Origin: Methyloterricola oryzae
Lineage (GTDB): Bacteria > Pseudomonadota > Gammaproteobacteria > Methylococcales > Methylococcaceae
NCBI RefSeq assembly: GCF_000934725.1
Contig: NZ_JYNS01000002.1
Coordinates: 434,001-498,000 of the forward strand
Length of the DNA stretch: 64,000 nucleotides
Direction: 5' to 3'
Each line of letters opens with the position of its first letter. Positions within the stretch are counted from its first letter, which is position 1. The notes beneath the pieces were generated by a model. That model saw nothing but the letters and a program-made list of their open reading frames with translations, did no database searches and was not told the DNA's origin. This document shows positions 1 to 64,000 of the stretch, piece after piece. Position numbers and translations under genes: made by a program.

Positions 1-383
1 CCATGCTCAACACGCCGCCCACCTACAATTGGTATCTACTGGGCCTGGTGCTGGAGTGGTTGAAAGGGCAGGGAGGGCTTGCCGCCATGGAACAGGTCAA
101 CATCCGCAAGTCGGCCAAGCTGTATGCCGCAATCGACGCCTCGCCGTTCTACTCCAATCCCGTCGAACCGGCATACCGCTCGCGCATGAATGTGCCGTTC
201 CGCCTGGCCAAGGCCGAGCTGGAGAAGACCTTTGCCAGCGAAGCCAAGTCTGCCGGACTGGTGACCCTGGAAGGCCACCGTCAGGTGGGCGGCATGCGCG
301 CCAGCATCTACAACGCCATGCCGGAGGCCGGCGTGGACGCCCTGATCGCCTTCATGGGCGAGTTCGAACGCAAGTACGGCTGA
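1..383 (+). CDS. serC: Phosphoserine aminotransferase, C-terminal part (5' end cut by window)
   Basis: SerC is a PLP enzyme that transaminates 3-phosphohydroxypyruvate to phosphoserine in serine synthesis. It can also act in the pyridoxal phosphate pathway. Only the last 127 or so codons are visible, and the reading frame is open from base 1. The fragment has the family's C-terminal small domain: [19 protein letters not shown] near the start and [20 protein letters not shown] near the end, the latter contributing substrate-binding residues. The lysine that binds PLP lies upstream, outside the window. serA starts 9 bp after the stop, so the two consecutive serine enzymes are probably cotranscribed. 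Confidence 0.95.
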
Positions 384-392
384 GGATCTGTC

Positions 393-1556
393 ATGTACAA
401 GGTATTGACCTACAACAATATTTCCGTCGCAGGTCTGGAACGGCTGCCGCGCGATCGCTACGAGATCGCCTCGGAGATCCAGCACCCGGATGCCATTATG
501 CTGCGTTCCTTCAAGCTGCACGGCGTGCCCATCCCGGATTCGGTGAAATGCGTGGGACGCGCCGGCGCCGGCGTCAACAACATTCCCGTTCCCGACTATT
601 CCAAGCGCGGCATCCCGGTGTTCAATGCGCCGGGGGCCAACGCCAATGCGGTGAAGGAACTGACCATTGCCGGCATGTTGCTGGCCTCGCGCCACATTTG
701 CGCGGCCTGGGACTTCACTCGTGGCCTGAGCGGCGATGACGAGGTGCTGAGCCAGGCGGTGGAAAAAGGCAAGAAGAACTTCGCCGGCATCGAGTTGGCC
801 GGCAAGACCCTGGGCGTCCTGGGCCTTGGCGCCATCGGCGTGCGCGTGGCCAACACCGCCCTGGCCCTGGGGATGAAGGTAGTGGGTTTCGATCCGCTGC
901 TGACCGTGGACAGCGCCTGGCAACTCTCCTCCTCGGTGGAGAAGGCCGCCAGCGTGGACGACCTGGTGAGCAAGGCGGATTTTCTGAGCCTGCATGTACC
1001 CCTCAACGACCAGACCCGCCAGATCATCAACGCCGCCCGTATCGGCCTGATGAAGAAAGGCGCGGTGCTGCTCAACTTCTCCCGTGCCGGAATCGCCGAT
1101 GACGCCAGCCTCGCGCAGGCCCTGGAGGAAGGCAAGCTGGGCGCCTACGTCTGTGATTTCCCCACCGCCAGCCTGATGAACAAGAAGGGCGTGATCCTGC
1201 TGCCGCACATCGGCGCCTCCACCGAGGAAGCGGAGGACAACTGCGCGGTGATGGTGGCCGACCAGATCCGCGATTACCTGGAAAATGGCAACATCCGCAA
1301 TTCGGTGAACTTCCCGGAGGTGATCATGCCGCGCACGGAAGGTTTCCGTCTGGGCGTCGCCAACGAGAACGTGCCGAACATGGTGGGCCAGATCTCCAGC
1401 GCCCTGGCCGAGGCCAACCTGAACATTATCGATCTCCTCAACAAATCGCGCGGGGACTACGCCTATACCCTGGTCGACCTCAGCGCGGACGTGCCGGCGG
1501 CGACTCTGGAGAAGATCCGCGGCATCAGCGGCGTCCTGACGGCGCGGACTCTCTGA
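393..1556 (+). CDS. serA: D-3-phosphoglycerate dehydrogenase
   Basis: SerA oxidises 3-phosphoglycerate to 3-phosphohydroxypyruvate with NAD, the first step of serine synthesis. The protein has 387 residues. It shows the substrate-binding N-terminal part, a Rossmann motif GLGAIG at residues 144-149, the conserved Arg231 (FSRAG) and the catalytic His272 (LPHIGAST). An ACT-like regulatory domain spans about residues 315-387, suggesting allosteric control by serine. A GAGG Shine-Dalgarno sequence overlapping the serC stop precedes the ATG. It lies between serC and pheA in one run of biosynthetic genes. The length fits the compact SerA class with a single ACT domain rather than the longer class with an intervening domain. 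Confidence 0.96.
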   Translation: MYKVLTYNNISVAGLERLPRDRYEIASEIQHPDAIMLRSFKLHGVPIPDSVKCVGRAGAGVNNIPVPDYSKRGIPVFNAPGANANAVKELTIAGMLLASRHICAAWDFTRGLSGDDEVLSQAVEKGKKNFAGIELAGKTLGVLGLGAIGVRVANTALALGMKVVGFDPLLTVDSAWQLSSSVEKAASVDDLVSKADFLSLHVPLNDQTRQIINAARIGLMKKGAVLLNFSRAGIADDASLAQALEEGKLGAYVCDFPTASLMNKKGVILLPHIGASTEEAEDNCAVMVADQIRDYLENGNIRNSVNFPEVIMPRTEGFRLGVANENVPNMVGQISSALAEANLNIIDLLNKSRGDYAYTLVDLSADVPAATLEKIRGISGVLTARTL

Positions 1557-1586
1557 GGCAAAGGCCGGCCGAAAACATCAGAACTC

Positions 1587-2672
1587 ATGGCAGCCGATCC
1601 GACCCTCGCGCAGTTGCGCGCACAGATCGACGCGATCGACGATCGCATCCTGGACTTGCTGAACCAGCGGGCGCGCTGCGCCCAGCAGGTGGCGGAGACC
1701 AAAACCCGGTCCGGCGAAGACGATTGTTTCTATCGTCCTGAGCGGGAGGCCGAAGTGCTGCGGCGCGTGGCGGCCAACAATCCGGGCCCGCTGTCCCGGG
1801 AGGCGGTGGTGCGCTTTTTCCGCGAGGTCATGTCCGAGTGCCTGGCCCTGGAAAAGCCCCTTGCAGTGGCCTTCCTGGGGCCTGAAGGCACGTTTACTCA
1901 GCAGGCCGCCTACAAGCATTTCGGCCATGCGGTGCAGGCAGTGCCGCTGCCGGCCATCGACGAGATCTTCCGGGCGGTGGAAAGCGGTAACTGCCAGTTC
2001 GGCGTGGTGCCGGTGGAAAACTCCACCGAAGGTGTGATCACACACACCCTGGACAGTTTCGTGCAGTCGCCGCTGCTGATCGCGGGCGAGGTGGTATTGC
2101 GCATACACCACAACCTCCTGAGCCGACTGGACGACTTTACGCTGGTACGCAAGGTCTATTCGCACCAGCAGTCCCTCGCGCAGTGCCGGGCCTGGCTGGA
2201 CCGCTATCTGCCCGGCGCGGAGCGCATTGCGGTAAGCAGCAATGCGGAAGCCGCGCACCTCGCCTCCGGCACTCCCGACAGCGCCGCCATCGCGGGGGAA
2301 GTCGCGGCCGGGCTTTACGATCTGGGAATCCTCGAACGCAACATCGAGGACGATCCCAACAACACCACGCGTTTCCTGGTGATCGGACGCAACCCGGTCG
2401 GCCCGACCGGATGCGATAAGACCTCGCTGCTGGTGTCCACCAGGAACTATCCGGGGGCGCTGTACAACACCCTGGAACCTTTTGCCCGCTTCCAGCTCAG
2501 CATGAGCAAGATCGAATCGCGGCCATCCCGCCGGGGTGCCTGGGATTATGTGTTCTTCATCGACGTGGAAGGGCACCGGGACGACCATCCCCTGGCCGAG
2601 GCGCTGAAGGAACTGGAAAAGGACGTGAGCATGCTCAAAATCCTCGGCTCCTATCCCCGTGCCGTCGGCTGA
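1587..2672 (+). CDS. pheA: Bifunctional chorismate mutase/prephenate dehydratase (P-protein)
   Basis: PheA converts chorismate to prephenate and then to phenylpyruvate for phenylalanine synthesis. The 361 residues hold a helical chorismate mutase domain (about 1-90), a prephenate dehydratase domain (about 95-270, beginning VAFLGPEGTFTQQAA and containing the NNTTRFLVIG motif) and a C-terminal ACT domain with the ESRPSRRGAWDY motif that binds phenylalanine in relatives, so feedback inhibition is likely. The gene starts 30 bp after serA and lies directly before hisC and tyrA, so both arms of Phe/Tyr synthesis are encoded together. Confidence 0.96.
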   Translation: MAADPTLAQLRAQIDAIDDRILDLLNQRARCAQQVAETKTRSGEDDCFYRPEREAEVLRRVAANNPGPLSREAVVRFFREVMSECLALEKPLAVAFLGPEGTFTQQAAYKHFGHAVQAVPLPAIDEIFRAVESGNCQFGVVPVENSTEGVITHTLDSFVQSPLLIAGEVVLRIHHNLLSRLDDFTLVRKVYSHQQSLAQCRAWLDRYLPGAERIAVSSNAEAAHLASGTPDSAAIAGEVAAGLYDLGILERNIEDDPNNTTRFLVIGRNPVGPTGCDKTSLLVSTRNYPGALYNTLEPFARFQLSMSKIESRPSRRGAWDYVFFIDVEGHRDDHPLAEALKELEKDVSMLKILGSYPRAVG

Positions 2673-2718
2673 TCCTGACTCACTCGGTCCTCCACATTCG
2701 CGTAGCCATCAGCCCTCC

Positions 2719-3834
2719 ATGAGCATCGAAGACCTCGCCGTGCCCGGTGTACGCCGGCTCACTCCCTACCAGCCGGGCAAGCCCATCGCCGAACTGGAAC
2801 GCGAACTCGGCTTGAGCCGGATCGTCAAGCTGGCGTCCAACGAGAACCCCCTGGGCCCGAGTCCCAAGGCCCTGGAAGCCGCCAGGGGGGCTCTGGACGC
2901 GTTGCACCTCTATCCCGATGGCGCCGGATTCGAGCTCAAGGCCATCTTGTCGCACAAGCTGGCGGTGGACGCGGCGCAGATTACCCTGGGCAACGGTTCT
3001 AACGATGTGCTCGACATGGTGGCGCGCGCGTTCTTGTCTCCGGAGTCGGCTGCCGTGTTCTCGCAGCATGCTTTCGCCGTCTACCCCATTGCCACCCAGG
3101 CGGTGGGCGCGACGGCGCGGGTAGCCCCCGCCCATGCTGGCGAGCGCGGTCCCCGCTACGGACATGATCTGACCGCCATGGCGGCATTGAGCGATGAGCA
3201 GGTGCGGGTGGTGTTCCTGGCCAATCCCAACAATCCCACCGGCACCCATTTCGGACGCAAAGACCTAGTTGCGTTCCTCAAGGCCCTTCCAGACAACACA
3301 TTGGTTGTGCTGGACGAAGCCTATTTTGAGTATGTGGACGAACCGAAATACCCGGATGGCATCGCCCTGCTCAAGGACTTCCCTAATCTCATCGTCACCC
3401 GCACCTTCTCCAAGGCCTACGGGCTGGCGGGATTGCGGGTGGGCTACGCCGTGTCCAGCCCGGAAATCGCTGATTTCCTGAACCGGGTGCGCCAGCCCTT
3501 CAACGTGAATTCCCTGGCGTTGGTCGCCGCCACAGCCGCTCTGGACGATACCGAACATCTGGCCCGCACCGTGAAGCTGAACCGCCGCGGCTTGAAGCAA
3601 TTGAGCGAGGCCTTCGCCGAGCGCGATCTGCAATTCATTCCCTCCGTGGGGAATTTCATCACCGTCGACGTGGGCCGCGCTGCCGGTCCCGTGTACGATG
3701 CCTTGTTGCGGGAAGGCGTGATCGTGCGGCCGGTGGCCAATTATGGCCTGCCCTATCACCTGCGGGTGACGGTGGGAACCGAAACGGAAAACCAGATTTT
3801 TCTGGACGCATTGGACCGCGTGCTAAGCCCATGA
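2719..3834 (+). CDS. hisC: Histidinol-phosphate aminotransferase
   Basis: This is a fold-type I PLP aminotransferase. HisC acts on imidazole acetol phosphate in histidine synthesis, and members placed among aromatic genes often also transaminate phenylpyruvate and prephenate derivatives. Visible motifs are ASNENPLGPSPKA, ANPNNPTGT, VLDEAYFEY and the PLP lysine K232 within RTFSKAYGLAGLRVGYA. I chose the ATG at 2719 (371 residues) because the family begins close to MSIEDLAVPGVRRL; an upstream ATG at 2659 would overlap pheA. It overlaps tyrA by 4 bp (ATGA), which points to translational coupling. Its place between pheA and tyrA suggests an aromatic role besides histidine. Confidence 0.93.
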   Translation: MSIEDLAVPGVRRLTPYQPGKPIAELERELGLSRIVKLASNENPLGPSPKALEAARGALDALHLYPDGAGFELKAILSHKLAVDAAQITLGNGSNDVLDMVARAFLSPESAAVFSQHAFAVYPIATQAVGATARVAPAHAGERGPRYGHDLTAMAALSDEQVRVVFLANPNNPTGTHFGRKDLVAFLKALPDNTLVVLDEAYFEYVDEPKYPDGIALLKDFPNLIVTRTFSKAYGLAGLRVGYAVSSPEIADFLNRVRQPFNVNSLALVAATAALDDTEHLARTVKLNRRGLKQLSEAFAERDLQFIPSVGNFITVDVGRAAGPVYDALLREGVIVRPVANYGLPYHLRVTVGTETENQIFLDALDRVLSP

Positions 3835-4700
3835 TCCGAAGGCTCTGCATCATCGGTGTCGGTCTGATCGGCGGGTCCGTAGCGCGCGCGGTACGGGCGC
3901 GGGGGCTTTGCAGCGAGATCGTCGGAGTCGACCGGGACCCATCGAACCTGGCCCGAGCCGAGGAACTGGGGGTGATCGACCGGGGCTTTCGGTCGGTGGA
4001 GGAGGGCGCCGAGGGTTCTGACTGGGTTTTTGTCGCCACGCCAGTCGGGGCGATCGGTTCCGTGCTGGCCGAACTCAAGCTGGCCTGGAACCTAGATGCG
4101 ATCTATACCGATGCCGGCAGCACCAAGGGCAATATCGTCGCCGCTTTGAACGCCCTGTTTGGTGCGACTCCCCCCAATTTCGTGCCGGGACACCCCATCG
4201 CGGGCGCGGAGCGTAGCGGTGTGGAGGCGTCGTCTGAGGCCTTGTATGCGGGCAAGCGGGTCATCCTGACGCCTTTGGCGAACACCGACGCCGGCAAACT
4301 CGATTCGGTGGAAGCGTTCTGGAACGCGATCGGCGCCAGGGTGTCGCGTATGGACCCGGATCATCACGACGCCGTCCTGGCCGCCACCAGCCACCTGCCC
4401 CATGTCCTGGCCTTCACCCTGGTGCACATGCTAGGCCGCAAGGATGAGCAAGAGGAAATCTTCCAGTACGCCGCCGGCGGATTTCGCGACTTCACCCGCA
4501 TCGCCTCGAGCGACCCGACCATGTGGCTGGATATCTGCATGGCCAATCGCGAGCAGATCGCGCCCTTGATCCGCCAGTTGCAGCAGGAACTGGAGAGCGT
4601 TAACCAGCTATTGTCGCGCGAGGCCTCGGGCGAGCTTCTGAGTTTTTTCATGGATGCGCGCCAGGCGCGGCAACGATTTCTCGATCAATTGGAAAAATGA
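3831..4700 (+). CDS. tyrA: Prephenate (or arogenate) dehydrogenase
   Basis: TyrA oxidatively decarboxylates prephenate to 4-hydroxyphenylpyruvate, the committed step to tyrosine. The 289-residue protein starts with a Rossmann motif (IIGVGLIGGSVARA) and carries the VPGHPIAGAERSG segment conserved in the family. It has no fused chorismate mutase and no ACT domain, so it is the monofunctional type; that activity is provided by pheA. The start overlaps the hisC stop and the end overlaps the aroA start, both as ATGA junctions. Whether the substrate is prephenate or arogenate, and NAD or NADP, cannot be read with certainty. Confidence 0.94.
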   Translation: MIRRLCIIGVGLIGGSVARAVRARGLCSEIVGVDRDPSNLARAEELGVIDRGFRSVEEGAEGSDWVFVATPVGAIGSVLAELKLAWNLDAIYTDAGSTKGNIVAALNALFGATPPNFVPGHPIAGAERSGVEASSEALYAGKRVILTPLANTDAGKLDSVEAFWNAIGARVSRMDPDHHDAVLAATSHLPHVLAFTLVHMLGRKDEQEEIFQYAAGGFRDFTRIASSDPTMWLDICMANREQIAPLIRQLQQELESVNQLLSREASGELLSFFMDARQARQRFLDQLEK

Positions 4701-6022
4701 GCATGAGCCAATCCACCCTCCGTTTCAGGATCGCACCGGGAGGCAGCTTAAACGGCACCGCGCGCGTGCCGGGAGACAAGTCGATCTCCCACCGCTCCAT
4801 CATGCTGGGCGCCATCGCCGAAGGGACCACCCGGGTAACGGGCTTCCTCCAGGCCGAGGATTGCCTGGCCACCATGAACGCCTTCCGCGCCATGGGTGTG
4901 GGCATCGAAGGCCCGGAAGAAGGCCGGGTCACCGTGCACGGCGTCGGATTGCGGGGGCTCAAGGCGCCGTCCGAGCCCCTGTATCTCGGCAACTCCGGCA
5001 CATCCATGCGCCTTTTGAGCGGCTTGTTGGCGGGCCAGGCCTTCGACACGGTGCTGACCGGCGATGCCTCACTCACCCGCCGTCCCATGCGCCGCGTGAC
5101 CGAGCCCTTGCGCCGCATGGGCGCCCGCATCGACACCTCGCCCGATGGCACCGCGCCCTTGCGCATTTATGGCAACGCCATGCTGCGCGGCATCCATTAC
5201 GACATGCCGGTGGCCAGCGCCCAGGTCAAGTCCTGTCTGCTGCTCGCTGGGCTTTATGCCGAGGGCGAGACCAGCGTCACCGAGCCCGCCCCCACCCGGG
5301 ACCACAGCGAGCGCATGCTGGCCGGTTTCGGCTATCCGGTGCGGCGACAGGGCAGTCGCATCGCCGTGCGCTCCGGAGGCCTGCTGACAGGCTGCGACAT
5401 CGATGTGCCCAGCGATATTTCCTCGGCCGCGTTTTTCCTGGTGGGCGCATCCATAGCCCCCGGTGCCGACATCACCCTGCGCCATGTGGGCATGAACCCC
5501 ACGCGTACCGGTGTGATCGACATATTGCGCCTGATGGGGGCGGACATCGAATTACTGAACCTGCACGAGGTGGGCGGAGAGCCGGTGGCGGATCTGCGGG
5601 TACGCTCCGCGCCGCTGCGGGGCGCCGCGATCCCGGAAGAATTCGTGCCCCTGGCCATCGATGAATTCCCGGCCCTTTTCATCGCCGCGGCCTGCGCCGA
5701 AGGCGAAACCCGTCTGAGCGGGGCGGAGGAACTGCGGGTCAAGGAGAGTGACCGCATCCAGGTGATGGCGGACGGTTTGCAGGTCCTAGGTGTCGACGCC
5801 CGGCCCACGCCGGATGGCATGGTGATTCAACCCGGCCCCATGAGCGGCGGCGAAATCGAATCCCACGGCGACCACCGCATCGCCATGTCCTTTGCAATCG
5901 CGGCTCTGCGGGCCCGCGGGTCTATCGAGGTGCGCGACTGCGCCAATGTCAACACATCCTTTCCGGGGTTCGTTACGCTAGCCGCGTCTCTGGGATTGGG
6001 GATCGAAGCCCTGGAGGATTGA
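4697..6022 (+). CDS. aroA: 3-phosphoshikimate 1-carboxyvinyltransferase (EPSP synthase)
   Basis: AroA condenses shikimate-3-phosphate with phosphoenolpyruvate to make EPSP, the sixth step of the shikimate pathway. The 441 residues form two similar domains. Visible family motifs are PGDKSISHRSIMLGAIAEG near the N-terminus, LGNSGTSMRLLSGLLAG, and the C-terminal RVKESDRI and GDHRIAMSFAI segments. The start overlaps the tyrA stop by 4 bp and cmk starts one base after the stop, so the three are surely cotranscribed. A second in-frame ATG six bases downstream (4703) is an alternative start. Confidence 0.97.
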   Translation: MSMSQSTLRFRIAPGGSLNGTARVPGDKSISHRSIMLGAIAEGTTRVTGFLQAEDCLATMNAFRAMGVGIEGPEEGRVTVHGVGLRGLKAPSEPLYLGNSGTSMRLLSGLLAGQAFDTVLTGDASLTRRPMRRVTEPLRRMGARIDTSPDGTAPLRIYGNAMLRGIHYDMPVASAQVKSCLLLAGLYAEGETSVTEPAPTRDHSERMLAGFGYPVRRQGSRIAVRSGGLLTGCDIDVPSDISSAAFFLVGASIAPGADITLRHVGMNPTRTGVIDILRLMGADIELLNLHEVGGEPVADLRVRSAPLRGAAIPEEFVPLAIDEFPALFIAAACAEGETRLSGAEELRVKESDRIQVMADGLQVLGVDARPTPDGMVIQPGPMSGGEIESHGDHRIAMSFAIAALRARGSIEVRDCANVNTSFPGFVTLAASLGLGIEALED

Positions 6023-6023
6023 C

Positions 6024-6692
6024 ATGGCACAGAACGTCCCCGTGATGACCCTGGATGGGCCCAGCGGCGCGGGCAAAGGCACCGTGAGCCGGGCCATCGC
6101 GCAGCGCCTGGGCTGGCATTACCTGGACAGCGGCGCCATTTACCGCGCTCTGGCCATCGCCGCCCTGGACGCCCAACTGGCCCTGGACGATGTGGATGGC
6201 ATCGTGCGCACCGCCACCGCCATGGACCTGCGTTTCGAGCCGGGCGAACCGCCCCTGGTAATCCTCAATGGCGCCGACGTAAGCCCGCTCCTCGGCCTGG
6301 AAGTCACGGGCGACGCGGCTTCCCGGGTGGCTGCCCTGGGGCCGGTGCGCGATGCGCTGCTGCAGAAGCAGCGTGGCTTTCGCAAGGCGCCGGGACTGGT
6401 GGCCGATGGCCGTGATATGGGCACCGTGGTCTTCACGGATGCCGGGTGCAAGATTTTTCTTACAGCCAGTGCCGAAGAACGCGCCCTCAGGCGATATAAG
6501 CAGTTGAAAGAGAAGGGCGTCGATGTTAGCCTACCCGACTTGACGCGAGAGATCGAGGAAAGGGACCGGCGCGATAGGGAACGCAGCCAGGCCCCCTTGA
6601 AGATGGCCGACGATGCGCATCTGGTGGACTCCTCCGCCATGAGCATCGAAGCGGTCATCGCCCGTTGTCTCGAGATACTGCAATCGTGCTGA
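6024..6692 (+). CDS. cmk: Cytidylate kinase
   Basis: Cmk phosphorylates CMP and dCMP with ATP in pyrimidine nucleotide metabolism. The 222-residue protein has the P-loop GPSGAGKGT near residue 13, the DSGAIYRALA nucleotide-binding segment, the GRDMGTVVF motif and the LID-type RDRRDRERSQAPLK region. The aroA-cmk-rpsA order is widely conserved in gammaproteobacteria. The gene follows aroA with a one-base gap; rpsA follows after 131 bp, where a separate S1 promoter and leader probably lie. Confidence 0.97.
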   Translation: MAQNVPVMTLDGPSGAGKGTVSRAIAQRLGWHYLDSGAIYRALAIAALDAQLALDDVDGIVRTATAMDLRFEPGEPPLVILNGADVSPLLGLEVTGDAASRVAALGPVRDALLQKQRGFRKAPGLVADGRDMGTVVFTDAGCKIFLTASAEERALRRYKQLKEKGVDVSLPDLTREIEERDRRDRERSQAPLKMADDAHLVDSSAMSIEAVIARCLEILQSC

Positions 6693-6823
6693 TTCGGGCT
6701 TAACGTCAGCGCTTTGCAGGTCAATCGGGTTGCCGGCCACACGCCGCCGGCTTTGTTCAACATATCACAGACGGCTTCGGCTGGCATTGCTTGCCGGTAT
6801 GAAGCTGAAAAGAAGTACAGTTT

Positions 6824-8488
6824 ATGAGCGAAAGCTTTGCAGAGTTGTTTGAAGAGAGCTTGGCCAAGGCCGAGATGCGTCCGGGTTCCATCGTTTCCGG
6901 TACCGTCGTGGACATCGGCCAGGACGTGGTCGTAGTCAACGCCGGCCTCAAGTCCGAGGGCGTTATCCCCAAGTGGCAGTTCCTGAATGCGGACGGGCAG
7001 TTGGAAGTCCAGGTGGGCGACCAGGTGGAAGTGGCCCTGGATATGCTGGAGGACGGTCTGGGGGCCACACTCCTGTCCCGTGACAAGGCCCGCAAGCAGA
7101 AGGCCTGGGGCGATCTGGAATCGGCCCACGAGCAGAATGAAACCGTGGTCGGACGCATCACCGGCAAGGTTCGCGGCGGCTTCACCGTGGCGATCGGTGC
7201 GTTGCGCGCGTTCCTGCCCGGCTCCCTGGTGGATGTGCGTCCAGTGCGCGACACAACCTTCCTGGAAGGCCGCGACCTGGAATTCAAGGTCATCAAGATC
7301 GACCAGAAGCGCAACAACGTCGTTCTGTCCCGCCGTGCAGTGGTGGAATCCGAGTACAGCGCGGAGAAAGAGGCGCTGCTGGAAAGCCTGCAGGAAGGCG
7401 CCACCGTCACCGGCGTGGTCAAGAACCTCACCGATTACGGCGCGTTCATCGACCTGGGCGGCATCGACGGCCTGCTGCATATCACCGACATGGCCTGGAA
7501 GCGCGTGCGTCACCCGTCCGAGACCGTGCAGATTGGCCAGGAAATCCAGGTCAAGGTGCTCAAGTACGACCAGGAGAAGAACCGCGTTTCTTTGGGCCTC
7601 AAGCAGCTCGGCGAAGACCCGTGGATGAACATTGCCCGCCGTTATCCGGCCGGCACCCGCTTGTTCGGCAAGGTCAGCAATCTCACCGACTACGGCTGCT
7701 TCGTGGAGTTGGAAGAGGGCGTGGAAGGCTTGGTGCATGTGTCCGAGATGGACTGGACCAACAAGAACGTCAATCCGAGCAAAGTGGTCCAGTTGGGCGA
7801 CGAAGTGGAGGTCATGGTCCTGGATATCGACGAGGACCGCCGCCGCATTTCTCTCGGCATGAAGCAGTGCAGGCAGAACCCGTGGGAAGAGTTCGCCTCC
7901 ACCCACAAGAAGGGCGACAAGATTGCCGGCAGCATCAAGTCAATCACCGATTTCGGTATCTTTATCGGCCTGGATGGCGGTATCGATGGTTTGGTGCACC
8001 TGTCCGACATATCCTGGAGCACCACCGGCGAAGACGCGATCCGCAACTACAAGAAGGGTGACGAGGTGGAAACCGTAATTCTGGCCATCGATCCGGAGCG
8101 CGAGCGCATCTCCCTCGGCATCAAGCAGTTGGAGCAGGACCCGTTCCAGAACTGGCTGGCCGCCAACGACAAGGGCGCCATCGTCAAGGGCGTGGTCAAG
8201 GAAGTGGACGCCAAGGGCGCCGTCATCACCCTGGCCGACAGCGTGGAAGGCTATCTGCGCGCCTCGGAGATCCAGCGCGACCGTTTGGAAGATGCGCGTA
8301 CCTCGCTGAGCGTGGGCGATGAGGTCGAAGCCAAGTTCATCGGCGTCGACAAGAAGACCAAGAGCATCAGCCTGTCCATCAAGGCCAAGGATCAGGAGGA
8401 AGAGGCCGCGGCCATCAAGGACTACACCTCGCAGCAAGCGGGAACGCCGACCTTGGGCGACATTTTCAAGGAACAGATGGAAAAATAA
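6824..8488 (+). CDS. rpsA: 30S ribosomal protein S1
   Basis: S1 binds mRNA and docks it on the 30S subunit for initiation. The 554 residues consist of six consecutive S1/OB-fold repeats, recognisable from recurrent segments such as [38 protein letters not shown] and [20 protein letters not shown]. The two N-terminal repeats bind the ribosome and the rest bind RNA. The length is close to the 557 residues of the E. coli protein. The start ATG follows an AAGAAG element. In relatives S1 represses its own translation through its leader; here the leader would lie within 6693-6823. Confidence 0.98.
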
Positions 8489-8503
8489 GATTGAACCATT
8501 TTT

Positions 8504-8523
8504 AGGGGGCAGCAATGCCCCCT
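8504..8523 (+). other. Hairpin between rpsA and ihfB
   Basis: An 8-bp perfect inverted repeat (AGGGGGCA, loop GCAA, TGCCCCCT) lies 15 bp after the rpsA stop. It is preceded by a T tract rather than followed by one on the + strand, so it is not a classical terminator for rpsA. It could stabilise the rpsA mRNA 3' end or partly attenuate transcription into ihfB. Confidence 0.5.
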
Positions 8524-8541
8524 CATTGTGTGGAAGCAACG

Positions 8542-8850
8542 GTGACTAAATCAGAACTTATCGAATTACTGGCCAGGAAGAACGCACATTTGTCGGCGGA
8601 CGACGTTGAGTCAGCCGTGAAATCGATGATCGAGCACATGAGCCAATCCCTGTCCAGCGGCGAGCGCATCGAAATTCGCGGATTCGGCAGTTTCTCCCTG
8701 CATTACCGGCCCCCTCGGGTGGGACGCAATCCTAAAACCGGCGACTCCGTGGAGCTAACCTCCAAGTACGTGCCGCATTTCAAGCCCGGCAAAGAACTTC
8801 GTGACCGGGTCAATGCAGCGCGTGCGGCGGAAGACGGCGAAATTTCCTGA
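8542..8850 (+). CDS. ihfB: Integration host factor subunit beta
   Basis: IHF is a heterodimeric DNA-bending protein acting in recombination and in sigma-54 promoter looping. I chose the GTG at 8542, giving 102 residues beginning [14 protein letters not shown], which matches the family start; an upstream ATG at 8515 would add nine atypical residues and sits inside the hairpin region. The [12 protein letters not shown] signature and the DNA-arm region [14 protein letters not shown] are present. The position right after rpsA is the classical gammaproteobacterial arrangement. IHF could help NtrC-type activators at the sigma-54 promoters found further along. Confidence 0.96.
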
Positions 8851-8873
8851 AAACGGACAATTTGCGGGCGACG

Positions 8874-9164
8874 ATGATCAAGGCGATTTACGCATTGGTA
8901 TTTGCGGTCATTTTCCTGATCGCCCTGGCATTTTCCATGAAGAATCTGCAACCGGTGAGCATCAATCTGTTCATCGGAAAAATCAGCATGCCCCTGGCGC
9001 TTGCGCTGACCATAGAACTCCTCGCCGGCGTGGCCATCGGTGCTGCTGTCCAGATCATACGGGTTCTCCGCCTCAAGGCCGAGAATAGCCGCCTGAGAAA
9101 ACAGCTGGCGCTGGCTGAGCACGAGCTCGAAGAACTGCATTCCAACGCTTCCAAAGACGCTTGA
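8874..9164 (+). CDS. lapA: Lipopolysaccharide assembly protein A
   Basis: LapA is a small inner-membrane protein that works with LapB (YciM) to balance LPS synthesis through LpxC turnover. The 96 residues from the ATG at 8874 (a TTG at 8862 would add four) contain two hydrophobic helices (AIYALVFAVIFLIALAF and LALTIELLAGVAIGAAV) followed by a charged C-terminal coiled segment (LKAENSRLRKQLALAEHEL). It lies directly before lapB, sharing one base of the TGATG stop/start junction. Confidence 0.9.
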   Translation: MIKAIYALVFAVIFLIALAFSMKNLQPVSINLFIGKISMPLALALTIELLAGVAIGAAVQIIRVLRLKAENSRLRKQLALAEHELEELHSNASKDA

Positions 9165-10354
9165 TGCAGGACTGGCTGTTCCTACTCCTGCCCGTCGCAG
9201 CGGCTTCCGGGTGGTTTGCCGCTAAAAACCATTACATCCAGAAAGGCCGGGGCGACCCAGGCCAAGAATTCCGCCAGGCATACTGCCGTGGCCTCAATTA
9301 CCTGCTGAGCGAGAAGACCGATAAGGCCATCGACACCTTCGCGAGTCTTCTGGAAAGTGACCGCGAAACCATCGAGACCCATATCGCGCTGGGTAACCTG
9401 TTCCGCCGCCGTGGCGATCTAGAGCGGGCCATCGAGATCCATGAAAACCTGATTCAAAAAGGGGTGCTGGATACCGAACAGAGGGCCCTGGCACAGTACG
9501 AATTGGGCTTGGACTACCTGCGTTCGGGACTTTTTGACCGCGCCGAAATCATTTTTGGCAACCTGATCGACCATCCCGGCCGAGGTCGGGCCGCACTGCA
9601 ACAGTTGCTGGCCATCTTCCAGCACGAGAAGGAATGGCAGAAAGCGATCGAGTGCACCCGCAAATTGGCGAGGCTCGGCAAACTGCCGCATGGGGAGTCG
9701 GTCGCCCAATTTCTTTGCGAACTGGCCGAGGAAGCCCTGGCCGCCCATCGCAATGAAGAGGCCTTCCAGTGGCTCGAACAAGCGCGGGCCGAAGACACAG
9801 GATGTGTGCGCGCCAACCTGCTTCTGGCCCGCATGCGCATGCGCGACGGCCTCTACGAGGAGGCTCTGCTGGCGCTGAAGCAAGTTGAGGCGCAGGATCC
9901 GGCTTATATCCAGGAGATTCTGGAACCTCTGCAGATATGCTACGAACGCTTGAACAAATCACCCGCCGAACTCATGGGCTATCTGGGCTACGTGTACGAA
10001 ACCTATGGCCTTGAGAGTGCGGCCCTGGCGCTGGCGCGACAGTTGCGCACCGAGCGCGGCAACGGGCGTGCCATCGAGCATCTGCAGCGGGTGCTGGAAG
10101 CCCATCCGTCACTGAAGACCCTGAACGCCATGACCGGGCTCTTGCTGGAAGAGAAGAACGGAGCGCAACGGGAAGCGCTTATTCGCTTGGACCGTGCCAT
10201 CGACCGGCTTTGCGCGGGTGCCGTGCGTTACCGCTGCAGCCACTGTGGATTCAGCGGCAACGAACTGCACTGGCGCTGCCCTTCCTGTCGTCATTGGGTT
10301 GCGATGCGGCCGGTCACCGCCGGGCGGAGCGGTTCAGCGTCCGGCTTTCAGTGA
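9164..10354 (+). CDS. lapB: Lipopolysaccharide assembly protein B (YciM)
   Basis: LapB is an inner-membrane-anchored TPR protein that links LPS synthesis to FtsH-mediated LpxC degradation. The protein of 396 residues starts with a single membrane helix (WLFLLLPVAAASGWFAAKN), continues with several TPR repeats (for example AIDTFASLLESDRETIETHI and ERAIEIHENLIQKG), and ends in a rubredoxin-like metal knuckle with two Cys pairs (YRCSHCGF and RCPSCRHW). The ATG at 9164 overlaps the lapA stop. All expected elements are intact. Confidence 0.94.
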   Translation: MQDWLFLLLPVAAASGWFAAKNHYIQKGRGDPGQEFRQAYCRGLNYLLSEKTDKAIDTFASLLESDRETIETHIALGNLFRRRGDLERAIEIHENLIQKGVLDTEQRALAQYELGLDYLRSGLFDRAEIIFGNLIDHPGRGRAALQQLLAIFQHEKEWQKAIECTRKLARLGKLPHGESVAQFLCELAEEALAAHRNEEAFQWLEQARAEDTGCVRANLLLARMRMRDGLYEEALLALKQVEAQDPAYIQEILEPLQICYERLNKSPAELMGYLGYVYETYGLESAALALARQLRTERGNGRAIEHLQRVLEAHPSLKTLNAMTGLLLEEKNGAQREALIRLDRAIDRLCAGAVRYRCSHCGFSGNELHWRCPSCRHWVAMRPVTAGRSGSASGFQ

Positions 10355-10432
10355 CGCGTTTGAACTGACAGGCTGCGCCAACGCGCCGAACGGCGTAGCA
10401 TGGGGGCATTCCACTCAGATCGTCGGTGCGCG

Positions 10433-11242
10433 ATGATGAGACCGCTTTCGAGATTTTTCCAGTGCCTCTTCCGGCTGGTGTTGTTGGCTGTCGCATCCGC
10501 GGCATACACGGCGCAAGCCCGTGCGGACACCTGGCAACCGGAGCCTGGAACGACCTGGAATTGGCAGTTACAGGGCGCGGTAGCCACGGACATCGACGTT
10601 CAAGTGTATGACATCGACTTGTTCGAAGCACCCACATCGCTCATCGACCAGTTGCATGGACTGGGGCGCAAAGTCATCTGTTATTTCAACGCCGGCGCCT
10701 TCGAGAACTGGCGGCCGGATGCTTCGGCCTTTCCCAGGCAACTCAAGGGCCGGGAACTGGAGGGATGGCCGGGCGAGCGGTGGCTGGACATACGCAAGCT
10801 GAAGCGGCTGGCGCCCATCATGCAGGCACGACTGGATATGGCTGTTGCAAAGGGCTGCGACGGGGTCGAGCCGGATAACCTGGATGGCTATCAGAACAGG
10901 AGCGGTTTCCGGCTGAAGCCGCGCCATCAGCTCGCCTACAACAGGGCCCTCGCGGCATGGGCGCACCAGCGCGGCCTGTCCATCGGACTCAAGAACGATC
11001 TGGCTCAGGTTCGGCAGTTGCTGAGCCACTTTGATTGGGCACTCAATGAGCAATGCTTCGCCTACAACGAATGCGACTTGCTGGCGCCGTTCATTCAGGC
11101 GCAAAAGGCTGTCTTTAGCGTTGAGTACGAGGGCGACCCTGCCGAATTCTGTCCCAGGGCCAAGGCGGCCGGATTTTCCACCCTTCTGCTCCCGCTGGCC
11201 TTGGACGGCAGTTCCCGTGTCGATTGCCTGGCCCTATTCTGA
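10433..11242 (+). CDS. Secreted GH114-like (TM1410/endo-alpha-1,4-polygalactosaminidase family) protein
   Basis: The 269-residue protein has an N-terminal signal peptide ending near AQARA, then a single TIM-barrel-type domain of the GH114/TM1410 family. Typical elements are WNWQLQG, DIDVQVYDIDLFEA, KVICYFNAGAFENWRPD, WLDIRKL and the acidic GCDGVEPDNLDGY segment, which carries likely catalytic carboxylates. Family members cleave galactosamine-containing polysaccharides or are of unknown activity. The start at the paired ATG (10433/10436) places the hydrophobic segment correctly; an ATG at 10400 would extend it. It is about 80 bp after lapB, so a link to cell-envelope polysaccharide is plausible but unproven. 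Confidence 0.8.
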   Translation: MMRPLSRFFQCLFRLVLLAVASAAYTAQARADTWQPEPGTTWNWQLQGAVATDIDVQVYDIDLFEAPTSLIDQLHGLGRKVICYFNAGAFENWRPDASAFPRQLKGRELEGWPGERWLDIRKLKRLAPIMQARLDMAVAKGCDGVEPDNLDGYQNRSGFRLKPRHQLAYNRALAAWAHQRGLSIGLKNDLAQVRQLLSHFDWALNEQCFAYNECDLLAPFIQAQKAVFSVEYEGDPAEFCPRAKAAGFSTLLLPLALDGSSRVDCLALF

Positions 11243-11284
11243 AGAGGGCCAGGTGAACGTGCCCGCCGATATCATCGTGCCGCC

Positions 11285-11911
11285 ATGACCGGCAAGCTGT
11301 GCCTGCTGACCTGCAGTAACTTTCGACAGGAACTCGAAGCGGCCATCGCCGCCGAAGGCTGGCGCCTGGTCGAGGTCGGGGCCTTTCCCGCGCGCTGCGG
11401 CAGGCCACCGGTCAGCTGGGAGTCCCTCCGCGCCGCCTTGCCTCGGGACTGCGAAATGGCCGTAGCGTTGGGACGGTCTTGCCTATCCGAGTTACGGCAG
11501 GCCGTTCCTGCGGCGATGCCGCCGCTGCAGCTTTTGCCCCAGGAGCAGTGCTTTCATCTGGTGGCTCCGGTTGACGTGGTCGATGCGGCCATCACCCGCG
11601 GCGCCTATCTGATGACGCCGGCCTGGTTGCGTCACTGGCCTGCGCGACTGGCGGAGATGGGCTTCGCCGACGAGGACCTACGGGCGTTTTTTAACGAGTT
11701 CGCGTCCAAGCTGATACTGTTGGACACCGGGATCGACCCCGAAGCGCCTGACCATCTGCAAGCGATGGGGGCGCACTTGGGCCTCCCGGTCGAGCGGATC
11801 GAAATAGGGCTGGCGCACACTCGCACGCGCTTGCGCGCCATCATTGATTCCTGGGAACGGCAGGGATCGTCGCCGGCGGCATCCGACATTCAAGCAGACG
11901 CCAATTCATAG
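11285..11911 (+). CDS. Uncharacterised protein, possibly DUF1638-like
   Basis: The 208-residue soluble protein has no signal peptide or membrane helix. It begins MTGKLCLLTCSNFRQELEAA and has a conserved-looking middle (GAYLMTPAWLRHWPARLAEM, then SKLILLDTGIDPEAP). The latter pattern resembles DUF1638 proteins, a family of unknown or corrinoid-linked function, but I recognise this only weakly. The ATG is 43 bp after the GH114-like gene, so the two may be one transcript. The last 22 bp overlap the convergent glycosyltransferase-like gene. No function can be assigned from the sequence. Confidence 0.7.
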   Translation: MTGKLCLLTCSNFRQELEAAIAAEGWRLVEVGAFPARCGRPPVSWESLRAALPRDCEMAVALGRSCLSELRQAVPAAMPPLQLLPQEQCFHLVAPVDVVDAAITRGAYLMTPAWLRHWPARLAEMGFADEDLRAFFNEFASKLILLDTGIDPEAPDHLQAMGAHLGLPVERIEIGLAHTRTRLRAIIDSWERQGSSPAASDIQADANS

Positions 11912-12987
11912 ATTCGGCGCGCCGCAAGGCCGGCGCCGCCTCTGCCCAGGCGTTCAGCCGGCTCAGGGGCGGTAAGGGCATGCTCCAGGGCAAGGCGCAG
12001 GTCTCCCGCATACAAATCGGATGACGGAATATGGCGGTTCCGGAGATAACGCCGGATGGCATCTACCAGCACCTCATATTCGGCGAAATCGGTGCGGTCC
12101 GCATAGATCAGCGGTTTCCCATTGGCTATGCAGTCCGAGACGATGCCGAACCCGGGCTTGGACACGACCACGTCCACCGAGGCCACCACGTCGGAAAAGG
12201 AATATCTTGCGGGTTCCACGGCGTGCAGGCCGGTATCCGGCCAGTCGAAGGGACGCACCACAAAGAATTCGTAATCCTGAAGCGCCTGCAGTTTGCGCAG
12301 GGCGCCGGGCTCCCAATGCAGGGAAGTGAAAGACAGCAGCACCCAGCGCTTTTCCAGGGACGCGCCAAAGTCGCGCGCGAGTTCAGCCCGTCGCGAACGG
12401 CCGGGCTCAGCCAGCAAGGGAACATCCTCGATCCGCAGAAATGCGCCGGTATCGCAGGGGAAAGGCAGGCGCAGCAGCAGGTCCGCCTGGCGGTAGCAGC
12501 CTTGAAAATGCTCAATGACAGGCTGCCAGCGCGGGTCGCGCGCGGCGAATTCCGCGTAGATCCAGTCCCAGGAGAAGTTGCCAATGGCGATGGCTGAAAT
12601 GCCCGCGCGCTTTGCCGCCGCCAGAGGAATGCCGGGAATGTCGGCGACCACGGCGCGAATGCCGTTTCGGCACAGATAGTCCTGCTCGCCCAGGACCAAT
12701 TCTTCTGCTCGGTGGCAGAGATCCAGGGTGGCGGCCAGCGTCGCCTCCACGTCGGTGCGGATGGCATCCTTCTGAACCATGCCCACGTCAAAGCTGGCAT
12801 TCCGGATGGTATCGAACGGGCTCAGCACGTGGCCCAGTCTGGCCTGGAAAAAGGCTGCCGGCAGTCCGCTGACGATATGCACCGGATGCTCGGGATGCTG
12901 CCTCTTGTATGCGCGGATGATGTCGCTGGACCTGACGCCGTGGCCGAAGCCATGGGCGGTGATATAAAAGGCAATGGGGGCCGTCAC
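11890..12987 (-). CDS. Glycosyltransferase-like protein (GT-B fold, arabinokinase N-terminal-like)
   Basis: The protein of 365 residues starts at a GTG preceded by GGAG at proper spacing, giving TAPIAFYITAHGFGHGVRSS. The GFGHGVR loop near the start and the donor-site-like segment SKPGFGIVSDCIANGKPLIY near residue 290 are typical of GT-B fold transferases. They resemble the uncharacterised glycosyltransferase-like half of plant L-arabinokinases. The substrate is unknown. A longer reading to 13098 would run across the rlmJ start region and is unlikely. It is divergent from rlmJ and converges on the uncharacterised gene at 11285. Confidence 0.75.
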   Translation of the reverse strand: MTAPIAFYITAHGFGHGVRSSDIIRAYKRQHPEHPVHIVSGLPAAFFQARLGHVLSPFDTIRNASFDVGMVQKDAIRTDVEATLAATLDLCHRAEELVLGEQDYLCRNGIRAVVADIPGIPLAAAKRAGISAIAIGNFSWDWIYAEFAARDPRWQPVIEHFQGCYRQADLLLRLPFPCDTGAFLRIEDVPLLAEPGRSRRAELARDFGASLEKRWVLLSFTSLHWEPGALRKLQALQDYEFFVVRPFDWPDTGLHAVEPARYSFSDVVASVDVVVSKPGFGIVSDCIANGKPLIYADRTDFAEYEVLVDAIRRYLRNRHIPSSDLYAGDLRLALEHALTAPEPAERLGRGGAGLAARRIYELASA

Positions 12988-13096
12988 GGTGAACTCCAGT
13001 CTTGATCTGACAGTGTACCGCAACCATCTAACGCCATGAGTGCTGGACTTTCTGACAACATGGGTTAGATTGATCGGCCATCCCAAGGACCTCGAC

Positions 13097-13939
13097 ATGC
13101 TCAGCTACCGCCACGCCTATCATGCCGGCAATCACGCCGACGTTCTCAAGCACGTGACTCTGACCCTGCTGTTCAAAGCGCTGCTGCTCAAAGAGAAACC
13201 CGTCTGCTATCTGGACACCCACGCCGGCGCCGGGCGCTATGCACTCGATTCGGAGAAGGCGCGCAAGAACCGGGAGTATGAAACGGGCATTGCTCGGCTT
13301 TGGCAGCGAACCGACCTGCCGGCAGGTGTTTCCGACTATGTGGAGGCGGTGCGTGCCTTCAATGTGGATGGGGTCTTACGTATCTACCCCGGCTCACCGC
13401 GGCTTGTCCGCCATTGGCTCAGGCCGGCTGACCGGATGCTGCTGTGCGAATTGCATACCAAGGAAAACGCCGTGCTGGGGGATGAGTTCAAGGGGGATCG
13501 CCAGGTGCTTGTGAAGGCAATGGACGGCTATCAGGCGCTCAAGGCCCTGCTGCCGCCCAAGGAGCGGCGCGGTTTGGTTCTGATCGATCCCGCCTTTGAA
13601 CTGAAGGACGAGCGTAACCGCCTGTTGCAGGCCTTGCAGGAGGCCTGGAAGCGGTGGCCCACGGGCACTTACGCCATCTGGTATCCCATCCAGGACCTGG
13701 CCACGCTCGACTGGTTTCACCGTCAACTGAAGCGCAGCGGTATCCGTAAGATGCTCGCGGCTGAACTGCGGCTATTCTCCGAGGATTTGCCGCTGCGCAT
13801 GAATGGCAGCAGCATGGTCGTGATCAATCCACCCTGGCATCTGGAAGAGCAGCTCACCGCGCTGGGCCCTTGGTTGCATGGGGCTCTGGCCTCAGGGGGG
13901 GAGGGCGGCTTTCGGTTACAATGGCTTGCAGGCGAGTGA
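13097..13939 (+). CDS. rlmJ: 23S rRNA (adenine(2030)-N6)-methyltransferase
   Basis: RlmJ methylates A2030 of 23S rRNA using S-adenosylmethionine. The 280-residue protein begins with the characteristic LSYRHAYHAGNHADVLKH, followed by LDTHAGAGRY (SAM site) and later LIDPAFELKDE, which corresponds to the DPPY-type catalytic motif with DPAF instead. I used the ATG at 13097 since homologues begin at this motif; an in-frame upstream start (13040) would add 19 unrelated residues. Confidence 0.95.
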   Translation: MLSYRHAYHAGNHADVLKHVTLTLLFKALLLKEKPVCYLDTHAGAGRYALDSEKARKNREYETGIARLWQRTDLPAGVSDYVEAVRAFNVDGVLRIYPGSPRLVRHWLRPADRMLLCELHTKENAVLGDEFKGDRQVLVKAMDGYQALKALLPPKERRGLVLIDPAFELKDERNRLLQALQEAWKRWPTGTYAIWYPIQDLATLDWFHRQLKRSGIRKMLAAELRLFSEDLPLRMNGSSMVVINPPWHLEEQLTALGPWLHGALASGGEGGFRLQWLAGE

Positions 13940-13999
13940 GATCAGGCTCGCGCTAGCACTATTACAATAATTAAACCATGTAATTCGGGAGGTTAAACA

Positions 14000-14602
14000 A
14001 TGTCAGCGGTATCGGGCGGCATGAAGGCCGTTTTCAACTATTTCCTGATCGGCACTGTGGCCATCCTGCCGATCTTCATCGTCATGCAGATCCTGTTCTG
14101 GCTGACCAATTTCACCTTGCACGCAGTGTTCAACATCAAGGAGTGGGTTGGCCATTACTGGATGGTGGCGGCGGTTTTGCTCAGCGTGTTCGCGTTGCTC
14201 GCCTACATCGGCCATGAAATCGCCAAGCTGCGTCAATCCCTGATCATTCGCATGTTCGACCTAGTGATCGGCCGTCTGCCGTTCATCAACAGCGTCTACC
14301 GGGTGACCAAGAAGGTCATCGACATGTTCCGTGGGCAGGGCGACCAGCACACGCGCGAAGTGGTTTACGTGGAATATCCCAAGGACGGCGTCTGGGTGCC
14401 GGCCTATGTCACCAACCGGCAAGGTGACCGCTACGTGCTCTACATTCCCACGTCGCCCAACCCCACCAACGGTTTTACCGTGATCCTGCACGAATCCAAG
14501 GTGGTCAAGTCCAGCTTGAACTTCGAAGAAGTCACCAGTTTTGTCATCAGTGTGGGCGCGGACTTCCCGAAAGCCCAGGAAGTGACCTCCCTGCCGCGCT
14601 AA
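14000..14602 (+). CDS. DUF502 family membrane protein
   Basis: The 200-residue protein has two N-terminal membrane helices (about residues 12-37 and 50-70) and a cytoplasmic-type C-terminal domain with the family segments GRLPFINSVYRVTKKVIDMF, VYVEYPKDGVWVPAYVT and LYIPTSPNPTNGF. DUF502 proteins are conserved, frequently essential-looking membrane proteins without a settled function. A strong Shine-Dalgarno sequence (GGGAGG) precedes the ATG. A GC-rich hairpin follows the stop. Confidence 0.9.
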   Translation: MSAVSGGMKAVFNYFLIGTVAILPIFIVMQILFWLTNFTLHAVFNIKEWVGHYWMVAAVLLSVFALLAYIGHEIAKLRQSLIIRMFDLVIGRLPFINSVYRVTKKVIDMFRGQGDQHTREVVYVEYPKDGVWVPAYVTNRQGDRYVLYIPTSPNPTNGFTVILHESKVVKSSLNFEEVTSFVISVGADFPKAQEVTSLPR

Positions 14603-14621
14603 ACGCACGGTCAGCTCCCAA

Positions 14622-14654
14622 CCGGCGGGGGGCGACCGCCCCGCCGGCACTTTT
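14622..14654 (+). terminator. Hairpin terminator between DUF502 gene and ndh
   Basis: A 9-bp perfect GC-rich stem (CCGGCGGGG at 14622-14630 with CCCCGCCGG at 14639-14647) has an 8-nt loop and is followed by CACTTTT on the + strand. It lies between two convergent genes and fits a Rho-independent terminator for the DUF502 gene. Confidence 0.7.
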
Positions 14655-14662
14655 CGCTTCAA

Positions 14663-15997
14663 TCAATGCAGCTTGATCTTGGGACGCAGGCGGCTGCGGA
14701 AGAAGTGGGAAATCACCAGCAGGGCGACTCGCACCGGGCCGAAAAGGGCGATCTGGTGCATCTTGTAAAGCGAGAGATAAACGAGGCGTGCCAGCGCCCC
14801 CTCGATCATCACGCTGCCCATGAGATTACCCATGAGGTTGCCCACCGTGCTGAATTTTCCCAGGGAAACCAGGGAACCGTAATCGGTGTAGCGGTAATTT
14901 TGCAGCGTCTGATTCTCCAGCAAGCGTTGCAGGTTCTTGCGCACCAGGCTGGCCATCTGATGCGCTGACTGAGCCCGTGGCGGCACGGTGGCATCCGGTC
15001 CCTTTTCGGGCCAGGGACAGGCGCAGCAGTCGCCTATCGCGAAAATATGGTCGTCGCGGGTGGTTTGCAGGGTCGGCTTGACCAGCAACTGGTTGATGCG
15101 GTTGGTTTCAAGCCCCCCCACGCCTTGCAGGCAGTCCGGAGCCTTGATTCCGGCGGCCCAGACTTTGAGCGCCGCGGGGATGAACTGGCCGGAAGCGGTC
15201 TTGACGCCTTGCGGGCTGACCTCCACCACGCGCTCGCCTAAGTGCAGGTGAATGCCGAGCGTCAGCAATTGCTGTCGCGTAGCTTCCGACAGCCGGTCGG
15301 GCAGTCCCGGAAGGAGACGGGTGGAAGCTTCGATCAAGTGCAGCTTGATATCACTGGGCTTGACGTTGTCCAGGCCGTAGGCATTCAGCAACCGGGTGGC
15401 CTGGTGCAACTGTGCCGAGAGTTCGATGCCGGTGGCTCCGCCGCCGACGATAGCCACGTCCAACTCCCCCTCGTTGGCGACGCCGCCGTGGGCGTGGGCT
15501 CGCATATAGGCTTCCAGCAGCCGGTTCTGGAACTGTTCGGCCTGTTCCGTGGTGTCCAGGAACATGCAATTGTCAGCGACGCCGGTGATGCCGAAGTCAT
15601 TGCAGATGCTGCCGATGGCAATGACCAGGTAATCGTAGCGGTGGCTGCGCGCCGGCACAATCTCCTCGCCCTGTTCGTTGACGATGGCCGCGATGAGCAC
15701 CTGCTTACGCTCGCGGTCCAGACCGGTCATGCGTCCCAGCACGAAGCGGAAATGGTTAAGCCGCGCCTGGGCCAGATAGTCCAGTTCGTCGTCATGGGAA
15801 TCCAGGGTGCCGGCGGCGACCTCATGCAGCAAGGGTTTCCAGATATGGGTGCGGCTGCAGTCGATCAGGGTGATTTCGGCTTGGCCGCGCTTGCCCAGTG
15901 AATTGCCCAGACTGGTTGCCAACTCCAATCCACCGGCGCCGCCGCCTACGATCACGATCTGGGGGATAGCCGCGGCTTGGGTCGTGGTCACATTCAT
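14663..15997 (-). CDS. ndh: Type II NADH:quinone oxidoreductase (NDH-2)
   Basis: NDH-2 is a peripheral membrane flavoprotein passing electrons from NADH to quinone without proton pumping. The 444-residue protein has two Rossmann motifs, IVIVGGGAGGLELA for FAD (about residue 13) and VAIVGGGATGIELS for NADH (about residue 170). It also has the HIFAIGDCCACPWP FAD segment and a C-terminal amphipathic or hydrophobic tail expected to bind the membrane. I chose the ATG at 15997 because the FAD motif then lies near the N-terminus; a longer frame to 16219 adds 74 unrelated residues and overlaps the next gene. Confidence 0.94.
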   Translation of the reverse strand: MNVTTTQAAAIPQIVIVGGGAGGLELATSLGNSLGKRGQAEITLIDCSRTHIWKPLLHEVAAGTLDSHDDELDYLAQARLNHFRFVLGRMTGLDRERKQVLIAAIVNEQGEEIVPARSHRYDYLVIAIGSICNDFGITGVADNCMFLDTTEQAEQFQNRLLEAYMRAHAHGGVANEGELDVAIVGGGATGIELSAQLHQATRLLNAYGLDNVKPSDIKLHLIEASTRLLPGLPDRLSEATRQQLLTLGIHLHLGERVVEVSPQGVKTASGQFIPAALKVWAAGIKAPDCLQGVGGLETNRINQLLVKPTLQTTRDDHIFAIGDCCACPWPEKGPDATVPPRAQSAHQMASLVRKNLQRLLENQTLQNYRYTDYGSLVSLGKFSTVGNLMGNLMGSVMIEGALARLVYLSLYKMHQIALFGPVRVALLVISHFFRSRLRPKIKLH

Positions 15998-16109
15998 GCA
16001 TGCCCTCTTATGGTTTTGGTTATTGTCATGGGTGGTGCCGCTGCCGCGATCGGCCTGACAGTGCCTTGAGGCGCACTCTCGAGCGCGGGGCGTTTTGCGA
16101 CCTATCTCA

Positions 16110-17696
16110 CTATTCTCGGGTTTCGCCTGGAATTTGCAAGCGGGTTCGTTGGCCAGAAAACAGCCGGCGATAGTGTGCGTGATTCTCCGCGCCGGCAAAT
16201 TCCTTGAAACTGCGTTCAAAGCTCTCCCTCAGCTTGCGGCGCTGACGGTCCAGATGGCCCAGCAAGGCGCCCATGGCCAACAGCGTCTCCGCCTCGGTGG
16301 CCCGCCGAGAACGTAATTCCTGGCCGAGTGCGTATAAGGTCTGGATCTGCGCGCTCAGGTCCTGTAATTCTCCCAAGTGGTTCTGAAAGCCTTTGAGATG
16401 TTTGATCAGCGCCCTGATCCTGTCGTTTGGGTAGAGACTTTGAAAGAACTCCAGGAGATAGCGCAACTTTTTGCAGGACTTGCGCAACTCATGTAACTGC
16501 TCGTCCGGAGAATCGTCAGCGATGGCCTTGCCCTGTTTGAGCACGCGGCGGAATACCTTAAGGATACGCTCGTCCGCCACCTCGCCGATGGGACGGCGCG
16601 CATTGGCGGCGCGCGGGCGACGAGGGGGCGATGCCTGCAGCACCCTGCGCCAGGACAGCTTAAGCCGCTTGTAGCGGCCTGAGTCGAGTTGCCTGGCCAG
16701 AGCGCGGTGCGCTGCGACGCGCTTCTCTTTGATCAATTCCTTCAGGGGTTCCAAGGCCGGTTGCAGATCCGGGGGCACCTGCGCCCGGAGATCCTCGAAA
16801 CCCAGAAGATACACGTCCAGATCGCGCGGCAGGCTGGTGATCTGCCCCAGCCAGGCAAAGGCGGGCACGAAGCGCGCCACGGTCCGGGGTGGCAGAACGG
16901 CTTTGACCTGGCCCAGGGCGGAACGGGTCCTGCGCACGGCGACCCGGAAATCATGCAGAAACTCCGTGTCGCGCCCGTCCAGCAAGCCGGGCTCGTTCAC
17001 TTCCATGGCCTGCAGCAAGCGCAGCAGGATGGCGCGGGTGGCCGAATCGGCGCGCTGAGCGGGGTCGAGGGCCAGAACAGGGGAGGGGGTAGGATTCTCG
17101 GGCCTGCGCGCCTCGGCGCTCAGGGCATGCAGGATGAGTGGCTCAGCGGCGGTATCGATGGCGTAGCGCTGAGCCAGGGTCGCCATGAGCAAGGCCGCTG
17201 GACCGCCCGCTTCCATCCGTCCTTCCAGCAGCAACCAGTCGCCCAGCGGGTGACCAGGTGTGTCGATTTTGGAGGCCAATCGGCAGTGCAACAGGCTGAG
17301 CCGTGTCTGCCCGTCCTCACTGACGCGGAGCGCGCCTGTGGCAATCAAGCTCAATTGTTCGCCTAGTGAACGCATCTCTGCCACTGGATCAAGCAACTCC
17401 CGCAGGTCTTGATCGGCAAGATCCCAGACAAAGTAAGGCGGCTCCCGCACCTCGCCTTGCCACGCCAGTACCTTGCCATCGGCAAGGCGGCGCAACACGA
17501 GGCGGGGGTCTTCCGAACCGGTGTATCCCGCAAGACAGAGTCCTGCGCGGAAGAGTCGCCAGTCGAAGGTATCGTGAAAACTGCATTTCAGGTCCAGAAC
17601 GCGAGAGCGAGGCAATTGCGCTTCCAGACTCTCGGAAAGCTGGTTCAGGGGCACGCGGGGAGGAATCGGCAGTTCGATAATTTCAGACTTGCTCAT
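16110..17696 (-). CDS. CHAD-domain protein with degenerate CYTH-like N-terminus
   Basis: This 528-residue protein has a C-terminal CHAD domain, an alpha-helical, His-rich fold that binds polyphosphate or phosphate. The two signature His/Arg/Lys helices are visible as FLHDFRVAVRRTRSAL and LHELRKSCKKLRYLLEFF. The N-terminal 200 residues resemble a CYTH triphosphate tunnel domain (FHDTFDWRLFRAGLCLAGY), but I do not see a clear ExExK catalytic motif, so catalysis there is doubtful. The start is the ATG at 17696, an in-frame ATG at 17705 being the alternative. It is divergent from relA, which may link polyphosphate and stringent control, though this is inference. Confidence 0.85.
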   Translation of the reverse strand: MSKSEIIELPIPPRVPLNQLSESLEAQLPRSRVLDLKCSFHDTFDWRLFRAGLCLAGYTGSEDPRLVLRRLADGKVLAWQGEVREPPYFVWDLADQDLRELLDPVAEMRSLGEQLSLIATGALRVSEDGQTRLSLLHCRLASKIDTPGHPLGDWLLLEGRMEAGGPAALLMATLAQRYAIDTAAEPLILHALSAEARRPENPTPSPVLALDPAQRADSATRAILLRLLQAMEVNEPGLLDGRDTEFLHDFRVAVRRTRSALGQVKAVLPPRTVARFVPAFAWLGQITSLPRDLDVYLLGFEDLRAQVPPDLQPALEPLKELIKEKRVAAHRALARQLDSGRYKRLKLSWRRVLQASPPRRPRAANARRPIGEVADERILKVFRRVLKQGKAIADDSPDEQLHELRKSCKKLRYLLEFFQSLYPNDRIRALIKHLKGFQNHLGELQDLSAQIQTLYALGQELRSRRATEAETLLAMGALLGHLDRQRRKLRESFERSFKEFAGAENHAHYRRLFSGQRTRLQIPGETRE

Positions 17697-17845
17697 GGCT
17701 TGCATGCGGTCCCGTCGCCTGACTGTTCAAGGATTCTGCCATAATTCGGGTATGCTCGCCTGGCATTTTGGTGCCGCAGCACCGGCTCGGCTTGGCCTCA
17801 TCCCTGCATTGAATTTCCATCGCCACGGCCTCATATTGATTTGCG

Positions 17846-20020
17846 ATGAAGCATTCACTCTATCAATTCGATCTCTCCTCCCATTCCCACGAGCACTTGC
17901 TGGAGAAGCTGTGCGCCGGCTTTCCTCAGAGCGAAACTCAGCGCCTCACGGAAGCCCTGAACTGCGCGGTACATGCCCGCGATCACGACCTGATCAAGCG
18001 TCCGCGCGGCATCGACGTGGCTCACATTCTGCTTGGTCTGCGCGTCGACGCGCAGACCCTGGAAGCCGCTCTGCTGAGCGATCCCTGGCTGAGGGACAAC
18101 TTGGATGAACGGGAAATAGGCGTCCGCTTCGGCGCAGAAGTGGCCAACCTGGTGCAGAAGGTCAACTGGCTCAATACCTTCAACGAGTACTCCGAGACCG
18201 AGATTCGCGAACCGGAGCAAGCGGAACTGCTGCGCCGCATGCTGCTGGCTGTGGTGAACGATGTGCGCGCGGTGCTCATCAAGCTGGCTTATCGGCTGCA
18301 ACGCCTGCGCATGCTCAAGAATCAAGAGGACGCGGTACGCTACAAGATTGCCCGCGAGACCATGGATATCTTCGCGCCCCTGGCCAATCGCCTGGGTTTG
18401 GGGCAGTTGAAATGGGAGCTTGAGGACTTGGCGTTTCGTTATCTTGAGCCTGACGAGTACCGCAGCCTCGCCAAATCCCTCGCCACAAATCGCGCAGAGC
18501 GCGAGAACTACGTGCAAGGTTTCATTGAGTTGCTGGAAAAGGAACTTAAGGACAACGAAATCGCAGCCAAAGTCTATGGCCGACCAAAGCACATTTACAG
18601 CATCTGGGGAAAGATGCAGCGCAAGCATGTGGCTTTGGACGACCTTTACGATTTGCTGGCGGTGCGCGTCATGGTGGACAAGCCCGCCACCTGCTATGCC
18701 GTGCTTGGACTGGTGCACGGGCGGTGGCTGCATATTCCGAAGGAGTTCGACGACTATATCGCCAACCCCAAGGACAACGGCTACCAGTCCCTCCATACGG
18801 TGGTGATAGGGCCTGAAGGTCGACCGGTGGAGATCCAGATACGAACCCAGGAAATGCACGCCTTTGCCGAATACGGCGTGGCGGCCCATTGGCGCTACAA
18901 GGAGGGCGGGCGCCAGGACGACGCACTGGACCGCAGCATCAATTCGCTGCGGCGCCTCTTGGAGAGCAAGGAGGACGACCGGGGTTTGCTGGAGGATTTC
19001 CGCGCAGAGCTGTTCGCTGACCAGATCTTCGTGCTGACGCCCAAGGGACAGGTGATACGTCTGCGCAAGGGCGCCACGCCGGTGGATTTCGCCTATGCCA
19101 TCCATTCCGAGGTGGGTCACCGTTGCCGCGGCGCGAAGGTCAACGGACACATTGTGCCGCTCACCTACACCCTGAAGTCCGGCGAGAAGGTGGAGGTCCT
19201 CACCGCCAAGCAGGGGGGGCCCAGTCTCGGCTGGCTTGATCCGCACATGGGTTACGTGCGGACACCCAACGCCCGAGGCAAGATCCGTCAGTGGTTCAAA
19301 CAGCAGGATCACGAGAGGCATCTGCGCGCCGGTCGCGCCATTCTTGAGCGCGAGCGGCAGAAGCTTGGAATTCCCGCCCTAAAAGACGCGGATCTCGAGG
19401 AGCTGAGGCGGCATTTCCATTTGCCGCGCGTGGACGACCTGCTGCTGGCTATCGGCCGCGCCGACATCAGCCTGGCGCAACTGGCCAACACCCTGAAGGT
19501 TCCGGGAGTTCACTCAGCGCCCGCGCCCACGGTCAGCGTGCGCAAGGTGCCGACGGAACTCGCCGACACGGGGCAGGTAACGGTCCAGGGTATCCGCAAT
19601 CTGCTGATGCACTTTGCCCGTTGCTGTGATCCGACCCCTGGTACTCCCATCATCGGTTATGTCACCCAGGGGCACGGAGTGGCAATTCATCGCCAGGACT
19701 GCTCCAAGATCCTGCAGTTGCCGAGTCATAAACAACTGCGGCTGATCGACGTGGCCTGGGGATCCGATCAGGCGGCGTTTCCCGTCGAAATCGAGGTTCG
19801 CGCCATCGACCGCAAAGGCTTGCTCAAGGACGTGACCCACATTCTGGCGCAGGAGCACATCAATATCCTGAGGACCAATACCGTGACCAATGAGCGCAAT
19901 CAGGGCGTGGTGATGGACATCACGATCGAGATCAGGGATCTGGGACAACTCAGCCTGGCATTGGACAAGATCTGCGACGTGCACAATGTGCTTGGCGCGC
20001 GGCGCAAGGGCTCGGCCTGA
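17846..20020 (+). CDS. relA: GTP pyrophosphokinase, RelA type
   Basis: RelA makes (p)ppGpp on starved ribosomes. The 724 residues show a degenerate HD region lacking the metal-binding HD pair (TLEAALLSDPWL in its place), so hydrolase activity is not expected. The synthetase domain carries the EFDDY signature at residues 300-304, which marks RelA rather than SpoT. Further on are a TGS domain (VIRLRKGATPVDFAYAIHSE), a conserved Cys segment (HFARCCDPTPGTPIIGY) and a C-terminal ACT/RRM domain. This organism probably has a separate SpoT elsewhere. The start ATG at 17846 gives the usual length. Confidence 0.95.
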   Translation: MKHSLYQFDLSSHSHEHLLEKLCAGFPQSETQRLTEALNCAVHARDHDLIKRPRGIDVAHILLGLRVDAQTLEAALLSDPWLRDNLDEREIGVRFGAEVANLVQKVNWLNTFNEYSETEIREPEQAELLRRMLLAVVNDVRAVLIKLAYRLQRLRMLKNQEDAVRYKIARETMDIFAPLANRLGLGQLKWELEDLAFRYLEPDEYRSLAKSLATNRAERENYVQGFIELLEKELKDNEIAAKVYGRPKHIYSIWGKMQRKHVALDDLYDLLAVRVMVDKPATCYAVLGLVHGRWLHIPKEFDDYIANPKDNGYQSLHTVVIGPEGRPVEIQIRTQEMHAFAEYGVAAHWRYKEGGRQDDALDRSINSLRRLLESKEDDRGLLEDFRAELFADQIFVLTPKGQVIRLRKGATPVDFAYAIHSEVGHRCRGAKVNGHIVPLTYTLKSGEKVEVLTAKQGGPSLGWLDPHMGYVRTPNARGKIRQWFKQQDHERHLRAGRAILERERQKLGIPALKDADLEELRRHFHLPRVDDLLLAIGRADISLAQLANTLKVPGVHSAPAPTVSVRKVPTELADTGQVTVQGIRNLLMHFARCCDPTPGTPIIGYVTQGHGVAIHRQDCSKILQLPSHKQLRLIDVAWGSDQAAFPVEIEVRAIDRKGLLKDVTHILAQEHINILRTNTVTNERNQGVVMDITIEIRDLGQLSLALDKICDVHNVLGARRKGSA

Positions 20021-20175
20021 TACCTGAATTCCCGGCAGCAGCTTGCCCATTTCAGGGTGCAGCAGTTTCCACCGGTCTGGGGGTTTCCAAGCCCTGCGCC
20101 ACCATGATGTAAGTGCACACTGAGTAGCGCTATTCTCCCGACTGCCCATGACGGACAGACTCGGGGCGCCAAACC

Positions 20176-21747
20176 TCAGACATGCAGGGGGGCCAGTTCG
20201 CAGCGGTTGCGCCCCTTGCGCTTGGCCTGATAGAGCGCCTGGTCGGCTCGTTCGAACACATCCAGATAGGTATCCTGCCCCTTGAACTGGGTGATGCCGC
20301 AAGACACGGTGATTTCCACAGGCTTGCCCATGGTCGTGAACTCGCAGGTTTCCACCCGCTTGCGGATTTCCTGAGCGACGCTGAGCGCGTCGGCTTCGTC
20401 CGAACCCACCAGTAGCATGACGAATTCCTCGCCCCCGTAACGTGCCACGAAATCCGTCGCACGCACCGAACTGATTAGCAGGCGGCCAATGAAACTCAGG
20501 GCCTTGTCGCCAGAACTATGCCCGAAACGGTCGTTGATCTTCTTGAAGTGGTCGATGTCCCAGATGAGCAGTGTGACCGGCTGGCGAAATCGCCGCCAGC
20601 GTTTTTCCTCCAGTTCGATGCGCTGCATATAGGCCGCCCGATTTGGCAGACCGGTCAAGGGATCGGTAAGGGCAAGGTCGTAGGCATGGCTGAGCTTGTT
20701 GCGCAGATCGTCCGCTTCCTGTTCGAGCGTTTTCAGGCGCTGGGTGACCTCCTGCAACTGCTGCTGGTTCTCGCTGAAACGGTTCTCCTCAGTGATGATA
20801 TGCGCGTCCAGCTGATGGGCCACCAGATCCAGCCGGGTTTCCACGATCTCCTTCAGTTTATGCAGATCACCCGCTTCGCGCGCGGCTGAGCGCAGGTCTC
20901 CCAATTCGTCACCGAGGGAAGCGTTGTGCTCGCGACGGCTTTCCATCGCCTGGCGGTCCATGTTGTCCAGTTCGAGCGTCTTGTCTTCCAACTCCCCCAG
21001 CTTGTTGCTCAGAGCCACCAGAAACTCGTGCAAGGCATGGTGCTCCTTGCCCATCTCCTCGCTTGCCGCGGTGATCAGTGCGGCAGAGGCATCCATGAGT
21101 GCGGGTAGACCTTCATCGCCTTGCTTTACTCTTTCAATCAGCTGCGCGCGCTTTTTCTCCAGGGTGGCTGGCAATTTCAAGGACTTCAGTAGACCGTGCA
21201 AGGGCTGGCGCAGCGATTCCTCGTCGCCCGCCGAGGCCCGTGATGTGCCGCCGAGTATGCGGCCAAACAGTCCCTTGCCAGCCTCCGGCGGCTGCTCGCG
21301 AATCAGCCGTGCCGCGGCAGCAAACAATTGCTCTTCGCTCACGAATGCGTCCGACTCGATGCGCTCCCGCAAGGCCCCAACTGCCTTGGTGTCGCCTAAT
21401 CCCAACTGGGAAGACTGAAGAAAGCGCAGCAATCCCTCTGCATGGGAATGAACGGCTTCGGATTGGTCGCAATCAGGAATGCGCACTAACGCATCCATCA
21501 GGGCTTCCAGCTCACGCCGAAGTTCATCGGTCTTGAGCTCCTTGCGCATCACATCGCGGATGGCCTGCAAATAAGGACTGAGGGCGGGGTCCAGACCACT
21601 GGCCGCGAATGTCAGGCGAACTACCGCGCGGGTGAGTAGCTGCTCTTTTTCCTCCTGCTCCAGTTGATGCGCTTCACCCTGCTTGAGCAAGCGCAAGTAC
21701 TTGTCTTGCCAGTAGGATTGCGGGTCTTCACTGGTCGAAACCATCAT
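20176..21747 (-). CDS. GGDEF diguanylate cyclase with long helical sensor region
   Basis: The C-terminal domain of this 523-residue protein makes cyclic di-GMP. It carries GGEEF (residues 438-442) with an RxxD inhibitory site (RATD) exactly five residues before it, so product inhibition is likely. Typical DPLTGLPNRAAY and DIDHFKKINDRFGH segments precede it. The first 340 or so residues are mostly helical and coiled-coil-like, with no membrane helix or recognised sensor domain, so the enzyme is probably cytoplasmic. I chose the paired ATG at 21747/21744; a TTG at 21804 would add 19 residues. Confidence 0.9.
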   Translation of the reverse strand: MMVSTSEDPQSYWQDKYLRLLKQGEAHQLEQEEKEQLLTRAVVRLTFAASGLDPALSPYLQAIRDVMRKELKTDELRRELEALMDALVRIPDCDQSEAVHSHAEGLLRFLQSSQLGLGDTKAVGALRERIESDAFVSEEQLFAAAARLIREQPPEAGKGLFGRILGGTSRASAGDEESLRQPLHGLLKSLKLPATLEKKRAQLIERVKQGDEGLPALMDASAALITAASEEMGKEHHALHEFLVALSNKLGELEDKTLELDNMDRQAMESRREHNASLGDELGDLRSAAREAGDLHKLKEIVETRLDLVAHQLDAHIITEENRFSENQQQLQEVTQRLKTLEQEADDLRNKLSHAYDLALTDPLTGLPNRAAYMQRIELEEKRWRRFRQPVTLLIWDIDHFKKINDRFGHSSGDKALSFIGRLLISSVRATDFVARYGGEEFVMLLVGSDEADALSVAQEIRKRVETCEFTTMGKPVEITVSCGITQFKGQDTYLDVFERADQALYQAKRKGRNRCELAPLHV

Positions 21748-22336
21748 CGAATGGCTCAAATCGGAAAATGAGGGAGGCGCTAGATAGACGCTTGTTCCCG
21801 TCAAATATAGATGAGGATGAAATCAACATGGGTACGTCGTGGAGAGACGACGATAGATAAATGACGGCAATTCATACTCATGGCGCTTTTCCAGCCAATG
21901 AATATCAGAAACTTATAATATTCTGTCGTTCTGAGACAACGACTGAATACGCGAATCCCTTGGGTTCCGCTGAATTTCCTACGCGCGAGTGAGTTCGCGT
22001 GTTTTGAAACAAGTCCAGTAATTTCATCTATCCGGCTGAAAAATAAATCCAAAATAATTGAATGGAAGGCTAACACATCGACCACTAAGGCAGTTGCCTA
22101 TTTAGTGTGTGCGCTATCAGGGCCTGGGCATACAATATGCTCAGAATATTAGACTATTCGAATATTTGTCTGCTTCACGTTCGGATGGCGCGGTAGCTCT
22201 TAGGCTGTCTCGGGGTCACGGCGGTTGGACAGTGAATGCTGCCAAATGCGACGGCGTCCGTTGCGCTTGCCCTCTCTGGTGACCAAATGACGCCTACGTT
22301 TTTATTTCCTGTTCGCAGGTCAGGGGAGATCTTCCA
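21748..22336. other. A+T-rich gene-free stretch upstream of the multihaem cytochrome
   Basis: About 590 bp lie between the divergent diguanylate cyclase and the cytochrome c gene. The base composition is visibly more A+T-rich than the surroundings (for example ATAATATTC and AATAAATCC runs). A small inverted repeat CGTCGT-GGAGAG-ACGACG sits at 21835-21852. A short open frame on the minus strand (21801-22085) shows no family resemblance and I do not call it. Both promoters must lie here, but I cannot place them. Confidence 0.6.
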
Positions 22337-25111
22337 ATGCATAACAAGACAAGAATGACAGTTCGGTCGGTGCAATCAGCACAGGCGGACAACGCGCTGG
22401 AGTGGGCAATTAAATTTTTGCTAAGTGGACTGCTTGGCAAATTCGGCACGCTTCCGAGCCGGATCCTCAAAGCGGGGGTGATTACTTCGTTCGTTGCGAT
22501 GAGCTTGCTGAGCAGCAGCGCCTATGCGGCTATAGCGATTGCAAGCGCCACGTGGTCCGAGGGAGCACTGACGGTGAGAGGATCCAGTTCCGCGCGCGCG
22601 AGCATTTCAATTTCAAATGCAGCCACAAATCAGGCAATCGGCCAGACCTCTGCCAGCCGTAATGGGAGTTGGAGTTTCCGGACGAGCTTGGCCCAAAGGG
22701 CAGTTCCTTGTTCCATAAGAGCCACATCCTCTGCACCCGCCGATGGCAGCATGGCGATCGCTGTCAGCAATGCGCCGAGTAATTGTGTCGGCACGGGTCC
22801 GACACCAACACCAACACCAACGCCGACCCCGAGTCCGACGCCAAGTCCCACGCCTTCGGCTGTACCGAATGCGTCGATTAACTCCACGAGCACGGACATC
22901 TTGGCCTCGGTCCTGAATACAGTGCCGCAGGCGCCGTCGACTCCTGTGGGGACGAAAGGAAGCTATGGCATTCTGGCAGTCAATGATCTGGGTATGCACT
23001 GTGTGGACAATGACACCCGGGTCGTCAATATACTGCCGCCATTCCAGGTCCTGCTCGGTCAGGTTGTGCAGAAAGGCGGACGTCCAAGCCTGAATCCCAC
23101 TGGGATCGATCTATTTTATTCGGCAGCCGCCAATCCCAGAGACCCGAGTCTCGGACAGAATTTGCTGCATGGAAAACGTAGCGACGGCACCACGTTCAAG
23201 ACCAACTTCTGGTGGAACGTGCAGCAGGGCGGGTATGACGCTTTCTATCCAGCCGGAGTGACCCTGAGCACGTCTGGATTGATGGCGGTGGACAAAGGAC
23301 TTCCGGTTCCCAATACGGAGAAGTTCTATCTGGAAACGCCAGGCACCCTTGATATTAGCCAGCAGCTGATGCCTGGCATTCTCTCACCCTATTTGGCCAA
23401 CGATGCTCAAAAGCTGAATGAGCGCTATACCAACAAGCCGTTCTTCATCAACTTCCCATTCGGATACGTCGCCGATCACGTCAATTGGTATGAAGCCGCC
23501 GGCATACCCATGGCGCCATTCGATGACTTCGGCCGGCAAAACCCATACCCCTTGGTGAAGGTTCAGGCCAAGCAGGGCAGCAACACACTGGCTAGCGTCG
23601 ATGCCGTACTGCCGGTTTCGGCGGAATCCAGCTGCATCAATTGCCACGGTTCGACTCAGGACGTAGCGGCATCAGCGCCAACTCGCCGTTCCACGGTTCC
23701 CATTGAAGCGCTCGCCGCGGCGAATCTGCCAGTGGCCAGCAGTGCCAATGACCCTGATCAAAGCCTCCCCAGCAGCGTAAGTATCGAGTACGGAACGGAT
23801 ATCAACATCTTGCGCCTGCATGACCTGAAGCATGGCAGCAGGTATGTGGACCCGGCCGGCATCAGCAAGCCGTGCGTGATTGATGGCGCCAAGCCCAACG
23901 GTGATGCCAACTGTCTCACCTATCAAGCCTACGGTGTCGCTGAGTCTGACAGAAAGCCTGTGGTGTGTCAGAGCTGCCATTACACGCCGGCATTGGACCT
24001 GCTTCAGGTCGGCCCCAAGAATGAAAATGGCCGTAATCAGTTGGCACACAAGAGCAATTCCAATGTCATGCACAGCCATCACGGCGGGTTGACGGAAGGT
24101 GGAAAGCCCTTGTTTACGGCGATTCCGCGCGCGCTCCAAGCTGCCGATGGCTCCATCAGCAACCAGGCTGAGCGCCTACAGGCCTTGGAACAAAACTGCT
24201 ATCAGTGCCACCCGGGCAAGGACACCAAGTGTCTGCGAGGGGCCATGTTCAACGGTGGAGTGCTCTGCAGTGACTGCCATGGCGATATGAAGCAGATTGG
24301 CAATGACTTCACCCGCGAGGTTTCGGTCGATAAGCCCATGCCAGGGGCTCTGGCGAATACGCTAAAGAGTGATTTCTACACGAATCCCGAAACACCGCGC
24401 GTTCCTTGGGCCAACGAGCCGGGTTGCGGTTCCTGTCACACAGGTGACGCCACCCAGAGCCTTGCAGGTGAGGCCGGTTCCTTGGTGAACATCAAGGATC
24501 ATAATGGTGTCGTTGACAATATCCGCCTGCGCCAGGCCTTCCTGACGGGCGACGCCAAGGCGACCCCCATCGTGCCTTCTAACAAGCGCTTTGCCGAACC
24601 TCTGATTCCGGGCACGTCGCAGACAGGTAAGCCCAATGCGGGCGCTGACAATCCGCAGCTCTACCGTGTCAGCACCGGGCACGGCGGAGTGATGTGCGAA
24701 GGCTGCCACGGGCCTACCCATGCCGAATGGCCAGTTGCCAACAACGACGCCAACGATAACCAGACGGCTATTCAGCTTCAGGGTCATGTGGGCTTCATCA
24801 GTGAATGCTCGACGTGTCATACGAGCGGTTCACCGGCGGCCGACACTCAGAATGGACCTCATGGCATGCATGTGGTCAATGACAGCCGCTTCTGGTCTGA
24901 GGCGCACAAGGATTTGGCGGAGCGGGAGAACAGCCAGCCAGGCGGGGGAACCTGTGCCGCCTGTCATGGAAGTGACCATAGGGGTACCGTGCTTTCACGC
25001 GTCCCGGTGGACCGAACATTCCGTGTGGAAGGCCGCGATCGTGTCGTCAAGGCTGGACAGCCCGTCGCATGCGACCTGTGTCATAGCCTTGACAAGAGTT
25101 TTGACAACTAG
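22337..25111 (+). CDS. Secreted multihaem cytochrome c (nine CxxCH)
   Basis: This 924-residue protein has an unusually long N-region before its signal helix (ILKAGVITSFVAMSLL, cleavage near AYA64). It then has an Ig-like beta segment, a Thr/Ser-Pro repeat linker (about residues 154-177) and a large non-haem domain beginning GSYGILAVNDLGMHC. Nine CxxCH haem-binding motifs begin at residues 433, 544, 621, 644, 697, 787, 824, 873 and 912, so it should bind nine c-type haems outside the cytoplasm. Tethered multihaem proteins like this are seen on the surface of Methylococcus-type methanotrophs. Partners and electron donor are unknown. The gene stands alone with its own terminator. Confidence 0.88.
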   Translation: MHNKTRMTVRSVQSAQADNALEWAIKFLLSGLLGKFGTLPSRILKAGVITSFVAMSLLSSSAYAAIAIASATWSEGALTVRGSSSARASISISNAATNQAIGQTSASRNGSWSFRTSLAQRAVPCSIRATSSAPADGSMAIAVSNAPSNCVGTGPTPTPTPTPTPSPTPSPTPSAVPNASINSTSTDILASVLNTVPQAPSTPVGTKGSYGILAVNDLGMHCVDNDTRVVNILPPFQVLLGQVVQKGGRPSLNPTGIDLFYSAAANPRDPSLGQNLLHGKRSDGTTFKTNFWWNVQQGGYDAFYPAGVTLSTSGLMAVDKGLPVPNTEKFYLETPGTLDISQQLMPGILSPYLANDAQKLNERYTNKPFFINFPFGYVADHVNWYEAAGIPMAPFDDFGRQNPYPLVKVQAKQGSNTLASVDAVLPVSAESSCINCHGSTQDVAASAPTRRSTVPIEALAAANLPVASSANDPDQSLPSSVSIEYGTDINILRLHDLKHGSRYVDPAGISKPCVIDGAKPNGDANCLTYQAYGVAESDRKPVVCQSCHYTPALDLLQVGPKNENGRNQLAHKSNSNVMHSHHGGLTEGGKPLFTAIPRALQAADGSISNQAERLQALEQNCYQCHPGKDTKCLRGAMFNGGVLCSDCHGDMKQIGNDFTREVSVDKPMPGALANTLKSDFYTNPETPRVPWANEPGCGSCHTGDATQSLAGEAGSLVNIKDHNGVVDNIRLRQAFLTGDAKATPIVPSNKRFAEPLIPGTSQTGKPNAGADNPQLYRVSTGHGGVMCEGCHGPTHAEWPVANNDANDNQTAIQLQGHVGFISECSTCHTSGSPAADTQNGPHGMHVVNDSRFWSEAHKDLAERENSQPGGGTCAACHGSDHRGTVLSRVPVDRTFRVEGRDRVVKAGQPVACDLCHSLDKSFDN
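22797..22858 (+). repeat. Thr-Pro/Ser-Pro codon repeat in the cytochrome linker
   Basis: A tandem run of ACN-CCN and AGT-CCN codons encodes roughly ten alternating Thr/Ser-Pro pairs. It forms a stiff extracellular spacer between the N-terminal domain and the haem-bearing part of the cytochrome. Such runs can vary in copy number between strains. Confidence 0.8.
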
Positions 25112-25131
25112 CTCAAACTCTTGAGTATGTA

Positions 25132-25174
25132 AAAACGCTCTCCCGGATTAAGCCTCCGGGGGAGCGTTTTTTTG
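25132..25174 (+). terminator. Rho-independent terminator of the multihaem cytochrome gene
   Basis: A 13-bp stem (ACGCTCTCCCGGA pairing with TCCGGGGGAGCGT, one G-T wobble) with a short TTAAGCC-type loop is followed by a run of seven or more T. It starts 20 bp after the cytochrome stop. The left arm is preceded by an A tract, so it could also act on the minus strand. Confidence 0.92.
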
Positions 25175-25307
25175 TGGAGCATCGGATGGGAGGGAAACCA
25201 GCCCAAAGGACGGCGGTGAAGGCGACTGTCAAAACCAGCAGGTCGGACTTCGCATAATGTATATTATGTAAATTCTAAGGTCTCGTAATGTTCTGCGTGG
25301 CAAGGTA

Positions 25308-26672
25308 CTACAGAGTAAAACGACATGCCGAAACCAATGCTCCTGGCGCCCGGTTGCCGCCCAAGGCCCTCCGGTGGTAGGTATCAACAGACCGGCGCAC
25401 ATGGCTTTCGGCCGTGAGGGATTCCAGGTTGGTCCCGAACAGGCGGTACAGGGAGTCGTCGAAACGCAGGTCGCGAATGGGAGCCACGATCTCGCCATCC
25501 ACTACCCAGAAGCAGGCATAGCGCGTCATGCCGGTGATGCGCGCTGTCTGCACATCGCTCCAGTTGAGGTAATGCAGGTTGCCGATGAAAAGCCCCGTTC
25601 CAAGGCGATTTAGAGCCTCGGCTTCGGGCAGATCGCCCGTTTCCAGTTCTGCTGAACGCAGATGTTCGCCAAACCAGCCGCCGGGTTCGGCAAAATTGCA
25701 CGCCGCGCCATATTCTTTCGCAGTGCGCGAGCTGACCAGCAGTTCCCTCAATTTCCCGGCCTCGATGACCGTCAACTTCATCGGCGGCAGTTCGCCGAGA
25801 CTGTTGAAACGCGGCAGCAAAGCGAGCCGGAAGTTTTCCCGGAGGGTGAAATGCGGTGACAATGTGTCTTTCCCTTCAACCAGGCCTCTCAGCGCGCAAC
25901 CGCCCTCCTTCCATGCCTTGTAGCTCAAGGCGCCCCACGAGAACATATCGAGCAGATCCGAGACAGCGGCGGGCGAAAAGTAAACGCGATAGTCTCCCGG
26001 GGCAAGCGCATGGGTGGGGCGTTCCAGTGATTGCAGTCGTTCCTTGTCTGCATCGATACCGCTTAAGACCTGCTCCTGATTCCACTCAACCGCAGAGACA
26101 CTGTTCTTGACGGCTTTGTCTTCGCCCGAATCATTGCGCGTGAACAGCGAATAATCCAGAAAGAAGGATTCACTGGAAAACCAATGATCCATTCCAGAAG
26201 AATTGCAGACGGCCCTGAATTGTGGGCCCGATGCGAAAAGCCCGGTGAACCCAGTGCCCCCACTGTATCGGGCGACAAATTCGGCGACGCTCTCAGGGTC
26301 CGGCAGGCGTCCTAGGTGGACTTCCTCGCTGGTTCCGTGATCTTGCATTGACACCACATATGGGTCTTCCGGCAGCACCTGGGATTCTTTCCTTGCCCGT
26401 CGCAGCAGGCTGTCTAGGATGGCTGAATCCTGGTCAAGATGTCCGGTGAGGTCGAAGGCAAAGCTCAGCTTACGGGAGCACGCTTGAAAATTCACAGAAA
26501 GGTTGGCTTGCCGAACGCCGGTTGCCTGACGGACCCTCGCGTCGTTGAATCGCAGGTACGTTTGATCTTCGCCTATCAGCTGCAGGTTCAGGTCTTCCCC
26601 TGACTTCAATTCAGCAAATCCAGCATCCGCCAATTGCCGGAAATAAGGGCGAATCTGCTCGGCGAAGCTCAC
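25308..26672 (-). CDS. TldE/PmbA-like protein of a TldD/TldE pair
   Basis: The 454-residue protein belongs to the TldD/PmbA superfamily. TldE (PmbA) partners TldD in a heterodimeric metalloprotease that trims unfolded or modified peptides. No HExxxH motif is present here, as expected for the non-catalytic partner. Recognisable features are the C-terminal SDVQTARITGMTRYACFWVV and GEIVAPIRDLRFDDSLYRLF segments. It overlaps the upstream tldD-like gene by 4 bp, so the two are translationally coupled. The sequence is divergent from the chromosomal PmbA type, so I give no gene symbol. Confidence 0.85.
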   Translation of the reverse strand: MSFAEQIRPYFRQLADAGFAELKSGEDLNLQLIGEDQTYLRFNDARVRQATGVRQANLSVNFQACSRKLSFAFDLTGHLDQDSAILDSLLRRARKESQVLPEDPYVVSMQDHGTSEEVHLGRLPDPESVAEFVARYSGGTGFTGLFASGPQFRAVCNSSGMDHWFSSESFFLDYSLFTRNDSGEDKAVKNSVSAVEWNQEQVLSGIDADKERLQSLERPTHALAPGDYRVYFSPAAVSDLLDMFSWGALSYKAWKEGGCALRGLVEGKDTLSPHFTLRENFRLALLPRFNSLGELPPMKLTVIEAGKLRELLVSSRTAKEYGAACNFAEPGGWFGEHLRSAELETGDLPEAEALNRLGTGLFIGNLHYLNWSDVQTARITGMTRYACFWVVDGEIVAPIRDLRFDDSLYRLFGTNLESLTAESHVRRSVDTYHRRALGGNRAPGALVSACRFTL

Positions 26673-28141
26673 TGACTACCACCAAATACGTCGACTTTCC
26701 TGAACAGGCACGGCGGAGCGGCATGGCCGACCCGTATGATCTGACTCGGTTCACCCTTACCGCAAAAGCGCGAACCGTAGACTTCCCAGGTATCGTGGTT
26801 TCCTACTGCGGCCAATGAATTCCAGAATGGCACGGTCATTCCGCGGTAATTCGGATTTTTCAAAACCCGGGTCAGACGCCCATGTTCGATCATACGCGCG
26901 TACTCGCAGCCGAACTGGAACTTGTTGCGGTAGTCATCGATGGACCAGGATATATTGGCCTGCATGTAGACCCCTTTTTCAATGCTTGAAATCATGTCCT
27001 CCAGGCTGCTGCCGCCCGCCTCCACATTGATGTTGGCCATCCGGTCGATCGGGGCGCGGTTCCAGCTTGAGGCGCGGAAGCTGGCGACGCCTGGTAAGCG
27101 AAGCCGTGCCTGGCTTTCGAGGCTGCCGAGCCCTCGCAACAGGACTCCATCCTTGATGAGATATTCCCGTTTCGCAGGATTGCCGCAGTCGTCGAAGGCA
27201 TAGGAGGCAAATTCTCCTTCGACGGTCGGATCAAAGGTAACATTGAGCAGAGGCGAGCCGTAGCGTAGCTTGCCAAAATCCTCAGGCTTGACGAAGCTCC
27301 AGCCGGCGTAGTTGCGCTCGTCGCCCAGAATGCGATCCAACTCCAGCGGATGGCCTATGGACTCATGAATCTGCAGCAACATCTGGTCCGGCGCCAGAAT
27401 CAGGTCAAGATTCTCATTGGGGCAGTTCTCCGCGTCCAGGAGTTCAACCGCCTCCCGCCCTACCCGTTCACACTCCGAATGAATGGCGGAAAAGTCAAAA
27501 AACTCCAAACCGGCCTGCCGGCACCGTGCGACGGGGCCATTCATGGAGCGTTGTTGGATTTCGCTTCCATTTTGCGCCGTTGCGGAAAAATGCTGTGCAA
27601 CCAGCAACCACTGCTGGTCGATGTCAGTCCCGCTGCTCGTCACATAGCGCGAAGTACATTCCACCAGGGTTGCATCGGCAGAGGTGCTAACGATCTGATC
27701 GGAGACCTTTAGGATTCGACAGGCTCGCACCAGCTGATCGGTCAATTCGGCCAGGGACAGGCTGTCCAGCCCCAGCCGTCTCGGACTGATATACCGCCCC
27801 CGGCTGGCGGGCCGTTCCTGCCAGGAGACGCGGAACTGACAGTGCTTGGCGCAGAGCCGCGCCAACCGCACGGCGCGCTGGACGGCTTCGATCATCCCCT
27901 GGCGCGAAAGATCGCTGGTTGCCGCGTACCCGATGGCCCCTTCCACCATTGCTTCCAACATCACGCCGCGTTCCAAGCCAACAGAATTATTCTCGGGTCT
28001 GGCATTACGGACAGTGCGGCGGTGAGTCAGCTCCTCAACGAATCGCAGCCCGACCCAATCCGCTTCCCCCTGAACAAGCTTCAGCGCGGTGTAGGCGTCG
28101 AAATCCGAACACTGAGGGCGAAACTGGAGTGTGGTGGTCAC
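26669..28141 (-). CDS. TldD-like zinc metalloprotease subunit
   Basis: The 490-residue protein shows the catalytic HExxxH motif HESIGH (His259, Glu260, His264) and the TldD-like C-terminal region (SIEKGVYMQANISWSIDDYR, then FQFGCEYARMIEHGRL). With the next gene it should form a TldD/TldE heterodimer. In E. coli that complex matures microcin B17 and degrades the CcdA antitoxin. Here no peptide precursor gene is visible within the flanking intergenic spaces. It differs from standard TldD by an N-terminal stretch lacking the usual motifs, so it may be an accessory paralogue rather than the housekeeping copy. Confidence 0.87.
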   Translation of the reverse strand: MTTTLQFRPQCSDFDAYTALKLVQGEADWVGLRFVEELTHRRTVRNARPENNSVGLERGVMLEAMVEGAIGYAATSDLSRQGMIEAVQRAVRLARLCAKHCQFRVSWQERPASRGRYISPRRLGLDSLSLAELTDQLVRACRILKVSDQIVSTSADATLVECTSRYVTSSGTDIDQQWLLVAQHFSATAQNGSEIQQRSMNGPVARCRQAGLEFFDFSAIHSECERVGREAVELLDAENCPNENLDLILAPDQMLLQIHESIGHPLELDRILGDERNYAGWSFVKPEDFGKLRYGSPLLNVTFDPTVEGEFASYAFDDCGNPAKREYLIKDGVLLRGLGSLESQARLRLPGVASFRASSWNRAPIDRMANINVEAGGSSLEDMISSIEKGVYMQANISWSIDDYRNKFQFGCEYARMIEHGRLTRVLKNPNYRGMTVPFWNSLAAVGNHDTWEVYGSRFCGKGEPSQIIRVGHAAPPCLFRKVDVFGGSQ

Positions 28142-28259
28142 GGCGCTAAGCCTACAAATTGAGTCAATCCGGCGAACTGAATGGTAAAGTGGGTTGTGGG
28201 CTGCGCGGGTTCGCGCTTTCAGTCAGTAACACTCATTCTTTTACCGAATCCGTCGGAAT

Positions 28260-29366
28260 TCAGCAATCACCCAGCTTCTCGCCGAGGATGCCGACGATGC
28301 GCTGCGCCGCGCGTCCGTCCCAGAGTTCCGGCCTGCGGCCGGTCTTCCCATGGCCCTGCAGTATTTTCACCGTTTCATCCAGGATGCGTCCGGGGTCGGT
28401 TCCGACCAGGGTATTGGTCCCCTCCTCCACCGTGATCGGCCGCTCCGTATTCTCGCGCAAGGTCAGGCACGGCACGCCCAGCGCCGTGGTTTCCTCCTGT
28501 ATCCCCCCGCTATCGGTCAGCACGAACCGTGCGTCCCTAAAAAGATCCAGAAAACCCAAATAGCCGAGTGGCTTGATCATTTCGACGGTAGTTGGCAGGC
28601 GGATTCCGTGGCGTTCCAGGCTGGCGTGCGTCCTTGGGTGTATGGGAAAGATCAGCGGCAGGTGCCGGGAGACGTCGGCCAGGGCCGCGGCCAGGCGTGA
28701 CAAGGTTCCGGCATCATCGACGTTGGAGGGACGATGCAGGGTAACGACGCCATAGCGGGGAAAGCGCCGTTTGAGTTCAGCGCTTTCGGCGGCCAGGACG
28801 GGCTCGCTTTGCAGACGTTCCAGCTGGTGGAACAGGTTGTCGACCATCACGTGACCGACGAAAAATATGTTCTCCGCCGCCTTGCCTTCCGCGCGCAGAT
28901 TTTCGACGCCGCTGCGCTCGGTCACGAAAAACAAGTCGCTGATGGCGTCGGTCACCATGCGGTTGATTTCCTCGGGCATGGCGAGATCCCGGCTGCGTAG
29001 GCCGGCCTCCACGTGCGCCAGAAGGACGTTCTGCTTCTTGGCGACGATGGCGCAGGCCAGCGTGGAATTGATGTCGCCGACCACGATCACCAGATCCGGG
29101 CCCTCGCTTTCGCAAACCTTTTCGAATCGCAGCATGATCTTGCCGGTCTGCTCGGCGTGGGAACCACTCCCCACCTCCAGGTAATGATCGGGCCGGGGAA
29201 TCTCCAACTCTTCGAAGAACACCTCGGACATGTCCTTGTCATAGTGCTGCCCCGTGTGCACGAGGCGGAACTGGAACCTATCCGGGTGATTCCGAAGTTC
29301 CCGGATGACCGGGGCGATCTTCATGAAGTTGGGCCGAGCGCCGGCCACCAGAAGGATCTTTTTCAT
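28260..29366 (-). CDS. wecB: UDP-N-acetylglucosamine 2-epimerase (non-hydrolysing)
   Basis: WecB interconverts UDP-GlcNAc and UDP-ManNAc, supplying ManNAc for surface polysaccharides. The 368-residue protein starts with VAGARPNFMKIAPVIREL and contains VHTGQHYD, HVEAGLRS, VTLHRPSNVD and the C-terminal LTDSGGIQEETTALGVPCL motif, all typical of the family. It stands alone between the tldD-like gene and urease, with no polysaccharide genes around it. Confidence 0.95.
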   Translation of the reverse strand: MKKILLVAGARPNFMKIAPVIRELRNHPDRFQFRLVHTGQHYDKDMSEVFFEELEIPRPDHYLEVGSGSHAEQTGKIMLRFEKVCESEGPDLVIVVGDINSTLACAIVAKKQNVLLAHVEAGLRSRDLAMPEEINRMVTDAISDLFFVTERSGVENLRAEGKAAENIFFVGHVMVDNLFHQLERLQSEPVLAAESAELKRRFPRYGVVTLHRPSNVDDAGTLSRLAAALADVSRHLPLIFPIHPRTHASLERHGIRLPTTVEMIKPLGYLGFLDLFRDARFVLTDSGGIQEETTALGVPCLTLRENTERPITVEEGTNTLVGTDPGRILDETVKILQGHGKTGRRPELWDGRAAQRIVGILGEKLGDC

Positions 29367-29427
29367 CTACGCATGCGTGGGCGTGGTCCGGACTCGATGC
29401 AGTGGGCGGTTGCGGTGCTTTGCAGAT

Positions 29428-29470
29428 AGCCCGGTGAATTCCGGGCTGGACCCTAATCCTAGCCCGGATT
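29428..29470. repeat. REP-like palindromic fragment
   Basis: AGCCCGG-TGAATT-CCGGGCT forms a 7-bp hairpin (29428-29447), and a third AGCCCGGAT copy lies just after it (29460-29468). The form recalls the AGCCCGGAT/ATCCGGGCT intergenic repeats common in gammaproteobacteria. I see no U tract, so terminator function is not indicated. Confidence 0.45.
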
Positions 29471-29627
29471 GAGGCCTGCCGCGAATTGTCGATGCAAGCC
29501 GCACGTGTCATTGCGCGGCGAAGACGCGGATGCCTTCGTTATAGCGGGTAGCGGAGAAAGGAGCGCCCAGGCAGAGCATGGGCGCGAGAACAGCTTGGAA
29601 AGAAGAATGCGCTGTGCTTTCGCTGTA

Positions 29628-30266
29628 TCAGGCTGAGGCGCGCGCGGCTTCCGGTTTGAGCATGCCGGCTACCTCGATGAAACTCGTAATCTCGGCGAGG
29701 CCCTGGCCGGTCTTCAGATTGGAGAAGATGAAAGGGCGCTCGCCGCGCATCTTGCGCGCGTCGCGGTCCATCACATCCAGGGAAGCACCCACATGGGGCG
29801 CCAGATCGATTTTGTTGATGACCAGGAGGTCCGAGCGGGTGATGCCGGGGCCGCCTTTGCGCGGGATCTTGTCGCCGGCGGACACATCGATGACGTAGAT
29901 GGTCAAATCCGCCAGTTCCGGGCTGAAGGTGGCGCTGAGGTTGTCGCCGCCGCTTTCTACCAGCACGAAATCCAGGTCCGTGAAGCGCTCGCACAGGTCT
30001 TCCACCGCCGCCAAATTCATGGAGGCGTCCTCGCGGATGGCGGTGTGCGGGCAACCGCCGGTCTCCACGCCCAGGATGCGTTCTTCCTCCAGGGCCTGGC
30101 TGCGGATGAGGAACTGCTGGTCTTCCTTGGTGTAGATGTCGTTGGTGACCACGGCGATCTGGTAGGTCTCGCGCATGCATTTGCACAGCGCGTCCACTAG
30201 CGCGGTCTTGCCCGAACCCACGGGGCCGCCGACCCCTACCCTAAGCACATTGCGACGCGAACTCAT
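29628..30266 (-). CDS. ureG: Urease accessory GTPase UreG
   Basis: UreG is the GTPase that, with UreD, UreF and UreE, delivers nickel to the urease active site. The 212-residue protein has the P-loop [15 protein letters not shown] near residue 15, the metal-binding CPH motif inside [20 protein letters not shown], and the switch region [19 protein letters not shown]. It is the last gene of the run that starts with the Urt transporter genes and follows ureF by 14 bp. Confidence 0.97.
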
Positions 30267-30280
30267 GATTCGTTTTCACC

Positions 30281-30949
30281 TCAGGATCGAAACAACCGGG
30301 AATACTGGACTTCGTGGCGGCTGCTGAGCAAGGCCAAGGCTGGGGAGGAAGCGCCAAGATCATCATCATCCAGCGTCAGCGCCAAGTCCGCGGCGGCCGG
30401 AATGAGTCCACTCAGATTCGCCAGCACCCGCTGTCCGCTGGCCTGTCCTAGGGGCACCAGCTTGATGGCGCACAGCACCTGATTTTCCAGCCAGCCCCAG
30501 GCGTAGCCCCCGAGCAGATCCGGTTTGGCGATGTTCCAGGCAACGCCCGCCAGGGCAAACAGTGCGGCGAGGGTCGCACCGGGGTGACGCAGCCATGGCC
30601 TGGCTTCATCGAGCCCCAAGCCTGTCAGTACGCGAGCGAGGGCCTGGCCGGTAAGCTGGTCCTCCTGGCGCAGTTCCGAAGTCTCGCGAAAGGCCAGCAG
30701 CATCTGGCTCCAACGCAGGGCTTCCTCAGGATCCTGCGCGGCAAAGGCATCATAAAGTCTTGCCAGCATAGGCAGGTCGGTGTGGGCAATCGCGCCCTGC
30801 AAGAGGCCCGCGAGCCAGGTCCTCACCGCCGTCTCATCGCGCAGATAGCCATCCTCCACGGCCATTTCCAGGCCTTGGGAGTAACTGTACATGCCGATGG
30901 GCAGGGCCGGACTGGCCAGTTGCATGAGGCGGAGCAGGGCCAGGTCCAC
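30281..30949 (-). CDS. ureF: Urease accessory protein UreF
   Basis: UreF forms the UreDFG maturation complex with apo-urease. The protein has 222 residues when read from the GTG at 30949, which lies one base after the ureE stop and matches the family start (LLRLMQLASPALPIGMYSYS). The segment SYSQGLEMAVEDGYLRDE is typical, as is the helical, Leu/Ala-rich body. A much longer frame to 31294 exists, but its extra part is out of frame with ureE and has no family resemblance. The start codon has no strong ribosome site, so coupling to ureE is likely. Confidence 0.9.
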   Translation of the reverse strand: MDLALLRLMQLASPALPIGMYSYSQGLEMAVEDGYLRDETAVRTWLAGLLQGAIAHTDLPMLARLYDAFAAQDPEEALRWSQMLLAFRETSELRQEDQLTGQALARVLTGLGLDEARPWLRHPGATLAALFALAGVAWNIAKPDLLGGYAWGWLENQVLCAIKLVPLGQASGQRVLANLSGLIPAAADLALTLDDDDLGASSPALALLSSRHEVQYSRLFRS

Positions 30950-30950
30950 G

Positions 30951-31400
30951 TCAGTGCCCGTGGTGGTGAGTAGCCCCGCCGGACGCGTAAGCGCCGGGCT
31001 CTGGCTCGAACGGTGCGCTCTCGCGCACAACCGCCAGCCCCATGCCGCGCAGCATGTCGTCCAGCACATGGTCGTGCAGATAGCGCAGTTCGCCTTCGCC
31101 GATCTGCAGGGGCACATGCCGGTTACCCAGGTGATAGCAGGCGCGGGCGAACAACAACGGGTCTTCGGTACGCACCACGGAGGTGACTTCCGCCGCGGCT
31201 TTAATGCGCACCACCACGCCGCCCTCCCCTTGCAATAGGTCGCCATCGCGCAGGACGCTGCCGCGCGGCAGCAGGACGCCTGCATCGGCGCCACTATCGA
31301 GCGCGGCGCGCAGCCGGCTCCTTTGTCGTTGGTCGAAGGTCAGGGTGAGAATGGCGTTCGCCTGGGCGCCCTCGGGCGCACGTTCGGTCAGTTCGAGCAT
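30951..31400 (-). CDS. ureE: Urease accessory nickel chaperone UreE
   Basis: UreE carries nickel to the maturation complex. The 149 residues have the N-terminal peptide-binding domain (ILTLTFDQRQRSRLRAAL), the central metal domain with the conserved RACYHLGNRHVPLQI histidines, and a short His-rich C-terminus (THHHGH) that can hold further nickel. The gene follows ureC by 9 bp and runs into ureF. Confidence 0.95.
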   Translation of the reverse strand: MLELTERAPEGAQANAILTLTFDQRQRSRLRAALDSGADAGVLLPRGSVLRDGDLLQGEGGVVVRIKAAAEVTSVVRTEDPLLFARACYHLGNRHVPLQIGEGELRYLHDHVLDDMLRGMGLAVVRESAPFEPEPGAYASGGATHHHGH

Positions 31401-31409
31401 GCGGCCTCG

Positions 31410-33112
<1,703 letters not shown>

Positions 33113-33116
<4 letters not shown>

Positions 33117-33430
33117 GCCGGGTCCTCCAGGCTGCCCATGACCTTCTGGCGGAAGCCGTACATCCGCCGTTGCCCGGCAAAGGCCACCAGGGTGATGTTG
33201 CGCATCTGTCCCGGCTCGAAGCGCACCGCCGTGCCCGCCGGAATGTCCAGACGGTAGCCCTTGGTCAGTTCGCGGTCGAAGAACAGGGCCGCATTGGTCT
33301 CGTAGAAATGGTAGTGAGAGCCCACCTGGATGGGCCGGTCGCCGGTATTCGCCACCTGCAGCGTCACGCGCTCCCTGTCCTCGTTCAAGGCGATCTCGCC
33401 GTCGTCCACCAGTAATTCGCCGGGTATCAT
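33113..33430 (-). CDS. ureB: Urease subunit beta
   Basis: UreB is the structural beta subunit of urease. The 105 residues match the single-domain bacterial form, starting [20 protein letters not shown] and containing [19 protein letters not shown] and [15 protein letters not shown]. The separate ureA, ureB and ureC genes show the three-subunit architecture. It follows ureA by 9 bp and overlaps ureC by 4 bp. Confidence 0.97.
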
Positions 33431-33439
33431 GGGCCGCCC

Positions 33440-33742
33440 TCAAACTATGGGATCATGCACGGTCACCAGCTTGGTGCCGTCGGGAAACGTGGCTTCCACC
33501 TGCACATCTGGGATCATTTCAGGCACGCCTTCCATCACATCGTCCCGGGTCAGCAGGGTGCGGCCGTAGCCCATCAGCTCGGCGACGGTGCGGCCGTCGC
33601 GCGCGCCCTCCAGGATCGCGGCGCTGATATAGGCGACCGCCTCGGGGTGATTCAGCTTAAGGCCCCGGGCCTTGCGGCGCTCGGCCAGCAGGGCCGCCGT
33701 GAACAGCAGCAATTTGTCTTTTTCTCTAGGTGTCAGTTGCAT
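33440..33742 (-). CDS. ureA: Urease subunit gamma
   Basis: UreA is the small gamma subunit of urease. The 100-residue protein begins [20 protein letters not shown] and contains [20 protein letters not shown] and the C-terminal [20 protein letters not shown], all nearly invariant in the family. It lies 39 bp after ureD in the urease accessory order D-A-B-C-E-F-G. Confidence 0.97.
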
Positions 33743-33781
33743 TGATTCAAGGTCTCCAACTGTGCGGTTGGATGGGATCTT

Positions 33782-34636
33782 TCAGGTGGCCCAAATGCGC
33801 GGCGGACAGGCTTTCTGGCCTAGCACCTGCGGCCTTATCAGGGTCCACAGCGCTTCGAACCTTTCACGCACCGCCAGCAGGCTGGAGCCCATGGCCCGCA
33901 CCACCAGCAGCTCGTCCAGCAAGGTGGCGCCAAAATCGGAATCATCCTGCAGCAGCGCGTGCACCTCGCCCAGGCGCGATTTGTCGAAGGGCGTCGCCAA
34001 CAGCGTGGCCATGGCGTTTCCGCCGCGAAGCCCCCAGGAGGCCTGGAGGAACTCCGCATCCGCAGGAAAGTTTTCCAGCAGCAGGGGTCGGCCTGATTGA
34101 CGCACTGCCACTCGGAACTGCCCTGCCCCACTGTTGAAATAATCGCCCGACGCGGGACGTCCGAAGCCGATCAGGTCCCAGCCGATGAAGCGCGCACCCT
34201 CTTCGACGGCGATATTCAGCCGGCTGTCCAGGCGTGCCCCATCGAACATCAGCGTCTCCTGCGGCAGCCATTCCAGCGCGGCGCCCGCGGCGACCTCGAG
34301 CGTGATCACCTGTCGCGCCAAGGCGCCTTCGCTGCGATAGAACTTGCCTGCGGCCGGTGTGGTAAGCAGCGCTTCACTGCCCACTTCGCTCATTGCATGG
34401 ATGCTGAGCTGGTCGCCTCCGACTACGCCACCGGGCGGATGCAGGAGGTACACGTGGGCTGTCGCCCCTTCCGGATAGAAGGGCCGTTGCACCTGCAGCG
34501 GGCCCCGGTGCCCGCGCTCCGTGAGTACCGTGCGCCCGCCCCGGAGGCCGAGGCGCAGATCCAGGACGGCTTCCCAGCCCGTTCGATCGGCGGCTCCGTC
34601 TACGCCCGATGGAGACGCACAGGCCGACTTCGACAA
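33782..34636 (-). CDS. ureD: Urease accessory protein UreD
   Basis: UreD (UreH) is the scaffold that binds apo-urease and recruits UreF and UreG. Typical family segments are LQVQRPFYPEGATAHVYLLH, HPPGGVVGGDQLSI, TTPAAGKFYRSEG and EWLPQETLMFDGA. I chose the TTG at 34636 (284 residues), which lies two bases after the hupE stop; I see no ATG or GTG in frame between there and the first conserved segment. A longer open frame to 35356 runs through hupE in another frame and is not coding. Confidence 0.9.
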   Translation of the reverse strand: MSKSACASPSGVDGAADRTGWEAVLDLRLGLRGGRTVLTERGHRGPLQVQRPFYPEGATAHVYLLHPPGGVVGGDQLSIHAMSEVGSEALLTTPAAGKFYRSEGALARQVITLEVAAGAALEWLPQETLMFDGARLDSRLNIAVEEGARFIGWDLIGFGRPASGDYFNSGAGQFRVAVRQSGRPLLLENFPADAEFLQASWGLRGGNAMATLLATPFDKSRLGEVHALLQDDSDFGATLLDELLVVRAMGSSLLAVRERFEALWTLIRPQVLGQKACPPRIWAT

Positions 34637-34638
34637 AA

Positions 34639-35196
34639 CTAACCGGCTGCCTGGATCGCGCTGAACCGCGGACGCGACTTGCGGGCCACGAGAACCCGCG
34701 CCAGGCAGGAACCCAGCGCCAGTAGCGCCGCCGTGCTGAGCAGGAAACCGCTCACATAGCTGGCCGCGCCGATGTCGACCGGCATCTCCTGGGCATGGAC
34801 CAGCCCGTGAACCAAGGCGAAGCCCGCGGTGGCCAGCGCGGCGGGCCAGCGGGCGGCCCGTACCCCCGCCAGGCAGAACAAACCGATGGCGGGCAGCGAA
34901 AGAGCGATCAGCCCTTCGGCCCCGGGCACCTCGATCCCGGCAAACCCAAGGCCCGCGCCGAGGGCCATCATGAGCAGGAATGCCAGCGGCAGGCCGCCGC
35001 GTGCCGTCCCGCTCAAGCGGCCCGCCCAGAAGCCGACGCCCAGCATGACCAGCACGTGATCGAGCCCGCCCAGAGGGTGCATCATCCCGGCCAACCAGCC
35101 ATGACCAGCACCATGACCAGTATGCGCCCACACCGGAGCCGCCAGCCCGCTCAACGCCAAAACCGCAACTGCCTGAATCATGTTCCTTGCCTTCAT
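34639..35196 (-). CDS. HupE/UreJ family membrane protein
   Basis: The 185-residue protein has a signal-like N-terminus (VAVLALSGLAAPVWA), then a His-rich start HTGHGAGHGW and about six membrane helices with the HPLGGLDHVLVMLGVG motif of HupE/UreJ. Members are secondary nickel or cobalt carriers found beside hydrogenases and ureases. Here it sits between urtE and ureD, so nickel supply for urease is the likely role. ureJ would be a suitable name, but I do not fix it. Confidence 0.9.
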   Translation of the reverse strand: MKARNMIQAVAVLALSGLAAPVWAHTGHGAGHGWLAGMMHPLGGLDHVLVMLGVGFWAGRLSGTARGGLPLAFLLMMALGAGLGFAGIEVPGAEGLIALSLPAIGLFCLAGVRAARWPAALATAGFALVHGLVHAQEMPVDIGAASYVSGFLLSTAALLALGSCLARVLVARKSRPRFSAIQAAG

Positions 35197-35243
35197 GTTT
35201 GCCTCTGCTGTATGTCTGCTGTGCGCTGGTGGTCCAGCCCCTG

Positions 35244-35939
35244 TTAAACCGAGAGATAGCGTTGCACCAGATCCTCGCCGAGTTCCGGCATGGCTCCGGC
35301 GGCGACCGCGCGCCCCTTCTCCATGATACAGAATCGGTCGGCAATGCGCCTGGCAAAAGGCAGCTTCTGCTCCACCAGCAGGACCGTCAGGCCGATCTCG
35401 CGGTTCAGCCTCAGGATAACGTCGCCGATTTCGTGGACGATGTTGGGCTGGATACCCTCGGTGGGCTCGTCCAGGATCAGCAGCTTGGGATCGGTGACCA
35501 GGGCGCGGCCGATGGCCAGTTGCTGCTGCTGCCCCCCGGAGAGGTCACCGCCACGGCGGCGCAGCATGCTCTTCAGCACCGGAAAAATCTCGAAGATGGC
35601 TTCCGGAATCTCCCTGGCCTTGTCGGCGCGCGCCGGCAAACCGATGCGCAGGTTCTCCTCCACGGTCAGCAGCGGGAAGATCTCCCGGCCCTGTGGCACA
35701 TAGCCTATCCCCAGGCTGGCCCGGCGTTCCGCCGGGATGCGCGCGATATCCTGGCCGGCGAACTCCATGCGCCCCGAGACCACCGGCAACAGCCCCATCA
35801 CGCACTTGAGCAGGGTGGTCTTGCCCACGCCGTTGCGCCCCATCAAACAGGTCACGGAACCTTCCGTGATCCCCATGTCCAGGTCCCACAGGATATGGCT
35901 CTCGCCGTAGAATTGGTTGATCGCATTGATGTTCAGCAT
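35244..35939 (-). CDS. urtE: Urea ABC transporter ATP-binding protein UrtE
   Basis: UrtE is one of two ATPases of the urea ABC importer (LivF-like). The 231 residues show Walker A GRNGVGKTT, the LSGGQQQQLAIGRAL signature, Walker B LLILDEPTEGIQP and the switch histidine region. The glutamate and Pro-rich segment TEGIQPNI is typical of UrtE rather than of amino acid LivF. It shares one base with the urtD stop and precedes hupE by 47 bp. Confidence 0.93.
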   Translation of the reverse strand: MLNINAINQFYGESHILWDLDMGITEGSVTCLMGRNGVGKTTLLKCVMGLLPVVSGRMEFAGQDIARIPAERRASLGIGYVPQGREIFPLLTVEENLRIGLPARADKAREIPEAIFEIFPVLKSMLRRRGGDLSGGQQQQLAIGRALVTDPKLLILDEPTEGIQPNIVHEIGDVILRLNREIGLTVLLVEQKLPFARRIADRFCIMEKGRAVAAGAMPELGEDLVQRYLSV

Positions 35940-36745
35940 CAGGCCCCCAGATAGACTTCGATGACGCGGGGATCCTGCTGCACTTCGTTCATGCTGCCCT
36001 CCTTGAGCACCGAACCCTCGTGCAACACCGTCACCGTGCGCGCGATGGAACGCACGAACTCCATGTCGTGCTCCACCACCACCACCGAGTGCCGGCCTTC
36101 CAGTGACAGCAGCAGTTCCGCGGTGTGCTCGATCTCCTGGTGGGTCATGCCCGCCACCGGTTCATCCACCAGCAGCACCTTGGGGTCCTGCATCAGCAGC
36201 ATGCCGATCTCCAGCCACTGCTTCTGGCCGTGGGACAGTGCCCCGGCGCGGGCCTGGTGGTGTTCCTTTAGGCCAATGATCTGCAGCACTTCGTCGATCA
36301 TGTCGCGCTGTTCGCCATTCAAGCGGGCAAACAGGGTGCTCCACACCCCCTTCTCGCCATGCATGGCCAGTTCCAGGTTTTCGAACACCGTCTGTTGCTC
36401 GAACACGCTGGGCTTCTGGAACTTGCGGCCGATACCCGCCTGGGCGATGTCCGGCTCGTCCATTTGCAAGAGGTCGATGGTCTGCCCGAAGTACACGCTG
36501 CCTTTGTCGGGGCGGGTCTTGCCGGTGATCACGTCCATCATGGTGCTCTTGCCGGCGCCGTTGGGGCCGATGATGCAGCGCAGTTCGCCTTCGTCGATGT
36601 AAAGGCTCAGGTCGTTCAAGGCACGGAAACCGTCGAAGCTCACCGTCACCCCTTCCAGATAGAGGATGGGGCCGTGGCTGGTATCCAGCACCTCGTGGAA
36701 ATCCCCGGCATCACCCGGAAGCAAAGCCCTCTCATAAGTCATCAT
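35939..36745 (-). CDS. urtD: Urea ABC transporter ATP-binding protein UrtD
   Basis: UrtD is the second ATPase (LivG-like) of the urea importer. The protein of 268 residues has Walker A GPNGAGKST, the family segment RKFQKPSVFEQQTVFENLEL and Walker B VLLVDEPVAGMTHQE. The signature position reads LSHGQKQWLEIGMLLMQDP, with LSHGQ in place of LSGGQ, which is normal for the UrtD family. It overlaps urtC by 4 bp. Confidence 0.93.
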   Translation of the reverse strand: MMTYERALLPGDAGDFHEVLDTSHGPILYLEGVTVSFDGFRALNDLSLYIDEGELRCIIGPNGAGKSTMMDVITGKTRPDKGSVYFGQTIDLLQMDEPDIAQAGIGRKFQKPSVFEQQTVFENLELAMHGEKGVWSTLFARLNGEQRDMIDEVLQIIGLKEHHQARAGALSHGQKQWLEIGMLLMQDPKVLLVDEPVAGMTHQEIEHTAELLLSLEGRHSVVVVEHDMEFVRSIARTVTVLHEGSVLKEGSMNEVQQDPRVIEVYLGA

Positions 36746-37830
36746 GCCGGCTTCCTCCTGCGCTGGGCCAGACCCACCAGGCCGTCCGGCATGAACACCG
36801 TCACCAGCACGAACAAGGCGCCCAGGGCAAACAGCCAGACCTCGGGCAATGCCGCGGTTAAGACCGTCTTGGAGTAATTCACCAAAACCGCGCCGATGAT
36901 GGCGCCGTACAGGGTCGCGCGCCCGCCTACCGCCACCCAGATCACCAGTTCCAGGGAATTAAGCGGTGAAAATTCACCGGGGTTGATGATGCCCACCTGA
37001 GGCACGTAAAGGGCCCCGGCGATGCCCGCCAGCACCGCCGAGAAAACGAACACCCACAGCTTGAACCATTCCACCCGGTAGCCGATGAAGCGCGTTCGCG
37101 CCTCGGCGTCGCGGATGGCCACCACCACACGCCCCAGGCGCGAGGTCACGATCATGCGGCAGGCCAGGTAAGCCAGGGCCAGGGCCAGGCCGCTGAGCAC
37201 GAAGAAAGCCACCCGCGTGCCTTCCGCCTGCAGGCTGAAACCCAGGATATCCTTGAAATCGGTCAGGCCGTTGTTGCCGCCAAAGCCCATCTCGTTGCGG
37301 AAGAAGGCCAGCATCAAGGCATAGGTCAGCGCCTGGGTGATGATGGAAAGATAAACGCCTGTCACCCGGGAGCGAAACGCCAGCCAGCCGAACACGAAAG
37401 CCAGGCTGCCTGGCACCAGCAGGATCATCAGGCAGGCGAACCAGAACTGGTCGAAGCCCAGCCAATACCAAGGCAGTTCCTTCCAGTTCAGAAACACCAT
37501 GAAGTCCGGCAGCAGCGCGTTGCCATAGACGCCGCGCTCGCCGATCTGGCGCATCAAGTACATGCCCATGGCGTAGCCGCCGAGGGCGAAGAAGGCGCCG
37601 TGTCCCAGGCTGAGAATGCCGCCAAAGCCCCAGACCAGATCCAGGGCCAGGGCCAGAAGGGCGTAACACAGATACTTGCCCAGCAGGGTCACGGTGTAGG
37701 TGGACACATGCAGCGGCGAGGACTCCGGCAGCGCCAGATGGAAGGCGGACACGAAGAACACCAGGGTGCCCAGGATGGTGAAAAAGATCACGCAGCAGCG
37801 ATCCTGCCGGATGAAGTCGGTCAGTCCCAT
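36742..37830 (-). CDS. urtC: Urea ABC transporter permease UrtC
   Basis: UrtC is a LivM-like integral membrane permease subunit. The protein of 362 residues has about ten hydrophobic helices, with GFGGILSLGHGAFFALGGYA and IRDAEARTRFIGYRVEWFKL as family markers; the latter is the cytoplasmic coupling loop to the ATPases. It starts 3 bp after the urtB stop and overlaps urtD. Confidence 0.93.
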   Translation of the reverse strand: MGLTDFIRQDRCCVIFFTILGTLVFFVSAFHLALPESSPLHVSTYTVTLLGKYLCYALLALALDLVWGFGGILSLGHGAFFALGGYAMGMYLMRQIGERGVYGNALLPDFMVFLNWKELPWYWLGFDQFWFACLMILLVPGSLAFVFGWLAFRSRVTGVYLSIITQALTYALMLAFFRNEMGFGGNNGLTDFKDILGFSLQAEGTRVAFFVLSGLALALAYLACRMIVTSRLGRVVVAIRDAEARTRFIGYRVEWFKLWVFVFSAVLAGIAGALYVPQVGIINPGEFSPLNSLELVIWVAVGGRATLYGAIIGAVLVNYSKTVLTAALPEVWLFALGALFVLVTVFMPDGLVGLAQRRRKPA

Positions 37831-37833
37831 GGT

Positions 37834-39489
37834 TCAGCCCTCCACCGCGCGGCCCTTCTGCGGGAACAGACCCCGCGGGCGCTTCTGGATGAACACGATG
37901 ATGAACACCAGGATCAGTATCTTGGCCAGCACCGCCCCGGCATAGGGTTCCAACAGCTTGTTCACGACGCCGAGACCTATGCCGCCGACCAGGGTGCCCC
38001 AGAGATTCCCGACCCCGCCGAACACCACCACCATGAAGGAGTCGACGATGTAGGCCTGGCCCAGGTTGGGTCCGACGTTGGTGAGCTGGCTCAGGGCCAC
38101 GCCGGCCACACCTGCGATCCCGGAGCCCAGCCCGAAGGTCATGGCATCCACCCAACCGGTGCGTATGCCCATGGCGCGCGCCATGGCGCGGTTCTGGGCG
38201 ACGGCGCGCACCTCAAGCCCGAGCCGGGTGCGCTTGAGGATGGCCAGCAGGGCGGCGAACACCAGCAAGCTGAAGCCGACGATGTACAGGCGGTTCAACG
38301 TCAGCGACAGGGCGCTGTTGATTTCCACCGACCCGCTCATCCAGGCCGGCGTGCTCACACTGCGGTTGAGCGGCGAAAAGATGCTCCGCACCAGTTGCTG
38401 CAGGAACAGGCTGACGCCGAAGGTGGCCAGCAGGGTTTCCAGAGGACGGCCGTAGAGCACCCGGATGATGCCGCGCTCAATGGCGATGCCGAACAGCCCG
38501 GAGATCAGGAAGGCGGCGGGCACCGCCACCGCCAGGGACCAATCCAGGGCCCCGGGCATCAGGAGCTGGACCACGTAGGTGGTGTAGGCGCCGATCATCA
38601 TCAGTTCGCCATGGGCCATGTTGATCACGCCCATCACGCCGAACGTGATGGCCAGCCCGATGGCGGACAGCACCAGCACCGCACCCAGACTGAGGCCGAA
38701 GAACAGGGTTTCAACCAGCTGATTGAGCTGCACCTTGAACTCGATCCGCTTGACGGCGGCGTCGGCGGTGTTGCGCACATCGGCGTCGGACTCGACGAAA
38801 TTGCCCTCGTCATCGGTCTCCAGCAGCGCACTGAGACGGTTGCGCACCTCCTGGTCCAGGTTGCCTTCCAGGCTGCGGATCGCGGCCAGCCGCGCTTCCT
38901 TGTCCTCGCCGGACAGGTCGGCCAGGGCCAGTGCGGTTTCGATGGCCTGGCGCACCGCCGGGTCGGTCTCCGCAGCCAACTGCGCTCGCAACAGCTGTTC
39001 GGTCTCCTCGGTGATGCCCTCGCTCATGGCCTTCACCGCGCGCAATCTCTGCTGAGCATCGCCCACGGTGAGTTCCAGGCGGGCTATGGCGCCGGTCAGG
39101 GTGTTGCGCAGGGTATTGTTGATGGCCAGCTTTTTCACGTCGAAGCGACCGACACTTCCCAAAGACTCACCGCTCAGCGCGTCAGTGATGGCGTAGCCCT
39201 CGTCGGAGGCGGTCGCGGTCACGACCTTGCCATCGGACTTGCGATAGAAAAGCTGGCCCTCCAGCAGCGCTTTGAGCAGTTTGGGCACGCGCGCGTCGTG
39301 GATCGCGGCGAGGGTGTCCACCGCCTCGCCCATCTGGGCCAGGGGCGTGTCCTTGAGTTGCTGCAGGGCGGCGGCCAGCGCCGCGCCCTCATCGGCACGA
39401 GCCTGGGCCAGACCCAGTATCGTGCTGAGCAAGACCCCGGCGAGCAGCCGGAGCAGCCCTTTCGGTCGTGTTACGTTAATTAGGCGCAT
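37834..39489 (-). CDS. urtB: Urea ABC transporter permease UrtB (with long N-terminal domain)
   Basis: UrtB is the other, LivH-like permease. This 551-residue form starts at the ATG 39489 and has a signal peptide (GLLRLLAGVLLSTILGLAQA) followed by about 230 residues of helical periplasmic domain. The membrane part (from about residue 265) carries GVMGVINMAHGELMMIGAYT and a VRAVAQNRAMARAMGIRTG coupling loop. The long extracellular extension is usual for UrtB of this type and absent in the second copy at 56647. It follows urtA by 73 bp. Confidence 0.92.
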   Translation of the reverse strand: MRLINVTRPKGLLRLLAGVLLSTILGLAQARADEGAALAAALQQLKDTPLAQMGEAVDTLAAIHDARVPKLLKALLEGQLFYRKSDGKVVTATASDEGYAITDALSGESLGSVGRFDVKKLAINNTLRNTLTGAIARLELTVGDAQQRLRAVKAMSEGITEETEQLLRAQLAAETDPAVRQAIETALALADLSGEDKEARLAAIRSLEGNLDQEVRNRLSALLETDDEGNFVESDADVRNTADAAVKRIEFKVQLNQLVETLFFGLSLGAVLVLSAIGLAITFGVMGVINMAHGELMMIGAYTTYVVQLLMPGALDWSLAVAVPAAFLISGLFGIAIERGIIRVLYGRPLETLLATFGVSLFLQQLVRSIFSPLNRSVSTPAWMSGSVEINSALSLTLNRLYIVGFSLLVFAALLAILKRTRLGLEVRAVAQNRAMARAMGIRTGWVDAMTFGLGSGIAGVAGVALSQLTNVGPNLGQAYIVDSFMVVVFGGVGNLWGTLVGGIGLGVVNKLLEPYAGAVLAKILILVFIIVFIQKRPRGLFPQKGRAVEG

Positions 39490-39562
39490 GATGGTTTTAT
39501 GTTTTTGCGGGCGTCCCTCTCCCGGATGCGGCGGCCTTCCCTGGCCGGCCGTGGAGCCTGGA

Positions 39563-40864
39563 TCAGTATTTCTGACCCGAGCACTTCTTGGTCTTGGTGT
39601 TGTAGTTGCCGCAGTTGATGGGCGGTGTCCAGTCGGCGATGATGGGCTTGCTTTCCGGCAGGAAGTCGGACCAGGCGTCACCATCCACCAGGCCCTTGGT
39701 CTGCCACACGGTCTGGAACTGGCCGTCGTCCTGGATCTCGCCGATCAGCACCGGCTTGGACAGGTGGTGTGCTTTGTTCATCTTCGCCACGCCGCCGGTC
39801 AGGTTGGGGTATTCGATGCCGATCATCGCCTTCTCCACCGCGTCGGTGTCGGTGGTGCCCGCCTTTTCCACCGCCTTCACCCACATATTGAAGCCGATGT
39901 AGTGAGCCTCCATGGGGTCGTTAGTGACGCGCTTCGGATTCTTGATGAAGGCGTGCCACTTCTTGATGAAGTCGGCGTTTTCAGGCGTGTCGACGCTCAT
40001 GAAGTAGTTCCAGGCGGCCAGGTGGCCCACCAGGGGCTTGGTGTCGATGCCGGAGAGTTCCTCCTCACCCACGGAGAAGGCCACCACCGGGATCTTGTCG
40101 GCGGTGATGCCCTGGTTGCCCAGTTCCTTGTAGAAAGGAACGTTGGCGTCGCCGTTGATGGTGGAAACCACCGCCGTCTTTTTCCCCGCGGAACCAAACT
40201 TTTTGATGTCGGCCACGATGCTCTGCCAGTCGGAATGGCCGAAAGGCGTGTAGTTGATCATGATGTCCTTGGCCTTGACGCCCTTGGACTTCAGATAGGC
40301 CTCGAGGATCTTGTTGGTGGTGCGCGGGTACACGTAATCGGTGCCCGCCAGCACCCAGCGCTTCACCTTGAGGTCGTTCATCAGATAGTCCACCGCCGGG
40401 ATCGCCTGCTGGTTGGGCGCGGCGCCGGTGTAGAACACGTTCTTGGACGATTCCTCGCCCTCGTACTGCACCGGGTAGAACAGCAGGCCGTTCAGCTCTT
40501 CGACCACCGGCAGCACCGACTTGCGGGACACCGAGGTCCAGCAGCCGAAGATGGCGGCCACCTTCTCCTTGGCCAGCAGCTCACGTCCCTTCTCGGCGAA
40601 CAACGGCCAGTTGGAGGCTGGGTCGACTACCACCGCCTCCAGTTTCTTGCCCAGCAGGCCGCCCTTCTTGTTCTGCTCGTCGATGAGCATCAGCATGGTG
40701 TCCTTCAGGGTGGTTTCGCTGATGGCCATGGTGCCGGAAAGTGAATGCAGAATACCCACCTTGATGGTGTCGGCTGCGCCCGCCCCTTCCCAGGCGAGAA
40801 GGAGCGTGGCGGCAGCCAGGAACGAACTAAGGCGCTTGGTCAAATCCATCTTTCTCAATTTCAT
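39563..40864 (-). CDS. urtA: Urea ABC transporter substrate-binding protein UrtA
   Basis: UrtA is the periplasmic binding protein that captures urea. The 433 residues begin with a signal peptide ending near AGAA, followed by DTIKVGILHSLSGTMAISET, which is the typical mature start. Further family segments are GCWTSVSRKSVLPVVEELN, LLFYPVQYEGEESSKNVFYT and YVYPRTTNKILEAYL. It is distinct in sequence from the binding protein at 57636. A porin gene lies just upstream on the same strand. Confidence 0.94.
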   Translation of the reverse strand: MKLRKMDLTKRLSSFLAAATLLLAWEGAGAADTIKVGILHSLSGTMAISETTLKDTMLMLIDEQNKKGGLLGKKLEAVVVDPASNWPLFAEKGRELLAKEKVAAIFGCWTSVSRKSVLPVVEELNGLLFYPVQYEGEESSKNVFYTGAAPNQQAIPAVDYLMNDLKVKRWVLAGTDYVYPRTTNKILEAYLKSKGVKAKDIMINYTPFGHSDWQSIVADIKKFGSAGKKTAVVSTINGDANVPFYKELGNQGITADKIPVVAFSVGEEELSGIDTKPLVGHLAAWNYFMSVDTPENADFIKKWHAFIKNPKRVTNDPMEAHYIGFNMWVKAVEKAGTTDTDAVEKAMIGIEYPNLTGGVAKMNKAHHLSKPVLIGEIQDDGQFQTVWQTKGLVDGDAWSDFLPESKPIIADWTPPINCGNYNTKTKKCSGQKY

Positions 40865-40908
40865 GTGTTTAGACCCTTGTGTGGATGGAACGTGTATGTG
40901 GGAACCGG

Positions 40909-42165
40909 CTAGATCTGCAACTGCACGCCCAGCATGATCTGGCTGACGGAATCGCCCTTGGCGGTGTCGGTGAAGTTGAAATTGCCTTTGGTCAGCAGGT
41001 CGCCGTACATGTACATCAGCGAGACGCGCGCGTTATGGCCGTCAATGATGTAGTTGACGCCCGCCTCATATAGATTGCGGTTGGTGCTGTTGACCGGCAT
41101 GGTGTCGGTATAGCGGATGTAGGGCTGGAACTGGCCGATCCAGACTTTCTGCGGCATCAGATACATCAGGCTCAGGTCGAAGGCGTTGCCCTCGAACAGC
41201 GGGAAGCCCTTGACCGCGCCGGACTGCACCAGTTGCCGGGAGGTCATGTCGAAGCCTGTGATGCCGTAGTTCTTGTACTCGCCGTTGAAGGTGATGACAC
41301 CCATGTTCTCGGGCAGGTTCTGCTCGTACAGCACGTCCACCGAGGTGCCGCGGAAAGTGCCCGCGTCGCCGGCGATGCCGGCGCCATCCTCCTGGTACTG
41401 GTTGGCCACGCCAACGGTGAAGATGTCGCCGCCCTTGCCGTAGTACGTGCCGCTGGTGTAGTAGCCCGGATTCTTTTCCACATCCAGGAAGTTGTAGGAC
41501 ACGCGCTGGGCGTAAAGGATGTTGTCGTCCTTGTTGGCGCCGCCGCGCAGGCCGCGGAAGAAGCCCGCCACGTATTGCAGGCGGCCTTCGAAGAAAGCAC
41601 CCCAGATGTTGGCGCCGTCGTCGCGGCCAATGGCGCCGGCGGACGTGCCGTCGTTGAAGTAGCGCACGTTCAGGTCGGAAGGCTCGAACGGCGTGCCGCC
41701 GCCGAAGGTGTTATAGATGGCGCTGTAGAAGGGGCCGTTCAGTTCGCGGCGTTCCGCGGCCACCAATTGGCGGCCGACCCAGAGGTTGAACTCAGGCATG
41801 ATCTCGAACTTGGCGATGGCGTCCAGCATCATCACGTCGCCCCCCTGGCTGCTGGTGCAGGGGAAACATTCGGTGTTGAACTCCAGCTTCACATACTTGT
41901 GAATCTGACCGTTGATGTAGATACGGGCGTTATCCAGGTTGAAATCGTTGCTCCACTTGCCGTCCGCCGCGCCTTCGGTGGCGGTGAAGCTGCTGCGGAT
42001 ACCGGCGCCGATGCTGATCCACTTGGTGTCGTCGATCTTGAAGGTGGCGCCGCCGTAGGACACCGGCGCGTAGGTAGCCGCCGCCGAAAGCAAGCCGACG
42101 GACAGCAGCGACGCAAGGGTTCCGGTACCCGCCGTCCGCCTGATCTTCGTTTCTGCGTTATTCAT
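40909..42165 (-). CDS. Outer membrane porin at the head of the urt-ure run
   Basis: The protein of 418 residues has an N-terminal signal peptide (about residues 14-38) and alternating polar/hydrophobic strands with many Tyr, Gly, Asn and Asp typical of a beta-barrel. It ends with a C-terminal strand that closes in isoleucine (MLGVQLQI), while most porins end in phenylalanine. It looks like a phosphate/carbohydrate-selective porin relative, but its position 44 bp ahead of urtA suggests urea or amide passage. This is inference. It has two cysteines (CFPC) near residue 98. Confidence 0.8.
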   Translation of the reverse strand: MNNAETKIRRTAGTGTLASLLSVGLLSAAATYAPVSYGGATFKIDDTKWISIGAGIRSSFTATEGAADGKWSNDFNLDNARIYINGQIHKYVKLEFNTECFPCTSSQGGDVMMLDAIAKFEIMPEFNLWVGRQLVAAERRELNGPFYSAIYNTFGGGTPFEPSDLNVRYFNDGTSAGAIGRDDGANIWGAFFEGRLQYVAGFFRGLRGGANKDDNILYAQRVSYNFLDVEKNPGYYTSGTYYGKGGDIFTVGVANQYQEDGAGIAGDAGTFRGTSVDVLYEQNLPENMGVITFNGEYKNYGITGFDMTSRQLVQSGAVKGFPLFEGNAFDLSLMYLMPQKVWIGQFQPYIRYTDTMPVNSTNRNLYEAGVNYIIDGHNARVSLMYMYGDLLTKGNFNFTDTAKGDSVSQIMLGVQLQI

Positions 42166-42491
42166 TAAAGCCCCCTAGGGAATTGGGATGAGTTGACTGT
42201 CATTTGGGTGACCGTTGTGTCTGGCCGCCCCGCTCCAGGCGCTGTAGTTTTCTCGGCGCTTGACGGCTTCCCGCGCAAGCGCCCTGTCCGCCGAACCCGA
42301 CGCTCTCTGCGGCGGTTGCTGTCCGATCTTGTTCGGGCTCATTACATTGGCGCGCGGAACTTGTCACAATCAGTCAAATGACGTATCTACCTGCGTAGGC
42401 ACGGGGCTTAGAGTGCACTGGCGGGCTGCTGCGAAGGGGCGGGGCCCGACGCGGGCCGTACCCATCAACCGAGGAAAGAAGGACACACGCT
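42166..42491. other. Divergent regulatory region between porin-urt-ure and lipoprotein genes
   Basis: About 325 bp with no gene. It must hold the promoter for the porin-Urt-urease run (minus) and for the lipoprotein (plus). An 11-bp motif AGTCAAATGAC (42372-42382) recurs in the region ahead of the second transporter at 59011. A dyad GTCA-TTTGGG-TGAC lies at 42199-42212. A strong Shine-Dalgarno sequence (GAGGAAAGAAGGA) precedes the lipoprotein ATG. I found no convincing sigma-54 element. Confidence 0.5.
42372..42382. promoter_or_regulatory. Shared AGTCAAATGAC motif, copy 1
   Basis: GTCA-AA-TGAC is an inverted repeat located about 208 bp before the porin start on the minus strand. The same 11 bases occur in the divergent region between the second urtA-like gene and the permease-kinase. 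Candidate binding site of an unidentified regulator. Confidence 0.4.
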
Positions 42492-43382
42492 ATGAATTAC
42501 GCCTGGCTGTTTCCGCCGACCCTGGCGGCCCTGCTCACGGGTTGCGGCATCGGCCTGAAACCGGAAGGGGTGCCACCGCGTCCCGAGTCGGTGACGGGCA
42601 TCCTGTTCCGGGCGGAAACCGATCAGTTGTCCTCGCGGGGAAAGTCCGTGGATACGAAGGCCCTGGCCCAGACCGTCACCCGCAACCTGGATACCTGGGG
42701 ATTTCCGGTCAGCGCCGATCCCGACGTGGCCTACAGCCATGTGATGGAGCCCCGGGTCGGTGAAATTGTGCACGACGGCGACACGCCCACCGGGTTCTCT
42801 TTCAGCGTGGGCAACTCCGATCCCAGGTCGCTGGAATTCCAGAAGGCCGATGTGGTGACGATCACCTGCACCCTGCGCGGCGCCAAGGCGCACAGCCACG
42901 AGAACGCCTATCTCAAGGAGACTTTCATGGCGGACGAGGTGATGAAAGGCGGCGGCAAGTCGCTGTTCGACGCCTACTCCAACCACATCGCCACCGCCTG
43001 CTTCAACCTGCTTTCCCAGCTCAAGATTCAGCGCAGCAAGCCCGATCCGGTGGAGAGCACGAGCACGTCCAGTTCCACCTGGTTCCCCGATGTGCGCATC
43101 GAGGTGAAGGACAAGCCGGTGGCCGTGAAGGCGCCGCCCAAGGCGCAAGTAGTTTTGCCAGCGCCACCTCCGTCAGCGAAGACCTCGGCTACTCAGCCGG
43201 CAGCCGCGATGTCCAGCCCGGCACAGGCCCCCGAGTCCGCGGCCACGCCCGAGGCAGCCAGCGAGGAAACCACGACGCCCGCGATACAGACAGAAGTGAA
43301 GGAAGACGAGACCCGCAAGCAGATGATCATTCATAACCAGGGCCATCCCATCATCCTGGAGTTCGGTTACGATCGGAAATAA
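42492..43382 (+). CDS. Predicted lipoprotein, function unknown
   Basis: The 296-residue protein has a short signal peptide and a lipobox ending at Cys18 (LLTGC). A folded N-terminal half (about residues 30-190) is followed by a Pro/Ala/Thr-rich low-complexity region (about 205-275) and a short conserved-looking tail (MIIHNQGHPIILEFGYDRK). I do not recognise the family. It is divergent from the porin and precedes the mannosyltransferase-like gene by about 100 bp, suggesting an envelope location but no clear role in nitrogen metabolism. Confidence 0.75.
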   Translation: MNYAWLFPPTLAALLTGCGIGLKPEGVPPRPESVTGILFRAETDQLSSRGKSVDTKALAQTVTRNLDTWGFPVSADPDVAYSHVMEPRVGEIVHDGDTPTGFSFSVGNSDPRSLEFQKADVVTITCTLRGAKAHSHENAYLKETFMADEVMKGGGKSLFDAYSNHIATACFNLLSQLKIQRSKPDPVESTSTSSSTWFPDVRIEVKDKPVAVKAPPKAQVVLPAPPPSAKTSATQPAAAMSSPAQAPESAATPEAASEETTTPAIQTEVKEDETRKQMIIHNQGHPIILEFGYDRK

Positions 43383-43481
43383 GCGGGGACGGGGTGTACG
43401 GCGGACACCCGCACAACGGTCCGGGCTGACGGTCGCCAGCCCCTGGGCGGACCACGAAGGAATTCGCGCAGTGAGCCTGGC

Positions 43482-44720
43482 ATGAGCGCCAGGCGGCACA
43501 TTCTGCTCATGTGGCTGGCCTGGAGCCTGATCGTGGTGGGCTTCATGTACGCCGCGCCCCTGCGCGTCCACCCACAGCGCCCGGATCATGCCCTGCCCTG
43601 GACCGCAGCCGAGACCGGGGCCGATAGCCTCAGTAACAAGCCCTATCTGCAGGACCCGGCCCTCAATCCGCTGGTCGCCTGGGACAGCGAGTTCTACCTG
43701 GGCATCGCCACCGGGGGCTACGACGAGGTGGGCAAGATTGCTCCGGTGACGGCAGACGGCGAGTCCCACCCCAAGACCTATGCCTATTTGCCGCTCTACC
43801 CCTACCTGATGAAGCTGCTGCGGGTGCCGTTTGTCTGGCTGGGCGGGTCGGACATCGGCGCGTCCGCCGCAGCCGGGGTACTGGTTTCGCTGCTGGGCAC
43901 CCTGGGGGGCTTGTTTGCCTTGTATGAACTGGCGCGCGCCGACCTGGGAGAAGTCGGGGCACTGCGCTGCGCCTGGATGATGCTGATCTTTCCGGCCTCG
44001 TTCCATTTCGCCGTGGTCTACAGCGAGGGCGTTTTCGTCGGTCTTGCCTTCGGCGCGCTGGCGCTGCTGCGGCGCAAACACTGGCTGGGTGCCGCGCTGC
44101 TGGCCGCCCTGGCCACCTGGACCCGCTCGGTGGGAATCCTGTTGCTGCTGCCCTTGCTGACGACCTGGCTGATCGCGTTCCTCAGGACTCCGGGCGGCGG
44201 GACACGGTTTGGCTTGCTTTCCCATCCGCGCCGGCAACTCATTCCTGTGCTGCCGCTGCTGTTCGCGCCCATCGTGGCCTATCTGGCCTGGCGCGCGGCC
44301 TATGGCGCGGAATTCGATTTCGTCCAGACCCAGTGGTTCGACAACCGCTTGCTGGATCTGCCCGCGACCTGGCAGGCCTGGGAGACTGCGTTGCAGGAGG
44401 CGCGGACCTGGCCCGAGGCCCGTTACACTCTATACCTGAGCCTGTCGGCCGTGGTTCTCGCCTTGGGCAGCGTTATCCTGGAAGCGCGCCGGCATCCGCA
44501 ACTGGCCTTGTTCGGCGGCCTCGCCCTGCTCATTCCGCTGACCAGCGGCGTCGCCAGTGTCAACAGCGCCCTGCGCTATGTGCTGGTGATGCCGACGCTC
44601 TGGATCTTGCTGGGGCGGATGACCGCCCATCCCGTCGTCGACAGGACCTGGTCCCTGCTCAGCATCCTGCTTCTCGGCATCCAAGCGTTTTTGTTCAGCA
44701 CCGACCTGTGGTCGTCCTGA
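43482..44720 (+). CDS. GT-C type glycosyltransferase (PIG-V mannosyltransferase-like)
   Basis: The 412-residue membrane protein has about ten hydrophobic helices. After the first, a luminal/periplasmic segment contains NPLVAWDSEFYLGIATGGYD, resembling the acidic WD motif of PIG-V family mannosyltransferases, and later MLIFPASFHFAVVYSEG, another hallmark of that group. Bacterial members are thought to use lipid-linked sugars, but substrates are undefined. It is flanked by the lipoprotein and the atz operon and is not obviously connected to either. Confidence 0.75.
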   Translation: MSARRHILLMWLAWSLIVVGFMYAAPLRVHPQRPDHALPWTAAETGADSLSNKPYLQDPALNPLVAWDSEFYLGIATGGYDEVGKIAPVTADGESHPKTYAYLPLYPYLMKLLRVPFVWLGGSDIGASAAAGVLVSLLGTLGGLFALYELARADLGEVGALRCAWMMLIFPASFHFAVVYSEGVFVGLAFGALALLRRKHWLGAALLAALATWTRSVGILLLLPLLTTWLIAFLRTPGGGTRFGLLSHPRRQLIPVLPLLFAPIVAYLAWRAAYGAEFDFVQTQWFDNRLLDLPATWQAWETALQEARTWPEARYTLYLSLSAVVLALGSVILEARRHPQLALFGGLALLIPLTSGVASVNSALRYVLVMPTLWILLGRMTAHPVVDRTWSLLSILLLGIQAFLFSTDLWSS

Positions 44721-44859
44721 TCGCTCACCCCCGCATTAAATTGACCAGGCACCAGACTGGCCCATGGCGCACCGATTTGAATCGCCGTACCTGCCCTGTC
44801 TGCCGCCGATTGCGTCCCGCCCCTCCTTCGCACGGTGGTTTCACAGGTATCTGACGCCG

Positions 44860-44881
44860 TGGCACGCACTTCGCTTATACT
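44860..44881 (+). promoter_or_regulatory. Candidate sigma-54 promoter of the atz operon
   Basis: TGGCACG-CACT-TCGC (44860-44874) matches the -24/-12 consensus TGGCACG-N4-TTGC with one mismatch and correct GG-GC spacing. A TATACT overlapping its downstream side (44876-44881) could instead be a sigma-70 -10 box, though its -35 is poor. The start would fall near 44886, just before the GntR-type operator. No clear NtrC dyad is seen upstream. Confidence 0.6.
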
Positions 44882-44893
44882 GGCTCGAACACC

Positions 44894-44905
44894 CTTGGAT
44901 ACAAG
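44894..44905. promoter_or_regulatory. GntR-type operator ahead of atzF
   Basis: CTTGGATACAAG matches the perfect palindrome CTTGTATACAAG at 49603 except for one base. TTGTATACAA-type dyads are typical of FCD-subfamily GntR regulators, and such a regulator is encoded at the end of this operon. The site lies between the predicted transcription start and the atzF start codon, so binding should repress. Confidence 0.65.
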
Positions 44906-44920
44906 TTGGAACACATCATC

Positions 44921-46747
44921 ATGATGCCGTCGGTCCTGAACATTACGGCCCTGCATGACACCTACCGGCAAGGCAGCCTGACGCCGTCTGGATTGGTGAA
45001 CGAAGTGCTGCAACGCATCGGCGCGGCACACCGGCCGGAGATCTGGATCAACCTGAGGCCCCGCGCCGAACTGGAGGAGCAGGCGCGGCAATTGGCGGCC
45101 CTGCTGCAGCGGGAGGGCGAAGCCGTGTTTCAGCGCTATCCGCTGTTCGGCATCCCCTTTTCGGTAAAGGACAACATCGAAGTGACGGGGCTTCCGAACT
45201 CCGTGGGCTGCCCGGTATTCGCCTATACCCCGAAAGAAACGGCCAGCGCGGTGCAAAGGCTGGAAGCCGCGGGCGCCCTGCTGATCGGCAAGACCAATCT
45301 GGATCAGTTCGCCACGGGGCTGACCGGCACCCGCTCACCCTACGGGGCAGTGCCCAATCCCTTCGCCCCGGGTTCCATCACTGGCGGGTCCAGTTCAGGG
45401 TCGGCTGCCTCCGTCGCCCTGGGCCAGGTGGCTTTCTCATTGGGCACGGATACCGCCGGTTCCGGCCGGATTCCGGCGGCCTTCTGCAATCTGGTGGGCA
45501 TCAAGCCCACTCCGGGCCTGGTGAGCAACCGGGGCGTCTTTCCGGCCTGCGAGAGCCTGGACTGCGTCTCCGTGTTCGCCTTGGACGTGGCCGACGGCTG
45601 GCGGGTACTGAGCCAGATCGCCGGCCACGATCCATCCCAGGCCTACTCCAGGTCTATCGAAGCGCTCGGGCCGCTCTGCCGCGAGGTCAGCCTCGGCCTG
45701 CCCGCGCCCCTGGAGTTCCTGGGCGACCACCTGGCGGAAACCGCCTTTCGCAGCACCCTGGAAGCCATCCAGTCCCGGAAAGGCCTACACATCCAACCGG
45801 TGGATTTCGCCCTGTTCCGCCAGACTGCCGCGCTGCTCTACGAGGGACCCTGGCTGGCAGAACGGCGTGCGTCCCTGGGTGATTTCCATCTCACCCATCC
45901 CGAGGCGCTTGACCCGGCTGTCCGGGCAGTCCTGTCCAGGCGCGGAGAACCCTCGGCGGAGGAGACCTTCGAGGGCCTGCATCGGCTGGAACAGTTCCGG
46001 CAGGCCTGTCGGTCGCTATTCGAGACCATCGACATCCTGCTGGTGCCCACCGCGCCGACGCATCCCACGCTGGCGGCGATTGCCGAGGCACCGCTGGAAC
46101 GCAACACCGAATTGGGTCTGTACACCAATTTCGTCAATCTGCTGGGCCTGTGCGCCCTGGCCCTGCCGGGCCACTTCCGCGCCGACGGGCTGCCCGCAGG
46201 CATCACCCTCATCGGGCCCGCAGGCGCCGATCATCGGCTGGCCGAGTTCGCCCGCACCCTGGAGCCCCTCACCCACCGTCGCCTGGGCATTTCCAAACAC
46301 GCGCCTCGTATCGACTCCGAGCCTCTGGCGCCGCTACCCAGCGGCGAACGCAGCGTGCGCCTGGCCGTGGTCGGCGCCCATCTCGAAGGAGAACCGCTCA
46401 ACTGGCAACTGCGGGAAAGGGGCGGACGGCTGGTGCAGCAAACCCGCACGACACCCCGCTATGGCCTGTTCGCGCTGCGCGGCACGGTGCCGCCGAAGCC
46501 CGGCCTGATCCGCCTCGATGGCCCGGGCAGCGCCATCGCCGTGGAAGTCTGGGAACTTCCCATACGCCGATACGGCGAATTCGTGGCGGAAGTCCCGCCC
46601 CCCTTGGCCATCGGCACCCTGGAACTGGAGGGCGGGGAGCAGGTCCAGGGCTTCCTGTGCGAAGCCTGGGCCTTGCAGGGAGCCGAAGATATCCGCGCCT
46701 ACGGGGGCTGGCGCGCTTATCGGCAAGCCGGCCGCAGCGCAACCTGA
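44921..46747 (+). CDS. atzF: Allophanate hydrolase
   Basis: AtzF splits allophanate into two ammonia and two CO2, the last step of biuret and cyanurate use. Reading from the ATG at 44921 gives 608 residues, close to the 605-residue class. The amidase-signature domain (about 1-440) has the Ser-cisSer-Lys triad as K83 (FSVKDNI), the GGSSSG serines near 156-158 and S181 (DTAGSGRIP). The C-terminal domain (about 450-608), with FALRGTVPPKPG and QGFLCEAWALQGAEDI, is the allophanate-specific region. No urea carboxylase is present, so allophanate is likely supplied from biuret or carboxybiuret. A TTG at 44906 would add five residues. Confidence 0.93.
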   Translation: MMPSVLNITALHDTYRQGSLTPSGLVNEVLQRIGAAHRPEIWINLRPRAELEEQARQLAALLQREGEAVFQRYPLFGIPFSVKDNIEVTGLPNSVGCPVFAYTPKETASAVQRLEAAGALLIGKTNLDQFATGLTGTRSPYGAVPNPFAPGSITGGSSSGSAASVALGQVAFSLGTDTAGSGRIPAAFCNLVGIKPTPGLVSNRGVFPACESLDCVSVFALDVADGWRVLSQIAGHDPSQAYSRSIEALGPLCREVSLGLPAPLEFLGDHLAETAFRSTLEAIQSRKGLHIQPVDFALFRQTAALLYEGPWLAERRASLGDFHLTHPEALDPAVRAVLSRRGEPSAEETFEGLHRLEQFRQACRSLFETIDILLVPTAPTHPTLAAIAEAPLERNTELGLYTNFVNLLGLCALALPGHFRADGLPAGITLIGPAGADHRLAEFARTLEPLTHRRLGISKHAPRIDSEPLAPLPSGERSVRLAVVGAHLEGEPLNWQLRERGGRLVQQTRTTPRYGLFALRGTVPPKPGLIRLDGPGSAIAVEVWELPIRRYGEFVAEVPPPLAIGTLELEGGEQVQGFLCEAWALQGAEDIRAYGGWRAYRQAGRSAT

Positions 46748-46764
46748 TCCCTGGAAACCCTGCC

Positions 46765-46962
46765 ATGAATATCGAAGACCCTGACTCAGAACTGCTCCGG
46801 ACTTATGTCCTGAGCGCCCTACGCCTGCATGGGCTGGAACTGCCTCCCGAGCGCGAGGCTGCGGTGCTGCGGCAATTCCGATTGCTGACCGAGATGGCGC
46901 AGCGCTGTGAGCGGATCAGCCTGCCGGAATCCGCCGAGCCGGCGCCGGTCTTTCGCCTGTGA
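46765..46962 (+). CDS. AtzG-like small subunit (DUF4089)
   Basis: The 65-residue protein MNIEDPDSELLRTYVLSALR and onward resembles AtzG, the small partner that stabilises the amidase AtzE. It contains LHGLELPPEREAAVLRQFRL, typical of this tiny helical family. Its stop overlaps the GTG start of atzE (GTGA), as expected for two subunits made in equal amount. It lies 17 bp after atzF. Confidence 0.85.
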   Translation: MNIEDPDSELLRTYVLSALRLHGLELPPEREAAVLRQFRLLTEMAQRCERISLPESAEPAPVFRL

Positions 46963-48350
46963 GTCGCCTGCCCTTCACCGCTAGAGACTGCGCCGCCGCC
47001 TTTGCTTCCGGCGATTGCACGGCGCTGGAGTTGGCGGAAGCGGCACTGCTCCGCATTCAGGTGGCCAATCCGACACTCAATGCGTATACCGCCGTCACCG
47101 CCGAGCGCGCGCTGGCGCAGGCCGCAAGGCTGGATGCGGCGCGCCGGTTGGGCCGTCCGACGGGTCCTTTGGCCGGCGTGCCTTTCGCGGTCAAGAATTT
47201 GTTCGACGTCGCCGGCCTGCCTACCCTGGCCGGACACAAGGCCTTTGCCGAGCGCTCGCCGGCGACGGGCGACGCGGTTCTGGTCGAACGTCTGTCCGCA
47301 CAAGGCGCGCTGCTCACCGGCACCCTCAACATGGACGCACTGGCGTATGGCTTCACCACGGAAAACACGCATTTCGGCGCCACCCGCAATCCCAGGGACC
47401 CAGCCCGGACCGCGGGAGGCTCCTCCGGCGGCTCCGGCGCGGCGGTCGCGGCTGGCCTGGTTCCTGTGGCCCTGGCCTCGGATACCAATGGGTCGATCCG
47501 GGTTCCGTCCTCGCTGTGCGGCGTGTTCGGCCTGAAACCCACCTACGGGCGCCTGCCCCGCAGTGGTACCTTTCCCTTCGTGGACAGCCTGGATCACCTG
47601 GGACCCCTGACAGCCAACACCGAGGACCTTGCCTTCGTCTACGATGCCCTCCAGGGGCACCACGCCGCCGATCACGCCTGCAGCCAGCGTCGGATCGAAC
47701 CCGCCTCAGGGGAATTGGACAAGGCGTGCGAGGGCCTGCGTATCGCAAGGCTGTCGGGCTATTTCGACGAGTGGGCTGGGCCCGCCGCGCGCTGGGCGGC
47801 GGAGGCGGCGGCCCGAGCACTGGGAGCCGATGACCTGGCTCATCTCTCCGGTGTCCCCGAGGCGCGCGCCGCGGCCTTCATCATCACCGCCAGCGAAGGG
47901 GGCAGCCGTCACCTGCAAGGCTTGCGGGAGCGGTATGCGGATTTCGAGCCCCTCTCCCGTGACCGCCTGCTGGCCGGCAGCCTGGTGCCGGCTCACTGGT
48001 ATCAGCGCGCCCAGAAGCTGCGCGGTTGGTTCCTGCAGCAAGCCCTGGCCTTGTTTGATCGCTACGATGTGCTGATCGCGCCCGCCACCCCGGTGACCAC
48101 GACCCTGCTGGGGCAGGAACAGTTCGAGCTGAACGGCGAAACCCTGCCGGTGCGGCCGAACATGGGCCTGTTGACCCAGCCCATCTCCTTCATCGGACTC
48201 CCGGTCGCGGTGGCCCCGCTTTGGCCGGACGGCGGACTGCCCATCGGTGTCCAGCTGATCGCCCCGCCCTGGCGCGAAGACCTGTGCCTGCGCGCGGCCT
48301 GGACGCTTGAAAGGGCCGGCCTCGCTTCGGCCCGCATTCCCTCTGGCTAA
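46959..48350 (+). CDS. atzE: AtzE family amidohydrolase (1-carboxybiuret hydrolase-like)
   Basis: AtzE, with AtzG, deaminates 1-carboxybiuret from cyanuric acid ring opening. The 463-residue protein is an amidase-signature enzyme: K79 (FAVKNLF), GGSSGGSG near 153-160 with the cis-serine, and S179 (SDTNGSIRVP). The context of AtzG, AtzH-like and AtzF genes is why I use atzE; a related enzyme in the oxalurate pathway is an alternative. It starts at GTG within the stop of the preceding gene. Confidence 0.82.
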   Translation: MSRLPFTARDCAAAFASGDCTALELAEAALLRIQVANPTLNAYTAVTAERALAQAARLDAARRLGRPTGPLAGVPFAVKNLFDVAGLPTLAGHKAFAERSPATGDAVLVERLSAQGALLTGTLNMDALAYGFTTENTHFGATRNPRDPARTAGGSSGGSGAAVAAGLVPVALASDTNGSIRVPSSLCGVFGLKPTYGRLPRSGTFPFVDSLDHLGPLTANTEDLAFVYDALQGHHAADHACSQRRIEPASGELDKACEGLRIARLSGYFDEWAGPAARWAAEAAARALGADDLAHLSGVPEARAAAFIITASEGGSRHLQGLRERYADFEPLSRDRLLAGSLVPAHWYQRAQKLRGWFLQQALALFDRYDVLIAPATPVTTTLLGQEQFELNGETLPVRPNMGLLTQPISFIGLPVAVAPLWPDGGLPIGVQLIAPPWREDLCLRAAWTLERAGLASARIPSG

Positions 48351-48351
48351 G

Positions 48352-48735
48352 ATGACCATAAGCCCCGACATCAACGACCCCAAGGTCGTCGCCGAAGTTC
48401 GCGAGGTATTCCTGCGCTACGAAAAGGCATTGGTGGAAAACGACATTGCCGTGCTGGACGAACTGTTCTGGGACAGTCCCCACACCCTGCGCTACGGCAG
48501 CGCCGAAAACCTTCTGGGCATGGCCGCGATCAGGGCGTTCCGCCAGGCACGCGACCCGGCCGGCTTGGCGCGGGTCCTGCAAAACACGGTGATCACCACC
48601 TTCGCGTGGGACTTCGCCACCGTCAACACGGAATTCGTCCGTCCGGGAAAGCCTGTGGGCAGGCAGAGCCAGACCTGGGTGCGCATGCCCCAGGGTTGGC
48701 GAATCGTCGCCGCCCATATAAGCTTCCTGGCATGA
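48352..48735 (+). CDS. AtzH/HpxZ-like protein (DUF3225)
   Basis: The 127-residue protein has an SnoaL/NTF2-like fold, with ALVENDIAVLDELFWDSPHT and GWRIVAAHISFLA as recognisable ends. The family contains AtzH, a decarboxylating amidohydrolase turning 1,3-dicarboxyurea into allophanate, and HpxZ of oxalurate catabolism. The neighbours AtzE, AtzG and AtzF favour the AtzH role. It starts one base after the atzE stop and overlaps the GntR gene by 4 bp. Confidence 0.82.
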   Translation: MTISPDINDPKVVAEVREVFLRYEKALVENDIAVLDELFWDSPHTLRYGSAENLLGMAAIRAFRQARDPAGLARVLQNTVITTFAWDFATVNTEFVRPGKPVGRQSQTWVRMPQGWRIVAAHISFLA

Positions 48736-49442
48736 AGCCAGGGAGAAAATCCGAAGCCAGACACCCGCCACGACTCTCGGAAAAGGTCTACGACCAGCTC
48801 AAGCAGGCCATTTTCGACTTTCGCCTGCTGCCCGGCGACCGCCTCACCGAGATCGCCATCGCCGAGGAGATGCAGGTCAGCCGTACCCCGGTCCGGCAGG
48901 CGCTGACCCGCCTGGAGCAGGAAGGGTATCTCAAGGTCGCCTACCGCAACGGCTGGAACGTGAAGCCCTTGGACTTCAAGTTGTTCGACCAGCGCTATGA
49001 CCTTCGGATCATCCTGGAACTGGCGGCCGTTGACATGATCTGCAGCCGGGAGGAACCCGCCGACCTCACCGCCCTCGCCGATCTCTGGCTGGTCCCTGAG
49101 TCCGCCCGGCTTGAAGACCCCTGGGAAGTCGCCGGCATGGACGAAGCCTTCCACCAAGGCCTGCTGGCGGCGACCGGCAATGTGGAGATGCTGCGGGTCC
49201 ATCGCGACATCACCGAGAAGATCCGCATCATCCGCCGCCTGGATTTCACCCAGTCCGAGCGGATCCGTGCCACCTACGAGGAGCACGCCCAGATCCTGCG
49301 CCTGTTGATGCAACGCAAGGCGGCTGCCGCCGGGATGCTGCTGCAATCCCATATCGAGGCCAGCAAGGCGGAAGTCCGCAAGATCACCCTGCACAAGCTG
49401 CAATCCGCCCGGGACCCCGGAGCGGAACCCGCCATCCCCTGA
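48732..49442 (+). CDS. GntR-family (FCD) transcriptional regulator of the atz operon
   Basis: The 236-residue protein has an N-terminal winged helix (LSEKVYDQLKQAIFDFRLLP, GDRLTEIAIAEEMQVSRTPV) and an all-helical C-terminal FCD ligand domain with RYDLRIILELAAV and histidines placed to bind metal (DEAFHQGLL, EEHAQIL). The ATG overlaps the stop of the preceding gene. Two matching dyads, one before atzF and one before the biuret-hydrolase-like gene, are the probable operators, which would make it an autoregulating repressor relieved by an amide or carboxy-amide ligand. Confidence 0.9.
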   Translation: MKPGRKSEARHPPRLSEKVYDQLKQAIFDFRLLPGDRLTEIAIAEEMQVSRTPVRQALTRLEQEGYLKVAYRNGWNVKPLDFKLFDQRYDLRIILELAAVDMICSREEPADLTALADLWLVPESARLEDPWEVAGMDEAFHQGLLAATGNVEMLRVHRDITEKIRIIRRLDFTQSERIRATYEEHAQILRLLMQRKAAAAGMLLQSHIEASKAEVRKITLHKLQSARDPGAEPAIP

Positions 49443-49580
49443 TTTGGTCGCAACCTGCCTTTCTCGGCACTTGTCAGCCGCGAGCACCTTCAGAGCAACT
49501 CCAAGATTGCTTTCCGCGCCGTCGATCGCTCCTAATCCACACAGACCGGACGGAACGCAGCGCACCGGGACTAAACACCG

Positions 49581-49596
49581 GCACAATTTTTGTGCA
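49581..49596. promoter_or_regulatory. NtrC-type enhancer dyad
   Basis: GCAC-N7-GTGCA has the exact half-site spacing of the NtrC consensus TGCAC-N7-GTGCA. It lies about 130 bp upstream of the predicted sigma-54 start point of the biuret-hydrolase-like gene, a normal enhancer distance. Confidence 0.7.
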
Positions 49597-49602
49597 TACA
49601 TC

Positions 49603-49614
49603 CTTGTATACAAG
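49603..49614. promoter_or_regulatory. GntR-type operator ahead of biuret-hydrolase-like gene
   Basis: CTTGTATACAAG is a perfect 12-bp palindrome. It lies between the NtrC dyad and the sigma-54 promoter, so repressor bound here could hinder enhancer looping. A one-mismatch copy precedes atzF. Confidence 0.65.
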
Positions 49615-49692
49615 AAGGCCCAGATGAAGCTGGAAGCTTATTAAACGCCTGACTATCAAGCTGTTGGAGTTTCAGTCGGCCTCCCTTTCCGC

Positions 49693-49708
49693 TGGCCGGA
49701 ATCTTGCT
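49693..49708 (+). promoter_or_regulatory. Sigma-54 promoter of the biuret-hydrolase-like gene
   Basis: TGGCCGG-AATC-TTGCT matches the sigma-54 -24/-12 consensus at all but two positions and has the correct GG-GC spacing. Transcription would begin near 49719, leaving a leader of about 28 bases before the ATG at 49747. Confidence 0.75.
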
Positions 49709-49746
49709 GGATAGATTCCCGTACCCGTTCCTGCAAGGCCACCGGC

Positions 49747-50442
49747 ATGACCACCACCACCGTTGCGGCCCAGCCGTACCCCATCAGCTTCCGTCCCGAG
49801 CGGACCGCACTCGTGCTCATCGACATGCAGCGGGATTTTCTCGAACCGGGGGGCTTCGGCTCATCCCTGGGTAACGACGTCCACCTGCTGCAGGCCGCCA
49901 TCCCGCCGTGCCGCGCCGTGCTGAATGCGGCTAGGCGCGCCGGCCTGCTGGTCATCCATACCCGCGAAGGCCATCGCCCGGATCTGAGCGATGCGCCGCC
50001 AGCCAAGGTGGAGCGTGGCGACCCGGATTTGCGTATCGGCATGCCGGGCCCCATGGGTCGCATCCTGATCCGGGGCGAACCCGGCCACGACATCGTGCCC
50101 GAGCTGTATCCCGAGGAAGGCGAACCGGTGGTGGACAAGCCCGGCAAGGGTGCGTTCCACGCCACCGACCTGCAGGCCATCCTCAGCCATCGCGGGATTT
50201 CCGACCTCATCGTCTGCGGCGTCACCACCGAGATCTGCGTGCACACCACCGTGCGCGAAGCCAACGACCGCGGTTACCGCTGCCTGGTCCCGAGTGATTG
50301 CTGCGCGTCCTATTTCCCGGTTTTCCATGAGGTCGCCTTGCAGATGATCCATGCCCAGGGCGGCATCCTGGGCTGGGTGACCACGTCCCACGATCTCCTG
50401 ACGGCGCTCGCACCGCGCGTCGCACAACCCATTCCCGCTTAA
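49747..50442 (+). CDS. Biuret hydrolase-like cysteine hydrolase (isochorismatase fold)
   Basis: The 231-residue protein belongs to the isochorismatase/cysteine hydrolase superfamily. The catalytic triad is visible as D26 ([10 protein letters not shown]), K131 ([10 protein letters not shown]) and C164 ([11 protein letters not shown]). The segments [12 protein letters not shown] and [18 protein letters not shown] are those of biuret amidohydrolase (BiuH), which turns biuret into allophanate plus ammonia. With AtzF just upstream this gives a complete biuret-to-ammonia route. The superfamily also holds ureidoacrylate and other amidohydrolases, so the substrate is inferred. The downstream permease starts 15 bp after the stop. 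Confidence 0.85.
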
Positions 50443-50457
50443 TTTAGGAGGCAGGCC

Positions 50458-52029
50458 ATGACTGCAAGCAAACCCGCACTGTGGACACCCGGCGACTGGA
50501 ATGCGCTGTTCGGCTTCGGCACCAACATCCTGGTTAACCTGCTGGTGCTGACCGGCCTGATGCGCTTCGTACTTCACATGCCCGACGAACTGGTGTTTGG
50601 GCGCATCCTGCCGGCCACCGGCCTGATGCTGTTCCTGAGCACGCTGTACTATGCCTGGCTGGCCTATGGCCTCGCCCGGCGTAGCGGCCGCAGTGATGTC
50701 TGTGCCCTGCCCTCCGGGGTCAGCGTCCCGCACATGTTCGTGGTCACCTTCGTGATCATGCTGCCCATCGGCCTTTCAACGGGCGATCCGGTCAAGGGCT
50801 GGGAAGCCGGGCTGACCTGGGTGTTCATTCAGAGCTTCGTGCTGATGGTCGGCGGCTTCCTCGGCTCCACTGTGCGCCACGTCACCCCGCGCGCCGCCCT
50901 GCTCGGAACCCTGGCCGGGGTGTCCATCGCCTTCATTTCCATGCGGCCGGCCCTGGAGATATTCATGACTCCGGTCATCGGCATGGTCTGCTTCGCCATC
51001 ATCCTGGTCAGCTGGTTCGGAGGCGTGCGCTTCTTCAAGGGCATACCCGCCGGTCTGGTGGCGATCGCGGCCGGAACCCTCATCGCCTGGGGGTCGGCCG
51101 GGCTGGGCCTGGACTACGGCGGGATGAGCCTGGCCAAGCTGCGGGAGTCGGTGGCCGGCTTCGGATTCTCGGTGCCCCTGCCGGCCTTCGGCCACGTGTT
51201 CTCCGGCTTCGAGTTCCTGGGCGTCATCCTGGTGACGGCCATACCTTTCGGCATCTACGATCTGGTGGAAGCCCTGGACAACGTGGAGAGCGCCGCGGTG
51301 GCCGGCGACAGTTTTCCCACGACCCGGGTGCTGACCGCCGACGGCGTCATCAGCCTGATCGGCTGTTTGATGGGCAATCCCTTCATCAATGCGGTATACA
51401 TCGGGCACCCGGGCTGGAAAGCCATGGGCGGCCGTATCGGTTATTCCGCCGCCACCGGCATTGCCGTCTTGCTGCTGTCCTGGTTCGGTATCGTTTCGGT
51501 GCTCATGTCGCTGATCCCCGTGGTGGCCATCTCGCCCATATTGCTGTACATCGGCATGCTCATCGGCTCACAGGCTTTTCAGGAAACGCCCCGGAAACAC
51601 GCCCCGGCCATCATTCTGGGCCTTTTGCCGCATCTCGCCGCCTGGGGCAAGCTGCAGATCGACAACGTCCTCGGTGCGGCGGGCACCAGCGCTGCGGCGC
51701 TGGGCATGGAAAAGCTGGGCCAGGTGGGCGTGCTCTACCAGGGGCTCACGGTCCTGGGCAACGGCGCCATCCTGGGCGGTCTGATGCTCTGCGCCATCGC
51801 CGTGTTCGTCATCGAGCGGCAATTCCTCAGAGCCGCGGCGTTCGCCACGGTGGCCGCTCTTCTGACCTTCTTCGGATTCATGCACGGTGAGGCCATCGGC
51901 TTCATGAAGACGCCTGCCATGGCCGCCGCCTATCTGGCCGTGGCGAGCCTGTTGTGGGGCTGCGGGCGCTACGCCGATGCCGGCAGTGAAGCCGACACCG
52001 AATTGGTGCCGGTGGCGGAAGAAGCCTGA
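50458..52029 (+). CDS. NCS2-type (xanthine/uracil, AzgA-like) permease
   Basis: The 523-residue membrane protein has about 13 hydrophobic helices and features of NCS2 transporters: NALFGFGTNILVNLLVLTGL at the N-terminus, VCALPSGVSVPHMFVVTFVI, and the acidic DLVEALDNVESAAVAGDSFP segment in helix 8. A clear Shine-Dalgarno sequence (TTTAGGAGG) precedes the ATG. The position directly behind the biuret-hydrolase-like gene suggests uptake of biuret, a ureide or a similar nitrogen compound, but family members carry nucleobases. Confidence 0.85.
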   Translation: MTASKPALWTPGDWNALFGFGTNILVNLLVLTGLMRFVLHMPDELVFGRILPATGLMLFLSTLYYAWLAYGLARRSGRSDVCALPSGVSVPHMFVVTFVIMLPIGLSTGDPVKGWEAGLTWVFIQSFVLMVGGFLGSTVRHVTPRAALLGTLAGVSIAFISMRPALEIFMTPVIGMVCFAIILVSWFGGVRFFKGIPAGLVAIAAGTLIAWGSAGLGLDYGGMSLAKLRESVAGFGFSVPLPAFGHVFSGFEFLGVILVTAIPFGIYDLVEALDNVESAAVAGDSFPTTRVLTADGVISLIGCLMGNPFINAVYIGHPGWKAMGGRIGYSAATGIAVLLLSWFGIVSVLMSLIPVVAISPILLYIGMLIGSQAFQETPRKHAPAIILGLLPHLAAWGKLQIDNVLGAAGTSAAALGMEKLGQVGVLYQGLTVLGNGAILGGLMLCAIAVFVIERQFLRAAAFATVAALLTFFGFMHGEAIGFMKTPAMAAAYLAVASLLWGCGRYADAGSEADTELVPVAEEA

Positions 52030-52099
52030 ACGGCCTGTAATCGTCGGCGAGGCCAGCGCCCGAAGGCATCCCTGCCTTTAGTTTATGAAGCCCCGGCCT

Positions 52100-52453
52100 T
52101 CAATGGGAGATCATCCAGGGCCGCTTGCTGGGGAAACTCTTGGAGCCGTCCTGCGCCACCCGCGTCCGGGCGGAAGCCGCGCCGGGCTTGCAGCAGGCGC
52201 AGCCAGGGCCATGTTTGGAACTGGCCTCGCGCTCGCCCTTGCGCGACACCTTGGGTGCATGGGCGCTGCGTTCGTTGGTGGCATGGGCGGTGCGGGCCAC
52301 CGCGCTCAGCAGGGGCAGGCCCGGCGCGCTGAAAACCGCCCTGGGGGCCGGTTCGCCGCAATCAGGACAGGGATGCGGTTCGCGGTACTGGGCCATGGGC
52401 CTCAGCGCCGTGAAATCACCGCACCGGGGACAGTCGTATTCGTAGATGGGCAT
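52100..52453 (-). CDS. fmdB: FmdB family zinc-ribbon protein
   Basis: The 117-residue protein begins MPIYEYDCPRCGDFTALRPM with the FmdB zinc-ribbon pairs CPRC (8-11) and CPDC (29-32). In Methylophilus FmdB is encoded beside formamidase and is thought to be regulatory, though its role is not proven. An additional Cys cluster (GCACCKPG) near residue 85 is not part of the core ribbon. It follows fmdA by about 76 bp, across a palindrome. It is convergent with the NCS2 permease gene. Confidence 0.85.
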   Translation of the reverse strand: MPIYEYDCPRCGDFTALRPMAQYREPHPCPDCGEPAPRAVFSAPGLPLLSAVARTAHATNERSAHAPKVSRKGEREASSKHGPGCACCKPGAASARTRVAQDGSKSFPSKRPWMISH

Positions 52454-52480
52454 GGATTCCCCCTTCTAGGTTGGTGTTCC

Positions 52481-52505
52481 CGTTCCCACGCAGGGCATGG
52501 GAACG
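52481..52505. repeat. REP-like palindrome between fmdA and fmdB
   Basis: CGTTCCCA-CGCAGGGCA-TGGGAACG is an 8-bp perfect inverted repeat, similar to the CGTTCCCACG intergenic palindromes scattered in many gammaproteobacterial genomes. On the + strand it is followed by CGGCTTTTT, so it could act as a terminator for the convergent permease gene. Confidence 0.5.
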
Positions 52506-52529
52506 CGGCTTTTTGTTCCTCTCCCTCGG

Positions 52530-53762
52530 TCAGTTGAGGTCTGGCGACATGGGTATGTCGACGCCGCCGGTGATATGTTTCACCGGCCCCTTGGAACTGG
52601 GCATCACGTCGAAGTCGAAGATATCCGTGGGCAGCCATAGGGTGGCGCAGGCATTGGGTATGTCCACCACGCCGCTGATGTGGCCCTGGACCGGCGCGGT
52701 GCCCAGGATGGAATAGGCCTGGGCCTTGGAATAGCCGAACTTGGTCAGGTACTCGATGGCGTTGAGGCAGGCCTGGCGGTAGGCAACGTGCACGTCCAGG
52801 TAATGCTGCTTGCCCCATTCGTCCACCGAAATGCCTTCGAAAATCAGGTAGTCGTTGTAATTGGGGGTGATGGGGCTGGGCTTGAACACCGGGTTCTTGA
52901 TGCCGTACTTGGACACGCCGTCCTTGATGATGTCCACCTTCAGGTGCAGCCAGCCCGCCATCTCGATGGCCCCGCAGAAGGTGATCTCGCCGTCGCCCTG
53001 GCTGAAGTGCAGGTCGCCCATGGACAGGCCGCCGCCGTCAACGTATACGGGGAAATAGATGCGCGAGCCGCGCGAGAGGTCCTTGATGTCGCAGTTGCCG
53101 CCGTGCTCGCGGGGCGGCACCGTGCGCGCGCCTTCGGCCGCGGCCTTGTCCTTGGCATCGCCGCTCAGCCGTCCCATGTGGGCGGTGGGTCCGCAGGGCG
53201 GGCAGGCCAGGGGCGGAACCCGGTCAGGGTCGGACGCGATGAAGTCCATTTCCCGCTCGTTCCAGGTGTCCAACAGTTTTTTGTCGGGCAGGCAGCCGAT
53301 GAGGCCGGGATGGATCAAGCCGGCGAAGTTCACGCCGGGCACGTGTCGGGAATGGGTGAACATGCCGCTGATGTCCCAGATGGACTTTTGTGCCAGGGGG
53401 AAGTGATCGGTGAGGAAGCCGCCGCCGTTCTTTTTCGAAAAGAAGCCGTTGAAGCCCCAGAGGCTCTCGGGCTTGGCCCCCACGTCCAGCAGGTCCACAA
53501 CCAGCAGATCGCCGGGCTCGGCCCCCTTCACGCCGATGGGACCGCTGAGGAAGTGCACGATGGTCAGATCGATGTCGCGCACATCGTCGGCGCTGTCGTT
53601 GTTCTTGATGAAGCCGCCGGTCCAGTCGTAGGTCTCGATGATGAAGTCGTCGCCGGGATTGACCCAGGCCACGATGGGAATGTCCGGGTGCCAGCGGTTG
53701 TGCACCATGTCGTTGTCATAGGGCGATTGGGACAGGTCGATCTTGATTAGGGTGTCAGCCAT
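52530..53762 (-). CDS. fmdA: Formamidase
   Basis: FmdA hydrolyses formamide (and other short amides in relatives) to formate and ammonia. The 410 residues belong to the acetamidase/formamidase family, with IPIVAWVNPGDDFIIETYDW, FLSGPIGVKGAEPGDLLVV, the metal-region segment GNCDIKDLSRGSRIYFPVYV and MGDLHFSQGDGE. It is cytoplasmic and forms multimers in relatives. The gene lies downstream of the second Urt-type transporter on the same strand, so that transporter probably supplies its amide substrate. Formate would be an energy source for a methylotroph. Confidence 0.95.
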   Translation of the reverse strand: MADTLIKIDLSQSPYDNDMVHNRWHPDIPIVAWVNPGDDFIIETYDWTGGFIKNNDSADDVRDIDLTIVHFLSGPIGVKGAEPGDLLVVDLLDVGAKPESLWGFNGFFSKKNGGGFLTDHFPLAQKSIWDISGMFTHSRHVPGVNFAGLIHPGLIGCLPDKKLLDTWNEREMDFIASDPDRVPPLACPPCGPTAHMGRLSGDAKDKAAAEGARTVPPREHGGNCDIKDLSRGSRIYFPVYVDGGGLSMGDLHFSQGDGEITFCGAIEMAGWLHLKVDIIKDGVSKYGIKNPVFKPSPITPNYNDYLIFEGISVDEWGKQHYLDVHVAYRQACLNAIEYLTKFGYSKAQAYSILGTAPVQGHISGVVDIPNACATLWLPTDIFDFDVMPSSKGPVKHITGGVDIPMSPDLN

Positions 53763-53924
53763 GGGAACCTCCGGTTGATAGGAAATGAGTCGAACACCGT
53801 TCCTGATCGGGTCGTCTCCGGTTTCGCGGGCGTGCTGCCCCCGAAGTCAGTTGCAGGGCATTACGCCCAAAAAAGCGTCACATCCCTGTGTCGCGTTGGC
53901 GAAGCGAATGCCGCGCCCCGCCGG

Positions 53925-53959
53925 AAAAGCCGTGGCGGAGCGCCTTGAACCGCCACGGC
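53925..53959 (-). terminator. Terminator-like hairpin between second urtE and fmdA
   Basis: On the minus strand a 10-bp perfect stem (GCCGTGGCGG with CCGCCACGGC, 11-nt loop) is followed by TTTTCC. It lies 23 bp after the urtE-like stop, so it should end or attenuate the transporter transcript before fmdA, which then needs its own promoter in 53763-53924. Confidence 0.75.
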
Positions 53960-53981
53960 CGCCGGCAACCAATCACTGCGC

Positions 53982-54671
53982 CTAGACCGAAAGGAAGCGG
54001 GCGATGGATTCCACGTCCGCGTCCTCACGCTGGGCTTCGTGCACGAAACGGCCTTTCTCCAGCACCAGCAGCCGGTCCGCCATGTCCAGGGTAAAGCTGA
54101 GCACCTGCTCGGAGACCAGGATGGATAGGTTCTTGAGCTTGCGGATGGTGTCCAGGGTGCGGGCCAGTTCCTTGATGATGGAGGGCTGGATGCCCTCGGT
54201 GGGCTCGTCCAGCAGCAGCACGGCCGGTTCGCTCACCAGGGCGCGGGCGATGGCTAACTGCTGTTGCTGGCCGCCCGAGAGATTGCCTGCCTTGCGCCTG
54301 CGCATGTCGAACAGAGCCGGGAAGATGTCGTAGATCTCGCTGGGGACGCTGCTCATCTTCGGCTGGTGCATGCCGGTGCGGATGTTCTCCTCCACGCTGA
54401 GGGTGGGGAACACCATGCGCCCCTGGGGCACGTAGGCCAGGCCCTTGCGCACACGTTGAAAGCTCTCGTCGTGGGCCAGTTCCGCGCCCTTCAGCCGGAT
54501 CGAGCCGGACGCCACTGGCAGGATGCCCATGAGGGTCTTGAACAGGGTGGTCTTGCCCATCCCGTTGCGGCCCATCACCGCGAGAATCTCGTTCTCGCCC
54601 ACGGTGAAGGCCAGGTCGTGGATCACGGCGCTTTGCCCGTATCCGCAGTTCAGATTGCGTACTTCCAGCAT
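53982..54671 (-). CDS. Second Urt-type ABC transporter ATP-binding protein (UrtE-like)
   Basis: The 229-residue ATPase has Walker A GRNGMGKTT, signature LSGGQQQQLAIARAL and Walker B VLLLDEPTEGIQPSII. It is the LivF/UrtE-type subunit of the transporter encoded at 53982-58871. The relatives in Methylophilus are the FmdDEF short-chain amide and urea transporter. It follows the UrtD-like gene by 36 bp. Confidence 0.9.
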   Translation of the reverse strand: MLEVRNLNCGYGQSAVIHDLAFTVGENEILAVMGRNGMGKTTLFKTLMGILPVASGSIRLKGAELAHDESFQRVRKGLAYVPQGRMVFPTLSVEENIRTGMHQPKMSSVPSEIYDIFPALFDMRRRKAGNLSGGQQQQLAIARALVSEPAVLLLDEPTEGIQPSIIKELARTLDTIRKLKNLSILVSEQVLSFTLDMADRLLVLEKGRFVHEAQREDADVESIARFLSV

Positions 54672-54707
54672 GGTGTGACCTCTTGATTCAATGGGGCGGC
54701 TTAGGGA

Positions 54708-55454
54708 TCAATGGCCGAGATAGGCCTCGATCACCCGCGGGTCGGACTGCACGCGCTCCATGCTGCCTTCCACCAGCACCTTTCCCTGATGCAGCACGGT
54801 GACCTTGTGGGCGATGGCGCGGACGAACTCCATGTCATGCTCAATCACCAGCACCGAGCGGTTCTGGCTGATGCGCTGAAGCAGCTCGGCGGTCTGCTGC
54901 CGCTCGCGCACGCTCATGCCCGCCACCGGCTCGTCCAGCATCAGCAGTTCCGGGTCCTGCATCAGCAGCATGCCGATCTCCAGCCACTGCTTCTGGCCAT
55001 GGCTGAGCAGCCCCGCCTGGGTGTCCAGGCTGTCCGCCAACTGGATCTCCTCGGCCACGGAACGCACCCGCGACTCCACGTCGGGGGTGCTGCGGAAGAA
55101 CAGGCTGCCGAACACGCCGCGGCCGCGGGGAAAGGACACCACCAGGTTCTGGTAGACGCTCAGGTCCTCGTAGATGGATGGCGTCTGGAACTTGCGGCCG
55201 AGGCCCTGTCGCACGATCTCGTGCTCCTTGAGGCGGGTCAGCTCGATGTTCTTGAACATCACCGAGCCAGAGCTGGCCTTGGTCTTGCCGGAGATGAGGT
55301 CCACCAGGGTGGTCTTGCCGGCGCCGTTGGGTCCGATGATGACCCGCACCTCCCCCGGGTCCAGGTAGAGGGACACTTCGTCCACCGCCTTGAAACCATC
55401 GAAGGAGACGGTGATGCCTTCCACCGCCAGCAGAAAATCTTTGTGTGCGGTCAT
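54708..55454 (-). CDS. Second Urt-type ABC transporter ATP-binding protein (UrtD-like)
   Basis: The 248-residue ATPase has Walker A GPNGAGKTT, RKFQTPSIYEDLSVYQNLVV and Walker B LLMLDEPVAGMSVRERQ, with LSHGQ at the signature position as in UrtD. It is the LivG-type subunit. It starts 9 bp after the UrtC-like gene. Confidence 0.9.
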   Translation of the reverse strand: MTAHKDFLLAVEGITVSFDGFKAVDEVSLYLDPGEVRVIIGPNGAGKTTLVDLISGKTKASSGSVMFKNIELTRLKEHEIVRQGLGRKFQTPSIYEDLSVYQNLVVSFPRGRGVFGSLFFRSTPDVESRVRSVAEEIQLADSLDTQAGLLSHGQKQWLEIGMLLMQDPELLMLDEPVAGMSVRERQQTAELLQRISQNRSVLVIEHDMEFVRAIAHKVTVLHQGKVLVEGSMERVQSDPRVIEAYLGH

Positions 55455-55463
55455 GGTTTCACC

Positions 55464-56615
55464 TCAGCCTTTCTGGTTGATGGGATGGCTGCGATCCGCC
55501 GGCAGGTGGTGGCGCAAGGTGGTCAGCCAGCGCCAGAAATCCACGAAGGGCTTGATGGGGCCCGAGGCGAACAGGCCGGCCAGGCCGTTGGGAAAGAACA
55601 TGACCACGCCGATGAACAGGCTGCCCATGAGGATCAGCCACAGATCCGGGAAGGCCTCGGAGAAATAGGTCTTGCCGTAGTTCACCAGCAGGCAGCCGTA
55701 GACCGCGCCCACCAGGGACAAGCGTCCGCCCACGGCGGCGAAGATGACCATCTCGATGGACGGCACGATGCCCACGAAGGAGGGCGACATGAAGCCCACC
55801 TGCAGGGTGAACATGGCCCCGCCGATGGCCGAGAACATGGCGGCCACGCAGAAGATGAAGACCTTCAGGTCCGCCACGCTGTAGCCGGAGAAGCGCACCC
55901 GCTCCTCCTTGTCGCGCATGGCCACCAGCAGCAGGCCCAGCTTGCTGCCCAGGATGAAGCGGCTGGCCAGCAGGCACAGCATCAGCAGCACGGCATTGAC
56001 GAAGTACAGGACGTACTTTGCGCTGTCGGTGCGGATGTCCCAGCCCATGAGGGTCTTGAGGTCGGTGATGCCGTTGATGCCGCCGGTGTAGCCCTGCTGG
56101 CCGACGATGAGGGTGCTCAGGATCAGCGCCACGGCCTGGGTGATGATGGCGAAATACACCCCGCCCACCCGCCGCTTGAACATGGCCAGGCTCAGCAGAT
56201 AGGCGAGGAGCGTGGGCGCCACTAGGATGGCCAAGAGGGTGAAGGCCAGGCTGTGGTAGGGTTCCCAGAACCAGGGCAAGGCCGTGAGCTGGTTCCAGTC
56301 CATGAAATCGGGAATGCCCGGCGTGCTCTGGATGGCGGTGCTCACCGGGTCCGAGGCCTCCAGTTTGAGGAACATGGCCATGCAGTAGCCGCCCATGCCG
56401 AAAAACACCCCCTGCCCCAGACTGAGGATGCCGCCGTAGCCCCAGCACAGCACCAGCCCGAGGGCGACGAAGGCGAAGCTCAGGTACTTCCCAACCAGGT
56501 TGAGCCGGAACAGGCTGAGCCCAAGGGGAAACACCAGGAAAATCAGCGCGGCGAGGATGGCCAGTTGGCGCCACTCCGCGGGTATGCGTCGGTACAAGTC
56601 GATCAGGCGCGTCAT
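55464..56615 (-). CDS. Second Urt-type ABC transporter permease (UrtC-like)
   Basis: The 383-residue LivM-like permease has about ten membrane helices, the WGYGGILSLGQGVFFGMGGY start segment and the coupling loop AMRDKEERVRFSGYSVADLK. Compared with urtC at 36742 it shares the architecture but differs clearly in sequence, so these are not recent duplicates. It lies 31 bp after the UrtB-like gene. Confidence 0.9.
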   Translation of the reverse strand: MTRLIDLYRRIPAEWRQLAILAALIFLVFPLGLSLFRLNLVGKYLSFAFVALGLVLCWGYGGILSLGQGVFFGMGGYCMAMFLKLEASDPVSTAIQSTPGIPDFMDWNQLTALPWFWEPYHSLAFTLLAILVAPTLLAYLLSLAMFKRRVGGVYFAIITQAVALILSTLIVGQQGYTGGINGITDLKTLMGWDIRTDSAKYVLYFVNAVLLMLCLLASRFILGSKLGLLLVAMRDKEERVRFSGYSVADLKVFIFCVAAMFSAIGGAMFTLQVGFMSPSFVGIVPSIEMVIFAAVGGRLSLVGAVYGCLLVNYGKTYFSEAFPDLWLILMGSLFIGVVMFFPNGLAGLFASGPIKPFVDFWRWLTTLRHHLPADRSHPINQKG

Positions 56616-56646
56616 CTTCGTTCTCCGATTTTTGTATTCTGCGTGT

Positions 56647-57564
56647 TCAGCGGCGAACCTTGGCCGAGAACAGGCCCTCCGGCCGCATCATCAGGATCAG
56701 CACCACCGACACCAGGGTCAGCACCTTGGCGGTGGAGCCGGTCATCAGGAACTCCAGCACCGACTGCGCCTGGCCAATGGCGAAGGCGGAGGCGATGGTG
56801 CCGAGGATGCTGGCGGCGCCGCCGAACACCACCACGAGGAAGGTGTCGACGATGTAGAGGGAACCGCTGGTGGGACCGGTAGAGGCGATGGTGGTGAAGG
56901 CCGCGCCCGCAACACCCGCCAGTCCGCAGCCCAGCGCAAAGGTGAGGCGGTCGATGCGCTTGGTGTCGATCCCCACGGCTCCGGCGATCACCCGGTTCTG
57001 GCTGATGGCACGAACGCCCAGGCCCCAGCGCGACTTGAACAGCATCAGCGCCACGCCGGCGGTCACCACGGCGGACAGCCCGAGGACGAACAGGCCGCTG
57101 ATGGGCAGGTCGATGCCCTCGGCGGGCTGCATGGAGCCCATGATCCATTCCGGCAATTCGGGGCTGACTTCACGCGCGCCGAAGGCGGAGCGGAAGATCT
57201 GCTGCAATATCAGGCTGGCACCCCAGGTGGCCAGCAAGGTATCCAGAGGCCGCTTGTACAGATGGCGGATCAGCAGGATCTCCATCAAATAACCCGCCGC
57301 GCCGGCGATAATGAAGGCCGCCAGCAGGGCGAACGGGAAATACACGTCCAGCAGCTCGTGCTCCTGTGCGAACTGGGACATCACATAGGTGGTGTAGGCG
57401 CCGATGGCCATGAACTCGCCGTGGGCCATGTTGATCACGCCCATCTGGCCGAAGATGATGGCCAGCCCCAGGGCCATCAGCAGCAACACGCTGAAGAGGC
57501 TGAGGCCGGCGAAGCCCTGCATCAGTAAAGTGGCGAAGATTTCGGAACTGCTTGCGTCGCCCAT
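56647..57564 (-). CDS. Second Urt-type ABC transporter permease (UrtB-like, short form)
   Basis: The 305-residue LivH-like permease starts at ATG 57564. It has the GQMGVINMAHGEFMAIGAYT motif and the VRAISQNRVIAGAVGIDTKR coupling loop. It lacks the 230-residue periplasmic N-terminal domain of urtB at 37834. A 60-bp longer frame upstream has no support. A perfect palindrome separates it from the binding-protein gene. Confidence 0.9.
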   Translation of the reverse strand: MGDASSSEIFATLLMQGFAGLSLFSVLLLMALGLAIIFGQMGVINMAHGEFMAIGAYTTYVMSQFAQEHELLDVYFPFALLAAFIIAGAAGYLMEILLIRHLYKRPLDTLLATWGASLILQQIFRSAFGAREVSPELPEWIMGSMQPAEGIDLPISGLFVLGLSAVVTAGVALMLFKSRWGLGVRAISQNRVIAGAVGIDTKRIDRLTFALGCGLAGVAGAAFTTIASTGPTSGSLYIVDTFLVVVFGGAASILGTIASAFAIGQAQSVLEFLMTGSTAKVLTLVSVVLILMMRPEGLFSAKVRR

Positions 57565-57597
57565 GGCGCTGCTCCTGGTTGAATTCGCTGGGTCTAG

Positions 57598-57625
57598 GGT
57601 GCCCCGGGAACGTTCCCGGGGCACC
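57598..57625 (-). other. Perfect 28-bp palindrome between binding-protein and permease genes
   Basis: Two 14-base arms (GGTGCCCCGGGAAC and its exact complement) meet without spacer, so the transcript can form a very stable hairpin. There is no T tract on the minus strand. Its place between the abundant binding protein and the permease suggests an mRNA stabiliser or partial attenuator giving more binding protein than permease. Confidence 0.7.
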
Positions 57626-57635
57626 GTTCATGCGC

Positions 57636-58871
57636 TTACTGGTAGCCCTCCGGGAAGGGGTTGGGCTCGATCAGGCCGGACTCGTAGACCACGTCCACCT
57701 GGCCGTCCTTCTTCCATTTGCCGATGCGCAGCTTGCTCCACAGGTGATGGTTGGGATGGATCTTGACGTAGCCTTCCGGCGCGGTCTTGAGCTCGATGCC
57801 GGGCGATGCCGCCGCCACCTTGTCCACGTCGAAGCTGCCGGCCTTCTCCACCGCCGCCTTCCACAACCAGGGGCCGAGGTAAGCGGCCTGGGTCACGTCG
57901 CCGATCACGCTGTCGGCGCCGTACTTGGCCTTGAAGGCCTCCACGAACTTCTTGTTGTTTTCGTTATCCAGGGACTGGAAGTACTTCATGGCGGAATAGA
58001 AGCCCACCACGTTCTCCCCGCCGATGCCCTTCACCTCGTCCTCGGTGGTGGAGATGGTGAGCAAGGTCTGTTTGTCGGCGGTGATGCCAGCCGCCTTCAA
58101 CTGCTTGAACCAGGACACGTTTGAGCCGCCCACCACGACGCTGTAGATCACGTCGGGCTTGGCCAGCTTGACCTTGTTGATGAGGGAGCGAAAGTTGGTG
58201 TGGCCCAGGGGGTAGTATTCCTCGCCCACCACCTTGCCCTTGAGCACGTTCTCGATGTGCTTGCGGGCGATCTTGTTGGAGGTGCGCGGCCAGATGTAGT
58301 CCGAGCCGATCAGGAAGAAGGTCTTGGCGCCCTTCTCCTTCGCCACCCAGTCCAGGCCCGCGATGATCTGCTGGGTCGCCTCCTGGCCGGTGTAGATCAC
58401 GTTCTTGGACTGCTCCAGCCCCTCGTAGAAGGTCGGGTAGTAGAGCAGGCCGTTTTCCTTCTCGAACACCGGCAGCACCGCCTTGCGCGAGGCCGAGGTC
58501 CAGCAGCCGAACACCGCAGCCACCTTGTCCTTGACCAGGAGCTTGCGGGCCTTCTCGGCGAAGGTGGGCCAGTCGCTGGCGCCGTCTTCCTTGATCACCT
58601 GGATCTTGCGTCCGAGCACGCCGCCCATGGCGTTGATCTGATCGATGGCCAGCAGTTCGGCCTGGATCGATCCGATTTCGCTGATGGCCATGGTGCCGGT
58701 GGCAGAATGCAGGTCACCGACGGTGACCGTGCTGTCGGTGACGGCGAGGCCGGTGGTGTTCACCTCGGCGGACCGGGTGGCGGGCGCCGCCAGGGCGAGC
58801 CCCATGGCAATGCCGGCGGCGAGGGTGCGCCAGGCGGGCCCGTGCGGAGCCAGATAGGAACGTAGCGTCAT
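57636..58871 (-). CDS. Second Urt-type substrate-binding protein (short-chain amide/urea)
   Basis: The 411-residue protein has a signal peptide (AAGIAMGLALAAPATRSAE) and the core TVTVGDLHSATGTMAISEIG, GCWTSASRKAVLPVFEKENG and NVIYTGQEATQQIIAGLDWV. These resemble UrtA but match more closely the FmdD short-chain amide binding proteins found with formamidase. Substrate may be formamide, acetamide or urea. It heads the second transporter run and is divergent from the permease-kinase gene at 59225. Confidence 0.88.
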   Translation of the reverse strand: MTLRSYLAPHGPAWRTLAAGIAMGLALAAPATRSAEVNTTGLAVTDSTVTVGDLHSATGTMAISEIGSIQAELLAIDQINAMGGVLGRKIQVIKEDGASDWPTFAEKARKLLVKDKVAAVFGCWTSASRKAVLPVFEKENGLLYYPTFYEGLEQSKNVIYTGQEATQQIIAGLDWVAKEKGAKTFFLIGSDYIWPRTSNKIARKHIENVLKGKVVGEEYYPLGHTNFRSLINKVKLAKPDVIYSVVVGGSNVSWFKQLKAAGITADKQTLLTISTTEDEVKGIGGENVVGFYSAMKYFQSLDNENNKKFVEAFKAKYGADSVIGDVTQAAYLGPWLWKAAVEKAGSFDVDKVAAASPGIELKTAPEGYVKIHPNHHLWSKLRIGKWKKDGQVDVVYESGLIEPNPFPEGYQ

Positions 58872-59224
58872 GATGTGCCTCTCGTGCTGTCAGGAAGTGG
58901 GCTGGAACCGTTGCGGGCGGCCGGCATGCCGTGTGGCGGCAGCCGATTCCCGCGTCGGGACCTATTACGCAGCGCGCGGGCCCCGGGGACAATTCGTCGA
59001 TTGACGGCTAAGTCAAATGACTTATTGGGAACTGTCGGGGTATGGGATTAGATAACGCGCGTGTCCTGCGCGGTGCGGCGCGCCCTGACCCGGTGCACGC
59101 ACGCCATGGAATGCGGCCCGGGCACCGCGCAGTTCCCTGACCGGCGGCGCCAAGGCATGGCGATTGCTGATGCCTGATTGATGCTGACGGCGGCCCCGGC
59201 CGCCGACCCGATTGACGAGATGCC
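58872..59224. other. Divergent regulatory region between second transporter and permease-kinase
   Basis: This 353-bp gap must hold promoters for both the second transporter run (minus) and the permease-kinase gene (plus). It contains the perfect dyad AAGTCA-AA-TGACTT (59010-59023), whose core AGTCAAATGAC also occurs before the porin. I found no sigma-54 element or NtrC dyad of good quality on either strand. Confidence 0.5.
59010..59023. promoter_or_regulatory. Shared AGTCAAATGAC motif, copy 2 (AAGTCA-AA-TGACTT)
   Basis: A 6-bp perfect inverted repeat with 2-bp spacer, about 139 bp before the second binding-protein gene. It is the fuller version of the motif at 42372. The response regulator at 62607 is a possible binder, but this is inference. 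Confidence 0.45.
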
Positions 59225-62200
59225 ATGACCACGCCGCCGCAGAAGATCCTCAAGACCCGCCGGGATTACAACACCTGGGTCGCCAACGAGATGATGGAGG
59301 ACTATGCGCTGCGCTACGCGCCCAAGGGCTTTCGCAAATGGTCCGAGTTCCGGGTGGCCAACACGGCCTTGGGCGCGGTGTCCTTCCTGGCCCTGGAAGC
59401 CATCGGCGGCACCCTGGTGATCAACTACGGCTTCACCAACGCCGCCTGGGCGATCCTGGTGGTGGGCGCCTTGATCTTCTTGACCGGCCTGCCCATCAGC
59501 TACTACGCCTCGCGCTACAACCTGGACATGGACCTGCTCACCCGCGGCGCGGGCTTCGGTTATATCGGCTCGACGATCACGTCGCTGATCTACGCCTCCT
59601 TCACCTTCATCTTCTTCGCCCTGGAAGCGGCCATCATGTCCCTGGCCCTGGAGCTGTATCTGGACATCCCGCTGCCGGTGGCCTACATCGTCAGTTCCCT
59701 GGCCATCATTCCCCTGGTCACCCACGGCATCACCTGGATCAGCCGGCTGCATGCCTGGACCCAGCCCCTGTGGCTGGTGCTGATGGTCTTGCCTTTCCTG
59801 ATGATCCTGTGGCGCAAGCCGGAATTGATCAGCGACTGGCAGACCTTCGCCGGCCGCAACGAACTCGGAACCGGGTTTTCGCCCCTCGCCTTCGGCGCGG
59901 CGGCGACGGTGGCTTTCTCCCTCATCGTGCAGATCGGCGAGCAGGTGGATTTCCTGCGCTTCCTGCCGGAGAAGACGCCCGCCAACAGCAAGCGTTGGTG
60001 GATCGCAAACCTCGTGGCGGGCCCGGGCTGGATCGTGCCGGGCATGGCCAAGCAGTTCGGCGGCGCCTTTCTCGCCTTCGTGGTGGTGCAGCACGAGGTG
60101 CCGCTGGAGCGCGCCAGCGAGCCCACCCAGATGTATCTGGCCGGTTTCCAGTATGTCTTCGCCGATCCCCGGGTGGCGGCCCTGGCCATGACCGTGTTCG
60201 TGGTGCTGTCCCAGGTGAAGATCAATGTGACCAACGCCTATGCCGGGTCCCTGGCCTGGTCGAACTTCTTCTCGCGCCTCACCCACAGCCACCCCGGCCG
60301 CGTGGTGTGGCTGGGATTCAACGTGGCGATCGCCTTCCTGCTCATGGAACTGGGGGTGTTCGGCGCCCTGGACCAGGTGCTGGGCCTTTATTCCAACGTG
60401 GCCATCGCCTGGGTGGGGGCCTTGGTGGCGGACCTGGTGGTGAACAAACCGCTGGGGCTGAGCCCGCCCTATGTGGAATTCATGCGTGCCCACCTCTACG
60501 ACATCAACCCCGTGGGCGTCGGCTCCATGCTCATCGCCTCGGCCCTGGCCATCGCCGCCCACGGCGGGCTCTTCGGCGAGCCCTACCAGTCCTTCGCGCC
60601 CTTCATCGCCCTGCTCACCGCCTTCCTGCTGGCCCCCGTCATCGCCGCGCTGACCCGCGGCCGCTTCTACATCGCCCGCGAGCGCCCTGACGTGGCGCAA
60701 CTGGAACATCAGGAGTGCTGCATCTGCGGCCGCGACTTCGAACCCCAGGACAAAACGGTGTGTCCGGTCTACGAAGGGGTGATCTGCTCATTGTGCTGCA
60801 GCCTGGACGCCCGCTGCGGCGACGCCTGCAAGCCTTCCGCGCGCATCGCCGAACAGATCGGCGCCGCCGCGTCCTTCCTGCTGCCGGCGTCGCTGCCGGC
60901 GGTGGTGCGCACCCGCATCGTGCAGTATCTGGTGGTCTTCATCAGCCTCGCCACCGTGCTGGCGGCGGTGGTGGGCATCATCTACTACCAGGAGCTGATC
61001 CAGTACCCGGCGGTCACCGGCGCCGATGGCGACTTCCTGGCCTCGGGCTTCCTCAAGATCTACCTGGCCCTGCTGGTGCTCATGGGCATCGGCGCCTGGT
61101 GGCTGGTGCTCACCGAGGACAGCCGGCGCACGGCCCAGGACGAATCCAACAAGCAGACCCGGCTGTTGCTCAAGGAAATCGACGAACACCGCCGCACCGA
61201 CGCCAAGCTGGCCCAGGCGCGGGACGTCGCGGACAAGGCCAACCTGGCCAAGAGCCGCTTCCTGGGCGGCATGAGCCACGAGTTGCGCAGCCCCCTCAAC
61301 AGCATCCTGGGCTACAGCGAGATCGTCCTGGCCGACCCGAACCTGGCCGAGAAGCATCGGGAGTACGTCAACATCGTGCATCAAAGTGGCGAGCACTTGC
61401 TGGCCCTGATCGACGACATGCTGGATATCGCCCGCATCGAGTCGCGCAACCTGCAATTGCGCCCGCAACCCTTCGAACTGCCGCTACTGATCAACCAGTT
61501 GTCCAGCTTCAGCCAACTGGAAGCGGAGAAACGCGGCCTGGCCTTCCGCCTGGACGTGCAGGGCACGCTGCCCCTGCTGGTCAAGGGCGATCAGCGCCGC
61601 ATCCGGCAGATTCTCATGAACCTCTTGAGCAACGCCGTCAAGTTCACCCCCCAGGGCGAAGTGCTGTTCGGGGTGCGCTATGCCGGGGAGATCGCCCACT
61701 TCGAAGTCCGGGACACCGGCATCGGGATCGCCCGACAAGACCAGGAGGTTATCTTCCAGCCCTTCCAGCGCCTGGCCTCGGTCAGCCAGTACCACACGGA
61801 AGGCACGGGGCTCGGCCTCACCGTCACCAAGATGCTCACCGATAACATGGGCGGCGAGATCACCCTGGAGAGTGAGCCGGGCCAGGGCAGCACCTTCCGC
61901 CTGCGGTTGTTCCTGCCCAAGCTGAACGGGACCGCGCCCCAGGCCACCTCGGACTGGGTGAGCGGCTACCATGGCCAGCGCCGCACCATCCTGGTGACGG
62001 ACGACCACCCGGCGCAGCGCGCCATGCTGGTCAGCCTGCTCACCGGGCTGGGCTTTTCGGTGCGCCAGGCCGACTCGGGCGCTTCCTGCCTGGAAGCGGT
62101 GGCCCAGGCGGCGCCGGACCTGGTCCTAATGGACCTCATCATGCCGGTGATGGACGGCTTCGAGACGGCGCGCCTGCTGCGCCGGAGCGGTTACCAGGGC

Positions 62201-62602
62201 CCCATGATCGTGGTGTCGGCGAACGCCTACGAATCGGACTTCACCGCCGCCATGGAGTCCGGCTTCAACGATTACATCGCCAAGCCAGTGCGCATGTCGG
62301 AACTCAAGGACAAGCTGAAGGCCCTGCTGGGCCTGCAATGGCGCTACGAGCAGCCCAGGCCCATCAACGGCGCGACGGCCTCGCGCGCGCCCCAGGCCCC
62401 GGCGGAACTGTGCCTGCCGGCTTCGGACACCTTGAAAGGCCTGCTGCACTTCGCACAGATCGGCTACATCAGCGGCATCGAAAACTACCTCCGGGACCTG
62501 GAAGGCAAAGACCCTGCCTACCGCCCCTTCGTGGCCCATGCCACAGCCCTGGCGAAGCAATACCGCCTGAGGGAACTGCAGCAACTGTTCAGCGGAGAAT
62601 AG
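59225..62602 (+). CDS. NCS1-type permease fused to hybrid histidine kinase
   Basis: This 1125-residue protein joins a transporter to a sensor kinase. Residues 1-490 form about 12 helices of an NCS1 (cytosine/purine/allantoin) type permease. A Cys-rich module follows (about 494-537, ECCICGRDF, ICSLCCSL, RCGDACKP; nine Cys), probably metal-binding. Then come two more helices (about 560-640), a HisKA domain with phospho-His685 (MSHELRSPLNS), a HATPase domain (NLLSNAVKFT, DTGIGIA, GTGLGL) and a receiver domain with phospho-Asp970 (LVLMDLIMP). A helical tail without an HPt histidine ends it. I expect it to sense or transport a nitrogen compound and signal to the regulator at 62607. Confidence 0.85.
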   Translation: MTTPPQKILKTRRDYNTWVANEMMEDYALRYAPKGFRKWSEFRVANTALGAVSFLALEAIGGTLVINYGFTNAAWAILVVGALIFLTGLPISYYASRYNLDMDLLTRGAGFGYIGSTITSLIYASFTFIFFALEAAIMSLALELYLDIPLPVAYIVSSLAIIPLVTHGITWISRLHAWTQPLWLVLMVLPFLMILWRKPELISDWQTFAGRNELGTGFSPLAFGAAATVAFSLIVQIGEQVDFLRFLPEKTPANSKRWWIANLVAGPGWIVPGMAKQFGGAFLAFVVVQHEVPLERASEPTQMYLAGFQYVFADPRVAALAMTVFVVLSQVKINVTNAYAGSLAWSNFFSRLTHSHPGRVVWLGFNVAIAFLLMELGVFGALDQVLGLYSNVAIAWVGALVADLVVNKPLGLSPPYVEFMRAHLYDINPVGVGSMLIASALAIAAHGGLFGEPYQSFAPFIALLTAFLLAPVIAALTRGRFYIARERPDVAQLEHQECCICGRDFEPQDKTVCPVYEGVICSLCCSLDARCGDACKPSARIAEQIGAAASFLLPASLPAVVRTRIVQYLVVFISLATVLAAVVGIIYYQELIQYPAVTGADGDFLASGFLKIYLALLVLMGIGAWWLVLTEDSRRTAQDESNKQTRLLLKEIDEHRRTDAKLAQARDVADKANLAKSRFLGGMSHELRSPLNSILGYSEIVLADPNLAEKHREYVNIVHQSGEHLLALIDDMLDIARIESRNLQLRPQPFELPLLINQLSSFSQLEAEKRGLAFRLDVQGTLPLLVKGDQRRIRQILMNLLSNAVKFTPQGEVLFGVRYAGEIAHFEVRDTGIGIARQDQEVIFQPFQRLASVSQYHTEGTGLGLTVTKMLTDNMGGEITLESEPGQGSTFRLRLFLPKLNGTAPQATSDWVSGYHGQRRTILVTDDHPAQRAMLVSLLTGLGFSVRQADSGASCLEAVAQAAPDLVLMDLIMPVMDGFETARLLRRSGYQGPMIVVSANAYESDFTAAMESGFNDYIAKPVRMSELKDKLKALLGLQWRYEQPRPINGATASRAPQAPAELCLPASDTLKGLLHFAQIGYISGIENYLRDLEGKDPAYRPFVAHATALAKQYRLRELQQLFSGE

Positions 62603-62606
62603 AGCC

Positions 62607-63560
62607 ATGAGCACCGTCAAACTGCCGGACCGGGAAGTCGTGCTGATCGTCGACGACACCCCCGCGAACCTCAGCCTGCTCACCATCGCCCTGGATCAGG
62701 CCGGCCTGGTGGCCTTGGTGGCCCTGGACGCCTACATGGCGCTGGAACAGCTCAAGCTAATCCAGCCCAGCGTGATCCTGCTGGACCTGATCATGCCGGG
62801 CATGGACGGCTTCGAACTGTGCCGAAGGCTCCAGGCCGACCCCGCGACACGAGACATCCCGGTGATCTTCATGACCGCCATGGACGATACCGAGCACATG
62901 GTGCAGGGATTTTCCGACGGCGCCGTGGATTATGTGGTCAAGCCCGTGCGGCCCACCGAGGTGGTGGCGCGCATCCAGTCGCACCTGCGCCGCTCCCGCC
63001 ACTCGCGGCAAGCGCGCGCCGCCCTGGAAAGCATGGAGCGCGCGGCGGTGGCCCTGGACGCCGAGGGCAATGTGCTGTGGATGACGGACCAGGCGCAGCA
63101 TCTGATGACGCGTAACTACCCGGAGTGCGAGAGCCGCTGCAACCACTGCGGGAGACTGCCGGCTGAACTGGCCGAATGGGCGCGGGTAGCCTTGGCCCAG
63201 GGAACCGAGGCCGTGTGCGGCTTCGGCGTGACCCCGAATGGCGTGCGCATGAACGCCACCATCAAGCCCGACGCGGGTCTGCGCGGCGGTATCCTCTGGA
63301 TCAGCGAGGAAAAGGAGGAGAAAGAAGAGAGACAGGCCTGGGCCATGGACTCGGTGCGCGAGCAGCTTGGCTTGACTGCCCGCGAGGCGGAAATCCTGAT
63401 GTGGGTCGCCTATGGCAAGACCAACCGGCAGATCGGCGAGATTCTGGGCATCAGCCCGCGCACGGTGAACAAGCACTTGGACCACGTTTACATGAAGCTC
63501 GGCGTGGAGACCCGCGCCGCCGCCACCGCCATCGCCATCCGCAACAGCCAGGCGGCTTGA
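62607..63560 (+). CDS. Response regulator with receiver, PAS-like and LuxR-type DNA-binding domains
   Basis: The 317-residue protein has a receiver domain (about 9-125) with phospho-Asp60 (VILLDLIMPGMDG), a middle PAS-like stretch (about 140-235) with cysteines in ESRCNHCGRLP, and a LuxR/NarL helix-turn-helix at the C-terminus (LTAREAEILMWVAYGKTNRQ). It starts 4 bp after the permease-kinase stop, so the two form a cognate pair. The targets should be transport or amidase promoters of this island. The PAS-like middle could bind a ligand or metal. Confidence 0.9.
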   Translation: MSTVKLPDREVVLIVDDTPANLSLLTIALDQAGLVALVALDAYMALEQLKLIQPSVILLDLIMPGMDGFELCRRLQADPATRDIPVIFMTAMDDTEHMVQGFSDGAVDYVVKPVRPTEVVARIQSHLRRSRHSRQARAALESMERAAVALDAEGNVLWMTDQAQHLMTRNYPECESRCNHCGRLPAELAEWARVALAQGTEAVCGFGVTPNGVRMNATIKPDAGLRGGILWISEEKEEKEERQAWAMDSVREQLGLTAREAEILMWVAYGKTNRQIGEILGISPRTVNKHLDHVYMKLGVETRAAATAIAIRNSQAA

Positions 63561-63607
63561 CCGGTTTCTGCCGGGGGTGGCCGCCGAGGGGCAGCACGCG
63601 CCCAATC

Positions 63608-63624
63608 TGCACCACGCCAGTGCA
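63608..63624. promoter_or_regulatory. Consensus NtrC dyad upstream of second permease-kinase
   Basis: TGCACC-ACGCC-AGTGCA fits the full NtrC consensus TGCACY-N5-RGTGCA. A second, weaker TGCAC half-site follows at about 63638. The distance to the predicted sigma-54 start point (about 63769) is some 150 bp, typical for an enhancer. Confidence 0.75.
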
Positions 63625-63742
63625 TCCACGCGGTGAATGCACCGTGGCGCAGCAGGCCCTCGCGACGCCCCCGCCCCCGCCATTCCGTGAAAGACCAGAT
63701 TCCGAGCGCTCTGCTGCGGTTTGTCCGTGGCATTAGCGCAAC

Positions 63743-63758
63743 GGCCTGTTGTTTGCAT
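63743..63758 (+). promoter_or_regulatory. Candidate sigma-54 promoter of second permease-kinase
   Basis: CGGCCTG-TTGT-TTGCA keeps the invariant GG and GC with correct spacing and matches the -12 part TTGCA perfectly; three bases of the -24 part differ. It lies about 100 bp before the gene start and downstream of the NtrC dyad. Confidence 0.6.
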
Positions 63759-63855
63759 GCAATCCCTGCCATAGCGGCCGCAATCCAAGCCGCACCGAAG
63801 GCGCTCATCAGAAAGGCGCTGCCGCAGACAACGATCGCATGAGGAATACCGCTAC

Positions 63856-64000
63856 GTGGGGGCACTGGGTCAGCAGTCCATCGCCAAGATCAGGCGCGAT
63901 TACAACGCCTGGGTCGCCAACGAGACCCTGGAAGACTACGCCCTGCGCTTCACCCCCCGTTCCTTCCGCAAGTGGTCGGAATGGCGGGTGGCCAACACCG
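63856..64000 (+). CDS. Second NCS1-permease-kinase paralogue, N-terminus only (3' end cut by window)
   Basis: Only 48 codons are visible, from a GTG with GAGGAA at good spacing to the last base. The peptide contains RRDYNAWVANETLEDYALRF then FRKWSEWRVANT. These match the start of the permease-kinase at 59225 at 28 of 37 aligned residues (my count by eye). Whether the kinase half is also present cannot be seen. It has its own predicted NtrC/sigma-54 control, unlike the first copy. Confidence 0.8.
   Translation, partial: MGALGQQSIAKIRRDYNAWVANETLEDYALRFTPRSFRKWSEWRVANT

Follow-up and report, generated by a model that had tools for sequence, protein, structure and literature searches.

A nitrogen gene island with two sensor–regulator pairs

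The window, by which we mean the whole 64,000-nucleotide stretch of Methyloterricola oryzae DNA analyzed here, carries urease genes, two urt clusters, fmdA, allophanate-hydrolase and AtzE/AtzG-like genes and an isochorismatase-type hydrolase (Table 1), in keeping with the nitrogen-scavenging island described in an earlier note on this DNA. The genome has just two urtA loci, both inside the window, so chance adjacency of a sensor and urt genes is rare. Divergent from the second urt cluster is an open reading frame encoding a sensor kinase, HK1. The gene for its partner regulator, RR1, starts 4 bp beyond the HK1 end. It joins Response_reg and GerE domains, as expected of the LuxR-type regulator that had been proposed there, and with its phospho-Asp position it completes a LuxR/NarL-type two-component pair. 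An RR1 match above 120 bits occurs in 54 of the 56 sensor stretches of a phylum-wide sample, and D60 is kept in at least 95% of 55 aligned rows.

HK1 had been taken as the end of the island. Instead, a second sensor, HK2, begins shortly after RR1. It is full-length, 56% identical to HK1 and followed outside the window by a second REC-LuxR gene, RR2.

Table 1. Features of the HK1 locus and the surrounding island
Feature	Position in window	Strand	Basis
Urease genes: ureC 31410-33443, ureF 30281-31294, ureG 29628-30266	29628..33443	-	
urt1 cluster: urtA1 39563-40864, urtB1 37834-39684, then urtC/D/E-sized ORFs	35244..40864	-	
Porin gene heading urt1 cluster	40909..42165	-	ExtI-type porin model, below its cut-off
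Putative operator TCAGTCAAATGACGTA upstream of porin-urt1 genes, assigned to HK2/RR2	42370..42385	.	
fmdA, formamidase	52530..53762	-	NF045496, 773 bits vs cut-off 500
urtB2, urtC2, urtD2, urtE2	53982..57624	-	match genes annotated urtB-E in L121
urtA2, substrate-binding protein of divergent uptake operon	57636..58871	-	TIGR03407 above cut-off
Putative RR1 operator TAAGTCAAATGACTTA in urtA2-HK1 spacer	59009..59024	.	
HK1, sensor kinase, 1125 aa: NCS1-like domain, eight-Cys module, TM hairpin, HisKA, HATPase_c, REC, C-terminal helical segment	59225..62602	+	
NCS1-like transporter domain, residues about 20-485	59282..60679	+	CodB fold match, profile matches
Cys module, residues 498-535	60716..60829	+	alignment of 71 kinase fusions
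Two-helix membrane hairpin, residues about 560-630	60902..61114	+	model; hydropathy peaks 568-586, 612-630
HisKA dimerization/phosphoacceptor domain (H685)	61247..61444	+	Pfam 675-740
HATPase_c catalytic domain	61586..61915	+	Pfam 788-897
C-terminal receiver (Response_reg, D970)	61988..62317	+	Pfam 922-1031
C-terminal four-helix segment, residues 1067-1122, poorly conserved	62423..62590	+	
RR1: REC (D60), variable middle region, LuxR-type GerE helix-turn-helix	62607..63560	+	Pfam Response_reg + GerE
Second sensor HK2, first part; 1119 aa, to L009:11215 outside the window	63856..64000	+	

Architecture of HK1

The single protein joining a HisKA/HATPase kinase to a receiver, as the earlier note had it, is borne out by the reading frame and by Pfam matches to all three domains, while the Pfam NCS1 model was silent. 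With its catalytic residues also present, HK1 is a hybrid histidine kinase. H685 is found in 70 of 71 aligned kinase fusions (the remaining row has Asn) and D970 in all 66 rows with a residue at that position. In the predicted model, the second helix of the membrane hairpin is continuous with the DHp helix (helix 600-702). An HPt reading of the C-terminal helices was considered and ruled out; the segment is not an evident HPt domain because its invariant and nearly invariant columns hold no His.

The transporter part is a divergent NCS1-like domain

Residues 1-490 had been proposed to form an NCS1-type transporter. A Pfam search of HK1 (E ≤ 0.1) returned no transporter-family match, PF02133 matched 0 of 38 homologues at E ≤ 1, and a profile of the 38 sensors found no transporter in the PDB. 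Taken alone, the Pfam result would have refuted the proposal by the standard that the earlier note had set. The best 25 of 158 NCBIfam and the best 60 of 316 PDB matches were all to kinases or receivers and do not bear on the transporter part. HK1 itself reaches none of the curated cut-offs of PF02133, TIGR00800 and PRK11017; the PRK11017 match (E 1.1e-6, residues 25-191) lies below its cut-off. Since Pfam misses the transporter part, its assignment rests on fold and profile evidence.

An AlphaFold2 model of residues 1-655 (pLDDT 81.5) has CodB as its best solved structural match (Z 33.2, 397 aligned, residues 23 to 479), followed by Mhp1 (Z 28.6-25.8) and a next family at 23.3. SLC5-type chains in the same search scored about 21-22, and HK1 has no SLC5-family Pfam match. 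A Pantoea 'cytosine permease', itself above the PF02133 cut-off, aligns at 28% over 485 columns (database E 2e-25). A phmmer search of the PDB with this permease alone returned no NCS1 entry, and a mixed profile of sensors and Pantoea-type permeases found Mhp1 at E 8.6e-5. We accept NCS1 on three lines taken together, namely the structural matches, the Pantoea alignment and the mixed profile. These supply the transporter-family relationship that Pfam alone does not give for residues 1-490, and the structure prediction that the earlier note had suggested comes out in favor of its NCS1 claim. Because the curated models, which set the detection threshold, are not reached, we file the transporter part as a divergent NCS1-like clade and not as a member by curated model.

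Across 77 aligned proteins, E134, D242, R245 and N337 are invariant, and position 332 has either Lys (75 proteins) or Arg (2 proteins). Together with K332, these four are candidate binding residues. K332 and I333 align with S312 and T313 of Mhp1, which we take to be Na2-site residues, and the Ser/Thr Na2 pair of TM8 is absent. Judged from these positions, sodium coupling in the HK1 domain is therefore unlikely. The Na2 site is not required of all NCS1 proteins, as uptake by MetT is reported to be sodium-independent (PMC13390362).

The Cys module and stand-alone homologues

HK1 has nine Cys within residues 498-535, as noted earlier for a metal-like module, and eight of them (C498, C501, C513, C521, C524, C525, C531 and C535) are invariant in 71 of 71 aligned kinase fusions. 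The module is probably cytosolic and zinc-binding. All eight are also present in one stand-alone homologue, so the module is not limited to sensors; a stand-alone from Tsukamurella has lost seven of them. Mean conservation is 0.755 for the transporter core versus 0.763 for the Cys module, among homologues chosen by an N-terminal match that favors the N-terminal part.

Two of the three stand-alone homologues lie in formamidase clusters, with fmdA nearby in Tsukamurella and an fmdA cluster in Methylovirgula. The stand-alones are probably amide transporters. The three form one clade (100/97) inside an eight-row clade (100/99) with five kinases that lack a REC or carry a PAS domain, in a tree that stays unrooted because the outgroup branch is too long and so does not speak for or against a single origin of the kinase fusion.

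A widespread sensor family next to urea and amide genes

HK1 belongs to a widespread and apparently undescribed sensor family. Matches above 540 bits occur in 52 of 398 genomes of the phylum, its own included. Plasmids add 531 matching records, 342 from Klebsiella, with a few of the matches being plain permeases. The even phylum sample of 56 places comprises all matches above 540 bits outside the own genome, with weaker and fragment matches dropped; here urt, fmdA or ureC was found in the stretch examined for 54 of the 56 sensors. The figure was 16 of 20 for relatives of the order, hand-picked from strong matches. Among close relatives, urt lies near 76 of 80 sensors, although the urt label may there include related ABC ATPases and these loci are the best 80 of at least 589, biased to close relatives. 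All neighbor queries came from the window, and these counts cover those gene types only. No urtA/B, fmdA or ureC match was found in the stretches of L069 (232-kb contig), L246, L247, L250 and L253.

The survey thus agrees with the suggested tie between a transporter-kinase and nitrogen-compound genes, which the domains and the fold also support, and the counts favor urea and formamide-type short amides as ligands. Within the phylum sample, fmdA or urease occurs without a urt match in the stretch examined at L158, L159, L160, L161, L192 and L225. Some sensors lie near urease but not fmdA, others near fmdA but not urt, and at L246 and L250 biuret-type genes take their place. One ligand may therefore not fit all sensors.

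HK2 groups with the sensors of its order in a clade of 35 rows (support 1.0), from which HK1 is excluded. HK2/RR2 is the copy native to the order, accompanying the porin-urt operon there, and HK1/RR1 adjoins urt2-fmdA. A first tree had grouped HK2 with only six named loci, of which five had a porin gene in the stretch. This was a sampling effect, since that tree lacked three identical sequences as well as the other genomes of the order; the second tree took them in. As HK2 sits among sensors of the whole order, its grouping reflects descent first, and the operon link rests on the order sample.

A candidate operator

A palindrome near ATACGTCAATTGACGTAT occurs in most urtA-sensor spacers of near relatives and in porin-urt operon promoters, and is probably an operator, to judge from its distribution. 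At up to 3 of 16 mismatches it is found in 43 of 54 urtA-sensor spacers versus 4 of 5400 shuffles, with a consensus derived from these same spacers, which are related sequences. Allowing up to two mismatches, 1.52 Mb hold 78 sites versus 2 for the reversed pattern; the phylum sample has 32 versus 1 and the order sample 16 versus 0. One site lies upstream of the porin in 15 of the 16 porin-urt operons of the order sample, and L237, L239, L241 and L248 have TCAGTCAAATGACGTA itself upstream of their porin gene. The palindrome is absent at up to two mismatches from 31 of the 56 phylum-sample loci. The two sites of the window lack significance by themselves, since 15 of 100 shuffles contain at least that number, and in the own genome the reversed control outnumbers the pattern at up to three mismatches (115 versus 50). 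The operator case therefore rests on the comparison between species. Paired palindrome sites were also seen on contig 24 (L172).

Proposed mechanism and alternatives

The best reading of the computed domains, fold, conservation, neighbors, operator-like repeats and two pairs is that HK1 operates in the manner of CbrA and CrbS, with NCS1 taking the place of SLC5/STAC. We consider it probable that HK1 is a hybrid histidine kinase of the transceptor type that senses urea and short amides and drives urtABCDE-fmdA through RR1. For this copy, we infer formamide as the most likely ligand. A small amide would bind at the center of the NCS1-like domain, shifting its inward/outward equilibrium. The Cys module, probably holding zinc, and the membrane hairpin could relay this shift to the DHp helix. 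H685 would then be phosphorylated, followed by D60 of RR1, either directly or via D970. RR1 may bind the palindrome at 59009-59024 and turn on the divergent urtABCDE-fmdA operon. HK2 and RR2 could play the same role for the porin-urt1 genes, and perhaps urease, via the 42370 site.

Alternatively, the NCS1 domain may still import urea or formamide, so that the kinase reports turnover and not simple binding. Such flux reporting would fit the stand-alone homologue in an fmdA cluster, which has the NCS1-like domain with all eight Cys, the identity of the substrate-site positions in sensors and stand-alones, and a report that CbrA both binds and transports histidine (PMC13022988). However, a dedicated ABC importer is already in the operon and a pure receptor role fits equally well, and we regard flux reporting as rather doubtful. 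The adjacency of sensor and urt genes in most loci examined would also be expected if the NCS1 domain were a dock or membrane anchor and the kinase sensed UrtABCDE or ligand-bound periplasmic UrtA. This is decidedly unlikely, since the conserved residues fall at the substrate site of the transporter domain itself and since some sensors have fmdA or urease but no urt match in the stretch examined.

The ligand could also be another nitrogen compound (a nucleobase, hydantoin, biuret, cyanate or similar), with the urea and amide genes part of general scavenging. The substrates of CodB and Mhp1 are cytosine and hydantoins (PMC9379551), a cyanuric acid amidohydrolase gene lies 9 kb from a Klebsiella sensor, and biuret-type genes occur in the window and stand in place of urt, fmdA and ureC near the sensors of L246 and L250, the 2 of 20 order sensors with isochorismatase matches nearby. 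Yet AtzE/F-like genes lie near just 1 of 56 sensors in the phylum sample, 1 of 80 close relatives and 1 of 20 in the order sample (L246), and no nucleobase genes are named in the annotation of five kinase-fusion neighborhoods. We hold such a ligand to be unlikely; among the ligands that the earlier note had read from the neighbors, urea and formamide are favored, and biuret genes are rare yet present. Urease requires nickel, and the invariance of the eight Cys would suit a module that is itself the main sensor of metal, redox state or nickel supply, with the membrane domain as scaffold. We find this very improbable: the module also occurs in a stand-alone transporter and is largely lost in another, the transporter core is equally conserved, and some loci of the phylum sample have fmdA with no urease match.

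Comparison with known systems

The preferred reading, a transporter-derived receptor for urea and short amides, has partial precedents. CrbS/CrbR, which responds to acetate, likewise pairs a transporter-hybrid kinase fusion with a LuxR-type partner and an inverted-repeat operator (ACTU motif) upstream of its targets (PMC5715377). CrbS has an SLC5 domain and STAC linker, whereas HK1 in its AlphaFold2 model has an NCS1-like domain, eight-Cys module and TM hairpin; the former serves acetate genes with its own operator and HK1/RR1 urea/amide genes with a different one. CbrA of Pseudomonas is a LeuT-fold transporter-histidine kinase fusion with proposed transport-signal coupling (PMC13022988, PMC7096432), but it is an SLC5-STAC-PAS protein for histidine, with no terminal REC mentioned in the text available, and the HK1 model matches NCS1 best. 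RpuS/RpuR of Sinorhizobium fredii also combines a transporter-kinase with control of a transporter gene (PMC9100948), although the fusion is SLC5/STAC and the target a pyruvate symporter. Ks-Amt5 joins a nitrogen-compound transporter domain to a histidine kinase (PMC5764959; name in PMC12918730), but with an Amt fold, for ammonium, in anammox bacteria. CodB and Mhp1 share the fold with the highest structural scores, and the Asn equivalent to Mhp1 N318 is kept in HK1; they have no kinase, and S312/T313 of Mhp1 are replaced in HK1.

In Ectopseudomonas guguanensis G3, a urt operon is listed from annotation together with a hybrid kinase and a LuxR-type regulator (PMC13296017); the available text recognizes no transporter and proposes no function. 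PMC13209695 discusses an fmdA-urt locus of P. veronii, and the terms 'histidine kinase', 'LuxR' and 'two-component' are absent from its main text. No kinase receptor for urea or formamide was among the literature matches listed, subscription journals being mostly outside the search. Little seems to have been described of how bacteria sense urea and short amides outside the cell. The HK1 family offers a concrete candidate receptor, for which we can name a fold, candidate residues for binding, the partner regulator and a predicted operator. If this is true, NCS1 would join SLC5 and Amt as transporter folds turned into kinase receptors.

More broadly, we give an even chance to a receptor family for extracellular urea and short amides in which the underlying NCS1 transporter has a Lys in place of its sodium site. 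Its eight-Cys module would be common to stand-alone amide transporters and would be coupled to kinases of three types or more (HK-REC, HK alone and PAS-HK). Where there are several uptake operons, each would have one pair with its own operator variant, telling urea from formamide, and the stand-alones would be unrecognized formamide/urea permeases. Such relatives would allow a comparison of transport with sensing. In M. smegmatis, msmeg_3402 ('cytosine permease') and msmeg_3403 ('formamidase') are reported to be nitrogen-regulated (PMC4222082, PMC4617892) and are a possible lead on stand-alone homologues.

The sensor kinase and its transporter domain

The sensor kinase HK1 was described in the earlier note as an NCS1-type transporter joined to a Cys module, a kinase and a receiver. 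Pfam identifies the HisKA, HATPase_c and receiver domains, and REC plus GerE domains in the adjacent regulator RR1, but it has no match for the membrane domain of HK1 or of 38 homologues, so this part of the reading rests on other comparisons, which support it. The best structural matches of the HK1 model are CodB (Z 33.2) and Mhp1 (Z 28.6), with other LeuT-fold families from 23.3 down, and the same two proteins lead in Foldseek (E 1.2e-9 and 3.2e-9). A Pantoea permease bridges the sensor family and PF02133, a mixed profile finds Mhp1 at E 8.6e-5, and the NCBIfam cytosine permease model matches residues 25-191 of HK1 (E 1.1e-6, under its cut-off).

Aligned with Mhp1 (positions counted by hand), N337 of HK1 corresponds to N318, E134 to Q121, and K332/I333 to S312/T313, the sodium-site residues of Mhp1. 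E134, D242, R245 and N337 are invariant in 77 aligned proteins, and position 332 is Lys in 75 and Arg in 2. Judging from these residues and the alignment, the domain looks to have kept its substrate site and lost its sodium site. The CodB paper names Asn318 and Gln121 as residues of Mhp1 that contact the substrate, and it assigns sodium binding in CodB to two threonines of TM8 (PMC9379551). Sodium-independent uptake is reported for MetT, another NCS1 protein (PMC13390362).

Three homologues carry the domain without a kinase. The Tsukamurella gene (562 aa, 46% identity over 532 columns) is separated from fmdA by two genes, with no kinase match within the stretch examined. The Methylovirgula protein (549 aa) is encoded in a cluster of fmdB-fmdA, a sensor and a regulator, and the Acinetobacter gene (548 aa) is divergent from a sensor gene on a stretch with no fmdA match. 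From these proteins, the domain seems able to function on its own, probably as a permease for amides. Two NCS1 permeases passing PF02133 (L155, L157) are another amide-linked NCS1 branch: their neighbours are nitrilase-type hydrolases and binding proteins of the AmiC/UrtA type, joined in L155 by an ANTAR regulator.

Features in the window and in homologous stretches
Location	Strand	Feature
Window 22337-25111	+	924-aa ORF with multihaem cytochrome matches (MtrC/c7 type)
Window 42370		Candidate operator TCAGTCAAATGACGTA
Window 50458-52029	+	523-aa ORF, no Pfam match
Window 52085-52537	+	150-aa ORF, no Pfam match
Window 59009		Candidate operator TAAGTCAAATGACTTA, palindromic apart from its central dinucleotide, including a paired change
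Window 59225-62602	+	HK1, intact ORF, 1125 aa
Window 62607-63560	+	RR1
L155:7007-8500		NCS1 permease
L157:4949-6442		NCS1 permease
L172:5515-5551		Two operator-like palindromes, 21 bp apart
L175:5353-8961	-	NCS1 domain and Cys module joined to PAS-HK
L246:1224-12705		Sensor-regulator pair and preceding genes

Cys module and proposed signal path

The nine-Cys module noticed earlier is indeed present (residues 498-535), and eight of its Cys occur in 71/71 kinase fusions. The Methylovirgula stand-alone protein keeps all eight; four are lost in Acinetobacter and seven in Tsukamurella. Cys spacing suggests two zinc sites. In 106 homologues, the most frequent residue at a position has a mean share of 0.755 in residues 20-485, 0.763 in the Cys module, 0.647 in the kinase (675-897) and 0.463 in the hairpin (550-630), a contrast somewhat inflated because the homologues were chosen by N-terminal match.

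Residues 1-655 have a confident predicted fold (pLDDT 81.5; full-length model pLDDT 80.7, pTM 0.59). In the full model, the second hairpin helix and the first DHp helix form a single unbroken helix (600-702) that would offer a direct mechanical path from the membrane to H685. Ligand binding would shift the NCS1 domain and act through the Cys module and hairpin on H685, from which the signal would pass to D60 of RR1, the operator and urt2-fmdA, the urt cluster and formamidase gene divergent from HK1. This chain is likely, although we infer all steps past the domain level. The terminal REC of HK1 has no evident HPt partner and may therefore be a sink or brake.

HK1 resembles the SLC5/STAC transceptors CrbS/CrbR and CbrA, as well as Ks-Amt5, in its working, but has another transporter fold and linker. 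The literature searches turned up no account of an NCS1-kinase. A urt operon accompanied by a hybrid kinase and a LuxR-type regulator is listed in a genome paper from 2026, whose consulted passages say nothing of a transporter as part of that kinase (PMC13296017).

Gene neighbourhoods and distribution

Flanks of the best 80 of at least 589 loci hold urt genes in 76, fmdA in 48 and a regulator in 59. The other four lack urt: urease is present in L077, the contigs of L101 and L111 measure 5.1 and 6.8 kb, and L069 is a genuine exception. An even phylum sample agrees with the link to amide and urea genes proposed earlier: urtA/B, fmdA or ureC lie near 54/56 sensors (fmdA 37, ureC 10), both misses (L196, L233) being on stretches cut by contig ends, and a regulator match exceeds 120 bits in 54/56 places. 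The porin-urt operon occurs in 16/20 stretches of the order and was not found in those examined for L246, L247, L250 and L253; L246 and L250 have biuret-type genes in its place. The own genome has two urtA loci only, both inside the window.

In L246, homologues of the isochorismatase, AtzF-like and GntR genes and of the 523-aa ORF come immediately before the sensor-regulator pair; there is no urt match, and the pair is possibly a biuret-linked member. The 523-aa and 150-aa ORFs of the window lie between an isochorismatase-type gene and fmdA. Since the homologue in L246 is flanked by an isochorismatase-type gene and a sensor gene, the 523-aa protein of the window may be a permease of the biuret/amide set.

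Annotated kinase neighbourhoods include Sinorhizobium pSymB, Paraburkholderia pBN4 (fmdB-fmdA-urt), Methylosinus (ure-urt) and Methylovirgula (fmdA-fmdB; urt is not annotated, yet a 161-aa UrtA-like ORF lies downstream). On a Klebsiella oxytoca plasmid (L121), amiF-urtEDCBA is annotated divergent from the kinase, with a cyanuric acid amidohydrolase 9 kb off. In this one record examined, the formamidase-urtABCDE-sensor-regulator block of the IncF plasmid is near clpK/hsp20 and IS elements.

The N-terminal 629 residues of HK1 have matches in 73/151 genomes of the order and 62/398 of the phylum (E<=1e-3; 52 over 540 bits), own genome counted in both. Three sensors of the order are identical in sequence to those of loci with a named source, L022 to L045 (Methylococcaceae, the same family), L030 to L090 (Crenothrix) and L040 to L095 (Methylococcales), which makes a methanotroph of the order Methylococcales the probable source of the window. 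The sensor query matches 531 plasmid records, a few of them plain permeases; 342 are Klebsiella plasmids. L177 (NZ_CP077849.1), labelled an Acinetobacter baumannii plasmid, has 3.66 Mb and 45 annotated features and is probably a chromosome. The kinase part joined to the NCS1 domain and Cys module varies, with HK lacking REC in L158, L159 and cyanobacterial L062 and L069, and PAS-HK in L175.

A candidate operator

The 54 extracted urtA-sensor spacers yield a 16-position consensus, ATACGTCA-NN-TGACGTAT. It is matched at <=3 mismatches in 43/54 spacers (shuffles, 4/5400) and at <=5 in 50/54, counts that concern related sequences from which the consensus itself was derived. The best 80 of at least 589 loci contain 78 sites at <=2 mismatches versus 2 for the reversed pattern, the phylum sample 32 versus 1 (present in 25/56 loci), and the order sample 16 versus 0, with one site upstream of the porin in 15/16 porin-urt loci. 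The 78 sites include ones near porin genes in L045, L073, L098, L109, L111 and L112, and near fmdA in L042, L044, L048, L050, L053, L054 and L084, which are all Pseudomonas or Stutzerimonas and hence not independent. The two sites of the window taken alone are not significant, and the genome-wide count of the pattern is lower than its control. The sequence of the 42370 site is repeated exactly upstream of the porin gene in L237, L239, L241 and L248.

In Bradyrhizobium urtA-sensor spacers (L108, L110, L116, L118) the palindrome is another one, ATACGCAAGATCGCGTAT or similar, which may be an operator specific to that lineage. The paired palindromes of L172 (own genome, contig 24) have no obvious target; reading by eye places genes for an ANTAR-like regulator and a porin-like protein in that stretch.

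Two sensor/regulator pairs

A second pair, HK2 and RR2, directly follows HK1/RR1. In a FastTree phylogeny including the order's sequences, HK2 falls inside a 35-row clade of its order's sensors (support 1.0) and HK1 outside; on this placement, HK2 is the native copy of the order and HK1 an extra one, perhaps acquired together with urt2-fmdA. In relatives of the order, the native sensor lies next to the porin-urt operon, and urease genes lie downstream of porin-urt1 in the window. We infer that HK2/RR2 serves porin-urt1 (urea) and HK1/RR1 serves urt2-fmdA (formamide or urea). L173 and L174, too, carry two sensors within 10 kb.
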